Part shown: positions 1 through 64,000 of the stretch, piece after piece
Position numbering within the stretch: the stretch's first letter is position 1
Layout: every line of letters begins with the position of its first letter
Assembly: GCF_029227915.1 (NCBI RefSeq)
Contig: NC_079875.1
Location: 12,461,001-12,525,000, forward strand
From: Hydractinia symbiolongicarpus
Taxonomy: Eukaryota > Cnidaria > Hydrozoa > Anthoathecata > Hydractiniidae
Direction of reading: 5' to 3'
Length of the DNA stretch: 64,000 nucleotides
Program-made: the position numbers and the translations under genes
The notes under the pieces: generated by a model
Told to the model about the DNA's origin: nothing
Database searches by the model: none
The model's input: the letters and a program-made list of their open reading frames with translations, nothing else

Positions 1-67
1 CCGTGCCTTAAAAAGGTTTCACAGATTGAAGAAATGAATAGTAATTGCATTCATTTTTATACCTTAG

Positions 68-3000
68 CACCAACTGAATCGCCGATGAATCTTACAGTAG
101 TGAGGTACTTACACAATAGCCTTTCAATACAGTGGAGACCAATACCAGCATATGCATTGAACGGAGAACTCATCGGTTATAAGGTACTATATAAGCCGAT
201 GGATACTCACGAAAAGGCCACAAGGTATTTAAGACTAGATGTTGCACCATGGCAGACATATGCGAAGTTAAATATTTTGTTACCTAATTCAAAGTACATG
301 ATACATGTGCTAGGTATTAACGCATACGGGGATGGCATTGGAGCATCAGTTACTGCCAGTAAGTTTTCGTTTAAACTTTCCTATGGCAGACACTACGTAT
401 TTTTTTCTCCTAATAAGATCGTGAAGGAATTATATTGACTAAATTTTTAAAACTGATTACTTTAGAAACTTGTAAATGTCCAGAAGTTATCTACAGTAAC
501 TATTACATAACTAAGCCATATACAACTCGTCTAAGAATGTTTTTTGATGGAATATTTCCCACAGTTATAAGAGATATGTTCACATTTGCTTGTGGGTTTT
601 GTCCTGATGCCAACCAGAACACAACTACTGTTGACTTGACGTCAAATGGTAAATATGAATATGCCAGTAAATCAACGCTAGAGAGAGTTGTGGAAGATAT
701 TGATGATTTTACGCAATTAAGTTTCCCACTTTCAGCAAGTGTGAAAGCCAAAGATTCGATGGACATGGTTTACGTACCTATATTGAAATATCCGGGTTCT
801 TTATTTATTATTCGCCAGTACGACATACATGAACACGTGATGCACGTTGTGGTACAAATTCTTCAACTATGGCCCCTGTTTGTGATAAATTTTATGTTGA
901 TCGTGTTTGTGGGAGCTGCCATTTGGCTTTTGGTGAGTTTTCACAGTTATGTTGTTAATTTTCAGAATGTGATTAAAGTTGAGCAACAACATTAAAAAAG
1001 TCGTATTTATTTCATACTTTTCAGGATGTAACAGGTAGTGGAAAAAATCATTTTTCCTTAAACAAATGGGATGGTATAAGAGAGGGTTGGTACTATGCCT
1101 ATGTTACACAAACTACCATAGGGTATGTCTGCGTGAATCTTTTTTGTTTGCTACTTTATTTTTGACACCATTCTCGTTGCCGTGGCGTCGTGGTAGTATT
1201 AGGTACAAAATGCGACACTTGAATACTCGCTTTCTTAACAGTTATTTTTAAGAAAAGCTTTCTTTTCTAGAACGTTCTGAAAATGTTTGCAAGAGATGTT
1301 GTGCCAGTTGGTTGTTAATGTGTAGCGGAAGGGGTAAAATGGCGCATTATGAAGGCAACTCAATTAAGAAAAATAAAAATAGAAAAGCGAAGAGTGTTTT
1401 ATTGATCAGTGTATTGTGGTGCAAGATTATATTACCACCACAAGGAACAAAATAATATTTACGTTACCCTTTGCGGCCTTAACCAATGTTTTTCTGGTGA
1501 TATTGACACACAAGTGTGTGTTTTTGTTTAGATATGGTGACTTTACCCCCAAGAGGTTTCTTTCGAGGTGTTTTGCGATCGGGTGGATGTTTCTAAGCAT
1601 TATTATGTCATCAGTGTTGTTAGTAGGCGCACTTACCACAGCTTTTACCACTTCTGCGTTGGAGGAGGTACATACCATATATGGAAGGAAGGTAATTTTT
1701 TCTCTCAAAGCTTGTTAAAAATTTTAGGATATAAAAGTGGTAAACTGGGCGCTTATAAAAAACGAAAGACAATGGAAAATGGAGCACTAAGGTAGAGTGT
1801 CACTTTTTTTAAACTTTATTTTTTAGATTGCTGCGTTGTCTGGCTCTTTTGAAGAAAAGTTAGCTACGTTGAGAAATGGAAAGATTAACAAAAGTACGGT
1901 CAATTATTCTATTTATAAACTCATGCCTGCTAAAGTATTATGCCATATGCCTTATTATATATTAATAAATTATATATTTTTTGCATGGAGGAAATGCAGT
2001 GTTAATGCCGGCAAATCAATTATTGAAATTTTTAAGGGTGGGTGAGTGATAGGAAATCAATGTAAATAGTCGTAGATCTACATTGTTCTAGGTGTTGTTT
2101 TTGCATAACAAACATTTCAAAAGTCGTTTAAACCAAAATAAGGGTGGGGCATGGCTTTTTGCCCAACCCTTTGTCTTCCCCGGATTGTGTCTTTGTATTT
2201 GTATCTATGAATACTACCGGTTAATTCTTATTCTATTTAAACATTCAAATATACTACGACTTTATTCAGGAACAAAAACGAAAAAAACAAAAACAAAAAC
2301 AATTTGATAATAAAAAATGAGAGTATTTAATCTGCCTCCCTAAAATACTTCCTCGAAAACTAGCATCCACTTTCCAAGTCGGCTTATAAGAATTAAAATA
2401 AATAATCTATGAACTAAAAACCGATTAAAATAACCTTTTTATTTTCTAGATAAAACTTATTCAACAGTATCATCTTTGGTTAATTCACTTGTTAACCATG
2501 AAGTCGATGGTATTCTATTAGATGCTTATACTTCAGGCTCATACAAATCCTTTTTAAAACAAGCTGGTGTTCAAGAAAAGAGCTTAGTGGAATTTCCAAG
2601 AACTTATGGTGTTGTATTATCTGGTGGCCTAGCACGAGTAAATGAGGAAGTCCGTGATTATGTAGTTGCAAATGAAGACAAAATATTAAAAGTTCTGGAA
2701 ATGTATACTACGAAACTTAACGTAAGTTCTCTTCTTTTATGTCAAATCAAAATACGTAATGATTAATGAATTATCCACTAACGCCAGTGTCGTCTGACAC
2801 GAGTTATAGAAATACAGGGCAAAGTGTATTATTGCAAAAGTAAACACTTTAAACATAAACAGATACTGGATGATGTGGAATCGATTATCAAATATTATTC
2901 AGTTGAGCTTGGCTGAGTTGAATATCATTAAAGCAAGACTAAATAAATTCGGTATCCAATTTCACTGAATCCAATATATGATTTATAATTCTCCCAAGAA

Positions 3001-4322
3001 AAGAAAAAAAGATTACTGTTTGTTAAACAAGTCTTTCACAACAAAGCTTAACAATGAAACATTTGACATATCAACAACATTATTTTTTACCGCCGTTCTC
3101 CTTAATTGAGTTTATTTCGGAATTATAGAATTGTTTCTCCTTGGAGTCTATAAAAAGATGAAGGATTGTTAAATATTCGATATCGAATATCTAAAAATAA
3201 CCGACAGAGCAATTTGCTAACCGGTGAATGATAATAACATATATAACATACGTTGTAATGGCACTATAATTGCTAATACGTACCTTTATTTTCTATTTAT
3301 TCCAGCCAAAAGAAGCGAAACCTATCAAATCCTTATTCGATCCTCACTCTGAGTTTTTGAAACGAACACTTGTCATCTTATCGTGTTTATTGTTCCTTTT
3401 TCTGATGTTTGGTTGTTTTATTTGGTTTTGTTTCTTAAGAAAAAGAGGTGGTAACTTCAAAATAGAACCAGAAGGTATGCATAATATATTTTTGCGTTTT
3501 AGTAGACAAGTTAAATAACAGACGCATCTTAATTTTTTGACTAAGTTGTGTAACAGTTCTTTTATTATAGAAATTCCCGCTTGGAACAGGCATACAAAAC
3601 ACAAGTATTTTAAGAGTTGTAAGCAAAAACTATAAGACTAGGTGCAAGACAGTGTGAAATCTATAGACAACGGTCAGCTGCAACAAGGTTGATCTAAAAT
3701 ATATGGCATTTGTTATTTGTAGCTAGAAAGTGTAGCATCACACTGTTTTGGCCTTGAAACGGACAATATGCAGCTATGATTACGGAGGCTAGGAGAAGGC
3801 TAACCCTTAAAAAATCAACAGGAATTAATAAAAACATATCTGGTTTACTATTTAGGCAAGAATTAGTTCGTGTTTTCTTAAAACGCGTGTCAGACCAATG
3901 ACATGTATTATCAAATAAAGAGAAGAGGTAATCATCCTCGTAGAGTTTCGTTCCTGTATAAGTCTTACTTTTTGTTCCTTTTAATTTTTAAGCATTGTTT
4001 CAACTTTTCGTCAAGCTAAAAATACAGTCTCTTCTCCGTATTTTTAGAACCAAACGAATTAGAGAATTTGAAGACATCAACAAATCATTTTATAAAAGAT
4101 TTTTACACTTCATTTACCAACAAGGTTAGACAAGTGTACCAACGACATGAGCTAGAGAGGATTAAATTACGGTTTGATCGTGGTGCAAGTAGCCTGCGTA
4201 ACGTAAACACTTTTTCACCAAACAAGCGGTATAAAACAAAAACAAAGACCTCTGATCGTAATGTATCCATCAATGGGAAAATAGAACTCAAGTTAGACGA
4301 AATCAAATACACAGCATGTTGA
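68..4322 (+). CDS. FN3-bearing ionotropic-glutamate-receptor-like channel with K+ selectivity filter (5' partial)
   Basis: Eight exons: 68-358, 466-932, 1025-1122, 1532-1691, 1827-1893, 2450-2721, 3306-3474, 4048-4322. All junctions are GT-AG and in phase, giving 598 residues and a stop at 4320-4322; earlier exons lie off the window. Order in the partial protein: an FN3 domain (about 1-97); a ligand-binding S1-like half (about 98-230); M1 (about 231-252); a pore helix and the filter TTIGYGD (282-288); the next helix M3 (about 292-322); an S2-like half with a periplasmic-binding-protein pattern (GRKIAALSGSFEEKLA, later VDGILLDAYTSG); M4 (about 471-497); and a basic cytoplasmic tail of about 95 residues. 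S1-M1-pore-M3-S2-M4 is the iGluR topology, whereas the filter is that of K+ channels, as in bacterial GluR0 and the rotifer AvGluR1. At the place of the amino-acid-binding Arg (PLTxTxxRE in animal iGluRs) the sequence reads PLSASVKAKD, so the ligand may not be glutamate. An intron splits the first Gly codon of the filter. Inferred role: ligand-gated K+ conductance at the plasma membrane. Confidence 0.88.
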
Positions 4323-4392
4323 AAGACAACAACGAATTGGAATGGTAGATGTCTATAAAAATGTAAATAGAGTTGTATATGTAATACTATGT

Positions 4393-4400
4393 AATAAAAT
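4393..4400 (+). terminator. Probable poly(A) signal of the channel gene
   Basis: AATAAA occurs about 70 bases after the channel stop codon within the string gtaataaaattc. A related string is kept at about 10868-10880 in the second duplication unit, where the channel itself is lost. Confidence 0.5.
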
Positions 4401-4770
4401 TCAGCATTTATTTTTCATGATACTACTGTAAAGCGGTAGAAGGTTCTAGGAAGGAGACTAGTTATGGCTAAACCCAAAATGTTTGTGTAGCCTTATTACA
4501 TCCCTAGATTTCAGCCCCAAGATGCGCTTTTATATCCTTCCCGTGATTAGTTTTTAGTACTACTAGTAGTACGCAGTACATGAAAACGCGGGAAGAGAGC
4601 TTAGTAGAACGTCTGTACACCTTTTTGCAAAAATTATTTTGGCCAAGCAATGTAAAAAGGGTAAAATAAATAACAAAGAAATAAAACATTATTTTAGATT
4701 GTTTTTATATTAATTCTGAAAATACAGCGAATCAATGTTAACAGACACCAAAATATACCATCTGGTAAAT

Positions 4771-5478
4771 TTATGCGTTTTCAGTCTTTGTTGATAATTT
4801 TTCACTTTGTCTTCGGAGCCGCAATCTGATACCTCTAAACACACGCAAAGCTGTTCGATCACTTGCCACTTGTCGTCTTAATATGTTTGCTTGTCTCGTA
4901 GTTGCCACAAGCCTGCAGGCGAATCGTCTGATAATAATTCTGATGCGTGTTCTTAAGCTTCTGACCAAATTGGCTAGCCTTCTGAGAGCCCTGTTGACTA
5001 CTCTAAGTCTGTCTTCCGTCCCTTCGGTTGCTGTACCTAAAACAAATTCAGATGGTATTTTTAGAACGGCCATAAAATATTAAAAATTATGCAAATTAGC
5101 AACCCCAAATGTGTTGCTTACTATCAACTGAAATGTATATGCAAGATTAATAAGTACTTACTGGCCAAAAATAAATTAGTTGTTCTTATCACTCGATTCA
5201 ATGTTCCTAGAGCCTGATCAATGTTTTCAACAGTAGGGGCTAGCGGAACGGCTGGGACATTGGTGCAGTTAAGTGGAGCAGTGGTAGGAATGATAGATGC
5301 TGTAGTTTCTGCAGTTGTTGATACATCTTGTGAAAATGTTCCTATTCAAAGAACAAAAAAAAAATGAAAAGTGTACAGTCATAGATCTTATCCGATTGTG
5401 TACGTTATTAAGTAAGTACGTACCTGCTATGAAAGAAAATACAACAATCAAAACACATGATACAGCTTTAGAAGCCAT
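4771..5478 (-). CDS. Secreted arginine-rich protein, family copy 1 (unrecognised)
   Basis: Three exons on the minus strand: 5424-5478, 5162-5341, 4771-5036; phases 1 and 1; 166 aa. Exon 1 codes for a signal peptide beginning MASKAVSCVLIVVFSFIAG. Exon 2 gives a Thr-rich stretch and then a conserved core, LNCTNVP through IDQALG..NRVIR. Exon 3 gives a very basic, probably helical tail starting TATEGTEDRLRV with about 22 Arg in 88 residues and hardly any Lys. Two Cys remain in the mature part (LNC and RRFAC), enough for one disulfide. No domain is recognised. The layout (signal, neutral spacer, strongly cationic C-terminus) is seen in some cnidarian antimicrobial precursors, but that is only an analogy; an extracellular polyanion-binding protein is equally possible. 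Introns, phases and core are shared with the copies at 8858, 11417 and 13974. The gene is divergent to the 8858 copy. Confidence 0.82.
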
Positions 5479-5780
5479 TTGTTTTTATCCAGGTAAGATA
5501 TCGGTTATTGGTAGCAGAGTTATCAACACAAAACAAGCTGTTGCTGCTAAAACAATGATAAAATCAATATAAAGGACATGCCGTCGTAAGAACTAATTCG
5601 CTTGAAAATAAAAGAATCTAAAAGATCTTTATTACAACGTTGTTGGCGTTTAAAATATTGTAATATCCAGCTACAACACACACCATATGCATAACCAACA
5701 AGTAATATTTACCTCTTCACTTTGTAATTTTTCGATTGTACAATAACCGCGGTCGATGTTTAAATTTCATCAAGATCTCT

Positions 5781-5787
5781 TTTTATA
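5781..5787 (-). promoter_or_regulatory. TATA box of the 4771-5478 gene
   Basis: The minus strand reads gtagtataaaaag, about 300 bases upstream of the ATG. It lies in a block (about 5757-5810) repeated at 12370-12430 and at 12620-12680 upstream of the sister gene. A probable 5' UTR intron lies between box and ATG: donor gaagag|gtaaat near 5712, acceptor ttgttttag|cagc near 5543. Confidence 0.6.
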
Positions 5788-5879
5788 CTACATCATTACC
5801 ATGGCAACCGGAGATGTTACAATCCAAGGCATGACCATGCAAATTATTTTTATTGCAACTTAAGTGGTAACAAAATAAC

Positions 5880-6640
5880 AAGAAACATGACTATTTACTA
5901 ATTGGAGGATATTAATAGGATGTTGGACGATTTCTATACAACCACTTCCGTAATCATAAATTTTTTGTTACGATAATTCAGGATTTATCAGACCTTATGT
6001 GCTGACTCATAATTGAATTGAACGTTTGGTATCCTAGGTGACCACAAATGAAATATTCGCTTCGGAATAAAATAACTGGTTTTAGTGTAAAATTATTGCA
6101 AATTTTAGCCAAATTCGCGGAAGCTTTCGCCGCCATATTTTTACAACATAAATGGAAACCCGGAAAAAATGAAGGCCTTAAGTTTCAGTTCTATGATTTG
6201 ATAGTTTAATCTTTGAATTGTTTTAAAAAATAAACTTTTTGTCATTCGCGAAAGTTACTATTTGCAAAAACCGCGGATTTTCCGCACTTAAAGTGCATTG
6301 ATACTTGTTCTACCACAGTTATCGCTGCTTGTCACAGGTTGTAGAAGACGTAGTTCTGTAAAATTCTTCATCAAAAGAATTAAGCTGCGGATAATACTTT
6401 CCAATTTTAGAATACCTTTAGACGATTTTGTAAAAGGAACTCCAGAATGGACAAAATCAATTGAATTTAAATGTGTCCTAATAATAGTCCTAAAAAAACT
6501 TACTACCTGCTAAATTATGCTAGAGCATTAATTCGCATTAGTTTATATTCTCGTTTGTAGACGTATCTGGCCGCGGATTTTTTGCACTTAAAGTGCATTG
6601 ATACTTGTTCTACCACAGTTATCGCTGATTGTCACAAAAA
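5880..6640. repeat. Intergenic spacer with internally repeated block
   Basis: A block beginning ccgcggattttt(c)cgcacttaaag, followed by tgcattgatacttgtt, occurs twice here (from about 6271 and from about 6569) and once in unit 2 (from about 13047). Of these, 6298-6486 is almost identical to 13075-13263, far closer than the surrounding duplicated DNA. The open frame across it (about 63 codons in both copies) has no start context, splice signals or recognisable product, so I treat it as non-coding. Confidence 0.6.
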
Positions 6641-8080
6641 ATTTTGTTACCGTTTTGTTTGTGTAACTTTACTTGTTAAAAGGCATCTTCTGAAGTCTCA
6701 GGAGACAGTAAATTATCTCATTAGATATTTGTCAAATAAATTTACCTAATGCATGTAAACTATTTTTTAATAAAACGGTAATTCGTCTTTGTGGTATTTA
6801 TAAATCAGTATCCTGAATCAGTATTATGATTTCCTAACCATGAAATGATTTCAAAGATTCTCATTTTGTTTTAGAAAACATATCTCTATGCCATAGTATA
6901 GACCTTAAAAAGAACAAATATTTCGAATTTGTAATACTTAAATTAACTTGTGGCATAATTCAACACGATTGTATGGCACAAAACCATTTTAATTCATCAA
7001 ACTCGCACAGTGTATATAAATCCTTTTAAAACTTTCATTTCGTTCACGTACCATTTAAATCTAGTGAAACAGTTTCAAAAGGCCTTGTGGTAATATTGGT
7101 TACATAATGTTGAGGTTATTGACTCTCTATTTTAAATGTAACTGTCACACACAACAGCAGGTAATGATTCAGCATACATTGCATTTCAAAGACACGACAT
7201 AAAAATAGTATGTGCCTCCTACGCAGAGTGTGTTAAGAATAAAATTACGTCCGCCCATTTTGTGCAATTGTTCCTTTATTAATTATCAAGCTTTTTTCGT
7301 TCCTTTAAATTTATGAGTTACTATACTAAATATAAACGTCTTTCTTATGGTTTTCTCCATCACTGTAGTAATAGCCGTTGTCCGTCTTTATGGTTGTAAC
7401 AGTGTTTACCAGGAAATCGCGAAGATACAAAAAACAAATAAAATATAGTTTTATTGACTTGGCTGTTAATTGTAAACTCCTGTGAACTTTTAACAGCCTA
7501 GTACTATAATAACAGCCGTCGCGTATCTTTTGCTGCGCGAAATGGTACCTTAGTAAACCACACGAAATACGGCATGTAAAAGACGGAAAAAGCCTTTGTA
7601 AGGCTCGCCGTCTATCTGTGAACCAAGGGTGTTGACTGCCAGTAGCGACGGGTTAATTACCATGGATTTTCCGATGAATAAATTCCTGTAGATATTGTAC
7701 GGCTTTTCGACTAGTATTGACAAATACAATTTGTGTGTCAAAAGAATCAAAACAATTAGAATTATAATAGTGCCTGATTTTATTTGCCCTTTGCTGATTT
7801 TTAGTAAACCCTTTGTGTCCTGAATAAACCCTTTGTGTTACGAAAAGAATTAGGCCAAAACAGTCTCAAGGGACCGCCATAACTCCTGAGGATTAGGCTG
7901 TTTGAGGAAAGTGCTCTTCAAGAATAAGTATAAGTTGAGATAGCCAACAGTACCAAGCATGAAGCAACTAGTTGTTTTCCGTAGCCAACAATTAAACTTA
8001 AATTTAGAAATCTAATTATTTTTTGATCAAAAATGGTCAACAGGTGCAATTTCAAGGGTTAACATATAGTTTTATTTCCC
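6641..8080. other. Unit-1-specific spacer without a gene
   Basis: AT-rich DNA absent from the second duplication unit. Near 7640-7720 it has a weak, diverged match to the short repeat described at 16076 (strings cgacggg, catggattttcc, gactagtattga). No exon could be supported. Confidence 0.4.
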
Positions 8081-8493
8081 GTTTTAGGATACCTTAAAAA
8101 GTTTTTGTTAAAGGAACTCAAGAATGGAGAAAACCAATTCGATTCAAATGTTTTTTAATAGCAGACGAAAGTATTTTCAACATGCTAAATTACCATTCAG
8201 GACCAACAAAGCCATAAATAGTTTTTATGCTTATTCATGTTATCATTATTCTGTTTCTTTTTTCGTTGCCATAAATCACCATGACATTACCTTATCGTCA
8301 GAAAATTATCATCCATGCGCGTGCTTTATCAAAAAAAAAAAAAAAAAACAATTAGTGTTTACCGTTAATTGGTCTAGCTAATGAGTGATGTGTCGGTGGT
8401 GAAGGATTTCCTATATTGAATGTAACAGCAACAACTTCAAATCCTTTTAGTAACAGTTATAATTATACTTAGATTGGTTACACATTTGATTGC

Positions 8494-8825
8494 CATGGAA
8501 ACATATCCTAGATAAAGTGTTTAGTCATGTTTGTTTTTCATAATCTTTCCAGCACTGCTTTAGTATAAAAGCTCATCTTTAGTTGTTGTATTCACACACT
8601 AAGGATTTTAACATTAGCTTGCTTCATATCACATTGTAGAATCACAAAGAAGAAAGGTAATGATAAAACTTGGTTGCATAATTATTAGCTATAATTAGAT
8701 TGTAAGCATTTGATCAAAACAAACTTCATATATTTTGACTAAACTTGTTTTATTTTGTACCCATTATTGTGTATTAGTAACTTCTTCCAATCGTCATTAA
8801 TTCATATTTCCCTTTTTATCCATAG
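8494..8825 (+). promoter_or_regulatory. Promoter and 5' UTR intron of the 8858-9728 gene
   Basis: TATAAAA at 8574-8580 follows an upstream block (catggaaacatatcctagat, then aaagtgtttagtcatg) that is almost unchanged at 13583-13660. The first, non-coding exon probably ends at 8656 (agaaag|gtaatg), and the intron ends at 8825 (catag). The conserved upstream block is a candidate proximal control element of the plus-strand genes. Confidence 0.6.
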
Positions 8826-8857
8826 TTTTGTTTGATACATTTGTCCGGACAAACAAG

Positions 8858-9728
8858 ATGGCGTATAAACTTGTAGCATGTATTTTGGCGGTTGCATTTG
8901 CATTTATACCAGGTAAATTATATGAAAATTGACATTGTTAGAGAGCAATTACTTTTCAATCGAATTTTAGAAAAACATATTTAACATATTTCTTCAACAG
9001 GAACAATTGCACAAGATGTATCAACAACTATGGAACCTATGATGTATACAAAGCCCATGGATTCTCAACTCAACTGCACCAACATTCCCAATGTCCCACA
9101 AAGGCCCACCGCAGATGATATTGATCAAGCTGTAGTAGCCTCTAATAGAGTGATCAGAGCTACTATTTTGTTTTTGTCTAGTAAGTAGATATTGTCTTAC
9201 TTTGAACATTTTACACAATAAATGAATAATAAATGAAGTTATTTATCTTGATAAAATCATTATTAATTTCGGAGAGTGGTTTTAAAGCCAATTATTTTGC
9301 TGCATCATTTTTTAATTGCTACTGTTACTGTTTTTTCAAGTTTAAATAGAAAGGTCTTTTAATTTCAAAGTCTTTTGTAATGAAAAAATTCCTTTGTTAT
9401 TCAGTAAAAGTTATTCCAGTTAATGTTTCATTGGGTAAAGTTAAGGAAATTATTTCAATCTTAATTTTCAGGCAACACAACAGAAGGAGTGCGGTTGAGA
9501 GTTAGGACAATAAACAGAGTTCTCGCTCTTCTTACTGATTTACTACAAAGTTTAATCAGGCGAATTAGAATTGTGAACAGGCGACTTAATTGTGGACTGG
9601 TAACAACTCTGGCACAAGCTACTCGCTTGGAGGCTATTAATGACAGAGACACAAGATCTGTTCGTTCTCTCAGAGATTTAAGACGGAGGCTTCGAGAATT
9701 GAGAGAAAGGTTACAGAAGCTAAACTGA
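8858..9728 (+). CDS. Secreted arginine-rich protein, family copy 2 (unrecognised)
   Basis: Exons 8858-8912, 9001-9180, 9472-9728; phases 1 and 1; 163 aa. The signal peptide begins MAYKLVACILAVAFAFIP. The mature part begins TIAQDVSTTMEP, carries the family core LNCTNIPNVP..IDQAVVASNRVIRATILFL, then SNTTEGVRLRV with an N-glycosylation sequon, and an Arg-rich tail rich in LxxL and RIRIVNRR patterns that could form an amphipathic helix or coiled coil. Exon 1 has the same length (55 coding bases) and exon 2 nearly the same in all four copies. Compared with the minus-strand copies it has a Met-containing spacer (MEPMMYTKPMDS) in place of AETTASIIPTTAP and ends in RLQKLN. The plus-strand copies thus form one subtype and the minus-strand copies another. 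Function unknown. Confidence 0.82.
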
Positions 9729-10440
9729 ACTACTCTCGGTTTTGATTTGTGACAGGTGTGGATATTTTGGGAATGGTTTGAGATAATATATATGTTCAAA
9801 GAGAAACGTTTGTTCTTTTTTCCCCAATTTAAGTTGTTGCCTTGTTTTCACTTAAAAACGAAAAACGGATGACTAAATCTATCAAGAGATAAGTAAACAT
9901 TCGTTAGTGTATAAAGCAAAAGTTAAGAAAAAAAGCCTTATTTTAAAGTAATCTTCACTAGACATAGAGAGTAACTTTATTGATTGGAGTTATCTTCGAT
10001 ACTCTGTGCTTAAAAGTGGTGGTGATTTTGAAGTCCTAATTTTTTTAAATAACAAGAGTGAAACACTTATGTTATACTATCATACCCATCTTTTGCCTGG
10101 TATTACCTTCAACGTCCATGTCGTCTAACTCTACATCCTTAATCACATCTGGAAACATTTCTTTTTCCCTCATGTATGAGATATTTTTATTTATTTTTCT
10201 TAGGATCCGTTTATTTCCGCGGTTATTGCTCGAATTATAAATTCTCGGAAATGTTTGCTTTTACAAAATGCTGCTTAAGATTTTTAGCGGGACACATATC
10301 CTATATTCCTTTATATGTCAGTTTGCTTTTACTGAGAAGAAGTTTCATGTACGTGTCCAAGAAGATGATGTCAGATTGATTTAAGTTCACAATTTTATGA
10401 AATTTTAAGAATCCAATAAATCGTATTAAGCATATCACTA
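9729..10440. other. Spacer between duplication units
   Basis: The first 160 bases are 3' UTR-like and match the sequence after the 13974-15074 gene. The rest is AT-rich; open frames at 10058-10379 lack splice signals and recognisable domains. No gene is supported. Confidence 0.4.
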
Positions 10441-10450
10441 GTGTTATTAA

Positions 10451-10720
10451 ATTCTTACAGTAATGAGGTACTGACAAAATAGCCTTTCACTACAGGTCTT
10501 CCCTGTAGTGAAAGGCTATTTTGTCAACACCAGCATATGCATTAAATGGTTACAATATTACTATATTGGCCGATCGATACTCACAAAAGTGCCACAACGT
10601 ATTTCAAAATAGGTGTTGTGACATGGCTGACATATAAAAAGTTAGATATTTTTTTACCCAACTCAAAGTATCTGATATACTAGCTAGATATTACCGCATA
10701 TGGAGATGGCAGGGCCTTTT
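10451..10720 (+). pseudogene. Decayed copy of the channel's FN3 exon
   Basis: Matches the FN3 exon at about 95-345: taatgaggtac...acaaaatagcctttca, accagcatatgcatt, gatactcacaaaagtgccaca, acccaactcaaagtat, ccgcatatggagatgg. The frame is destroyed by stops (for example at tactagctag), by deletions and by an inverted insertion at 10502-10526. After it the sequence jumps to the equivalent of the channel's 3' UTR (from about 10850), so the pore and ligand-binding exons of this copy are deleted. Confidence 0.8.
10472..10526. repeat. Perfect 25-bp hairpin inside the FN3 pseudo-exon
   Basis: 10472-10496 is the exact reverse complement of 10502-10526, separated by five bases (tcttc). The parental exon near 105-135 has only the left arm; the right arm replaces the original continuation, after which homology resumes at accagcatatgc. 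This looks like a template-switch event. Confidence 0.9.
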
Positions 10721-11037
10721 TCACTTTTTGCCGTCCCGTAATAAAAAAGAGACATAGAGTCGAAGGTTGGATTGGGAGTTTTAAAAATTCAAATTACTAT
10801 GTTGTATGTTTTTCTTTGGTGTCCCTTACATGCATTCAATGAGAGATTCAGCTAGTATGTAATATTATGTAATAAAATACTGGTTATCAAGTACATCGTA
10901 ACCAAAATTTATTTTTTATGAAAATACTGTAAAGCGGTAGAAGGTTCTAAGAAGGAGACTACCTTTGGCTAAACACAGAAGTTTATGTGAAACATAAGCC
11001 TTATTGCATTCCTAGACTTTAGGCTCTAGATGCAATA

Positions 11038-11195
11038 ATCTGTTTGTGTGGCGTGCAAGCAAGTTAGAGCAATGCTATACGTATCTCTAGCTAGCAATAA
11101 TGCAACATTTTACAGTCGGAGGGGAGGAAGACTAATCGTTAGGATGAAACCCTTAAAGACAATAAAACTTCCATTTAGTTACTTGCATACTTACT
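11038..11195. repeat. Dispersed repeat inserted in unit 2
   Basis: Interrupts the match to unit 1 near 4525-4537. A diverged second copy lies at about 25970-26095: both share gcaag(c/t)a(a/g), gttagagcaatgctat, a cagtcgga run and an attag/cgttag block. It is non-coding and its ends are not clear. Confidence 0.6.
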
Positions 11196-11416
11196 ATACC
11201 TTTCCCGTGATTAGTTTCTGGTGCCAATAGTGAGAAAAACGCACTATTTAAAGACGCGGGAAGAGATCTTTTTAGAAAACCTGTAAAACTTCCCCCAAAC
11301 AAGTCAAAGGTTAAAAAAAGCAAATAAAAAAGATATCATTTTCGTTTGTGTTTAAATAAATCACGAAAATACAGCAAATTAATGTTAACAGACACCAAAA
11401 ATACAATCTGGTAAAT

Positions 11417-12125
11417 TTATGCGCTTTCAGTCTTCGATGATAATTTCTCACTTAGTCTTTGGAGTCGCAATCTGATACCTTTAAATACACGCAAAGCTGT
11501 TCGATCACTTGCTACTTGTCGTCTTAATCTGCTGGTTTGTCTCGTAGTTGCCACAAGCCTGCAGGCGAATCGTCTGATAATAATTCTAATGCGAGTTCTT
11601 AAGCTTCTGACCAAATTGGCTAGCCTTCTGAGAGCCCTGGTGACTACTCTAAGTCTGTCTTCTGTCCCTTCGGTTTCTGTACCTATAAAAAATCAGAACA
11701 GCTACAAACCATGAAAAATTAAAACGTTTAGCACAAAAGGTCAAATGTGTTGGCTACTATCAATTGAGATGTATATGTAAGATTAATGAGTACTTACTGG
11801 CCAAAAATAAATTAGTTGCTCTTATCACACGATTTGACGCTCCTAGAGCTTGATCAATGTCTTCAACAGTAGGGGCTTGTGGAACAACGGGGACATTGGT
11901 GCAATTAAGTGGAGCGGTCGTAGGAATGATAGATGCTGTAGTTTCTGCAGTTGTTAATACATCTTGTGAAAATGTCCCTATGTAACAAACGAAAAGAAAT
12001 GTAAAGGTGTGCTTCGAAAGAATAGCCAAAAATAAACAAAGATTGTTTAAGATATTAAAAATGCGAATACCTGCTATAAAGGAAAATACCACAATCAAAA
12101 CACGTGTAACGACCTTAGAAGCCAT
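11417..12125 (-). CDS. Secreted arginine-rich protein, family copy 3 (unrecognised)
   Basis: Exons 12071-12125, 11798-11977, 11417-11682 on the minus strand; phases 1 and 1; 166 aa, exactly the exon lengths of the 4771-5478 gene. Signal peptide MASKVVTRVLIVVFSFIAG; spacer AETTASIIPTTAP; core LNCTNVPVVP..IDQALGASNRVIRATNLFLA; tail beginning TETEGTEDRLRVV and continuing with RIRIIIRRFACRLVATTRQ unchanged from copy 1. Differences from copy 1 are scattered substitutions with no frame change, which suggests both are under purifying selection. The gene lies downstream of and opposite to the decayed channel copy and is divergent to the 13974 gene. Function unknown. Confidence 0.82.
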
Positions 12126-12396
12126 TTTTCTTTATCCAAGTAAGATATTGGTTGAGGTTAGTGGAGTTTTCGAGACAAATCAAGCAGTTGCTGAAACAAT
12201 GATAAATCAGTATAAAGGACATGTCATCGTAAGTCTAAAACATCTTTATCACAACGTCTTTGTGTTCAAAATATTGTATTGTCAAGCTACAACACAACGC
12301 AAATGCATAACCAACAAGTAATATTTACCTCTCTCACTTTGTAATTGTTTGATTGTATAATAACCGCTGTCGATGTTTACATTTCATCAAGACATC

Positions 12397-12403
12397 TTTT
12401 TAT
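12397..12403 (-). promoter_or_regulatory. TATA box (proximal copy) of the 11417-12125 gene
   Basis: The minus strand reads gtagtataaaaag within a block equivalent to that upstream of the 4771-5478 gene, about 275 bases from the ATG. Probable 5' UTR splice donor gagag|gtaaatat near 12330. Confidence 0.6.
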
Positions 12404-12605
12404 ACTACATCATCACCATGGCAACCGGAAAGGCTACGATCTAAGGTATGACCATGCAAATTATCTTTATGGCAACTAAAGTGGTAATATAATAGCGAGA
12501 AACCACCATTAGTAATAGGAGGCTATTAACAAGATGTTGGACAAATTCTTCACAGCCACTTCCGTACTTATTACCGTCACTAATTCATAAATTCTGTTAG
12601 GATAT

Positions 12606-12695
12606 TATACAATGACCGCTGTAGATGTTTACATTTCATCAAGACCTCTTTTATACTACATCATTACCATGGCAACCGGAAAGGCTACGATCAGG
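12606..12695 (-). promoter_or_regulatory. Second tandem copy of the promoter block
   Basis: A near-repeat of 12357-12445: gaccgctgt(a/c)gatgttt, acatttcatcaagac, tatactacatcat, catggcaaccggaaagg. It has its own TATA-like box (minus strand, 12649-12655). Unit 1 has a single copy, so the promoter block was duplicated only upstream of copy 3. Whether the distal copy is active cannot be told. Confidence 0.55.
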
Positions 12696-12699
12696 ATTT

Positions 12700-13500
12700 T
12701 TCACGAAAACTGGCCTTATGTGCTGACTCATGATTAAATTTGAAATTTATTATCCTAGGTGATCACAAAACGAACATTCATTTCTGGATAAAATAACTAC
12801 TTTAAGTGTAAAACGTTTTGGGAATTTTAGCCAATATTGCGGGAGCTTTTGTCGCCTTATTTGCAAGCAAAAAATAAATACCTGACAAGAATGATCGCCT
12901 TAAGTTTTTGTCGTATGCTTTGATAGTCAATCCTTGAATAATTTAAAAAAAAAAAACTTTTAGTCATTCGCGAAACTTACTACCTGCTAAATTATGCTAG
13001 AGCATTAATTCGCATTAGTTTATATTCTCGTTTGCAGACGTATCTGGCCGCGGATTTTTTGCACTTAAAGTGCATTGATACTTGTTTTACCACAGTTATC
13101 GCTGATTGTCACAGGTTGTAGAAGACGTAGTTCTGTAAAATTCTTCATCAAAAGAATTAAGCTGCGGATAATACTTTCCAATTTTAGAATACCTTTAGAC
13201 GATTTTGTAAAAGGAACTCCAGAATGGACAAAATCAATTGAATTTAAATGTGTCCTAATAATAGCAGACGAAAGTACTTTCAACGTTTTAAATTACCATT
13301 CAGGACCAACGTTGCCGTAATTTGTTGTATTGCTTATTCACGTTATAATTTTTCCGCTTGTCTTTTCGTTGTCATGAATAACCATGAAATTAACTTATTT
13401 TTGTCAGAAAATTATCATCTATACGCCTAATTTATTAAAAGGACAATAAGCCTTAACCGGTAATTAGTCTGGCAAATGAATAATGGTACAGTAGTGGAGG
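12700..13500. other. Spacer of duplication unit 2
   Basis: Aligns with 5980-6500 and with 8080-8390 of unit 1. 12975-13265 holds the block nearly identical to 6298-6486. Contains the palindrome gcacttaaagtgc near 13062. No gene is supported. Confidence 0.5.
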
Positions 13501-13582
13501 ATTTCCTATGTTGAACGTAGCACCACTTTATACAATTTTAGAACAATTATGGTTTTACTTAGATTAGTCACACATTTGACTG

Positions 13583-13941
13583 CTATGGAAACATATCCTA
13601 GATAAAGTGTTTAGTCATGTTTGTTTTACATATTCTTTCCAGTACTGCTTCAGTATAAAAGCTCGTCTTTATCAGTTGTATTCATTCACATACGAAGTGC
13701 TTTAACTTCAGCTTGTTTCATATAACATTGTTGAAGCACAAAGAAGAAAGGTAATGGCAAAATTTGGTTTTACAATTATCAGCTATACTATTAGATTGTA
13801 ACATTATTCGAAGCTAACATCAGTTTTTATCAAACTAAACTTAATATATTGTCTATAATCTTGCTTCCTTTTGAGCTATTATTCTGTCTCAGTAACTTGT
13901 TCCAATCAAATATAAACATTATTACCCTTTTTCTTTCATAG
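13583..13941 (+). promoter_or_regulatory. Promoter and 5' UTR intron of the 13974-15074 gene
   Basis: TATAAAA at 13654-13660 in the same conserved context as 8494-8580. The non-coding first exon probably ends at 13750 (agaaag|gtaatg) and the intron at 13941 (catag), matching the positions in the sister gene. Confidence 0.6.
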
Positions 13942-13973
13942 TTTCATTTGATACATTTGTCTGCACAAACAAG

Positions 13974-15074
13974 ATGGCGTGTAAAGTTGTGGCGTGTACT
14001 TTGGTGGTTTTCTTTTCTTTTATAGCAGGTAAATTATTTGAAAACTGACATTGTTAGAGAATAATTAACTTTTCAATCAATATAAGCAATAAATCAATAA
14101 AAACCTTGATTTATATACATTTGGCATGCTTCTTCAACAGGAACGATTGCACAAGATGTATCAACAACTATGGAACCTACGAAAATGCCCATGGATTCTA
14201 AACTCAACTGCACAAACATTCCTAATGTTCCACGAAGGCCCACCACAGATGGCATTGATCAAGCTGTAGTAGCCTCTAACAGAGTGATCAGAGCTACTAT
14301 TTTGTTTTTGTCTAGTAAGTACACATTGTCTCTTTTTAAACATTTTGCAAAATGAATGAATTATAAGTGAAGTTGTTTATCTTTATTATAATGATTGCTA
14401 CATGTCTTTGAACGTATAAACATACAATTTTGTAATTGTAAGAAGCGTTATAATCGCACCTATATCCATAGTATTACCACCCTCCAAAAAACTTTATTAT
14501 CTCATGCTGATAGTTGGGCAAGGATTCACGAAATAACGATGCGGACAAACTTTTGTAGAATACTCCATCGACTATTAGTTTTTCAGAAAAAATAAGGAAG
14601 CTTGATCAAATCATTTTTTAGTTGGGAGAGAGTTTCTTGATATGAAATTATAGAACCAATTATTTTGCTGCCCCATTTTTTATTTACTTATGTCATTGTT
14701 CTTTCCTCTTTATATAGAAAGGCCTTTTAATTCTAAGTCATTTATAATTAAGAAATTACTTTGTTAATCAGTAGAAGTCTTTAATGTTTCATCAGGTCAT
14801 CAAAATTTTTTTTTTAGGCAACACAACAGAAGGAGTGCGGTTGAGAGTTAGAGCAATAAACAGAGCTCTGGCTCTTCTTACTGATTTACTACAAAGTTTA
14901 ATCAGGCGTATTAGAATTGTGAACAGGCGACTTAATTGTGGACTGGTACAAACTCTGGCGCAAGCAACTCGCTTAGAGGCTATTAATGACAGAGACAGAA
15001 GATCTGTCCGCTCTCTCAAAGATCTAAGAACAAGACTTCGAGAATTAAAAGAAAGGTTACGGAAGCTGAACTAA
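13974..15074 (+). CDS. Secreted arginine-rich protein, family copy 4 (unrecognised)
   Basis: Exons 13974-14028, 14141-14314, 14818-15074; phases 1 and 1; 161 aa. Signal peptide begins MACKVVACTLVVFFSFIA; the mature part begins TIAQDVSTTMEPTKMPMDS, two codons shorter than copy 2. Core LNCTNIPNVPRRPT..IDQAVVASNRVIRATILFLS; then SNTTEGVRLRV with a sequon; then an Arg-rich tail (about 19 Arg in 84 residues) with LTDLLQSLIRRIRIVNRR, ending RLRKLN. The tail has regularly spaced Leu and Arg, suggesting an amphipathic helix. The differences from copy 2 are mostly conservative (K/R, A/V). Function unknown; see copy 1 for alternatives. Confidence 0.82.
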
Positions 15075-15340
15075 ATGGTTTTCGGTTATTTGTGACAAAT
15101 GTGGATATCTTGAGAGAGTTTTGGGGAAATATATATATATATGTTCGAAAAGGAACTTTTGTTTTTTGTTTCCCCTATTTTTCTTGTTGATTTTTCACCT
15201 AAAAACAGGTAAATGATGACCAAATCTAGGATAACGAAAGTCACTACTTCTGAAAAATTGATGTGCCAAAAAAAGTGACGAAATTTTTGATCCACGTGTT
15301 ATTTATTAGAATACTCACTGAGAACTATTATCTAGAGTTG

Positions 15341-15640
15341 TTTTAACCCTATTCAGTCTAGTCCCATACCTCTCAGAGTCTTTAATGTTGGTCATTACTC
15401 GAAACTTCCCTTAAGTTTCTATGACATTCTTACAATCGGGAAAACTTAATAATATTTCTTAGGGTATCTTCAGAACTTGAAACTCACAACACAACTTCAT
15501 CAAGGGAAAGCACTGCGTTAATCTTAGATACGTCATTAATCCGAATTGTCGATTCGTTTGGAATTTATCTAAAAATTTACTAAAATCATATTTTCGAGCG
15601 ATTTTTGGCCTTTACCATGCGAATTACTTAAAAAACGGAG
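15341..15640. repeat. Dispersed repeat, copy 1 of 3
   Basis: Contains catacctctcagag, cattactcgaaac, atcgggaaaac and atcaaggga in the same order as 37918-38460 and 57968-58445. Non-coding, diverged; ends not sharply defined. Confidence 0.65.
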
Positions 15641-16075
15641 ACAATATCGTGGCCCAGAGCGGCCACGCTAAAAAAAAAACTAATTTAAAACGTCTTGAAC
15701 TAAAAATGAAAAAAAATAGGTATTAAATTTATGTTGTAATATTTTTCATTTAAAAATACGAATTTAAGTTAAAATAAAAGCATAAATAACATCTCAATTG
15801 GTTCTAATATAAAAGAATAAAAAGTGATACGTCAAAGTGGGAACAAAATGGGTGAAAAAGTGCGATATGATTTCAAAGTATTACATCACGCGCTTTGTTG
15901 TATATCACACGTTCGAATGAGTAATTTTCGATAATCAATCCACCTGATTCAGTTTATGGTTGTAGCTCTCAATTTTGCATTAATAGACTTTGCCTTATAT
16001 TTCTTCTTATTTAAAGTTTTCATTTTGTGTGTGTTTGTGGTTTGGGGATTTATAAAGGTGCCCGTGTATCTATAT

Positions 16076-16180
16076 TAAATGCCCGTATACGTCTGTCTGT
16101 CCGTCCGTCTGCCTGTCACGCAAAATGGTAGCTTAGCTTCGACGGGCGGACCCGTGGATTTTCCACGGGCTAATGACTAG
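16076..16180 (+). repeat. Short MITE-like repeat with hairpin
   Basis: Contains gtctgtctgtccgtccgtct, then cacgcaaaatggtagcttag, gacgggcgga and the hairpin cccgtggattttccacggg, an 8-bp stem with a 3-base loop, at the right end. The same sequence lies in reverse at 26349-26455, and a decayed one at 28972-29085. Confidence 0.75.
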
Positions 16181-18378
16181 TATGTTGAAATACTTTATCA
16201 CTCATTTGCTTCATAAAGTAAAACTATTGACTGTACTTTTGTTTAACTTTCCATTTCTCAACGTTTTTCGTTTTTTAATAAGCGCCTGGTGTATGTAATT
16301 CCCGCCGCGTAGAGCTAAAGTTTTTTTCATCAAATTTTAAATTCTTAAAACACGTATATGTTTTGTTGTACACTGCTATAACGTAATTACTAGCGTAAGA
16401 ATAAACATCTATTTGTGTAATTCTATAGGGAATGACGTCTCTTTTGTTGAACACTTTATAATTATCATGCCAAAATATATTTCCCTTGAGAGCCTGATCT
16501 TTTTCTTTTAGAATAATTTGAGAATCCCAAGATATTTACACATCAATGATTTTGTTAAAAAATTTTAGATTTTAACTTAATTAATTTTTTCATAACAAGT
16601 TTCATAAAAACAATTTTGCGATACAGCCTTGATAAATTTATCGCTTTGAATACGGTAGGCTTTGACTTTACAAATACAATCTGAGATGGAGTTGAGTCTT
16701 ATTTAAGGGATAGTGAAAACACTTCTATGCAAATCTGCTTTAACTAGACTACTTCTTTTTGTGTATTATAGATACAACTTGTTAACAACGAATCTGCTTT
16801 TAAATGAAGTCTTTGAACTATTCCGACTGTTCCAAACATGTTTTGCATGAGCTTGCAACTCCTGAGCTGTCGCCTAGGTACACAGAGATACATTTCGCTC
16901 CCTCCATCCAATACTTAACCAGACAACGCAGTATTTTTGTAAAATAAATGGGGCAGATGTTAAGCCAAAAGTTAGAACAGTAAAAACGAAATGTTTCGTT
17001 ATCCCATTGAAATTCCCAGAAAATTCGTTTGATGTTCTTTGAATTTCGCAATATAGTGATAACCTTGCTATAGATCAAACTGCAGGTATTAAATATTAAG
17101 TATTCTTTCGTGTCTCTATAGTCCTTAACTTTTACTTTGTCTTATATGTTTATTTACATGTCTCAAATCCAAGACTTAAGACTTTCTTACCATTATCTTG
17201 AGTAGAAACAAAAAATGGGTTTAGCTATAACTTGAGGAGTGAATTCAGTTTCCCGAATCCTTCCGCACTCAAGCAGATCCTTCATTGAATCATTAACGAA
17301 TTCTTTCTCCATAAGTAAAAATCGGTGGGAATGTTGTACAGGCGTATTGAGTTGCATCTGTATTTTGCCTCGATTACTACGATTACTACGAAAATAAGTT
17401 ACAATATATTTTTTAATGAGAGATTATATGACGTAATTTTTGATCTCTCTGACGCGCTCACAATATTATTGTGTACCTGAGATGAGTTTGTATAAAGATT
17501 TTCGTCAACTGTGACAAGTGCTATGACTTGAGCATACGTAGTTCGGGATATACAGGATATAGGCCTGGATATATAGCATTTTAAGTCTTTTTTTCACTTC
17601 TACAAAATTTTCTTCTGAACATGCGTACTTAGAAAGGTATCCATCACGTGAGTAGAAAATTTTTCTTTCAGCCCCGTTACTGGAAAAGTAGAATTGAGTT
17701 CAACGTTTTCTTTGCGTTCTATACAGGTACAGGTGGAAAATTATTTCGCCAATCAGATTAATTTGCTTTTAACATTCAGAAGTGGAAATTATCGGCGGAA
17801 GTCAAAAATTAATTTTATTCTGTTCAGTTTTAAATTTTAGGGTTTTGTGTACTTATATACATATTTTCTTTTGTAGCTACTAAAAAACTGACATTTAAAC
17901 AAAAAATAAAACATTAGCACCAAAAAATCCAACACATATAGCTTGTCTTGGTATCTGTGGGGTCAAGAATATGTTCTGAAGTCCAAATTTAAGTTCGTTA
18001 CCATACAAAGACACCTGTGTAACAATTTTTGTAATGAACATTATATGAACCGAGCATAAAATGATTTTATCATGCACGTACGGCGGGTGCGTCTGACGAA
18101 ATATTTTATTCGTGCAGTCGCTAGCGGAGAGTCGAAGATCTCAGCAGATATCCGATATCGAGTCGTTATTCTGTTATAGATGGAAAAATTGCTGATTTGT
18201 GTTAACCGAAATGAATTGTTTTGTCATCTCATTCCCTTCCAATAGTGCATGATTAAACAGATATACAGCGGGGTAAAATCGAATATCGCAGTTATTTAGT
18301 TTCGCTTTGTTGATATTTGATAAGCTCGACTGAATAAATACGGATATCCAATTTTACCTTCTTGAATGTCTATTTAAG

Positions 18379-18929
18379 TCCGGGGCAAATCAATCAACAT
18401 TTTCGGTCAACATTCTCGTCAACATTTTGAGCAACATTTTTCTGAAACATGGATTCAAAGAAAAGAAGAGGAAGGAGTTCAATCAGTTTCCCATTAATTC
18501 ATCGTTCCATTTAAATTTTTATTTACCAGCAGTGGTAGTTGCAGGATCAGCTGAAGCAGTGACTTCCGCTATTTTCAAAATAAATATATCTGTATGTTTT
18601 GATCCTATTTTCATGGAAGTTGTGATGCACACGAACAAAAACATTCGAATTTGTGCTAGAACATTCGAATTAGCAATTAAATGATCCGAAAATACTGAAA
18701 AATGTTGTTGCCAGAAATATTGACGGCTATAGGAAGTCGTAGCAACATACAAAACTCATCAACAATGTTGATCAACATTTATAAAAAAGTTAATAAATGT
18801 TTATCAACATTTTCAGAGGTTTTTATTCTTCCTCAATATGTTGATGCCCGTACCAAATCGAGTCAACATTTTCATCAACAACTGTTGAGGGATAACGTTG
18901 CTCAAAAATTTGCCTCCATTTGCCCCGGC
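18379..18929. repeat. Foldback-type non-autonomous element
   Basis: About 550 bp bounded by inverted ends, ccggggcaaat at 18380-18390 and atttgccccgg at 18918-18928. Both arms carry several caacatttt / gttgatcaacat motifs in opposite senses (for example tttgagcaac near 18424 and gttgctcaaa near 18897). No coding capacity. Confidence 0.65.
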
Positions 18930-21900
18930 CTTCAGTACTTGATACAATCAGTACAATATTGGTCAATTTCAGTCATGTATTATGACGTTTTTTGACAGCA
19001 AATGAAATTGTTGCACGACAATATGTGTGATCGTGTTATTTAGTTCATGATAAATTTTCTTATCTTTAATGATGACGTTACATGCATGTCGCAAATGTGT
19101 TTTTAGCTATCTATAAAATGACAGGTGATCAATCTCGGCGGTGGAGTCTTTAATGACTATGTGCAAACAAAAGAATAACTGAATTGTGAATATTTATGTT
19201 CTTTCTTAAAACATCTGGGTTTTTTTAGAAGATTTCGAAATAAAATTCCCAGTCAAAGACATTGTGTTTCAAGAAAACAATGACTTTTTTCAACCAATCA
19301 GGAACATAAATATAAGCCATTTCAGCCGATCAGAGAAAATTTTAGGCTTTTTGCACTGTAGAATTGAAAAATATGTAAAAATGGCACTCGTTTCTTGACA
19401 GAAAATAAAAACATAGCATGTATTTCGTGTAGATTAGCCAATCAAATTGCGAAACCAACTCAACCATGTGATAATCAGTAGTAGCTAGATATTTTCTACA
19501 GCGCTATTACATGCATCCTTGCCACCTGTTTACACGAAGTACCGAAATTTGCATATTCTTATAATTTTCGATTACAAACCCCCGGTTTTTAACTTAGTTC
19601 ACAAACAGACAGCGATTATTGTAGTATAGTTAAAATACAACAAAAATTTCTCATGTACTAATCTCCCTAGTGTTGATGATACCGAGTATTGTAATAAAAA
19701 CGATTTTTATATCTTCATTGGGCTGTCAATTCTGATCCTAACAACGTCATCAAAAAAGATTTCTACAAGTGTACCCTGTAGCAGGTTATATTAGATTGTT
19801 GTTTGTCTTCATACGCCAGGATGACGAAGGAGACATTATTTGCCACAAAACATGTTAAACATGTATGTTACTACAGTGGATGACGTCACTATACATTTCC
19901 GAATTTAATTTTTTGACTATCATGAAAGTGATTTAAAATGATGAAAAATCATCAAATTACAATTCCAAAAACGGTGTGCTTCAGAATATCTTACAGGCAA
20001 TATGGGGAGGGGCTCTGTTTTAGACCGTTCCTTGTCCCCCACCCTCACCTAGTTCAAATATGCTAGTATTGTTGGGTGTCTCACTAGTTCGTACTATTTA
20101 CAAATTGAAGTAAAAGGTTGTTTTGCAAAAATAAAATTGTAGGAAATGCTGAGACTTGTTCATTGAAATGAAAGACTTGAGTATCATGTGCAAAGATTTG
20201 AACTTGTCGAAATTCAGTTTTCAATGCTACTTAAAATATACTAAATGTTGATGACGTCAGCACGACCATTTTTGCTGAATTTCGCGACTTTCGTGCGCGG
20301 CGTGGATTATTTTGTTGTGAAATGCGCTAAAGAATGCTACTAGCGAATTCCACACTCTCTACCTGACCTAGGTGTGCGTAAAAGCAGCGAGGTTTTAGCT
20401 TGCCGGCTGCAGCGTAGTGACTATTTAACGCTGTTCTTCGTGTTTTATAACTGACAAAACAACTGCCTTTTAATTTTGACTATAATTGCAGTAAGCGAAC
20501 AAAATTTGCACACAAACTGATCTAAGGTTAATGGTTAATCACGTGTTTTAATGATGTGTTCATATAGCTGGATCATTGAAAAGCTATTTTTAGAGCCTTT
20601 AAATCCAACAATTTGCCAGGTTTTATAATACCTGTAAAGCAAGGAGAGGAAGGGAATTTAGCGCAATTTTACTTCCTGGAGTGATATTAGGTGAACGAAA
20701 TGAGAAATGGTTGTATTTTTTTCAATTTAAGGCAGAGATGTTGTTTGTTAACAAAATTTAAAAAAAAAATTGATTAAAAAATTAGTTTCTGTCGGAAAAA
20801 CAATTTGCGTAGAAATTTTTGTTGATCAAGCGCAAATAAATGTTAGTTAGCCTTGCACGAAGAATGATAGTTTGTGAAACGTTTGTTTCCATTAGAATAC
20901 ATTATTTCAAAACGGCAGAAAACTTTATTTTTGGCTTCCATGTTGTCATGACAATAATGTTTCTTGACAAGCATGCACGAAAGTGTCTCTAAGTGATTAC
21001 TAAAGTTAAACTATTTGTGGATGAAAAAAAATGCCACGGAAATTCATTTATCGTACACGATTCGAACATTACCACAAATTTGTGATTTTGCAGCCATTTT
21101 AAACAGAAGACGGGTATAATTCAAAAAAGATAAATGATGGCATAAGCTGTCCCATAATACAAAACATCACCATCTTTAACAATAACATATACATATACAT
21201 AATTAGTGCATATAAAATCAGGACCGTAACCAAAAGTTTCTACTTATTCGAGAGAGCACAATTCGTTAGAAAGTGGAGAAAAATTCAGCGTTGAAAACAC
21301 AATGAGTCTGAAACTTATATATGGCTAATTAAATGGTGGCTCATCAGTCTTCGTATTGGTTACGACACACTGAAAACAGAAATATTGTTTAAGAATAAAA
21401 TTAGTGCGGTATTTTTCAAGTAATGATAACTTAATATATTGGCTAGATGTTTGCCACTGGAAAATCTACGGGAATTCACACATTCACAGCAAAGTCGATA
21501 AAAATATACCGCATTGTTATTCACAGCTTGAAGATTTTGTGCGCAAATAAGCATGCCCCTAGTTTCGCTGACAAACAGGTGGCGACTTTTATTATAGAGA
21601 TAAATGCAGGCAGATAAAGCTCAAATTTAATTCACTTTCGACCGAAAATTTTTTACTAAAGAAGGGAAGCTCACATAGATACTTATCAGAAAAAGTCATA
21701 TAGTCTTTTCATGACAGTATTTTTCGGACTGACCTTTCTCTGATGGGTGAGACAACCAACTGAATATCTCCGTTCTTAAAACCTGCCAGTCGTAAAGTGC
21801 AATATGAAAACTAGTTTGTGCAAAAAAAATTTTTTACTTAAAAATGCTATAATACTAAGTGATACTAATGTTATAATACTTAATGATAATAAAAGCCTAA

Positions 21901-22046
21901 TAGGAAAAATACACAGGAAGAAAAAAATATGTCTTGTTGTTTACGCCCCATTAACTATAGGTGGTGAGTTGTACTGAATGTTCAGAATAATAAAAAAAGT
22001 ATTAACTATAAAAAGCATCTAACGTAACGTTCGAAAACCATCCGAA

Positions 22047-22052
22047 TTTATT
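22047..22052 (-). terminator. Probable poly(A) signal of the TSP1/MAM gene
   Basis: AATAAA on the minus strand, about 110 bases beyond the stop codon at 22163-22165. Confidence 0.45.
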
Positions 22053-22162
22053 AGCCTGGATACGAAGAAAAAAACGTTTAAATGTTTCTTTATAAAATGA
22101 AAGAAGAACATTGGCGAATATAGGCCAATGTATCCTACAAAAAAAGCAAATTACCTAAGAGT

Positions 22163-25100
22163 TCAGTTTGGACAAGCACCGTTGTCAATTGAAATATCAT
22201 CAATTGCACGATCTGCCAATTTGCCCACAGCAATTGCATAGAAACGAACCTAAAGACAGATGTAAATTCTAAAGATATTGAGATGTCCTCACTTAACTGA
22301 CGGTAATGATTGGATTTGAGGTAATTTAACGAAAATAAATAAGTAAAAAACAAACAAAATAAATATCGAATAATATATGAAGAGATTTATACCTCGTAAG
22401 CAACATCTGGAGAAGAGGTCAAATTGATTTGTGTTTGGTGCCATTTATCATTAGGCAAACTTGAGTTTCTTGTAAAAAGAACAACTTCAATTTCCCTAAT
22501 AATTTGTACCACCCAAAATGAACCCCACTTAATCGGAGCTGCGGATGTTTCATTCATTTGTAACCAAAATGTCAAACATCCAGCGCCATTAACTGGTGGT
22601 AAGTTTGGCATAGCAAAATAGGATTCAGAAGAAGAATATTTTGTTGTTGTATCAGGTGGGCCAGACGATGATTCAAAATATACGTAGTATCCTGAAGAGT
22701 TACCTAGAGGAATGAAGTAAGTTATATCTCACTGTGATGTACGAATAATAAACTGTTATCAATTTTTATTTTCATTAATAATTTACTTTTTAACCAGGAT
22801 AGCTTTTTCAGCTCCTTATTGTACTGCTATCGACGAAGGGGGCTTAATGCATTTCAAGCTTTCTTTTTGAACTCCCAAAATGGTACAAACACAGCAATGA
22901 ATTAACTACACAACTGCCTAAAATATCAGTTCTAAACGCTAATAAGAATGATCGATTCACTGGCATTACTCAGTCGGGGTTTGAACCCACAACCTTCTGC
23001 GCTGAAAGCGAGTGTCCAGCCGCAAGGATGTATAACAACGTACCTAATGTATGATCATAGGATGGACCAGTATGAGGAGAAGTAGTAGGGCCGTTGTTTA
23101 TTCTCCATCTATTGTCATCTCTGCCGGGAAATCGAAAAAAACAGCTTGTCGCTCTGTCTGGGGCATTTTCAAAAGAACATGCTAAATAAAAAAAACTACA
23201 ACACTTAATAAACAAACAAAGGAAATATAAATAACTTTATGATCAAAAGATCTGGAGAAAATAACACAAGCTAACATGAAAGCGATGTAATAACATTGTC
23301 TAAGCAAGAACAATGACACTGATGAAACCATTTAAATGTGAAATTGCGTCGGACAAATTCGTAGGAAATCATTCAAATTTTAAAAAGTTCTAAATACATA
23401 TAATCATAAATTTTTATTTGCCTACGTTTACTACTTTTGTGGAACAAAAAACTGTATTGTTCTTTTTAGTAAGTTTAATAAAAGTTTAATAAAATCTAAA
23501 TGTTGGACAGGACTAAAGGTAGTACGGCGTATGTTAAGTACCCTTAAAAATTAATGCATTCTCTACCTGCGCAACCTTGTGTTGCGCATGGCTTTTTGTA
23601 AGATTCAAGAAGCCCCATTCCACTACCAATATCACATTCATTGCCACCAAAGAGAGGACTTGGATTAGTACATGTTCTGCTTCTTATGTTTGTACCAGTA
23701 CCACAAGTAGCTGAACAAGCGGTTATAGACCATCTTGACCAGCCACCATGAACTAAAAGCATAAAAGGTAAAATAGCATGTGATGTTTACCGTAAATAAA
23801 CGATAGAATTTATAGCATAAAAAAGGACAAGAAATTCGCTCCAATTTTGAAGACTTTGATTATTATCTAATTTCGCAATATTTTGACAGCGCGGTCGATG
23901 TATTAAATATCTATGTATTCAACCGCATTAACTGGGAGTTTTGGTCAAAATAATTTCTTTTTTTTAATAATTTTTAGTGCTTAAACATTAGAAATTTAAG
24001 TGCTGAAGATTGCTTTCTGAAGGACAGCTAGACACAATCAGGACATTTTCTTAAGCGTTCAACGAAATTCCATTATGCTAAGGTGTCGTAACCATTACTT
24101 ATATTGGATGGCGTGCAAAGTGAAGAAAGCCAATTTAAAAAAAAATGAAAAAGCATTCGAAAAGCATAGGTATTCAAATTAACCAGATTACTCGAATTCC
24201 ACTATGCCATGACAAAGGATGACCTACGCTATACAAATTGTTTAACTATTGCATCCCATGCGATATGTTGACTATTATCGCAAGTTTTCTTTATATTGTT
24301 AAAATAGTTTTCATTAAGATATCAAAGAAAAATAAAAGGGAGTCTAACTAGAAATTCAAGTTATTAACTATGATTTCCCTTGTTATTTGTTAGAACATTT
24401 GTGTTTTAAAAGGAAATATATTGCTATGTATGCTGATATCTCCTAAAAATAGCGTCACTACTATTGCAAAACAGGTAAAGTTTGAGTTTTTTATTGCTGC
24501 TCAAAAGTAAGCGCAACGGTAATTTAACGTCATATAGATGGATTGTTGTGAACTCGTATTAAAGCTTACTTTTCATATTATAAGTTTTCCCCCGCCTATC
24601 CAGAAATGGAAACTACACTTTTTAGTTTGTAAAATTAGAAAACCTGGACATCTTGGGCATTGAGCAGTGTCTGTTTCATTAAGTGCTCTCTTATTGTTCA
24701 GATCTAAACACATGCTGCCATTTCCAATTGGTGCAGGATGGTTGCACGTTCTGTTTCTTTCATATGTTTCATTACCACAAGTTTGCGGACAGCTGGTGAT
24801 ATTAAACCATTCGCTCCAACCACCTTGGCCTAAGAATATATTAGAACGTAAATATATGTCAATTCTCATACTAATTACATAGTATAATTGGAAAGTACAC
24901 TTACGGTAACACGGTGTTGTACCACAATATCTCTTTTCTTCTTCTTCTAGCCCCATTGTACCGTTAGTTCGAGTGCAATTACCCCCTCCAAACTCAGGTG
25001 GAGGATTGTGGCATTCTCTTAAACGGAACTGGGTGCCATTGTCGCATGTTTTAGAACATTGCGTCCAATTCGACCATTGAGACCAGTTACCATGAACTAA

Positions 25101-28100
25101 GAAATAATTTATGATAATAACTCAAAATGTGCCGCTAAATCTTGTCTTTTTATTGCTATCTGTGCGTTTAAATTTTTTCACAGTACCTTTACACAGTACC
25201 ATTTTTATTTCGTAACATTGCATACACAAACCTTGAAGAAAACCCAACAGACACAGGATAATTTAAAATCGCATATGAAATTGCCTTTAATTGTAGAATA
25301 TTATGCTACAAAAGGATAGATTATGCAACATCCTTGACTTGCACTTACCAGGACAAGGAATGATCACTGGACACGGTCCGATCATTGTCGCGCTACCAGA
25401 ACAGTTGTCGCCGTTATTAGTTGCTTCGGGCATAGTACAATTTCTGGATCTTGATCTTGTACCACCTGGACCACAATCAACCGAACACGCACCCCAACTT
25501 TCCCATAGAGCCCAATTTCCATGCACTGTAGATAAGAGAATATAACTGTACTATTATGTTTTCGTGCTGTAATCGTACTAAGGCTTAGCCTATGGGTGGA
25601 GGTTCGGGGGTTGGGGTTGCGGTGGAGGAAAATGTACAAGCACCAAAACGCCTTTTATGATTGGTAGTAAGTCGAAAAATTACGCAATTTCTGGGACAAT
25701 AACTGTAACATGACAATTAAGTATCATGTCTCAAATGATGACTATCTGCAATAACTTTTGTTGACTTTGATAGTAACACTGAGAATATTGAATTGTTATA
25801 TTGATATTATAAATGGTATTGTAATAATATAGCCGTGCTCCAATTTAATGAGAAGCCGATTAGACTTAGATCAGAAAAATTTGATGCATGTTAGTCCCCA
25901 CGTCGACGCACTTTAAATATAGTGTTGGCAGACCATAAGTGCAATCTACTGACTGCTAACTGACTTGTACGGCAAGCAAGTAGGTTAGAGCAATGCTATG
26001 CGTAACTTTGGCGGTAATGTAACTTAGTTACAGTCGGATGAAAGAGACGGCCAGCCATTAGATTGGGCTTCTCAAGGACATTAAACATCCCGTTACGTAC
26101 ATGTTTTTAATAAGATGTTGTGTTTATTTACCTTTGTATTACTTTGGATACAAATTTCACTTAGTCAAAACATGTAAAAACTGCAAAATGGCGTAAATGA
26201 GCTTAATTTTAAAATAGGATTATTGTCCTAGGGCGATAATGGGTATCAGTAACAAAGGACGTTAACTATTTGAGCTATTATGTACGTACAAGCACATTAA
26301 TTTTGAACTTTCTTAAAATAAGCAATAACATGTCAAGAAATACAAAGAACTAGTCGTTAGTCTGTGGAAAAATCCACGGGTTCGCCCGTCGCAGCTAAGC
26401 TACCATTTTGCGTGACAGACAGACGGACGGACGGACAGACGTATACGGGCATTATAATATAAATGATAATACTATTTATAATGGACGTTGCATACCACCT
26501 GCTTGAAGTTCCAGGTATATTTAGTTACCAGTTCTAATTTTGTCAACGAAAGTACGTCGGTTAAGGCACCCCGTGGCCTGAGTAAAATTAAACACAAAAT
26601 TTCTCTCGTCTTTTCTGTTTCTGCGAGAAATGAGAAATTGGAATAAATTGTTTTGATATCTAGGATGTCACACTTAGACAAATTAGTTTTACAAAAGTAT
26701 ACCAACCAGGACCAGTGCATTGTCCAGCAACCAATGTACCGTCATCAATTGCAATATCAGAATTGTATCCAAATCCTTTAACTGCTTTAAAGAGGAACTA
26801 AATGGAAAAAAAATGTTAACTAATTGTGAGAATGATATTACAGTTGAGTTAAATCTGTCAAAAAGGATGTGTGTCTGTGAAGAATTTTTAGAAATATCTT
26901 AGACAGCATAAATGTTATCCTAATATTGTTTTCTGTTCGGGGATTCGATTTGAGAATCTAATTGTCGCGTAAAAAATCTATTTTTACGAGATATTGTTAT
27001 ATATTTGTTATATCTTTTATCTTATATATTATATATTACATATTAAGTTCTTACAGTCCTGTAGTCGGATAATGGTGTAGCTCCCATAGCTGCAATTTGA
27101 TAATTGTACAAGCTTCATATTGACAGAGAAAGTCGCACCCAAAAAAAAGAATATACAACAGTTTCTATTAGATTACTTACTGACATGTTTGTACCACCAA
27201 CAACAACATCAACATCAATGTTAATATTCATCCAATGTGATGCATTGTTTGTCAGCACTCCGTAGTTTTCCCAAAGAAGGGTTTGCGAATATGTAAGGCC
27301 ATTGACCAAATAAACATGCAATGAACCCATATAGCGTGGATAACGAGTGTACATTGATACGTAAAATGAAAAGCAATACTGACTTTGCATAGGAACAAAC
27401 ATGAAGGTGGCTAGATAAGCCGCATGACCCTTAGCTCGATAGCTAGCCTCGTAATAAGCGAAATGCCCACAACCTTAAAACAAAATATGAATGTCATGTT
27501 TGGTGCTACTAGAAATAAGTAAACACAATTATGACTAAGTAGGGAGAAGCAGAAGAAGAGAAATAAAAGGAAGAAGAAGAACTTACATGTTTGAGTAGGG
27601 TCACGCTACGTCTATTTTCTTCAAAATTTATTTCTGATATCGTTTTTAATATTGATTTTACCTATTTCTATTCTTCTCAGAGTTTTTTGCTTAGTTTTAC
27701 AGTCTATATACTTACATTATATGAAATACTGGCAATACCTGATGGAAAAGTATGATCTACATCTGGTCCAGTACTTGGCGAAGGAGTGTAGGTGTCAATC
27801 ACCCATTGTCCAGTTTGATCTGATAGCCAGCACGGAGTTTCAAAATTGCAATCGAACTGACTGACTTTAATTGGACATTCTGAAAGGCGACAACCACCAT
27901 TACAATTCTCTGTATTTGTTAAGTTGCCTTGGCAATTGTTATTTGAACACGTTCTCGCTTGAGTTCGGTACCCGACACCACAGGTTCCTTGGCAAGTTGT
28001 CCATCTGGACCAAGACGATAAAACACCAATTTCTAATGTGCGTCAGTAAAAATAAGTGATTATTCAATACAAGTGTTTTAAGTACATGTTTGTTTAAAGA

Positions 28101-31100
28101 GATTTAGCTAGTTAAAAACATAAAGTGTGGACATTAAAGAACTGTGTTTAATAAACAACATGTACAGAGCATCGCCATATAGAAACATTTGCATTACCTG
28201 AGCATGGAGTGAGAAAACAAACTTTTGTTTTGTATCTACGTCCATTGCATGGTTGAGCCGTACAAGTCCTGGTGCTGCTTTTATAACCATGAGCACATGT
28301 CATTGAGCATTCTGTCCATGACGACCAATCAGACCATTCGCAGCTAACTGAAAAAAATATTCAGGACAGGTTCATATTAATTCAAGCCAGATTTGTGTGA
28401 TAAAAGTGCCCGGCGGAAATCGTCCTGTTAAAGTATTGGAACTTTATAAAAATGTTGAACGTATTTCAATTATCTCGTAAAAGGATTTTATTATTTACGA
28501 AGAAAAAACTTCTATCGCACTAAAAGTATTCTCAATGAATTTAGAATATAGTTAGTGGGTAAAAGATTCCTGCTGTAACTCGGTACACTAGGTTCAGTTG
28601 AAAGAATTCATAATAGAAAAACCACGTATGTTTATGTTTTTTAAACAAAGAATGCATCGTGTGGAATATTTATTTATTTGATGTATGTTTTTTCAGTAAT
28701 TATACTCTGTATGAACATAGGGAGTGCTCATGTGAGCCCGGTTGACCGGGCTGGCTCGGTGTGATATCAGCTCTTTTAGCCAATTTATCTAAAAATCAAC
28801 AACCTGCCACATGATAAACGACTCAGTCCGGCTGACCAGCATCTTCTTTTTTCAACCAAGACTCCAAGGCCGGATGAATTTCTCCTATATGACAACTGGA
28901 CGTTTCTATTTTTGCGTATGGTAAAACACATGTTTTCTTTACATTAACAAGAAAAACATTAAGAAGTAGTCGGTGGTCTGTAGAAAAATCCAGGGGTTAA
29001 ACCCGTCATTGCAATATCGCATTGCGTGCGTTTCGCTATTTACGGTACCATTTTGAGTGGCAGACAAATATACGAGTATTATAATTATGTAACGTCACGA
29101 GGTAGCGAGTTGATTTCAACCTGGAAAATCTGGTTTAGAAGAACGCCCACCCCACCCACCCCCCCTCGGTACACTTACATCTGTGTTATAAATTATTTCA
29201 ATATAGTTTCTTGATCTTTTCTTCGGTGTTTGACTGACCGATATTTTTTACTGCATAAACTGCGTGCGAATTCTTTAATTCAACTTTTAAGTGACATTTC
29301 AGTGTGGTTTTGAATTCCTTTCCTTATCAAAGTTGCTGTTTTTTAAGTTATTCACATAGTCTGCCATTAGAGAGATGCAGAGCATAAAACAGTCCTTTAG
29401 GACGACCAGTTGTATCTTAGATTTAAATGCTATTTCAATTCAGTGCTTGTTCTATAGTTACATCTTTTCGCCTGATTTAACTTGTAGCAAGCAAAAAGAA
29501 ACAAGATCTTAGGCATCAGATTCCTTATCACACAAATCTTCGAAAACAGTTATCTACTGCGAAACAAGACCAATGGTCTTCTATTCGCTGATTACTGCCT
29601 GAGAGTGTAAATAAAAAGCTTTCAAAACAGCCACGATAAAACTTTCTGATCTACGATCACCTATGACGCAACGTGGAATAAGCGACAAATCATTAATTAG
29701 TCCTTGTAGTAGCTCGTGGTTTGTGCTTGCGTCGCGATACCAAAATGTTTTTCTTTTATAAACTATTATGACGATAAAATATGAATTGAGCATATCGTAG
29801 TCATCAATGTACCACAGATAATATGTTCCTACTGCAGCGTAAAGCTGTCCCTTCAATCGCTCTGACTGTTGCATTTTCACGCCTTCAGGGTGTCATGATT
29901 TTCTCCATCAACTGTCATAGCCAATATGCCATATTCTTAAGGCATAGATCCATAACCAATGCAATTTTTGATGTTCAATAATGTTTTATTGCGCTAACGA
30001 AATAAAGATTCCTCTCGTACAAGACGATGTAACTGTCACAGACGTGGTTTTTTTAATTTTTCCGTAGAACAAAGCCGTGAGAAAGTAACGTTTTATACTT
30101 TCTATTTTGGCTAACGCATTATTCGTGTTTTTCGGTTATTTTCGCGAAAGTTATGCTTCGGAATTTATTAGTTAGCAAAAAGCTAAAGTTTTTTCACGCG
30201 AAGTCATGAGTATTTTTCGACAGGTGTAGTCTTTTCACCACAAGAAAAGGGAAATCTCATAGTTGGTTATTCATTTCTTCTTTGGTGCTTTTATTCTTCT
30301 TTGGCGCTACAAACATTTCTCGGATGTCCAAAATCCTTGAAACAGTAATGGTTATAGACTTTTGATTACTGATGAAAAGAGAAAAGAAAAAACAAATTTC
30401 GTCATTCGCGAAAGATTTTCACTTGCAAATGAAGTGATATTTATTTTTGCGGTAGTTTTTTATGAAAAATTTGTCCCACAATTACAATTCGCGAAAGACT
30501 TTGTCGCCAAATTATTTACACGACCAGCATTGACTACTTCGTCGCCACAATTCACCGATATTGAACGGATAGATTTGCTTCCAGCCGAGATATTTGTTAC
30601 TTAATTTTTTATGGCGAATAAGTTGCAAATATCAAACCTAGTAGAGAATGTGCCATCATTATCACACTTCTAACGTAGATGTTTCTAAGAAACATCTTCT
30701 TTGATCTAATTATACTTGGCCTTGACATATTAAGTTCAAGTTAGGCAAATATCAATTGATGCGCTGAAAACGTCCGCTTTTGGGGAAAAGTATGATGTCA
30801 GAAGGAAATAATGATGATAGGCAATCATTCTCTGACTTATAATTCAGCAACGTTTATTTGCTTGAGGTTGAGAAAGAATGTTGCATGTTGCTTTTCAGAA
30901 TTTTCATAATATTTAATATGAAAGAATAGTACGGAATAATTTTTTTTAAATAAGATAAATTTATGACTTCGGGGAAAAAATTCATAAGAGGTGCTATTAT
31001 GATCAACATTTTAACAAATTTTAACTTTTTATCTCATATCTCTATAATAATAGCCGTATTTTGTCTGTTACCGATATTCCTTTGATCTTTCCGCGAATTT

Positions 31101-32854
31101 TTAGAAACCAGGGGGTTGTTTAATTGGAAATCTTATGATATATCAAAATAAATTACAGAAATTAATTTATTTTGTTACATAATTTAATTAATTTAATTGA
31201 TAAACCTCTAATTTAAAAAACAAATTGAGTGATTAAAATGAATTCATTATTTAAATGCGCAATTTTTAATAATAATTTACTCCCGTGACCTTAATCGCCG
31301 ATTTCGCCCAGGAGCCACAGAAAACAAATAGGATGGTTTTACCGACAGTTTAACTGACTTTGTTTTGACCGCTCGCACGTGTATACCAATCAAAACGCCT
31401 GATTCTTTGAAAAACCAATCAAGACTTTCGCGGCCTAGACATGCCAACGAAGAAACATGATGGCCATTTTAGTTTTTAAAAAGTAATGGTGGTCAGTGTT
31501 GTTTCTAAGTCTGTTTCACTTTTTTGTCTTCTATAAGCTTTTTAGCTACGTGCAGATCTTAAACGCACCAGTTTTAGGATATTTGGATAGGAACGAATAT
31601 TTTGAAGGCTACTAGCTAATAGCCGTTCTTTTTACTAATTTTGTTTGGTATAGGAGGTTTTTCTCCAACCCAACATTTATTTTTATGTCGAGGATATAGC
31701 CATTTAGCTATCTCATATATTTACCTAAAAAGTGATAATATAAAAATTCCGTTTGGCTATCAATATCGCAATATTCTCAGCAATAAATCTTATGCTATAT
31801 GCAGTTTAGCTAGGTAGCTATACATCTTTAATTATTTTCTTAAAAATTTTTTTGCAAATAAAATGGCTGAGCAATTGCTTTAGCTGGAGGGGTAACGACA
31901 GGCTGTTTCCCGTGTTGTCATTTAAACTGAAGTTGTGATAAAGTTTTTTCGGAGAAGGGTACTGTTCCAGTCTGTTTAACTGTACTAAGCAGTCAGCTCA
32001 GTGTTAACAATAGCCTGTTTTTTGGAAAAGGCTGTTTTTGCGGAATAAGTTTTTTTTTCACCGGACTGAGCGCTTAGTGCGTTAGGGTGCGTTAAAACTT
32101 ATTCCGCGAAATAAAATAATATTGACCGATTGTTTTTGCTATGACGGAGTCACAACGGTTGTAAACTGTGTTATTATTTCAGCCTTTGTCGCGGGAAAGT
32201 TATTTTTTAAAGAATATGTTACAGTCGCAACACTATAATGGTGTGTGCGCTTCACTTGATTTACGACATACTACATACCTGTACTAAAGCGCTCCACCTG
32301 ACTGTGTCGTACAGTTTGCAGTTCTTTTTAAGCGCTCCTTAGGGCGTTTAACAACAGTTAATTGTGGCTCATGGGTTTCCACGCTAGTATATATATATAT
32401 ATGTATTATATATCACTAGATTTCAAATTAATTGGAGGAATGAGATTTGAAATCTAATTATGCTAAAAATTAACGCTAGGAAGTTACTACTTACCGGAAG
32501 ATGGTTTAATTTTTGATCCTAGTGTAAAAAAATTCATGACGTCATCAAAAATAAAGATTTTTTGACGTCAATTTGTTGATAAGTAAAAGTACTATGCCCA
32601 TACCAGTTTTATTAAAACACCATTTTTGGATCAGAGGAGGCACTCCCCTCCCCACCCTCCTCCCCCTACTTTTTAGTTTAGTAAACATCTTCCTTGTTAA
32701 AATTCATTTCAACCTTTTAAGCCTTCTGAAAGACGCAAATTAATTGTGTTGACTGCATGGTAGTTCGGTTAAAAATGTGAAATTGTAAAATAAACGTACC
32801 TATTGCGAGACTGATACACAAATAGAAGGTGGTGTAAAATTTTCCTTTTATCAT
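22163..32854 (-). CDS. Secreted protein with six TSP1 and two MAM domains
   Basis: Twelve exons on the minus strand: 32800-32854, 28198-28347, 27739-28032, 27181-27473, 26707-26797, 25349-25525, 24905-25096, 24644-24829, 23567-23752, 23044-23181, 22393-22703, 22163-22249. They add up to 2160 bases (719 aa and stop) with all phases matching. Order: signal peptide (1-18, [18 protein letters not shown]), TSP1 (about 19-68), TSP1 (72-120), MAM (about 128-294), four TSP1 (about 295-541), MAM (about 542-718), stop directly after the last MAM motif [15 protein letters not shown]1 marks include [37 protein letters not shown] (tryptophans that are C-mannosylated in the family) and CxxxCG. There is no membrane segment after the signal. 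TSP1 and MAM domains mediate extracellular adhesion; matrix, mucus or cell-surface roles are inferred. The first intron is 4.45 kb, and an extra exon there cannot be ruled out, although the direct junction is in phase. Confidence 0.88.
22968..23030 (-). repeat. tRNA-like / SINE-like fragment in an intron
   Basis: The minus strand reads gcggctggacactcgctttc, agcgcagaaggttgtgg and gttcaaaccccgac: a B-box/T-arm (ggttcaaaccc) and an anticodon-arm-like part, but no clean acceptor stem. Best read as a tRNA-derived SINE piece or dead tRNA. It ends about 15 bases from the splice donor of the 23044-23181 exon. Confidence 0.45.
26349..26455 (-). repeat. MITE-like repeat, inverted copy
   Basis: Reverse complement of 16076-16180 with the hairpin ggaaaaatccacggg, cgacgggcg, gctaagctaccattttgcg and the gacagacggacggacggaca run. 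Lies in an intron of the TSP1/MAM gene between the first MAM and the third TSP1 exon. Confidence 0.75.
28972..29085 (-). repeat. Decayed copy of the same MITE-like repeat
   Basis: Strings agtcggtggtctgtagaaaa, atccaggggtt, aacccgtc, accattttgagtggcagaca and tacgagtattataat follow the layout of 26349-26455 with many changes. In the long first intron of the TSP1/MAM gene. Confidence 0.55.
29880..30060. repeat. Dispersed repeat, copy 1 of 2
   Basis: Shares tctccatcaactgtca, gcatagatcca(t)aaccaa, gcaat, gttttatt, cgaaata(a/g)agattc, gtacaagacgatgtaactgt and cagac with the reading at 63800-64000 at the window edge. Non-coding. Confidence 0.65.
30100..30620. repeat. Cluster of ttcgcgaaag motifs
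   Basis: The palindrome-like motif ttcgcgaa appears at about 30143, 30414 and 30487 in related contexts (gtcattcgcgaaagatttt), also present at 6240-6255 and 12963-12975. Probably remnants of one dispersed element; the frame at 30362-30604 crosses it and is not regarded as a gene. Confidence 0.4.
32390..32412. repeat. AT microsatellite
   Basis: A run of (ta)n, tatatatatatatat, followed by gtattatatatc. Similar short runs are at about 15130-15145 and 43255-43276. Confidence 0.7.
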
Positions 32855-34560
32855 GATGATGCAACTTCAGTGTGTCTTGGGTAATTGTTACACCAGGACA
32901 AATTTTTTTCTTTTAAAGGATAGATTTGAAGGAGAATAAAAGAAACGGGTGGACAGATTAAAGAGGCTTTGTATTTCGCAAATGCGTTAAATGAGATTCT
33001 TACCAGTTGCTTTTGAACTCACGAGAGAGAATGATGCAAAATAAAATTAAGCTGATAACCAAATTTAAACTACCAGGACATTTTCTGCCAGATAAGACCG
33101 GCACGGCAGTTGCAAATCATTACCCCTCCCCCCACCCGCCTTCTCTCCCCGTAATTTCGTTTTAAGTAAAAACCATAAACCAAAACTTCGTCATATATAA
33201 GTCCTACCTATTTTACCAATATTGAAGACAAAAAGTGAGACATCCATAATGGCGGCTGTGACCTAATACCTGCTAAATCAACAGAGTAATCTAACTTGAA
33301 ACAAAACCAAAAGTAATAAAACTGAGCGCAACTATTTAAATTTATTTTTTTATTTTGGACCTTGTCACATGTCTTGTTTTAAACTATTAAAATAATAAAA
33401 GTACATCTTATGACAACATAAAGAAAGTAGAATATTGACCACCTTCATTTATATCACACGATAAATGATGAGTAAATGATGACACTGACCGATCCGTCAA
33501 TAATTTTTTGAAATTTTTAAGTTCAAAGGTTGAGTGAAAAAAAAACGCGGGTATACGCAGGAATAAAAGCATGTTAGTTAAAATTTAAACGTAAGTGACA
33601 TGTACACACTTTTTATAATCATACTGTATCTTTTTCTCAGCCTCAGTATATTATTAAAACTTTTATTTCATCCTTAGAACTTGCGTACAATAAACTTAAT
33701 GATTTGATCAACCTTGATTCAGCTTGCGTACAATAGCCACTTGTTGTACCGACATTCAGATTATATCACTTTTAAAAAGATATCCGACTACTCAGAATTC
33801 CCGGTAGTTTAAATCTATGTTGATTATAAATTTTATGTCGTTGAGTAATTACATCAAAAACCGATAGTTTTTCATTTTAAAACGTCATTCATCGGTATTT
33901 TTCAATAGGTTTCCACTTTAGGCCTTAATAATAACCCCTTAGACTTCGAAGTTCGCGAACTACCCGAGATTTTTTTCAAAAAGTGAGCAAAATAACTTTT
34001 TTATCATTAAAGTTTCACAAATGTAATTCAAGCCAACAATGCAGGATTTCCTCGTCAAGCTTGTTGACAAGGAAACAAATATTGTATTTTTTAACGAAAT
34101 TTGTATAACTATTGTTAATGCAGTAACATACTTCCATTGGCTATTTTATTTCAAATCTTTTAGTAACACGTCATCATGTAATATTTCTCTTCGTAAGATT
34201 TAGCCTTATTCAATCTGAAGTGGGGATGTCCAACGTACTTTTTTATATCATGAAGTTATATACTTACGTCATTTGTTCCCCGGTTATTTTTAAACGTTTC
34301 ATTGACTTGCGACACGAACATGGTGCAACTTGTGAAAGGAATGCAGATTATAGATAGTTGAAATAAAAAAGAAAACAGGAAAGGTGAGACTCGGGATTCA
34401 GGGACTCTAGAAAGTAGGACCCGGGGCCCAAGATACAGGAAAATTTTTGAATTTAACAAATTACGAAGATCAGAATGCTCAAAACGTAAACGAGGCAATG
34501 AGAGAACGCAAGTGAGGAAGGATTTTCACGAGACTATGTTTTATGCAATGTTTTGTTTTT
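32855..34560. other. Upstream region of the TSP1/MAM gene
   Basis: No exon is visible. The promoter of the minus-strand TSP1/MAM gene should lie in the first few hundred bases, but I find no convincing TATA box. Confidence 0.35.
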
Positions 34561-34567
34561 TCCTAAG

Positions 34568-35479
34568 GAGACACGAGTGTGCTAACATATTTACACGAAG
34601 ATAAAAGTAACGAAGAAGATTTTTCCAAACTCAGTAAAGAACAAACAATGCGAGATAGGAGTGCAAAACTGAAGTTGTGTAAAGCTTTGGTAGCTAGTTT
34701 TGGACATGGTAAAAAAGACTGGATTAGTATAGTTAAGAAAATAAACAGTGAAGCTGAATTTATTCTTATACTTCTCCGCTATGTTGTTCTTACAATGCAC
34801 CTCTTCTTGACTCTTTCTGCGGATTATTCTTTCACTTGTTTACCCTATTTCTACGTTTTCCCTAAGGATATTAAAATTGATCTCAACACTATATTTTTCC
34901 GATATTTCATCCTGTATAAGAATGGGTCGACTTCAAGAGTTACTCCAACTCGAATAAATTAAAATCGATTTTTCTTTTGACCAAACATATTTCCAATGGA
35001 ATGCCTGATCTTACTTGTATTTTTATTAATAAATATAACCTGCAACCCAGGTCCTACACCTTCTAGAGTCGCGGAATCCGGGGTCCCACTTTTTTTACGT
35101 ATGCTGAATGAAAACTAAACCATAATAATATTATAGTGTCACATGCAAGCCATTTTTAGATTTTCGTTGACCTGTTTCTGTGTTTTCTATTAAGACGTAC
35201 CAACGGTTTTGAAATAACCCCCTTCGAAAATTTGATTAAGATCTTCCAAAATGCTTAAAAGCAAAAAATGATGATTTATGGTATATCTTGTGCGCATTTC
35301 GTGCAGTGGCACTAATACTAATACACACTATGATGCATAAAGGAATTTGCGCTATGGTGATATTAGCTACTATCTATAGATATGTCATGGGACAATCGGT
35401 CATCAAAGATGCGCATCCTGAAAACTTTTCATCTCGTGATTTACTTAACATCAATTTGTTACTGCTTACGCAAGAGTAA
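34568..35479 (+). CDS. Possible 3' end of an unrecognised gene (two exons)
   Basis: Candidate exon 34568-34708 (acceptor tttttcctaag, donor catg|gtaaaa) codes for a charged stretch with MLTYLHEDKSNEEDFSKL and KLKLCKALVASFGH. Candidate exon 35307-35479 (acceptor gtgcag) joins in phase and gives a hydrophobic segment (VALILIHTMMHKGICAMVIL) and then ENFSSRDLLNINLLLLTQE with a stop. The two joined exons read open throughout, and the amino-acid make-up looks coding-like, but I recognise no family, a phase match has a one-in-three chance, and no start was found. It may be a real gene end, a decayed gene or chance. Confidence 0.22.
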
Positions 35480-38400
35480 GCCACAGAAAATAAAAGAAAC
35501 GTCCTAAGAATTAGTGCACAAAACAAAGAAAATAATTAAATTACAAATCTTAAATTCCGGCATGTATCTAGAAAAATTAGAAAAATTACCTGTGTCAAGA
35601 GAATGCGGGTTAACTAACTGCAAATCAAAATACATTGCTTATAGCACGAATCTTCATTTTGTGATTGTAACATTTTCCACCAATCAGAACATCTCACTTT
35701 CAATGGTGAAATCCTTTGTTTTCTAGCTATTTCAGAGTGCGCAAGAAAGTAAGGGAAAAAAAACTTGGAGCATTGAATGTTTTAAAACGTACTGCTTCGT
35801 AATAATAATAATACAGGAGATTTTTAATAGCTTTTAGCGCAAGTATCAATATCCAACTTTAGGAAAAAAACAAGGAAAATAAAAAAATACAAACGAATGC
35901 ACATAAACAAATAGAAACACACAGAAAACAAATAACGCACAACAGGAAACTAAAATCCTCAGGTGCCATTTTTACAATCTCTGTGGTGTTTCTTGTCTCC
36001 AGAATGCATTTTATATTCTTGTTTACATTACTCCCGCGCATGAAACAAATTCTGTAATATAATATTCTCTTACTCTAAAAAAAATTCTGCTTTAATTGAT
36101 CCACGATTTATATTTTTTTGTTTTGATTGTTTTTATCTCAAATCTTAGGTATCCTCTGGCATAAAATGTTGATTTTGCTGACCAATCCAATGTTTAGTGA
36201 ACGTCAATTGTTACATTTTGCATAGATGGGCAAACTAATTATCTTTAAATTGCAGTCAATTCCTGGATCATGCAAGAAAAGGTGGGAAACTTGAATGTAA
36301 AACCCTATTACTTACATTGCGAAGTACTTTTCAAAATGTCATTATGCATTACTCGCGTGACTATGTTCGCATTTTTGGCGATCCTACATAAGCTTTAAAG
36401 TCAGTCAAAAGTACATGAACCTGTACATTGTTTGATTTGCGTTTCAAGCTCGATACAATACTGGAGACTAATTACATGATTTCCAAACAAAATCTTTTAT
36501 ATATGAGAAGATCTTTGTTAATATTGGTTGATTGTCAATCTTGTCTATATCAATACGCTAGTTGCGTGTGTTTTTCAGTGACATGCAAAATTGATATGTT
36601 TATTTTTACTTCAGTTGGTCATGTTAGGTCATTTTTTATTTTACTTGATGTTACGGCACGTCACTGCATTTCATTGCTATCAACACATTAAATAAAACCT
36701 TTCACGGCAATGCACTAAAGTTTCAGGCCAAATAATTATAAAGGGGTGGAAACACTTTCTACGTGGGTCACTAAGGCTACATGGCACTAAAATTAAACTA
36801 AATCCCTAGCGCTGCGACAACCAATATGTTTCAGACTTGACAAGTCGAAGAAATCATCACAAGACTCTAAACCCTAATTTATCCTATACGTTTTGTCAAA
36901 AACATTAGAGCTTCTACATTATTTTATTTCACGCTTCAAACAGAGAAAATAAGAGGTTTCTTTATATACCGCGGGTTGCAGATAACGTCTTGAAAATGCA
37001 AGTCTGTAACAAAGTGCCTCCACATCAAGTAGATATGGGCCATTTTACTAGTTTGGTAATAATTTGATATTTATAGCTGCAACATCTAGCTACACTATGC
37101 AAGAAAAACATTTGTTCTTACTTGTTTATAATCTCGTTTCTAGATCTTAGAAATTATTTCTATTTACTGCACAGCCCACTTTAATAAAAACTAGGAACAT
37201 CAATTCCGGACGTCTCTCCTAAAGAAACGTCTTATTAATATTGTCCTTTCCAAGGCTACAATTCACTGGGCTGTTGCCATTGGCGTGTCATTTTAACTGA
37301 TCTAATCTATTTTATCGGATTACAAGTAATGCCTTGTTCACAGCAGCCGCCATATTAGTTTTTATTCTTCATTTTGTGTGTAAGAAATGTGACGCACAAT
37401 GGAAATTAATTAATTAAAACGTAACATTACGAGACTTCTCTTTATCGCTGAAAAAACAGCAAAAATTAAAAGAACTTTACTTATGCTAGAGAGTAGATCA
37501 CGTCACAAACTCCTAAAAAACATTAGGGCTACATACTTTTAATGTCTTTCTATTTGGTTCTATTTTAGGAGTTGTCATGGCACAGGTACTGCTAATTGAA
37601 ATTCCAGAAAATAATTCTAATTTTGGGCATCATTTTTACTCACCTAGTGTATTGACTTGTAAGGTTACATTTTGAAAGGTAATGGGATATGAGCAATTTA
37701 GCAAACCAATTCAATCAGCCAATAACGGTTAGCGGCGTTGACTTTAGCAAAATTTTATCCCCATCAATCAGCTTTTTCTGGTGCACTAAATTCATGCCAG
37801 TAACATTACCGTACCCCTCCCCTGCCAGTTTTTTTAAATAACACGTTTTTGCTATGCCGCATGGTTATGGTACTTACTCATTTTTTACATTTATCTATTA
37901 TGAACTTGCGCGCTAAATGTTTAGGTCTCATACCTCTCAGAGGCTTATATATTAGGCATTACTCGAAACAACGCCTAAAAATCTCTATGAAATATTTTTA
38001 ATCGGGAAAACATAAAAACTTTCGTTAGTATTATTCTTATAATGTGCATATACCAGAAAACTTTATTTTATCAAGGGAATCATTCCGTAAATCTTTGACA
38101 CGTGATTAAACTGATTTCCTGATATTTTCAGCTTATACCAAAAAATCGGGAGAAGCGAATTTGCGATTTTTCATGCGAATTTTGTAAACACCGTAAAATA
38201 TGGTAAATGACCTTTATTTGTCGGTCAGAAATTTTAATCACAATGTGAAAAGTTGCTTTAGAACTAAACTATTTGTATTATAAGCAGACAGTGGTATCTT
38301 AGACAAATTTTAAGGTTCTGACACGTCACAGAAAAAGTGCTGACATAAGGAAATTTATATTGATTCCATTTTGTTTCTTTCATGACGTATAATATATGCG

Positions 38401-41400
38401 CCAAGTTTGATTAAATTTGGACAAGCCTATGAACAGTTATGGAAGAACAAATAGACTTTAGATTACTGTTTTTCTTGCTTGAATATTCTTCAAGATCTTT
38501 TGCACCATCACTTCTTATGAATGAAATAACTAAAACTGCACCATAACTGCCTCGTCACTATTTGTGATGACGCAGTTATGTTAAAAAGATAGAGATGGAA
38601 AACAATAACACGGGTTTGTTAACGGAACAATAACATTGTTCTGCACTGAAAAATGTTTAACCGAAATCATAGCTACGGAATTGTTTATTTTGTTGCTATC
38701 TGCTTAACTTATCTGGCACTGGCCATGATGAACAGAGCAGCAAAAAACGAAAATTCTCTTGACTTTTCAGTAATGCTTTTGAGTAGCTAGGTATTCTACT
38801 AGCGTCGTTTTGATTCGGTAAGATAGTTACGGAGATCTATGAAAAGTATCAGGATAATGCTTCCCTACCCTTAATGATTAAGTTTAAATGTTTGCCATAA
38901 AAATGCCTCCAAGATGCAGTCAAAGATTCAAAAAGATAAGTCACGTTTAATAGTCATTAAGTCCATTTCTCTATTTTTGATAGCGTGAGATAATCCAGGA
39001 CAGTATTTTACTTAAAATCATTTATTAAGGCCATACATATTGGTGCAGACCAGCAATTTGCAAAAACTTAATTGATACAAAGCTGCGTATTTTTTTTTTA
39101 TTTTTAGAGATTCCTTCGTTTTTGTTGCCACAAAGTATAGAGTGGTTTAATACGACAGTAATGTTAGGCAAAGAGCGAGAGTTGGATGTATTGCTGACTC
39201 CAAACATTTTTGTCTTTGCACTTTGCTGCCAAAGATTTCAACTGTTTTTTTGTCAAACCGGTACAACTAACATCGCTTGTTTATAACAGGAGCATAATGT
39301 ATTGGAAACAAGAAACTGTCATGCTCGCAAACGTTCTGCGAAGTGGTGTGGGAATAAATGATCCACAAAAAATATTTTTTATGTGATAAAAAAGGCTGGA
39401 TAAAATTACTTTTGATCTAATTGTATTGTTACAACACGAAGCACTGTTTGAATGCTATGTCTTTAATTCTCCCTACCTCCCGCAAAATTATGTGCTGCAA
39501 CTCAAAGAGGTCATTTTCTAGATGTACTTCCTTTACTCTTGACGTTCACGTCAGTTGTTAATATGGGAATGAAAGGCACTCCTAAAAACATTCAGTTTTC
39601 AAGTTTAAACCATTTTTGTTATGCTTCCCTCATTTTATACTGGTTGCTTGCCTTGTTTTGAATTGTTTTGCTTGATTGTTTTTGATTTGGAAAATAACGT
39701 TCAAACAACATATCCTTTTCCACTATGTTTAGGGAAGGTAGCCTTTTACATAAAATATAATGATATGTAGCACGCTACCAAATTGAGACATTTATACACT
39801 AGGATATCATTGACGTTGTTAGAAATGTTTTTTTGTTAAATAAATTAGGTTCAAACCTGCTCACCTGCTACTGTTCTTAATACACATAAATTACTTCATG
39901 AAAAGAACTAAAAGCCTGCTTATATACACATAAAATGTGCCAGCAATATTCAAACAGAGAGGACAGTGTGACGTTCTAAGCTAAAGTTTTTTTTAGCTTG
40001 ATTAATAGATTAAGCTGCATGTTGTCCCAGTTTGACTCAGCTAGAGAAGCAGTCGCTGCTCAACAGCAAAAAAAAAAAACTTATCGACACCGTCATGGCG
40101 GCGACTGCAGTACTACTTTGACCTAAATTATCTTGAGAATTGACCCTCACAAATACAAAAATTTAACAAGTTCATACAATAATGAAAATTTTAAGCATAA
40201 CTCCTTATCAATCGTTAGTTCTTCTTTAACCGAATTCGGGCAAGCGGGAGCTAAAAAACGCTATTGTTATAGGATCAAATGTTGGTGACATTTCAGCATC
40301 TTTAATTAGCCATATCATAGTCAAAAATTGATATGACGTCACGCTTGTTGCGATGGTGAGTCCTTGTTCAACCTAAAACAGATTGCTCCGATATGAGGAC
40401 AATTTCTAACAGGTATTAAAAGTTATCAAATGTTTTCATATTTAACATTTAGTAGTTAAAAGGTTGCGTTTAAAAGTCTGGGAGGTGGCATTTTGTGTTA
40501 AAATTTCAAAGCTATTTTTACTCCTTAGTAACAAAACAGTTAAAGAACTTTCATTGATTTTCGTGGGTCGCCAAACTCATTATATAGGTAATTACAGCGG
40601 CATGGGAAAGGTAAACAAGTAGAAGCAATCGATAAACACATGTATATGAAAGAAAAAAAGATTATCTGGAAGATTAACCATTCTTAACATTACGTCGTTC
40701 ACGACAATAAAGTCAACTGACAGTTACATTTCGTACACTAAAGGTGTCACAATTGTGACGTGCTATTTAGGGCTTTAAAACCATTCATAAAACGTAGCTG
40801 GAAAACAATGTGTGAAAATTGTAGGTAATAAATACAAGTTTCTTATTAGGTGAAAACGTATATAAACGAGATTGTTGTCTGATGCCATGTTTTGAAGTGT
40901 GTAGTGCTTGAGGCTATTTTTTTCAAAAAATATACTAGGGAACGTATATACACCCTAAGGGTATTAAACTTTCGGGAACTTAGGAAGTTTTTGTCAATTT
41001 TCGACAAGTAGTTTTCTTTAACAAAGTCTATAACACATCATCTGAAAAACTGTTCTGTAATTTAAAAAACTGTGATGTCAAAAAAAATTGTAGTGTGTGA
41101 GAATTGTTAAATTCCTCGTTGCTGGTGAGTACCATATCGGAGAGTGAAGCTAAATTCAGGTTTAGGTTTTTCTTGCCCCAAACGTCGAAATCTAAAAATG
41201 TGAAAGGGTCCTAAACCCCTGAAATCACAAATTAGTGAATAAAAAAAATTTCAGCATTGTTGCAGCAACAGTAACTCCAGGTGTAGAAAAATTTGTATCC
41301 GATGTGTGATATAGGGATAAACAGAATATGACGCTATATGTATAAAAGATAACCAAAAATTAATTATAAAAGCTCCGAGAACGTTTGTTTGTTTTCGTTG

Positions 41401-42636
41401 CACGTTTAAGACTGTTTCCCACGTGATTACGTAACAGGGGCGTATGTGCGAAATCCTAGATTTTCAAATTTTATGCTTTAATATTTTACAGCATAGATGT
41501 TTAAGCAAGGTATACAGAATACCTTAAAGGTATTTTGAGAAATTCAAACTACACTGGAAAACAGAATATGTTGTAACTATTGCGAAGCCTCTGAGCATTC
41601 TTTTGTATTTTAGGAGATCTCAGAAAGCGACTTAAAAGTGCCTTACATCGACCTCTTAAGATTCTATTTTTCTTTTTATTTCTTTTATTACACCACATTT
41701 AGTGCTGTTTTCCAATATAACTTTTATCCTCAAAGTTTTTTTAGCATTTTGTATGTGTGCTGGTGGAAAAAAAGTAGCTCTGCTACTGGATGACTACATT
41801 TTAAACTTAATGGGGTCTCTGGTATCGCCAGTTGATGGCTACTTACATTGTTCCATATAGGGTTGAATAAATTTGTGTACAGTGTTGTGTTTAAGTTTTG
41901 AGCTTGTGATAAACAAATATAAATATTATAAACCGCAAATCTTTATATTCCAATATCTGCTATGATTATGGATGATTGCCTGCAAAACAACATACTGTAA
42001 CTTAATTCAGCATCAATATTAGTTTCCAAGGGGAAATTTAAGTAGTTGGAATTTACATTTTATGGTTAGCCTCTCTATTTTTAGGAGAAACACACAGCAG
42101 GATCATCACAAAGATTGTTATAGTGTGTAATAAGCTTTATAAGTTTTCTCTTCAAGTGGACAGACACTTAATAGATATTGCGCGCTAAGTCGAATCACAA
42201 TAATTATTGACTCAAGCGCCAAAAATCCATGGATTCTTTCTAATTCTATTATTACACATCTTCATTTACGAAATCGTAAGTGTCTAATAATAGCAGTAAT
42301 AAAATAAATGCCTTAGACCCAAAGAGTTTATATATTGTGCTTCGTTTTGTAACCAAATGGAACAAGTTTCTGCTGATATACAAAAACATTTACTAAATCC
42401 TGCAAATAATTTCTGAGGGTTGTATACGCAAAAACAAATGCAGAAAAGCATAAATTATTTTTCTATTGAAGCGTAAAATTTATCCAGCATTATTTAGGCC
42501 CTGGTGTAAATATTTGAGCACCAAAAGAGTAGACAGGATTCTTTAAAGCGAAGAAAAACAATGTTAGTGGGTAATGGCTGTGGGCAGTTCATAGATATAT
42601 ATTCTTTTTCTTTCTAGCTTTTCCGAATCTGCATCT
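35480..42636. other. Gene-poor stretch
   Basis: About 7 kb with no exon that I can support. Contains the repeat at 37918-38460. The listed open frames (35514-35726, 36428-36691, 39025-39207) lack domains, start context and splice sites. Confidence 0.45.
37918..38460. repeat. Dispersed repeat, copy 2 of 3
   Basis: Shares taggtctcatacct(c/t)tcagag, attactcgaaac, atcgggaaaac, acacgtgattaa and gtttgattaaatttggacaa with 57968-58445, and its first 250 bases with 15341-15640. No coding sequence. Confidence 0.65.
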
Positions 42637-43998
42637 CAGCGAGCACACAACGTTTAATCAACGTTGATTTAACGTTGAATTCTGGTCGCGACGTCGCAAC
42701 CCTAAATTCAACGTCTTTTCAACGTGAGTTAGCAACGTCAATGCGACCGACGTAAATCCAACGTCTTTCCAACGTTGGTTTGCAACGTCGATGCAACCTG
42801 CGTAAATCCGACGTCTTTTTAACGTTTCTAATGTCGGTTAAACCGACGTAAATCCAATGTATTTTCAACATTGCTCCCGGATTTGAATCCAACGGTCGCA
42901 AAGTTGATACAACGTCGAATACAAAACGTTGTTTTAACGACCATCAAAGATGTTTATTTAATAATTCCACCGACAGCATTTTAATCAGATTGTTTATTAC
43001 TTTAGTTATCTCAATTGGTTTGCAAAGTTTTATTTTAAACAGACGTTCATAAAGTGTTATTCTAAATCTATCCAATAAAATGAAGAAGCGTACTCGATGT
43101 TATTGTGAAGATGGGAGAAACTAGGAATTAAAAGTATACTACTGACTATCCCATTTTTCACACACTAAAGCTGTCTGATTAACAACCGCACAAGTATGAC
43201 TTAATCATCAATTTGTCAGCCATTGAATATATTACGCCGACGTAATGATTTTATGTATATATAAATATATATATAATCATCCTTTTTACCGCAGTGTTTT
43301 TTATAAAAATAATAACATTTGTGTTCCAACTTTGCACAGTTATCAAACGAAACATACACAAACGTTCAATTTACAACAGAGCGTGCTAAACATTCGTCTT
43401 TTTATTTTGAGCTTAAGAAATAGTTTAACTTGTATTTTGGGTGTTTAATATGTAAAATACAATCAATATTATCAAATTATAGTTTATTATGCAACAACAA
43501 CTCTTTATTTACTTCGTTCTCACATATTTACACACCTACTTTGTCGCGTGTAATAACCATCGTAGGCATTGGCGGGAAACTTTCGTAAGAATTGTGAATT
43601 TTGTATCCCTTCACAAAGCGAAGAGGGCAACAGGCGATCCGCGGGCGTAAGTATTTTTGTGCAGTATGTACAAACTCGGAAACTTTGTTTCGGTCTTACT
43701 CGAATAAAAAAAAGAAATGACTAGATAAAATTTCTTCACACTCCTAAATTACTCGGCTCTAGCTACTGATTTTGTTAACTTTAAAGAAACTTAGGCCAAA
43801 AAGTTTGAACATTTGTAAAAGTCCCTCTTGAGATTGGTTTGTTAAAGAAACAAAACATTTATAAGGGTCAGCATAATGGGATAGGTATTCTGCAGATTAC
43901 GGAAACTGGAGAAAGAATTATGCACAGAGAATTTTCTCCAAAAATTTCTCTCTCTATATTTTTTATATGTATGCATGCCAGGTGTCACAATATGTCAA

Positions 43999-44150
43999 TG
44001 AACAGAAATAGTAAATATAAACACGATTTTTTATATAAAAATATGCTTCATAAGAACATCATGCTGGGCAGAAATAATAAATAGACACGATTTTCTTTAT
44101 AGGAATATGCTGTATAAGAATATCAGGTTGGGATGTTAGATTAAAAACAA
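43999..44150. repeat. Two-copy tandem repeat of about 75 bp
   Basis: cagaaatagtaaatataaac and the following acacgattttttatat, aatatgcttcataagaacatc is repeated with changes as cagaaataataaatagacac, gattttctttatag, aatatgctgtataagaatatc. Inside the foldback element. Confidence 0.6.
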
Positions 44151-44210
44151 TAGATATAAATATCTAGAAACTTCACTAAGAAAATAGCTATCTGCAATCC
44201 AATTGTTTAA

Positions 44211-44363
44211 TATGCCATATATTTTTGTGACGTTAGACTTATAGAAGCTGCTGTTAAGCAGAAGAAAGCAACCGAAGAAGAAGTCCGTTTATGTATGGCT
44301 TCGGTGCTGAAGTGCGCACCTGACAGAAGTGGAGGAGCGGGAAGAAGAAATGTGGAAGATTAA
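44211..44363 (+). pseudogene. Exon-like frame captured between foldback arms
   Basis: After a possible acceptor (gacgttag, ending 44236) the frame reads RLIEAAVKQKKATEEEVRL, then CMASVLKCAPDRSGGAGRR and NVED with a stop at 44361-44363. Its base composition is richer in GC and purines than the surroundings, as expected for a coding piece. No family is recognised and no start or upstream exon is found. It may be a host exon picked up by the element, a relic of the element's own protein, or chance. Confidence 0.3.
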
Positions 44364-45509
44364 ACTTTTTTTATATATATATGATTAAGCTTATATTAAT
44401 TTTTATTCTGTGGCGGTGTGGATGCTTTTTTTAGGAAGTATGGTTTATTGGTTGTACATATTGCTGATTTTTATGCTAAAAAATCGTATACAATGCAAAT
44501 GATATTATTTTTATTTGGAATAGCCATACACAAAAACGTCCTGATCATGCTGATTTGACCAAATCTCCGAATCAGTTGCTTAAACTTTGGAAAGAAGTTG
44601 AATAACGGTTGCGAAAACATTTCTAAATAACATAGAAAGGACGTTGAATAAACGTCACAAGACGTTGTTTCAACGTTGAAAAGTTGAATAACGGTTGTGA
44701 GAACGTTTCTAAGCAACTTAGAAACGACGTTGATGATGCGTTGCAAGACGTTACTTCAACGTTGAAAGGAGGCTGAATGACGGTTGCAAGAACATTTCTA
44801 AAAACCATAAAAATGACGTTGATTAGACGTTGCGAGATGTTGTTTTCTGACATTGAGAAGACCTCTGCAAAAGACGTCAAAAAACTTTCATTTTCAATGC
44901 AAAATCAACGTCTATTCAACGTCGCATGCAACGTCTTTTCAACGTTAAAGTGCCCACTGGGATAGATGTGCATAGATTTTGATTAAGACAAGATATTTAT
45001 GGCGCCTAACACTGTAAAGATACAGACTAACAGCTCTGACAGTCAGGGCATTCCTGTATAGCTATACTTAATCAGTAATAATTCTTCTTTTAACTTTTCT
45101 TTTTTTCAACCTCTTTTTGCTTTAGTCCCGAATTTCAATTTTACTGGCTTTTGTTTCAGATTTATCAGAAAGAAAAAAATTATCGATTTCAACACTGAAG
45201 TCAACATTTATTTCATTCAAATCATCCTCAGTGTCAGTGTAACTTTAATTGTCATCAGTTAAATTCACAATAATATTGACAATCTCTTAAAATAGATAAA
45301 AACATGCTCGATGAGTAACAGCAGGAAACAGGAAAAAGATTAACAGCTTTCTTACGCATGGCTATTAGCCTCAAAAAAGTAACTTTAGCGTCAAGCATGT
45401 TACCAAAAAGAAAACAGTTTGACGAGTTGTAATTAATTTTTTGAATATAGATGAAACAGAGGATAGTGAATTTGTTCATCTTTTCCTTTTTATAGTGGCT
45501 TGTTTAATA

Positions 45510-46040
45510 AGGAGTTGTGCATTACGAGTTGTCCGTTGATTGATATTAAAACTGCAGGTTAAAAGTTGGGAAATGCAAATTACGAGTTGATTATAATTTT
45601 TTCAATTTCATGCCATGAATCTACGAATTGGTGCATAAAATTAACGCGTTCTTACACAAATTGCACGAGTTGGTTTTAAAACGCAGGTTGCAGAAAAAGT
45701 GCGAGTTAAAAAATTAAAATGCGAGTTGCTAAACTTTTAAGTGCATGCCGAATATTAAAAAAAGCGCAAATTCGATTATTAATTTTAAAGTACGAGTTGG
45801 ACATAAGCGGTCATTTAAAAAAGAAAGAAAGAATGGTGGTAGCTTTACGCGAACACTTATTAAACACAGAACTTACTTCTTCATAGTCAGGGCTGTTATT
45901 TTTATTTTATTTTTTGAGAAACTTTCATTTAATTCGCACTTTTGCAACTTAAAACTATTAAAACAAATCGTAAATTGCACTTTTATTAAATGCAGCATTT
46001 CGTAACTCTCGTAACGGGTAACTCGTAACTCGTATACAGC
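45510..46040. repeat. Irregular repeat of the motif acgagtt
   Basis: The motif (t/g)(a/c)cgagtt occurs many times from 45523 on in the forward sense (about 45523, 45581, 45672, 45706, 45722, 45791) and in the reverse sense at 46000-46036 (aactcgtaactcgt). The reverse block at the right end suggests inverted termini of a small element. The frame at 45745-46005 runs through it and is not a gene. Confidence 0.45.
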
Positions 46041-46866
46041 CTCAGCTTGCGATGTTAATTCGTTGACAGAATCCTATTTCTCAAGCTTGTACCTCTTTTG
46101 TCAAGGTGTGGAGAATTTTATTCTAGTCCGTTAAGAATAACGATTAACTAACTATCTATGTAACGAGCTATTTAAGTTTAGTAAAGTAGCCAATTGTTGA
46201 CATAACAAACAAATTGTGAAAGATTTATTGTTTAGAATTAAAATATTTACATCATGCTAACCTACAATTAAAGGGCTACAAAATAACCCAAATTACGATC
46301 TCCATCATGGATGTTACTCTCTATCCTCGCATATTTTGAATAATAATGTGTAATGACCAGATCACCACTTAGAAGGTCGAGCTACAAAAAATTATAGCCC
46401 CTTTTTGCACCAACATAGACAATCTGTTAATAATTAAATACTTTCTCTATATGGTTTGCAACTTTGTTAATTTTAGTTTTTTCTAAAAATAGATACATTT
46501 TTTTAGTATTTTTTAGTGCGGTGAAATATGCTGCGGTCTGGAAAGTATAAGTTATAACTTTAAAATAAAAAGATTATTTTGACTAGCCAAGCCAAGACAA
46601 CATGAAAGACTGTATTTCGTAGAAAATACTATGTTTAGTAGCCCTAAAAAGGTAATTAATACCCTCTCAAATGTTTTTAAAATCATTATTTCTGCGACAG
46701 TACGGTCTTTCAAAGTAACTTGTGCAGTTCAGTTTTCTTATGCTTAATTTGAACCATAATCTTGGAACTTCTTATTGATTAAGATAACCTACTGAATATC
46801 AAAATTGTGAGGGTCACCGTTGTCAGTTTGGTGATTTCTTTAGCAAAATTCATTATTACACAACTG

Positions 46867-46977
46867 CAAGGCTACAAGGCTACAAAGCTACAAAGCTACA
46901 AGGCTACAAGGCTACAAGGCTACAAGGCTACAAGGCTACAAAGCTACAAGGCTACAAAGCTAGAAGGCTACAAGAAG
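46867..46977. repeat. Minisatellite, 9-bp unit
   Basis: About 12 tandem copies of gctacaagg or gctacaaag, ending in gctagaagg. An open frame crosses it (46807-47034, repeating GYKATRLQ-like text), but it simply translates the repeat. Confidence 0.85.
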
Positions 46978-47438
46978 GAGTTTTTATCACGGAAGTTACA
47001 ATCTCATAAACATCTAACAACAACTTGTACTTAATTAATTTTTTACATTCATTAGATTGTAAAGGCTAAGAATAAAAAAGCATTTTCCTTCCCTTAAGGA
47101 AGCATTACTAGCAGAAATAAATCTGTTTTTCGTTTGCCTATTTGTATTGAGTCAACAATCTGTATGTTCATTTTTACAAGGTTAATCTGGGTTTTATCAT
47201 ATATAAATAATCTTAATAATAAGTATAGCTATAAATAATTTTTCGGAATACTATATTTTAAATTGTTTGTACGTAAACTCTCACATCCTTTGTAGTTTAA
47301 TATGTCTCGTTTAAACATATAATGTTTTGGTTCACGCAGCGTTAATATTTTTTCAACACTTGAGTAGCTACTTGTGAAAATATTATGATAAAAACTTATC
47401 GATTTACAATTATTTTCTTTAAACATCGTTTTTGAACA

Positions 47439-48137
47439 TTATTCTTCAACCACATGTTCAACTGAAAGTCTGACAAGAAATTTAAAAGCTTCTTGTATAC
47501 CATCATTCTCTTGTGCAGAAACATCAAAGTGTGGGTAATCGCCTAACACTCCCTTTTCTTGCACGTGCGTTATGGCTTGTTTTAAATCGTTCTTATTCCC
47601 TAAAATGATGATGGGAATTTTCACCTTTTTTATTTTATGAATATCAGATATTAAATCGATCAATTTTATATAGCTTTGTCTGCTGTCCTTTGAGTATACC
47701 AATACAAATGCGTCAGTTTCCACAATCTTTTGTTTATATCTTTCTACAGACCGTCTTCGGAACAACGTATCAGCAATGGACAGATTTAGTTCGTACTGTC
47801 TTACTTTTTCTTTCTTATTCTGCGGCGCTAAAAACACGCTACTTTCAAATTCCTCGTTTTCATTTTTGATTTTGTTTGTTCCAAGCATGCTATCTGCGAC
47901 ATATCTGAAACATATTGAAGACTTGCCAACGTTGTGATCTCCAAGCATTAATATTTTTATTTTACCACAACATTCAATACCCATTCCAATCGATCCATTA
48001 CTGGAACCTCTTGAGCTGCGTCGTGAAGATCTTCTTCTTTCACGCATCTTGTTAAATAATGTCCCGACTACCATTTTTACTTTTTCTATACAATCAAGGA
48101 CAATCAAGGAGCACATGTAATATACTAGTGATGACAT
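47439..48137 (-). CDS. Atypical Ras-like small GTPase
   Basis: Single open frame of 232 codons on the minus strand, no introns. P-loop GDHNVGKSS at 66-74, G4 motif GNKNDL at 180-185, and a G5-like DVSAQ at about 205-209 fit a Ras-superfamily GTPase. The G3 motif, normally DTAGQE, is here DTLFRRR (123-129), so the Gly and Gln used for hydrolysis are missing. The N-terminal extension carries a Ser/Arg-rich stretch (RERRRSSRRSSRGSSNGS, 32-49), and there is no C-terminal CAAX box. Long basic extension, altered G3 and no lipid motif recall RGK proteins (Rad/Gem/Rem), but a diverged Ras-like protein is as likely. The start is uncertain: Met1, Met8, Met22 and Met31 are all in frame. An intronless frame among intron-rich neighbours suggests a retrocopy. 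It is intact. Confidence 0.8.
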   Translation of the reverse strand: MSSLVYYMCSLIVLDCIEKVKMVVGTLFNKMRERRRSSRRSSRGSSNGSIGMGIECCGKIKILMLGDHNVGKSSICFRYVADSMLGTNKIKNENEEFESSVFLAPQNKKEKVRQYELNLSIADTLFRRRSVERYKQKIVETDAFVLVYSKDSRQSYIKLIDLISDIHKIKKVKIPIIILGNKNDLKQAITHVQEKGVLGDYPHFDVSAQENDGIQEAFKFLVRLSVEHVVEE

Positions 48138-50960
48138 TTAAATTGAACATTACTATTTTTCCACATTTTTAATGACTTCCTTTAAATCAGCAAAAACAAT
48201 TCTGATGTTTTAAACAAAAAACCTTATTGATCTTTTGTTAATCTCGACAAAAATATAAAATATTAGCTATGTTAAGGTCATAAAGTTCAAAAAACATTTT
48301 TGTACTATGCTTTACTTAAGCGAAAATGTCATCAGTTTGCAAATTAATTTTCCCTATATGTCGTTATTCTGAAGTCGCAACAATTTGTGCAATATTCTTT
48401 ATAAAATTTCATAAAAAATTGATAATACGCCAGTACCATAGATCAACATTATACACGTTCTACCAAGTAACACTATTCTTTAACCGGCGTGTTCTTTTAC
48501 CAGTATTTATAATAACACTCTTCTGTAATGAAGTTACCCGGGTAACAGAGATTTATATAATCTGTGACGTATCCATTCACATAAAGAATGTGAATGGATA
48601 ATATTGATAAACGATAGAGAAACTTATTGACGTCTTTTTAAGACAAAACATTTAAATGGCTATATTAAACCATACATCGGAAATGATCATTAACTGATTG
48701 TATTGTATTGACATGGAGAGTAACAATTAAGAAGTTATTATTGTCACCTATGTTACATCGATTATTTTTATTTCTTCTTATTACGTTGCCTGTATACCGG
48801 TAATTTTCAAAAAGTTTTCAAATTGTAGAGCGGTCAGAAGATACCAATCTAAATTGTTCTATGCCACTGATTACATGGCTACAGTATTTTCTCTTCTTAA
48901 TTCTCTACGAGATGTTCTACTAATTTTGAAAAGTGGCTACAAATTGTGATGGCTTTTTGTGAGGGATGAATCTGTCTAGACTTTTCTTTGCAGCAGAAAA
49001 GCCTTCGTTTTTGTAGCACAAGTAGTCTATAATTTCTTAAACATGGTAGTTCAAGGGATGATAACTGTAACAATAATATGAACAATTATACAGACAAACA
49101 AAGGTAATAACTTAAATAGTAGCAAGTCGCAGTATTTGAGCTGATGACTTTACAAAAAAACTCACCGTAGCACTATCAACTCATGTATGATACTTTTAGT
49201 TATAAATCTATAAAAACATTCTTTCTTAAGGAGATTTTAAAATAATATCTACGTGGTTTACGAAAAAGTGCTTTCAACAGCATGTGGTTTCTAAATAATG
49301 AACTTTTAAACAAAATGGCTTTCTTACTGATAAAACGTATCAAATGCATCTTGCAGTGCCCAGTCCAAATATAACAAGGGATTTAAAACTAGTCAATGTC
49401 TTGTTTGCTATCACAGTCTTAAATAAACAATTACTCGTTTCGTTTCACTAAAATCAACGTTGCGTTCACGCACATTAGCCTAATCAACATCCGATTCGGA
49501 TGACGACAGATATCTGCATGAGAACAATATTAACATAATCAGTCATTAATCATGAAACGCAACTTTTAAAGTATCTCCTTTAGCCCCTAATAGGCTTTTC
49601 ACAGTTTTTAGGGCCAAGAGGTGGACTCCGCCCCCGCCCTTTAATAAGTTGAGTATATGCTAAAACTCTGAAGATTGGAAGATAAGAGGTGAAACCTAAA
49701 AAGCACCAAGTCAAAAAGACCAGGCAACAGGTCATGACGTCATCATATGATTAATGAGTTCATCATAGTTTATCTCTGAGGTTAAAATTAGATGGTTTTA
49801 TTCAGACGTATAATTTATAGCAACATCATCTATGACTTAACATAAATCTTTAGTTATGCATCTAAGTACCCTAGCAACCTTGTCCTCAAGCGTCCCTGTC
49901 TTTTTTTCATACTAAAGCCGGCGGCAAAGCAACCTCTGGTACAGGGTGGTAATTTCTGAAACATGGTGTACATTTAGCAGAGATAATTTATACGTGCGTC
50001 ATAATATGTGCAAAAACTTTTAACAAAGATAGCGAATTCCTTACAAATAACATTGAGAGTAAGGGTCGCTAGCTAAGTTCGAAATCTCAGTTAGCTAATA
50101 CTCTACCTCAGCAGTAAATATTTTTTGAATGATATATTTTGGCAGACTTGTTATTGTTTGCTAGCATTTTATTTAAAATAAAGAATCTCTTTTACATCTA
50201 GAAGGCATTGCAATTAATTTAAGTGAGTAATGTCGTGCCCCACGTTGTAAGGCTTAAAAATGGTTTCTAATCTTTAGATTGAAGCAAGAAAGCCGATTCG
50301 TGTTGTAAGCGTAAATATGGAAGTGCAATACACGGGCTTCACAATAAAATATTCTGCAAAATACACACAACAAATAGCGGCAAAAAAATTAATTTTGAGT
50401 TAACATGAAAACAAAATAAAATAGAAGAAAATCCTCAAAATATCGATTGAAGAACGAGTTGACATGGCTTTCTGGTCAAAATTGTTCTTTATGGATATCT
50501 CACTATTATTTACTTAACATCTGTATCAAAAGATGGCCATGGGGATTTAAAGAAGACATGGCCTATCTTCACCTCGCGAATGGGTTGTCGGGGAGTCACA
50601 TATCAATTTGCTTGGCTATAAATCTAAATAGTGTATTCTAAAAACTAAACGTTTGCCTAACAGGCAATACATAAAAAACAAGAAAAGCGTTTGTACGTGG
50701 TATAAAAAGATAAATGTGATAACCCTGGCGGAAAATCTGTTGCACTTGCGCAGCAGACGTTTTACAGAACCCCCGCAATAATCACAACGAAACAATTTTC
50801 CTGTTTTGCAGAACTTTTTTCCTATGCACAATTAAAAGATCAATCTTTTTTAAACACTCCATCACAGTGTTGTATTTGTGTTCTATTGCAGTAACTCAAC
50901 GACATTGAATTTTTGTCTGTAATCAAGAGCATGACTCAAATTTTAAAATAAAATATTTAT
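48138..50960. other. Intergenic stretch
   Basis: AT-rich, no exon supported. The 48326-48601 and 50447-50641 frames lack domains and context. At about 50055-50110 there is a weak tRNA/SINE-like string (gttcgaaatctcag). Confidence 0.4.
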
Positions 50961-50961
50961 T

Positions 50962-51740
50962 GAATTTCCGCGCCCGAAGGCGTAGGAAATTCTTTAAAAC
51001 AGTCGTTTTTTTCTTTTGGAGCATTTTTTGAGAAAAAATCGACCCTGGGATTACACGACGGAGTCACAGATGTAAACTTCGCACCCAAGCTCCCCAACTA
51101 CTGGGAACTCATCTAAATGATGTTTCCGGACAAAATTAGTATTTGTTTTCAACAAAATTTGGCACAGTTAACAAAAAAAGTATGCTGAACATAATGGTGA
51201 CATAATAATTTTGATTTTTGTCACCTAAATGCCATTTTAGGCCAAAATTGATCCAAAAATTAAAACCATTTCATTTTCGGCAAAATCTGGCACAGTTAAC
51301 AAATAAAGTATGCTGAAAATGATGATGGTACAAAAGTTTGATTTTTGTCACCTAAATGTCATTTTGGGCCAAAATTTAACCAAAAATTAAAACTGCTTTA
51401 TTTTCGACAAAAATTGGCACAGTTAATAAAAAAAATATGCTGAAAATGATGGTCACAGCAAAATTTTGATTTTTTGTCAACTAAATGCCGTTTAAGACCA
51501 TAAACGTTTCAATCGCAAGACTTACCATGAATGTTAGGCTGTATTTTTTGTTAGGAATTTATTTTAAAATGTGAGTTTATTATGACACGTTTCGTTTTGT
51601 TTGCGTTTGTTGTAAGATATAATGTCACTTGTGTAATTTATCTTCAGAGGTTCATGCACCAAACCTCCTCAAATGTTTAGCACAATAACACAACGAATTA
51701 GCAGGTTTTCATCAAATATTTTGGTAGCGAGCGGAAATTC
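50962..51740. repeat. Non-autonomous element with inverted ends and internal tandem repeat
   Basis: gaatttccgcgc (50962-50973) is inverted as gagcggaaattc (51729-51740), 11 of 12 matching. Inside, three tandem units of 127-128 bp lie at about 51140-51515; each starts near ggcacagtta(a) (51161, 51289, 51416) and holds tatgctgaaaatgatg, ttttgatttttgtcacct and aaatgccattt. Confidence 0.7.
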
Positions 51741-54550
51741 TTAGAGCCCCCAGGGCTTCTTGTTTATTTATTTATTCGTTCTTTAAAGTCGATATACAAT
51801 ATACAATATAACATGGTAGATACATTAAAAAAAAAAAAAATAATAAACAAATAAAAAATAAATAAATGGTAACCAATCATTTTTCAGCAAATGCATGATC
51901 TGCGCCAATGAAAACTATTAAAAATGTAAAAACGCATATTAGATTCTTAGCTGTCTGAAAAGACTCAGTGTTTAAAAACTTATACTTTATGGGAAGCTGA
52001 AGCATGTGGCAGAATTGCTTTTGCGTTAAAGCTGCTGGAAAAAACACAAAACAAGCAGGAAAATTAAGAAACATTTTATTAAATATAGATATAAACATAA
52101 TAAAAAATTTACAATTAAAAAGAAAAATACACAACGTTCTTTAAAATGAAAGAATGTGAGTTTTACACCAGCACCTAAAATCTACAAAAAACTAGTTAAA
52201 AATCAATGTAAATAAAAGGGAATATATATTAAAAAGAAAAAAAGGTCACTCAGTTGTTTCTATCTCAGTGTGTTATCAAAAATATACCTAGAATTCCGAT
52301 GAATATTTCTGGAGAACTTAACGATAGCTGACACAACAGTCGTAGATAAAAATTTGATAATTTATAAATCTCTGTCATCATTACAAGCTAGTTCTTCTAC
52401 TATTAGGCCTATAGTATCATCTGCCACCTCTAAGGTGATAATTGATTTCGTGACGGTTTCTTCAGAATACGCACTAAACCTTGAGAGAAGTGGGGTCCAT
52501 GTTTATTGTTGGGTCTGCAGTTGTTTATCCATCAATTAAGTATTGGCAAGCAAAAGCCTTTTTTTCTGCTTCATCTTTCAAATCGCTTACATTCTTAATT
52601 CAAGTTTTTCATCGATGTCGAAAAAGGGAACAAAACAAACGGTCAGACACAAGGATAATCTTTATCTTTTCTGTAAACGTGTTCGGTAATTCGCATTTGT
52701 TCAGTCAGTAAGCACTATTATCGCATGGAAATACTACAGAATGATAAGTTACTTCATCAGTGAAAAATACTAATAAAGAAAAATAAAAAGTAACGCTACT
52801 CACGCAATGCTCTTGATTTTCTTACACAAAATTTTGACAAAGTAACATCGCAAAAAAATCTTTAAAAGGCTTTTATTATTCGATCTGAGTTCTTTACTCG
52901 CTAGTAGGTTTAAAGATAAGATAAATTGGCCTGCGCGTTTCCTGTCGGACAATTGAAATTAGTTGTGTTTGCATAAAATAATCCTTGCAATGTTTTCCCA
53001 GCTGTGAGTTGCGCTTTAGGCCTGAATCCTAATGGCTGACCAATCTTCCCCTCTTGCGGACACTAAGTCACATTACTTGTGTAAAAAATGCTCTGGTTTG
53101 TTTATTTGCGTTGCAAGTCAATTTGCAGCCAATATATGGATTTAAAAAGGCGGACAAACGGTCACTGGAGTGAGAACTGTAACTTGCAACATTATAATTA
53201 CAAGTTAAATTGTTTGCCATCTTCATTTCTGTGTAATTGATAAATGTTAGAACAGCATATGCTCACACCATTCAGACCTCACTTTAAGCACTTTAAGGCA
53301 CCAAAAGACTTCAAACGACATTAAAAAGCTTCACAATGAACCATATATATTTATCAAATGTAAAAACAAGTGTTTATTATTGAAACTTAATAAAGACAAA
53401 TTGATAGTGTTCATTTGAAAGCAACCTGCATAAAGAGAAGTATTTTCAAAAAAACTGGCGGCATAGTCGCATTACGGAAATTGCATTATACAAATTAAAC
53501 TGCTACCTTTAAAAGATCTATGGCTAATATCATTGCCGCTTATCAACCAACTATTTAGCATATCAACACTTCTACTCTGCTATCAAGTTATTTGAAATCC
53601 TTTTTTATGCATTGTTAGGCGTAGTGCTCGCTTAAATAATGATGCTGGTTTGTAAAAGATAACTTATGGTAGTGCTAATACTATATCTATCTCTTCAATT
53701 AGTGTTGTTAACCGACGTTTCTATAGTATTAATTTACGGTAAAAGCCTTCGTACTCAACAGCTTGTGCTAACATGCTTCGTTTGTAAAAAAAACTTAAAA
53801 CAGATCAAAGTAAAATCGATTGTTTTAGTAGTTTTTGTTTGCATGACTTTGGATATTACGATTGTCAATGCAGTAACCAAGTGTGACTAACTGAAATTAG
53901 ATACACCATTAATCGATGCTCAAATTATACTTGCATTTAGTTATTTTATAGATTGGCATGGCACATAGCCCAGAAAAGGAATTTTGAGATTTAGCTTAGC
54001 TTATTATTCAACGCTTTTGTATAAGAAGGACACTTGTATGAAAAGTCTCATTGCTTGGTAACAATTGAGAGCAATGAAAGCCTTTGTAATTAGAGAAATA
54101 TGCCACTTATCTAACTTTTAATTTGCCCTTACCTAGAGCTTAATACCAAATGACTGTACTGCAGAGAAGACTAGCAGCATAATGTTAAAGGTTAAATACA
54201 AACGAAAAATTAGGAAACCATCTAAGGTTAGCCATTATGGTTCTTTTGTTTCACACAAAAAGTGCGAATGAGAAGCTAACAAAGACATTGATTTCGACCA
54301 TGATGTCAAGCAGAAACTACTAAAAGTTGGTCCCTGAAATGACATAATGTACAAATGAACCAGGAACATTGTGCATAAACTGTATAAAACATAATGCAAT
54401 TTCTTGTAAGAAATTTATATGCGCTTAAGAATGATTTTTATTTAATAGCATATATACCTTCTTTTTCTGAAATTACAAGGACAGATAAAACTTTAATAAT
54501 CGAAAACCTAATGTAATTGGTGGGAGAGTTACTTTGCAGGATCATCAGTT
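51741..54550. other. Intergenic stretch
   Basis: AT-rich, with an A-run and taaata-rich patch at 51825-51870. Open frames at 51877-52134, 52354-52711 and 53666-53890 show no domain or splice support. Confidence 0.4.
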
Positions 54551-54579
54551 CTCAACTAGCGAATTTACCGTATGAGCGC

Positions 54580-54773
54580 AGTTTGTAATGCTATTTGCTA
54601 TACGTATCGCCGCATGTATTCTTAAAAAATCCCCAGATATGAAAGTTGAACGCTATTTAAACACTATTTACAAACCAAATGCTGAAGAAAAAGCGTATGG
54701 TGATTACTTTGTGTATTTTGTCAATAAAATTACGACGATGTTTTGTTTTTACAAAAAGCTAAGCGATAAAGAA
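54580..54773 (+). CDS. Possible internal exon of an unrecognised gene
   Basis: Between a possible acceptor (gagcgcag, ending 54576) and a good donor (gaag|gtaagt, 54774) an open frame gives RIAACILKKSPDMKVERYL, NTIYKPNAEEKAYGDYFV and YFVNKITTMFCFYKKLSDKEG. Lys, Glu and Tyr content and even codon use look coding-like. No family is recognised, and I find no partner exon on the plus strand within the next 2 kb. Confidence 0.25.
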
Positions 54774-54949
54774 GGTAAGTATATTTTCTTTATCAACTTT
54801 TAAAAGACAAGCATGTTTGTACACGGAAGCATATTATGTAGACATAATAGGCGTCAAAAATGTATTCTATCTTGTTATATATCTTATTATCGAAAAAAAA
54901 TGTTTTTAAGTCATACAATTTAAATAAATCTTTCTCAATAACTGGCGTC

Positions 54950-54955
54950 TTTATT
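54950..54955 (-). terminator. Probable poly(A) signal of the 54988-55359 gene
   Basis: AATAAA on the minus strand, 33 bases after the stop codon. Confidence 0.45.
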
Positions 54956-54987
54956 GTTGTTTGTAGAAGGATAGAATATTTTGATTG

Positions 54988-55359
54988 CTACTTCTTCGTT
55001 AAACAACGTTCAATAACTGGATAGTAACACACGTTCTTGCAATTGCCTGCATAACAAAACTGAAAGCATGTAGGAGTAACTTCAAAACGACACGATGTAG
55101 ATAATCCACCACTTGTTCCTGCGTATCCTCCGTTCCATTTGGGAGCTGGTACTCGTCTTACCCGGAGTCTTTTTCTTTTAGCAATACGAAGTTTATATCT
55201 TGTTCGACGAAATTTCAGTCTATTACTGACCCGCCGTCTCTCGGCAAAATTTTGTTTCCTCAAGACGAGTCCATTCCTGCGACGGTGACCGTTTACGTCA
55301 AATAATATAAAAATGACGAACAACGCAAGTAGAAAGAAAAAACATCTATATCGCAACAT
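54988..55359 (-). CDS. Small secreted basic six-cysteine protein
   Basis: Single open frame of 123 aa on the minus strand. Residues 1-24 are a clear signal peptide (core FFFLLALFVIFILF). Residues about 25-72 form a very basic stretch with many Arg/Lys clusters (HRRRN, ERRR, KFRRTRYKLR, KRKRLRVRR), which also look like sites for basic-residue cleavage. After a Gly/Ser-rich linker the last 34 residues carry six Cys spaced C-x7-C-x3-C-x4-C-x3-C-x7-C (CRFEVTPTC, CYAGNC, VCYYPVIERC), allowing three disulfides. This is a precursor-like layout: signal, basic propeptide or tail, compact disulfide domain. Families such as ShK or defensin do not fit the spacing. A secreted peptide for defence, signalling or matrix is possible, but no function is assigned. 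Confidence 0.68.
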   Translation of the reverse strand: MLRYRCFFFLLALFVIFILFDVNGHRRRNGLVLRKQNFAERRRVSNRLKFRRTRYKLRIAKRKRLRVRRVPAPKWNGGYAGTSGGLSTSCRFEVTPTCFQFCYAGNCKNVCYYPVIERCLTKK

Positions 55360-57967
55360 TTCTCTCGGATTATAAAATGTCGAACCTTTTTATTGCTTAT
55401 TCTTTTCGATCATTTAAACTTTAAAAAAAAAACCAAAAAAGGAAAAAAACAACTGACTAAGCTTGCATTGATATGACTTGTTGACATGTACTCTCTGAAT
55501 ATATCACCTAGATGAAGAATTGTCTAACTATAATAGTTAAATATTACAATGTACATTCAACAAGACGGCGATAAAATCTTTAATGAAGATAAAAATAAAC
55601 TAAGATTCAGAAAATCGAAGGCCACTGTTATACGTTCTTCAAAATGTTTGACACGAAGGATGTGGGAGTCTGCAAATTTATTTCAACAATGTCGTAAAGA
55701 ATGCTTCAAGTGACGAAACAAATCAATTTCATATAAAAGAGCTTGAAAAGATGTCTAGGAATTTGTACATCTTTTTCAAAATATCTTAATTGGTTTTTAA
55801 GAATTTGGACTAAGAAGTTCCATTAATTTGTATGACATCATGCACTCGCTCTGGGTGTTGTACTTACAGTTTTGACGTTCATAGTGCTTTGAACATTCTA
55901 TATAAATTTTAATATTTAGTTACTATAATTATGAACTAATTACTTATTAATTTGAATTACCCTCTTATTTCTTTTTAATTAAAGCTTACCTCCCGCGAAA
56001 AAAACAAGTTGGGCTCATATAAATGATCTTTGAAATTTTAAAAAAAAAATCTTTATTGGTTCTCCAGATATGTATCCTAAAGTTGCGCTAATTATGCGAA
56101 CTTTGACGTCATGAACTAATAAACCTTTAGATGGGCAGCAAACACATTCGCTTCACGCACAGTCCAAAACATATATATTTATTATACTCTTCATTATAAT
56201 ATGTCAAGATTATAGTTATGTTACAGTAAGTATCCTGCCTATGTCTTTAAGTTGAACTTGTGCAATTTTGCGCCCATCTTACGCCCAATCGCACGACATA
56301 CTTCGCCGTCAGAATGGAAAGAAATTTATTTATAAAACCTTTGCAATTTACTGTTGTTTAATATGTTGTGCAAAACACTTTTTTTCCAATCTTTATTTGC
56401 ACTTTCTTTTCTAATAGAGAATCTGAATGTCTCAAATGTCAAGGAAATTAATTAAAACCAACGAGAATAATTTTTCTAACAAATTCCTATTTTTAAATTT
56501 AGTGAGATAAACGTAACCAATGTCATAGGAATCAGTTTTAATATAAAATGTTTCGTATATTTACACTTTACTATAAGAGATATGCACCATGAAGATACAA
56601 CGATGCACTATATAAGGATTTCCAATGCCTATATTTTTAATATCTACAATACCATCTGTGTCACGTTGGTTTCTTTTTGTCGAAGATGGTCATTGATACA
56701 ATCTTTTAATACTTCCAATACATCATCATCACAAATAATTGTTTTGCTTGAAATTTGAAAATTCTAGTACAGTCGCTAAATTTAATGATGATCCATCCAT
56801 AAAATACTGACAACGGAATTTACCATTTTCATGGTGACTTTAGATCCTAAAGAGTAATCAAGTAATGGTCCTTAAGAATTACATTGTCACAAAAGATTAT
56901 TCGGGAAAAGAAATAACACAATATTTCGAAAATTACAAGTTAATTCCTAAGTTATCCAAGGAAATTTTTTGGATCGTTTAACGTCTATGTGTTTACAATT
57001 AAGTAAAAATTTACACACACAGAAAAAAAAATGAAAAAAGAGAAAAGAATTATAGTATATCAGCCGTGGTAATACACTTCAATGAGCTTTCATTATTACA
57101 TAATGACAGGTTTAAGTAACGAACTGTTAAGCTAGAAAAAGTTTTAACTGAAATACGAAGTTATTCACGCAGAGAGCAATGGATCTTATATTAACGTTGT
57201 GCACTGTTTTTAAGATAATTAATATTTCGTGAAGGAAAAGAAGTTTATTGCCTCTATGAAATATGAATTAAAAGACCTTTTGTAATAACAGAATGGCAAA
57301 ACGATGAATATGCTACGTTAGGTGAAATTTGTAAAACTCAATTTAGAGCCATTTTCGAAAAACCGTTATCGACGCATGAAATCGCTGCCCATATTTTTTT
57401 TGTGTGAAGTTGAATTTTGGTGCGCAGCTTTGGTGCTATATAATCTACTGTTTTCGCAAGGTAAAAACAACCGTACTTTTTCAATAAAAGAGATCATTTT
57501 TACTCAGTCGACTATCTATTTTTTAGATTATTATATCCATCGGTCGCTAAGCAGGAACGGGTTTTTAAGGTAGTGACTAGTTTGTATCGGCGAAAGTAAA
57601 ACAGTGGAGAAAGTTTACGTGCGCAGGTTGTTATTGAATTGAAATATTAGCAACGGAAAAGTTGCCTTGCAGTCACAGCGGTGTGCCATTGTACTACTGT
57701 GCGAGCATTTCTATCTTTCCCCGTTAATCATGCAGAAAATAGCAGAGAATTCTTGGCACTGAAGAAAACGATTGCGGGTAGGCTTAGATCTAACTTCCTC
57801 AAATAATGAAGAGGCAAGAAAAGCATCAGTTACAAGCAAACATGTCATGAGGTGGCTTGCTTAGAAATCTTCTGAAATAGTTGCTTAATTGTTATGGAAC
57901 TTTGTATATTTTCCCAAATTTTGACTTCCCAGTTAAAATCGTTGCGGATTATTAATCTACAAGACAT
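55360..57967. other. Intergenic stretch
   Basis: No exon supported. 57322-57573 and a short frame near 57700-57775 (with ENSREFLALKKTI before a possible donor) look weakly coding but have no recognisable family or partners. Confidence 0.35.
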
Positions 57968-58445
57968 TGCTTAACCCTATTTGGTCCCTGAGAGTGTTTT
58001 TAATAGCTCCTTAATGCTATGTTTCAGGGCTACGATACATACTATGTTTCATTATTTATCTATTAGACACATTCATGCCGAATTTAGGTCTCATACCTTT
58101 CAGAGGCTCTGATATTGACTAATACTTGAAACAACCCTAAACATCTCCACGAAACCTTTATAATGGGGAAAATATAATAACTCCTGTTACGATTACTCTT
58201 AGAATTTAAAACTGAAAACACAACTTTGTTTCATGAAGAGGATTTACTTTGCATGTGTGGTACACGTGATTAGCTTTGAGAAACTTCAAACAGAATGCGC
58301 AAATTCGGTCTAGAACTAAAGTAATTGAATTTTAAGCAGATAGCAGTATTTTGAACAAATTTCAAGCTTTTGATGACGTCACGGATAAATGTGCTAAGTT
58401 TGATTTGGACAAGACTATGAAAAGTTATTAAGACGGGCGGATTCG
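57968..58445. repeat. Dispersed repeat, copy 3 of 3
   Basis: Related to 15341-15640 and 37918-38460 (ttaaccctat, taggtctcatacctttcagag, atggggaaaat, tacacgtgatta, gatgacgtcac, gtttgatttggacaa). Lies just downstream of the RING/SH2 gene. Confidence 0.65.
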
Positions 58446-58725
58446 GCCTCAATAGTTTTTCCCACTTTTTCCCACTTTAATTCAACATAAACAATATATC
58501 GTATTTTGAGGTATTTTCCTAGTACTTATCCTTTCTTAGGTTAAAAAGCAGGAAGGTATGTTACGGTCAATTATTACTACTAACATAAAAATATGACGAA
58601 AAATTAGTTAGAATGTTTTTAACGCTCTTTAGATAAGTAACAGTATTTTCATTAATTTTAAAATGACTAAAGACGTCACACAAAGAGGTTGAAGCCAGCT
58701 CTAACTGATATACCTCTTTTGCCCC

Positions 58726-61700
58726 TTACAACAACTGTGATAAACGATAATATATATGTATGTACTATATATACTATATATACGATATAATATATTTTCA
58801 GCAAAACAAATAAATACTATACTTATATTGCACACTTACTTTTATGCATGGCTCTCCTAGGGGCCAGTCACGCTTGCAATGATGTAGCAGTTCGTTTAAC
58901 GAATTGCATTCCTGCATTTTTGAAAGGACGAACTTTCTTTTTATACTAAAATGGGACACAAAGTCCCCTTTCAACATGGATAATACGTACAATTGACCGT
59001 TGGATGGATTTTCACTTTTGCGAATTAAGAAAGCCCCAGATTTGTTTTCGGGATGTTTAAGATAGCGAATACTTTCTTCCCGAGTGATACAACCAAAATA
59101 CCATCTGAATAAGAAAAAAGTAGCGTAGTAAGGTAAATACAAAGAATGACAATAGATAATTATGAATTGCATTCAGCCTGTTACCACAATATGCTGCAAT
59201 TAAATAAACTTGAAGGATTCTTCGGGATATATTAAGAAAAAAAGAAAATAGAAAAATGAAATAGAACATATGCGATTAGATTCTTATTTTCACTACCCGC
59301 CTCTTTCTCGCCTTTTTTCTATTTATTGCCATCTCTATTTATACTTATATTTATATTTTTCCGATTCTATTTTTTATTTTTTATTTACCTTTAATGTGAC
59401 ATATAGGTTGACATATATGGTTTTATTAAAACTAGAGTACATCAGAAAGACTTTCCAATAAAATTTCAACGTTTTCCACTAGTGCAACCACTGAGAATGG
59501 ATTTCAAATGCTCTTTTAATGTTTATTGTTTTGGTCATGTATACACAACGTTTGTGGAAAAAAATGAATAACTTACCGTTCATTTTCTAAAGTCCTTACA
59601 GTCGTGGCAGCAGTCGTATCACAAGGATGGTAACCCTTTTCTGTGTTGAGAGGGATCTCGTCTAAAAGTGAGATAAATAACGATAACGCTCAATGCAAAG
59701 AAACATAGCGGAAGCCTTAACAGCTCATCAGAATAAATCTCCTAAATCGTCAAAAGGAAATGGTCTTTACAGTATACTAATCAGTGTCAAGGTCTACACA
59801 GTAAACATTACGGCCACACTAATTCCGAAAACATTCTTATATTGACTGGTAATTGACTGGCATCACCAGAATATTTGGAATGAATTTTCTTTTTCTATTG
59901 CACATCTGTGTAAAAAATTTCGGATTAACTTTTTCTTAATTAATTTTACTAAACTTAACTAGACCACAAGTGTAGCCAGTCCGACAAAACGTGCTTATGT
60001 TCTTTATCAATCCAGCATTTTCACATTTAAAATTTTCAAATCGATATGTGTTTTGGGAGTGCGTATAGATGCTAAAGTATTTTGCATATTCATAATCCGC
60101 TGAACATTTTTTTGTGCAAATATAACTCCTATAACTCCATAAAATTTTAACTGAACGTCTAATAAATTTTACGAGGAATAAGCTATACAGTGCATCAATG
60201 TAATGTTGAAGTCGCCTTAAAAATGAAATACATTCTACTGAAGGTGGAGTGTATTTCAAAACGCTCAAAGTTGGATTCTAAATTGACAAAGTAAAAGCAG
60301 CAGCAAGAAAAGGTACCTTGTAAACTTTCCATAATACGCAATAAATCAATTGCTAGTCGTGAGAAGTCGAAACATTTTTCAGATCCTTCAATCAGATTTT
60401 TACAAGGAGACGATGCGCCCGAAATGACAGTAGGTGACTTAACTTCATCAATGGAAATTTTTAATTTCCCTAGTGGGTTTCTTGATAACTTCTCCATATT
60501 TAGTTGTTGGAGGTGTGAATTAAATGTTGCAATACTGGGCGGTAAGGAAGAAAGATTTCGTAGTTTTCTTTCAACTTCCACCTTTTCAGCAATCAGTTCG
60601 AAATTGGACTTTAATTTAAAAGCCTTTATTTCATCTGTAAATTCTTTCATTTTAGTCCTATCTATGCAGCCAACACGCATTATCTCGGCTTTGAATTTTT
60701 CTGATTTTTCATCAAAATCCTTCAACATATTCTTTTCTTCTTCATTTAAAATGCTAAGATATCTTTCTATGCATTTCAGTTTTCTCATTTCCAGTTCTTG
60801 AACAAATACCTTTCTCTCACATTCGAGCTTCATCAAAGTTTTATGATATATTTCTGATAATTTTTCTAATTCAACTATTGTATCTTCAAATGTTTGAAAA
60901 TGCTTGTTTAATTCAATGCCATATTCAGTTATGCTTTTGGTGTTGTGACCTTTGTGTTCCCTGTGGACGCAATACACACACACAAACTGACTATCACATT
61001 CGATGCACACTTGCTTAGCCAGGGAGTTATGTTGACTGCATAAGGGATGAATTTCTTGTAACTTTTCGTTAAAACTAACAGTAACGAATGATTTGTTTTC
61101 ACAAGAATGTATTTTTTGGCATTTCTCACAGATCTTCGCAGCACAAATTCTGCAGAAGTAACGAACAGGCTGTTTGCAATTCTCAGTTTGTCTGCATAGG
61201 GCATTGCCTTTTCCATTTTCTTCTCTAGAAAATAATTTAGCGCATACACAAATGTAACCTAAGTATGACTCTCTTTTCTCTCATTACTAAAACAATTTGT
61301 CGTCTATTGTTGTTATATATTAGAAAAAATAACATTTGGTGCAAGGGATGGGTTTTAAAGGGAAGGGGGAATAATTTTCTTATTTTGAAAAAAACATTCT
61401 TAAAAAAATTTATTGCGTGGGCTAAGTTCACTTCTGCATCCCCCTGATCTCACGGCACTGGACTTAATTTACTTAAATATCACGGCATTATATGTTTCCG
61501 AACCAATTAAAAGGTTAGAAGAGTGGACAAAAAGCTAGTCTTACAACTGCTTAAAATGTGTAGAGTTTATCAGATAACAAATAAAAAACCAAAGTATAAA
61601 ACTGGAAATGTTAACGAGGATGTTTGAACAATAAAACTTTATTGTGTCCAAAAAATCAACATGGCGACTGCTGTTTTTTTATGATGGTAATAAGCTGACA

Positions 61701-62020
61701 AAATAGTGTAGAAACATCCAAATTTATTTAAAAAAAAAAACAATTTGCAAAAATAATACTTACACATTATTTAAAATGTCAGCAAGACAATAAGAAGTAG
61801 GTAAGTATGATGTCGTTTCGTGTTCATTTATTATTGTTTTGTTTGAACATCTAAGTGGGCAATTTAGTTCAGCACTTCCATCTTCATTAAATGACAAAAT
61901 GTCGTCTAAACAGCCGTGACAGTACGTGTGTCCACAGTTAAGATGTTTAGGCGTATTGTAAGTATCTAAGCAAATCTTGCATTCCAGCATCAGACTGATC
62001 CTGTCTGGCGACAACGCCAT
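58726..62020 (-). CDS. TRIM-type RING/B-box/coiled-coil protein with C-terminal SH2 domain
   Basis: Exons on the minus strand: 61764-62020, 60317-61224, 59577-59661, 58840-59104, 58726-58734; phases 2, 1, 2, 0; 507 aa. The ATG at 62018-62020 is the only one in frame ahead of the RING. RING: C14, C17, C29, H31, C34, C37, C54, C58 (last pair CPLRC, one residue wider than usual). B-box 1-like: C96 to C127. B-box 2: C148, H151, C159, C162, C168, C171, H176, H179. Coiled coil about 185-330. A linker with ENER leads into SH2 at 418-507: WYFGCITREES, the FLIRKSE strand with the phosphotyrosine Arg445, and VSHFSI with His468; it is closest in style to Src-type SH2. Known chemistry: RING proteins pass ubiquitin from E2 to substrate, SH2 binds phosphotyrosine. 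Inferred role: ubiquitination of tyrosine-phosphorylated targets, like Cbl but with a different build. The nine-base last exon (LL, stop) is the least certain part. Confidence 0.85.
59936..60200 (-). pseudogene. Cys-containing frame in an intron of the RING/SH2 gene
   Basis: The minus-strand frame ending at 59936 reads SYICTKKCSADYEYAKYFSI, then a short stretch, FKCENAGL and FCRTGYTCGLVKF before the stop. The cysteine pattern (five Cys) and aromatic content look like a piece of an extracellular domain, vaguely WSC- or PAN-like, not like intron DNA. No start, signal or partner exon is visible; it would break the RING/SH2 frame if included. It may be a relic of an unrelated gene. Confidence 0.25.
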
Positions 62021-63799
62021 TTCAGTTATTCGGTTAAGCAAGTATCCTTTAAAATATTTCGCAGTGAGAAGCTTACCAGAGATCAACACTCAGAATATAT
62101 GATACGTAATGATTCTATCAGCAATTATTTATGTCCTAAATAACAAAAATGTTAAGGCAAAAATTAGGGGATAATCGTTTCAATTATTGGCCATCATAGC
62201 TACGATACGATGCATTTTGATGTTTATTTTTCTTTAACCAAGTTAATTATTACTTCACCAAATAATTTTTTGGCACCTCTGCACTGTTTACAGGTGCCCG
62301 GAAATATGATCTAATCTTTTTATTTCAGTTTCATTGTTTTTTTTAACATTTTTTTTCTTTATTGAACACTGCTCATTCAAATATTCTACGATATTAAAAT
62401 CAAGAGAATTTCTGACTTGACGAAAAACTCTTTGACGAGCATTGATCTCTTTTTAGTTAATTAAAAGAGAGAAAAAAAAGTATCGAAACAAAAAAGGTAA
62501 AATAAATAAATCGCCAACATGTAGTCACGTGGTGTTAATTTTTGAAATGTATCTTTGACAGTGCATCCAATTCATAATTGCATTCAGAAGCATCAAGATG
62601 GCGCCCTCTTTACGTCATAGACTATGAAGACTAAACTTTATTTTTTCTTACACATAAAACAATTTTAAATGAGACAGAAAAGTCGTAATCTATCACCTTA
62701 GGTATCTATCTAAAATATCTACAAAAAGTAAACAAAGAATAATAACTAAAAAGGGAAAACCTTTATATTTTTGTGTTTAAAGTTGAAGCTCATACCAAGT
62801 AAAGTGATGAATTTGTTTGTTAGCTTTCTTGATCTGCTCACAAATAAAATTCTACCATACACCTAAAAAGACCATACGAGACAGTGAACATTTATGTTTT
62901 AAAACATAACAATTGACAAAGAAATGTTGAAGGTGTTGTTGCTTCAAATAACAATGATCTAGAATTTCAGCCATTTAGAATTGATATTTTGCAGACAAAA
63001 ACTGTATTACTTCCTTAGTTTGTGTTTATCTTTAAAAACATGCATTTTTACTGTATATACTTAAAAAAATGCTGCTATATTTTATCAAAGATATTTAAAA
63101 TTGAAAGTTGCATTTATTGGCGTTTGTCACAAGATATTTTTAAGCAGCCTTGTTTCATGGAAAATAATTCTTAAACTTGTCGATACAAGATCATGAAGTG
63201 TTTACGTAATCATTATTGTATTAACAGGAATAAATCAACCATAAATAGGGAAAACCAAAATCTTCATAGTTCTCAAAGTTGTAGGTTGTGAAAAAACGTA
63301 CTGGTTGAGGTGTTGTGGATTTTTTTTAATTGTATGATCAATGATCTCTGAAAATCTTTGTAAAAATGTCATGGGGGGAGTATTTTTGTTTGTTTCAGAG
63401 TATTTTCACTGCAACCCATATAAATGCCTTGACATATATTTTCAACAATCATTGTGCGTTCCATTTTCTGATAATTGGGTTTATAGTAAGTTTCTTAGCA
63501 AAATTTGCATTTCAGCATAGCACTCGCCATGTTCAGTGTGTGATGAAGTGACAAAGCCATTTCACGTTTTTAGTGTTTATCAGGTGTTCCATACATTAGA
63601 ACTTATTACATCGAGGTTTAAGTTAGGCAGCAACACGTACAATATATGCACGGTGGACCATATGTGACATTTTTAGCAACAAATGTAAATTTGTTTTTTT
63701 CAAAAAAAAATTACATTTTTTCGAGGTCTATATATTCGCCGTTTGTTTGTTATTTTGACGCTGATCTAAACATTTTATGAAAATTCTGACCATTTCTCT
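62021..63799. other. Upstream region of the RING/SH2 gene
   Basis: AT-rich with no exon supported. The gene's promoter should lie within the first few hundred bases; no convincing core element is seen. The 63366-63551 frame lacks domains. Confidence 0.35.
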
Positions 63800-64000
63800 A
63801 TCAACTGTCACACCCAAATTGCGCGATTTTAAATGCATAGATCAATAGCCAACGCAATTCTTCAAACCGTGTCAGAAGTCCCTAACATTCTCTATCAGGA
63901 TATTCATAGGTGTTTTATTCTGTAGACGAAATAGAGATTCTTGTCGTAAAAGACGACGTAACTGTCGCAGACTTAGTGTGATTCCATGATAGTTCCCTAG
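63800..64000. repeat. Dispersed repeat, copy 2 of 2 (cut by the window end)
   Basis: Matches 29880-30060: tctctatcaactgtca, gcatagatcaatagccaacg, caattctt, gttttatt, cgaaatagagattc, aagacgacgtaactgt, cgcagac. Confidence 0.6.

Follow-up and report, generated by a model that had tools for sequence, protein, structure and literature searches.

A single gene of TRIM type with a C-terminal SH2 domain is strongly supported, on the basis of its predicted exon structure, at one locus of the window, i.e. the whole 64,000-nucleotide stretch of Hydractinia symbiolongicarpus DNA that was analysed. The reading that we favour, with a probability of about 0.6, is that this gene is a chimera in which the ankyrin part of a Hydractinia TRIM gene has been replaced by exons of a Src-like kinase, and that its product would act as a phosphotyrosine-directed ubiquitin ligase. 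The case for the architecture is strong because a paralogue repeats it, the exons that were compared give dN/dS values under 1, and a likely donor of the SH2 domain is identified.

Results

Gene model

Five minus-strand exons, from 62020 to 58726, encode 507 codons plus a stop, with no internal stops and with GT-AG at all four introns, such that a RING, two B-boxes, a putative coiled coil and an SH2 domain lie in phase within one 507-residue chain (Table 1). A preliminary description had proposed that these domains join in phase over four introns; the open reading frame, the Pfam matches and the paralogue all agree with it, and its junctions 60317/59661 and 59577/59104 prove exact. The TRIM plus SH2 architecture that it put forward stands, but the CPLRC form of the RING, the irregular B-box 1, the shorter SH2 and the related ankyrin-tailed family had gone unremarked.

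Table 1. Exons and protein features of the predicted TRIM-SH2 gene (window coordinates)
Feature	Position	Strand	Details
Exon 1	61764..62020	-	Start codon and RING; residues 1-85 plus two bases of codon 86; ends in phase 2
RING finger	61847..61981	-	Residues 14-58; ligands C14 C17 C29 H31 C34 C37 C54 C58
Exon 2	60317..61224	-	Both B-boxes, coiled-coil region and tail to ...ESLQ; ends in phase 1
B-box 1	61101..61196	-	Residues 96-127; irregular, first pair C-x5-C, final His absent
B-box 2	60945..61040	-	Residues 148-179; full ligand set C-H-C-C-C-C-H-H
Coiled-coil region	60552..60914	-	Putative; about residues 190-310; heptad signal patchy
Exon 3	59577..59661	-	Phase 1 in, phase 2 out; putative shortened SH3 remnant, EKGYHPCDTTAATTVRTLENE versus kinase QKGYIPCNYIAAVKSLEAE
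Exon 4	58840..59104	-	SH2; phase 2 in, phase 0 out; one base finishes codon 417, then residues 418-505
SH2 Arg445	59020..59022	-	beta-B5, FLIRKS; alignment to Src, PTK6 and the kinase relative
SH2 His468	58951..58953	-	beta-D4, VSHFSI; alignment to Src, PTK6 and the kinase relative
Exon 5	58726..58734	-	LL* (two codons, then stop); within the gene model the element of least certainty

Splice sites were scored with splice frequencies. Among the 3528 GT of the minus strand the exon 3 donor is within the top 0.23%, and among its 3281 AG the exon 4 acceptor is within the top 0.88%; the scores of the exon 1 donor (top 6.6%) and of the acceptors of exon 2 (top 28%), exon 3 (top 7.3%) and exon 5 (top 11%) are unremarkable. 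When 48 acceptor-donor-phase combinations, drawn from the top-10% splice sites between exons 2 and 4, were tried, the phase was bridged in only two, both using the exon 3 donor. By codon usage exon 4 is not separable from non-coding DNA (18% of the null is equally high). The frame of exon 4 is open upstream as far as an ATG, as would suit a pair of genes, i.e. a RING/B-box gene that stops with exon 2 and, from that in-frame ATG onwards, a small separate gene for the SH2; this arrangement is very improbable, given that a pyrimidine-rich stretch ending in a top-1% acceptor directly precedes the SH2, that exon 3 and the phases 1-2-0 recur in the paralogue, exon 3 being present in the near-copy of the latter as well, and that exons 3 and 4 match adjacent exons of one kinase gene.

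The predicted protein ends after the SH2 without a kinase domain, no Pfam domain being found in five downstream minus-strand frames (41-68 residues). Reading through the last intron instead of using exon 5 would add VSVQYKYSIYLFC before a stop, and no counterpart of exon 5 was seen within the stretch of the paralogue inspected.

Paralogue and near-copies

A neighbouring paralogue on the plus strand of the same chromosome (C1) repeats the whole order of RING, B-box/coiled-coil exon, exon 3 and SH2, with identities to the window gene of 78%, 60%, 50% and 92%, respectively, and with the same phases, 1-2-0 (its splice sites were picked by inspection). For both genes a near-identical copy lies at a distance of about 3.6 Mb. 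That of the window gene matches it at 3493 of 3501 bases (100% identity in exon 1) and has no internal stop in exons 1-4; in that of the paralogue, at 16.16 Mb, the SH2 exon is frameshifted.

Between window gene and paralogue, dN/dS by NG86 is 0.114/0.459 for the RING, 0.245/0.900 for the B-box/coiled-coil exon, 0.275/1.494 for exon 3 (23 codons) and 0.036/0.161 for the SH2; the YN00 values are 0.130/0.335 (RING), 0.262/0.816 (B-box/coiled coil) and 0.030/0.181 (SH2). Across RING, B-box/coiled coil and SH2, and across both methods, the ratio since duplication lies at 0.17-0.39. In the SH2, dS is far below its values in the other exons, and window-type bases occur in the near-copy with the frameshift; some of the 92% SH2 identity therefore probably reflects gene conversion rather than selection.

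Copies of the TRIM family to which the gene belongs recur on chromosome 1 as near-identical pairs, so the local assembly is complex. Such pairs are what might be expected of an assembly or annotation artefact; as an account of the gene as a whole this is scarcely credible, the gene being present twice and its architecture also in a diverged paralogue.

A TRIM family with ankyrin tails and a Src-like kinase

The B-box/coiled-coil exon has 62 close copies on the same chromosome, and ankyrin repeats lie within 15 kb downstream in at least 52 of them; one member (L018) ends in an Ank_2 match of 5.3e-28. The RING and B-box/coiled-coil exons of this family are homologous to those of the window gene, and the phase-1 donor of exon 2 is common to the family loci inspected. 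By contrast with the family, which ends in ankyrin repeats, the window gene ends in SH2. Four SH2 matches fall within 13 kb of a family copy, these being the two TRIM-SH2 loci and their two near-copies, and in a B-box/coiled-coil tree of 21 rows the SH2-bearing rows form a single group (support 100/99). Retention of ankyrin repeats after the SH2 was considered and is not supported, there being no ankyrin match at E 1e-3 across the whole window or downstream of the SH2 of the paralogue (L009). The window holds no second TRIM (tblastn, E up to 1), and neither an RNA family nor a tRNA was found in it. Searches of viral contigs (exon 2 and SH2 exon as queries) and of bacterial and archaeal contigs (exon 2 as query) gave no relatives.

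Outside the TRIM-SH2 copies, the closest SH2 exon genome-wide is at C8:29800285 (60% identity, 81.1 bits; the next scores 39.8 bits), in a gene (L007) that has an SH3 exon and an SH2, and whose kinase domain is nearest to that of Src. This SH2 exon and exon 4 start with the same Trp, end with the same CIK and have equal boundaries and phases. The SH3-tail exon of the kinase is, like exon 3, phase 1 in and phase 2 out, and its alignment to exon 3 gives a local score of 50 against a shuffle mean of 15 (0 of 5000 shuffles as high). The exon 3 of the paralogue aligns more weakly (score 22, equalled or exceeded in 2.9% of shuffles), and at the splice donor paralogue and kinase agree at 19 of 20 bases. 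On these alignments, we consider exon 3 to be what is left, in shortened form, of the final SH3 exon of a Src-like kinase. Since the closest SH2 lies in the C8 kinase with the same boundaries and phases, and exon 3 appears to be an SH3 remnant, it would follow that the gene acquired two kinase exons behind the phase-1 intron, the one at which other members of the family splice to ankyrin. The kinase gene, with exons homologous to exons 3 and 4, is thus the likely donor of the module; unlike the window gene it includes an SH3 exon as well as a kinase domain, and the frames scanned showed neither RING nor B-box.

State of the RING, B-box and SH2 domains

For the whole protein, zf-RING_UBOX scores 37 bits against a cut-off of 25.2 (E=3.5e-9), and the B-box model matches two stretches (1.7e-5); taken singly, B-box 2 scores 26.4 bits and B-box 1 21.9 bits, over and just under the Pfam cut-off of 24.1, respectively. 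NCBIfam gives a sub-threshold rad18 RING match alone. A simple count, made with no dedicated predictor, finds favourable heptad windows patchily from residue 186 to about residue 337. Among solved chains the RING aligns most closely to those of TRIM2, TRIM32 and TRIM56 (E=1e-6 to 1.4e-5).

The last ligand pair of the RING is C-x3-C (CPLRC), the usual form being CPxC, and the last Cys is followed by Ser, where TRIM2 has Arg; it may be that these two features lower activity. Together with the irregular B-box 1, they would suit a real TRIM-SH2 protein with a RING that is no ligase, the dimer being instead a phosphotyrosine scaffold, or else a competitor shielding sites from the parent Src-like kinase. 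However, CP[LV]RC occurs in all 21 family RING exons compared and the RING ratio relative to the paralogue is 0.25 (NG86) or 0.39 (YN00), from which the RING appears constrained, and we regard a non-ligase role as unlikely.

The SH2 domain matches positions 1-76 of the 77 of Pfam PF00017 (E=2.2e-13, 50.5 bits, cut-off 21). That it keeps the Arg and His of phosphotyrosine binding, as the preliminary description held, is borne out by the presence of Arg445 and His468 in the alignment, alongside Arg425 (alpha-A2) and Ser447 (beta-B7); we take Arg445 to be the phosphotyrosine Arg, and presume the roles of Arg425, Ser447 and His468 likewise. AlphaFold2, run on the SH2 exon as a single sequence without an alignment, gave a pLDDT of 45.7.

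At beta-D6 the domain has Ser, versus Lys in Src and Arg in the kinase relative, and it is 10 residues shorter than the SH2 of the latter, with gaps of 2, 4 and 4, the two 4-residue gaps being near the specificity loops. Taken with the frameshift in one of the four SH2 copies and the weak exon 5 acceptor, these differences could mean that the gene is real but its SH2 blind to phosphotyrosine, or the gene decaying. This is distinctly improbable, since Arg445 and His468 are retained in both window gene and paralogue, the SH2 ratio of the pair is 0.22 (NG86) or 0.17 (YN00), and internal stops are absent from the window gene and from exons 1-4 of its near-copy.

Discussion

The favoured chimera would derive from a gene that encoded RING, B-boxes and coiled coil and closed with an ankyrin exon, ankyrin presumably being the older state of the family. 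In place of the ankyrin part, two adjoining kinase exons would have come to lie behind the phase-1 intron that follows TRIM exon 2: one for the SH3 end, since decayed to exon 3, and the SH2 exon in full. The chimera would then have duplicated into at least two linked genes. If the gene is expressed, the coiled coil would form an antiparallel dimer displaying two SH2 domains that bind tyrosine-phosphorylated proteins, and the two RINGs would bring in an E2 to ubiquitinate the protein so bound, ending or redirecting its signalling. Such phosphotyrosine-directed ubiquitination, a job like that of Cbl, would fit with the kept Arg and His and with the RBCC (RING, B-box, coiled-coil) part. The targets would probably overlap with those of the parent kinase but be altered, as three gaps shorten the SH2, two of which fall near specificity loops. 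It is also conceivable, if improbable, that the TRIM genes of chromosome 1 form a rapidly changing array for defence or recognition, the tails of which can be exchanged. The SH2 would then be an integrated decoy, copying the phosphotyrosine reader of the host Src-like kinase and joined to a ubiquitin ligase so as to bind and destroy foreign proteins that imitate or hijack phosphotyrosine sites of the host.

TRIM/RBCC ligases have RING, two B-boxes and coiled-coil region in the order seen, with a putative coiled coil, in the window protein, which differs from them in its C-terminal SH2 and in the C-x3-C of its RING. Cbl, like the window protein, has a RING and an SH2-type phosphotyrosine reader in one polypeptide, and is, to our knowledge, the only other animal RING ligase to do so. 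In Cbl a divergent SH2 is part of a four-helix/EF-hand module N-terminal to the RING; by contrast, the window SH2 is Src-like, lies C-terminal to the RBCC part and can be traced to a kinase encoded in this genome, and the four-helix bundle and EF-hand domains of Cbl are absent among the 12 Pfam families matched. Cbl and TRIM-SH2 are alike in working, not kin. SOCS proteins resemble the window protein in coupling SH2 to ubiquitination; they recruit a cullin ligase via a SOCS box while lacking both RING and B-box, and no SOCS box is among the same 12 families. Passages of one report make the role of Cbl in receptor ubiquitination dependent on both its SH2 and its RING (PMC3166285).

That no named TRIM carries an SH2, as stated beforehand, agrees with a limited literature search, with most subscription journals outside its coverage, which found no description of the combination. 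The main text of the TRIM survey of Marin (2012), in the part available, has no mention of SH2, ankyrin, Hydra or Nematostella (PMC3503706). Passages on TRADD-N proteins list SH2 among their C-terminal domains and name TRIM domains as fused to TRADD-N, and contain no TRIM-SH2 fusion (PMC8195603). In the accessible part of a further study, the animal-specific partner domains number 19 for SH2 and 8 for B-box; the partners are unnamed, hence this excludes nothing (PMC2394772).

If translated and active, TRIM-SH2 would be, besides Cbl, a second and independent animal instance of a phosphotyrosine reader and RING ligase in a single polypeptide, and a natural analogue of designed SH2-ligase fusions. 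Such designed fusions exist, and Hydractinia is amenable to laboratory manipulation. As a single genome displays the kinase exons that probably served as donor, the gene family that received them and the phases of the introns, the locus would make a clean case of exon capture producing a new signalling enzyme.

Gene structure and domain architecture

The preliminary description proposed that RING, B-box and SH2 exons join in phase over four introns. The RING, both B-boxes and the SH2 do lie in a single frame of 507 codons plus a stop, and searching Pfam with the whole protein recovers all three, i.e. RING (residues 14-55, 3.5e-9), B-box in two stretches (1.7e-5) and SH2 (residues 418-492, 2.2e-13). 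In comparisons with solved structures, the RING is nearest to those of TRIM2, TRIM32 and TRIM56, and the SH2 to those of FRK, PTK6 and Src. Five minus-strand frames downstream of the gene carry no additional Pfam domain; of three frames upstream, two have no Pfam match and one a sub-threshold match (E=0.11).

Positions of the TRIM-SH2 genes and related features (C1, chromosome 1; the window spans C1:12461001-12525000, and exons of the window gene are given in window positions)
Feature	Position	Strand	Remarks
Window gene, exons 1-5	62020-61764, 61224-60317, 59661-59577, 59104-58840, 58734-58726	minus	507 codons plus stop when joined
Paralogue (second TRIM-SH2 gene)	C1:12547852-12554839 (loci L012, L009)	plus	exon order as in the window gene, ~25 kb away
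SH2 exon of the paralogue's near-copy	L011:4095-4366		one-base insertion and three window-type bases
Family copies (TRIM B-box/coiled-coil exon)	C1, 4.9-18.1 and 25.8-32.2 Mb		at least 62 close copies

Splice sites were ranked using textbook splice frequencies. The exon 3 donor falls in the top 0.23% of 3528 GT and the exon 4 (SH2) acceptor in the top 0.88% of 3281 AG; the acceptors of exon 2 (B-boxes and coiled coil; top 28%) and exon 5 (last codons; top 11%) are weak. Among top-10% sites in the gap between exons 2 and 4, only 2 of 48 acceptor-donor-phase combinations bridge the phases, both using one shared donor with either of two in-frame acceptors, 59661 and 59640. Codon usage backs exon 2 (0 of 2000 null stretches equal or higher), exon 1, which encodes the RING (2.9%), and exon 3 (3.4%), and gives no support to exon 4 (18%). 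By sequence comparison, the paralogue is stronger support for the joins than splice ranks, phase bridging or codon usage. Overall, we consider the TRIM-SH2 architecture close to certain (probability about 0.93).

A paralogue and near-identical copies

The paralogue is 78% identical to the window gene in the RING, 60% in the B-box/coiled-coil exon, 50% in exon 3 and 92% in the SH2, with phases of 1, 2 and 0 (splice sites picked by inspection); ~34 kb separate the two SH2 exons. Each gene has one near-identical copy ~3.6 Mb further along chromosome 1, which could represent assembled alleles or a segmental duplication. The window gene differs from its own near-copy at 3 of 1515 coding bases, with 3493 of 3501 bases matching over the gene span; the paralogue's near-copy retains RING, B-box/coiled coil and exon 3, and its SH2 is frameshifted.

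Between window gene and paralogue, dN/dS is 0.25 (RING), 0.27 (B-box/coiled coil), 0.18 (exon 3, 23 codons only) and 0.22 (SH2) by NG86, and 0.39, 0.32 and 0.17 for RING, B-box/coiled coil and SH2, respectively, by YN00. The SH2 dS (0.16) is far lower than that of the B-box/coiled-coil exon (0.90), and the introns flanking the SH2 have no similarity obvious by eye. In the frameshifted SH2, all three base changes relative to the paralogue are the window gene's bases. Exon-limited gene conversion likely lies behind the low SH2 dS, so the SH2 identity would exaggerate constraint.

Origin of the SH2 module

Outside the four TRIM-SH2 copies, the genomic SH2 that best matches the window exon lies at C8:29800285 (60%, 81.1 bits; runner-up 39.8 bits), in a Src-like kinase locus (L007) whose protein begins MGNC and which combines an SH3 exon (SH3_1, 2.4e-6) and an SH2 exon with a tyrosine kinase domain closest to Src and a reconstructed Src-Abl ancestor. 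The exon preceding the SH3_1 exon reads like the first half of an SH3, with no Pfam match at 1e-3. The SH3_1-matching exon enters in phase 1 and leaves in phase 2; the SH2 exon (phase 2 in, 0 out) runs from Trp to CIK, as does window exon 4.

Window exon 3, at first sight a linker without features, aligns with the end of the kinase SH3 exon (EKGYHPCDTTAATTVRTLENE versus QKGYIPCNYIAAVKSLEAE) with a score of 50 (shuffle mean 15; 0 of 5000 shuffles equal or higher). Paralogue exon 3 scores 22 at the protein level (2.9% of shuffles equal or higher), and the 14 bases that end it, together with the first six of the intron, agree with the kinase at 19 of 20 positions. Taken together, the exon boundaries, phases, exon 3 alignment and these bases point to the capture of two adjacent kinase exons behind a phase-1 intron of a TRIM gene, after which the SH3 part would have decayed.

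An ankyrin-tailed TRIM family on chromosome 1

Searching the 480.9 Mb assembly (76 contigs) with exon 2 gave at least 113 matches among the best candidates; those of 200 bits or more, at least 62, all lie on chromosome 1, which in the literature is taken to be most likely the Hydractinia sex chromosome (PMC10411563). At least 52 of the 62 are followed on their own strand by an ankyrin match no more than 15 kb downstream (farthest 9.3 kb). This is a lower bound, with 150 of 415 ankyrin candidates scored, and in some cases the match could be part of an adjacent gene. Ten copies have no such match among those listed. They include both SH2 genes with their near-copies (four) and the neighbouring gene TRIM-B with its near-copy (two), where tblastn finds a divergent ankyrin. 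The others lie at 5263896, 9356551, 27430525 (nearby ankyrin match on the opposite strand) and 32154059 (a 19-residue ankyrin match, in locus L026).

Thirteen of the 60 genomic SH2 matches are on chromosome 1, and four of them have a member of the 62 copies no more than 13 kb away; an automatic count gives five copies with a downstream SH2, including TRIM-B, which meets the paralogue's SH2. Weaker relatives on other contigs, compared by eye with the SH2 list, have none nearby. In a 21-row B-box/coiled-coil tree, a branch with support 100/99 separates the four SH2 rows from all others.

All 15 family loci taken from 26-32 Mb match ankyrin, 14 of them strongly and L026 weakly; the ankyrin exon of member L018 matches Ank_2 at 5.3e-28. 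The exon 2 donor is in phase 1 in the window gene, TRIM-B and the 14 of these loci examined, and the ankyrin exons examined have, by inspection, the acceptor TTTAG/AA, compatible with phase 1. The ankyrin tail is suggested to be the older state, since ankyrin is also matched ~2.6 kb downstream (C3:29042608) of a diverged C3 relative (33% identity).

Family copies on chromosome 1 are paired near-identically (12.5 versus 16.1, 12.89 versus 16.51, 14.2 versus 17.87 and 7.1 versus 9.36 Mb; offsets ~3.6 and ~2.2 Mb), as if they were serially assembled alleles or large duplicated blocks. Four weak SH2-like matches there (24990112, 25317771, 29143549, 31631805), with an internal stop and nearly equal scores, are perhaps pseudogene pieces in a repeat. 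Dozens of ~175-residue ankyrin frames at 5.7-17.2 Mb on C2 form a second large ankyrin family.

Predicted function and relation to known proteins

The expected phosphotyrosine Arg and His are present in the SH2 as Arg445 and His468, with Arg425 (αA2) and Ser447 (βB7) also retained; we take these four to hold the phosphotyrosine. Position βD6 is Ser470, compared with Lys in Src and Arg in the kinase relative, than which the SH2 is 10 residues shorter, i.e. by 2 in the loop that follows FLIRKSE, 4 after βD and 4 close to the C-terminal BG loop. Because of these differences, peptide choice is probably altered.

The RING retains eight ligands, but has CPLRC where CPxC is usual, and its last Cys is followed by Ser. 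CP[LV]RC is present in 21 of 21 RING exons compared, near-copies counted (61847-61861 in the window and 20 further copies), so the C-x3-C last pair is a trait of this chromosome 1 family rather than damage. On the simplest reading, a TRIM dimer would bind phosphorylated proteins through its pair of SH2 domains and ubiquitinate them. We give a phosphotyrosine-ligase role somewhat better than even odds.

By domains the protein belongs to the TRIM/RBCC group; it resembles Cbl in its putative job, but is unrelated to it by descent. In line with the earlier statement that no named TRIM has an SH2, no TRIM-SH2 fusion is described in the titles and passages of the full-text literature considered, and SH2 has no occurrence in the main text of a survey of TRIM origins (PMC3503706).

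Other features of the window

Frames at 1-3515 (plus strand), led by a fibronectin type III domain (3e-11) and followed by three without Pfam match, are possibly a receptor truncated by the window edge. A single 133-residue frame (54991-55389, minus strand), without Pfam match, has a hydrophobic stretch close to its start and a Cys-containing end. Four similar short Arg/Leu-rich frames on alternating strands (4774-5079, 9465-9725, 11420-11692, 14775-15071) resemble a small local gene family. At 22390-28042 the minus strand has exons for MAM and thrombospondin type 1 domains, which perhaps encode a single large protein, secreted or on the cell surface, and an uninterrupted Ras-type GTPase frame (47442-48137; Pfam Ras, 3.7e-19) has an Arg/Ser-rich N-terminal extension.
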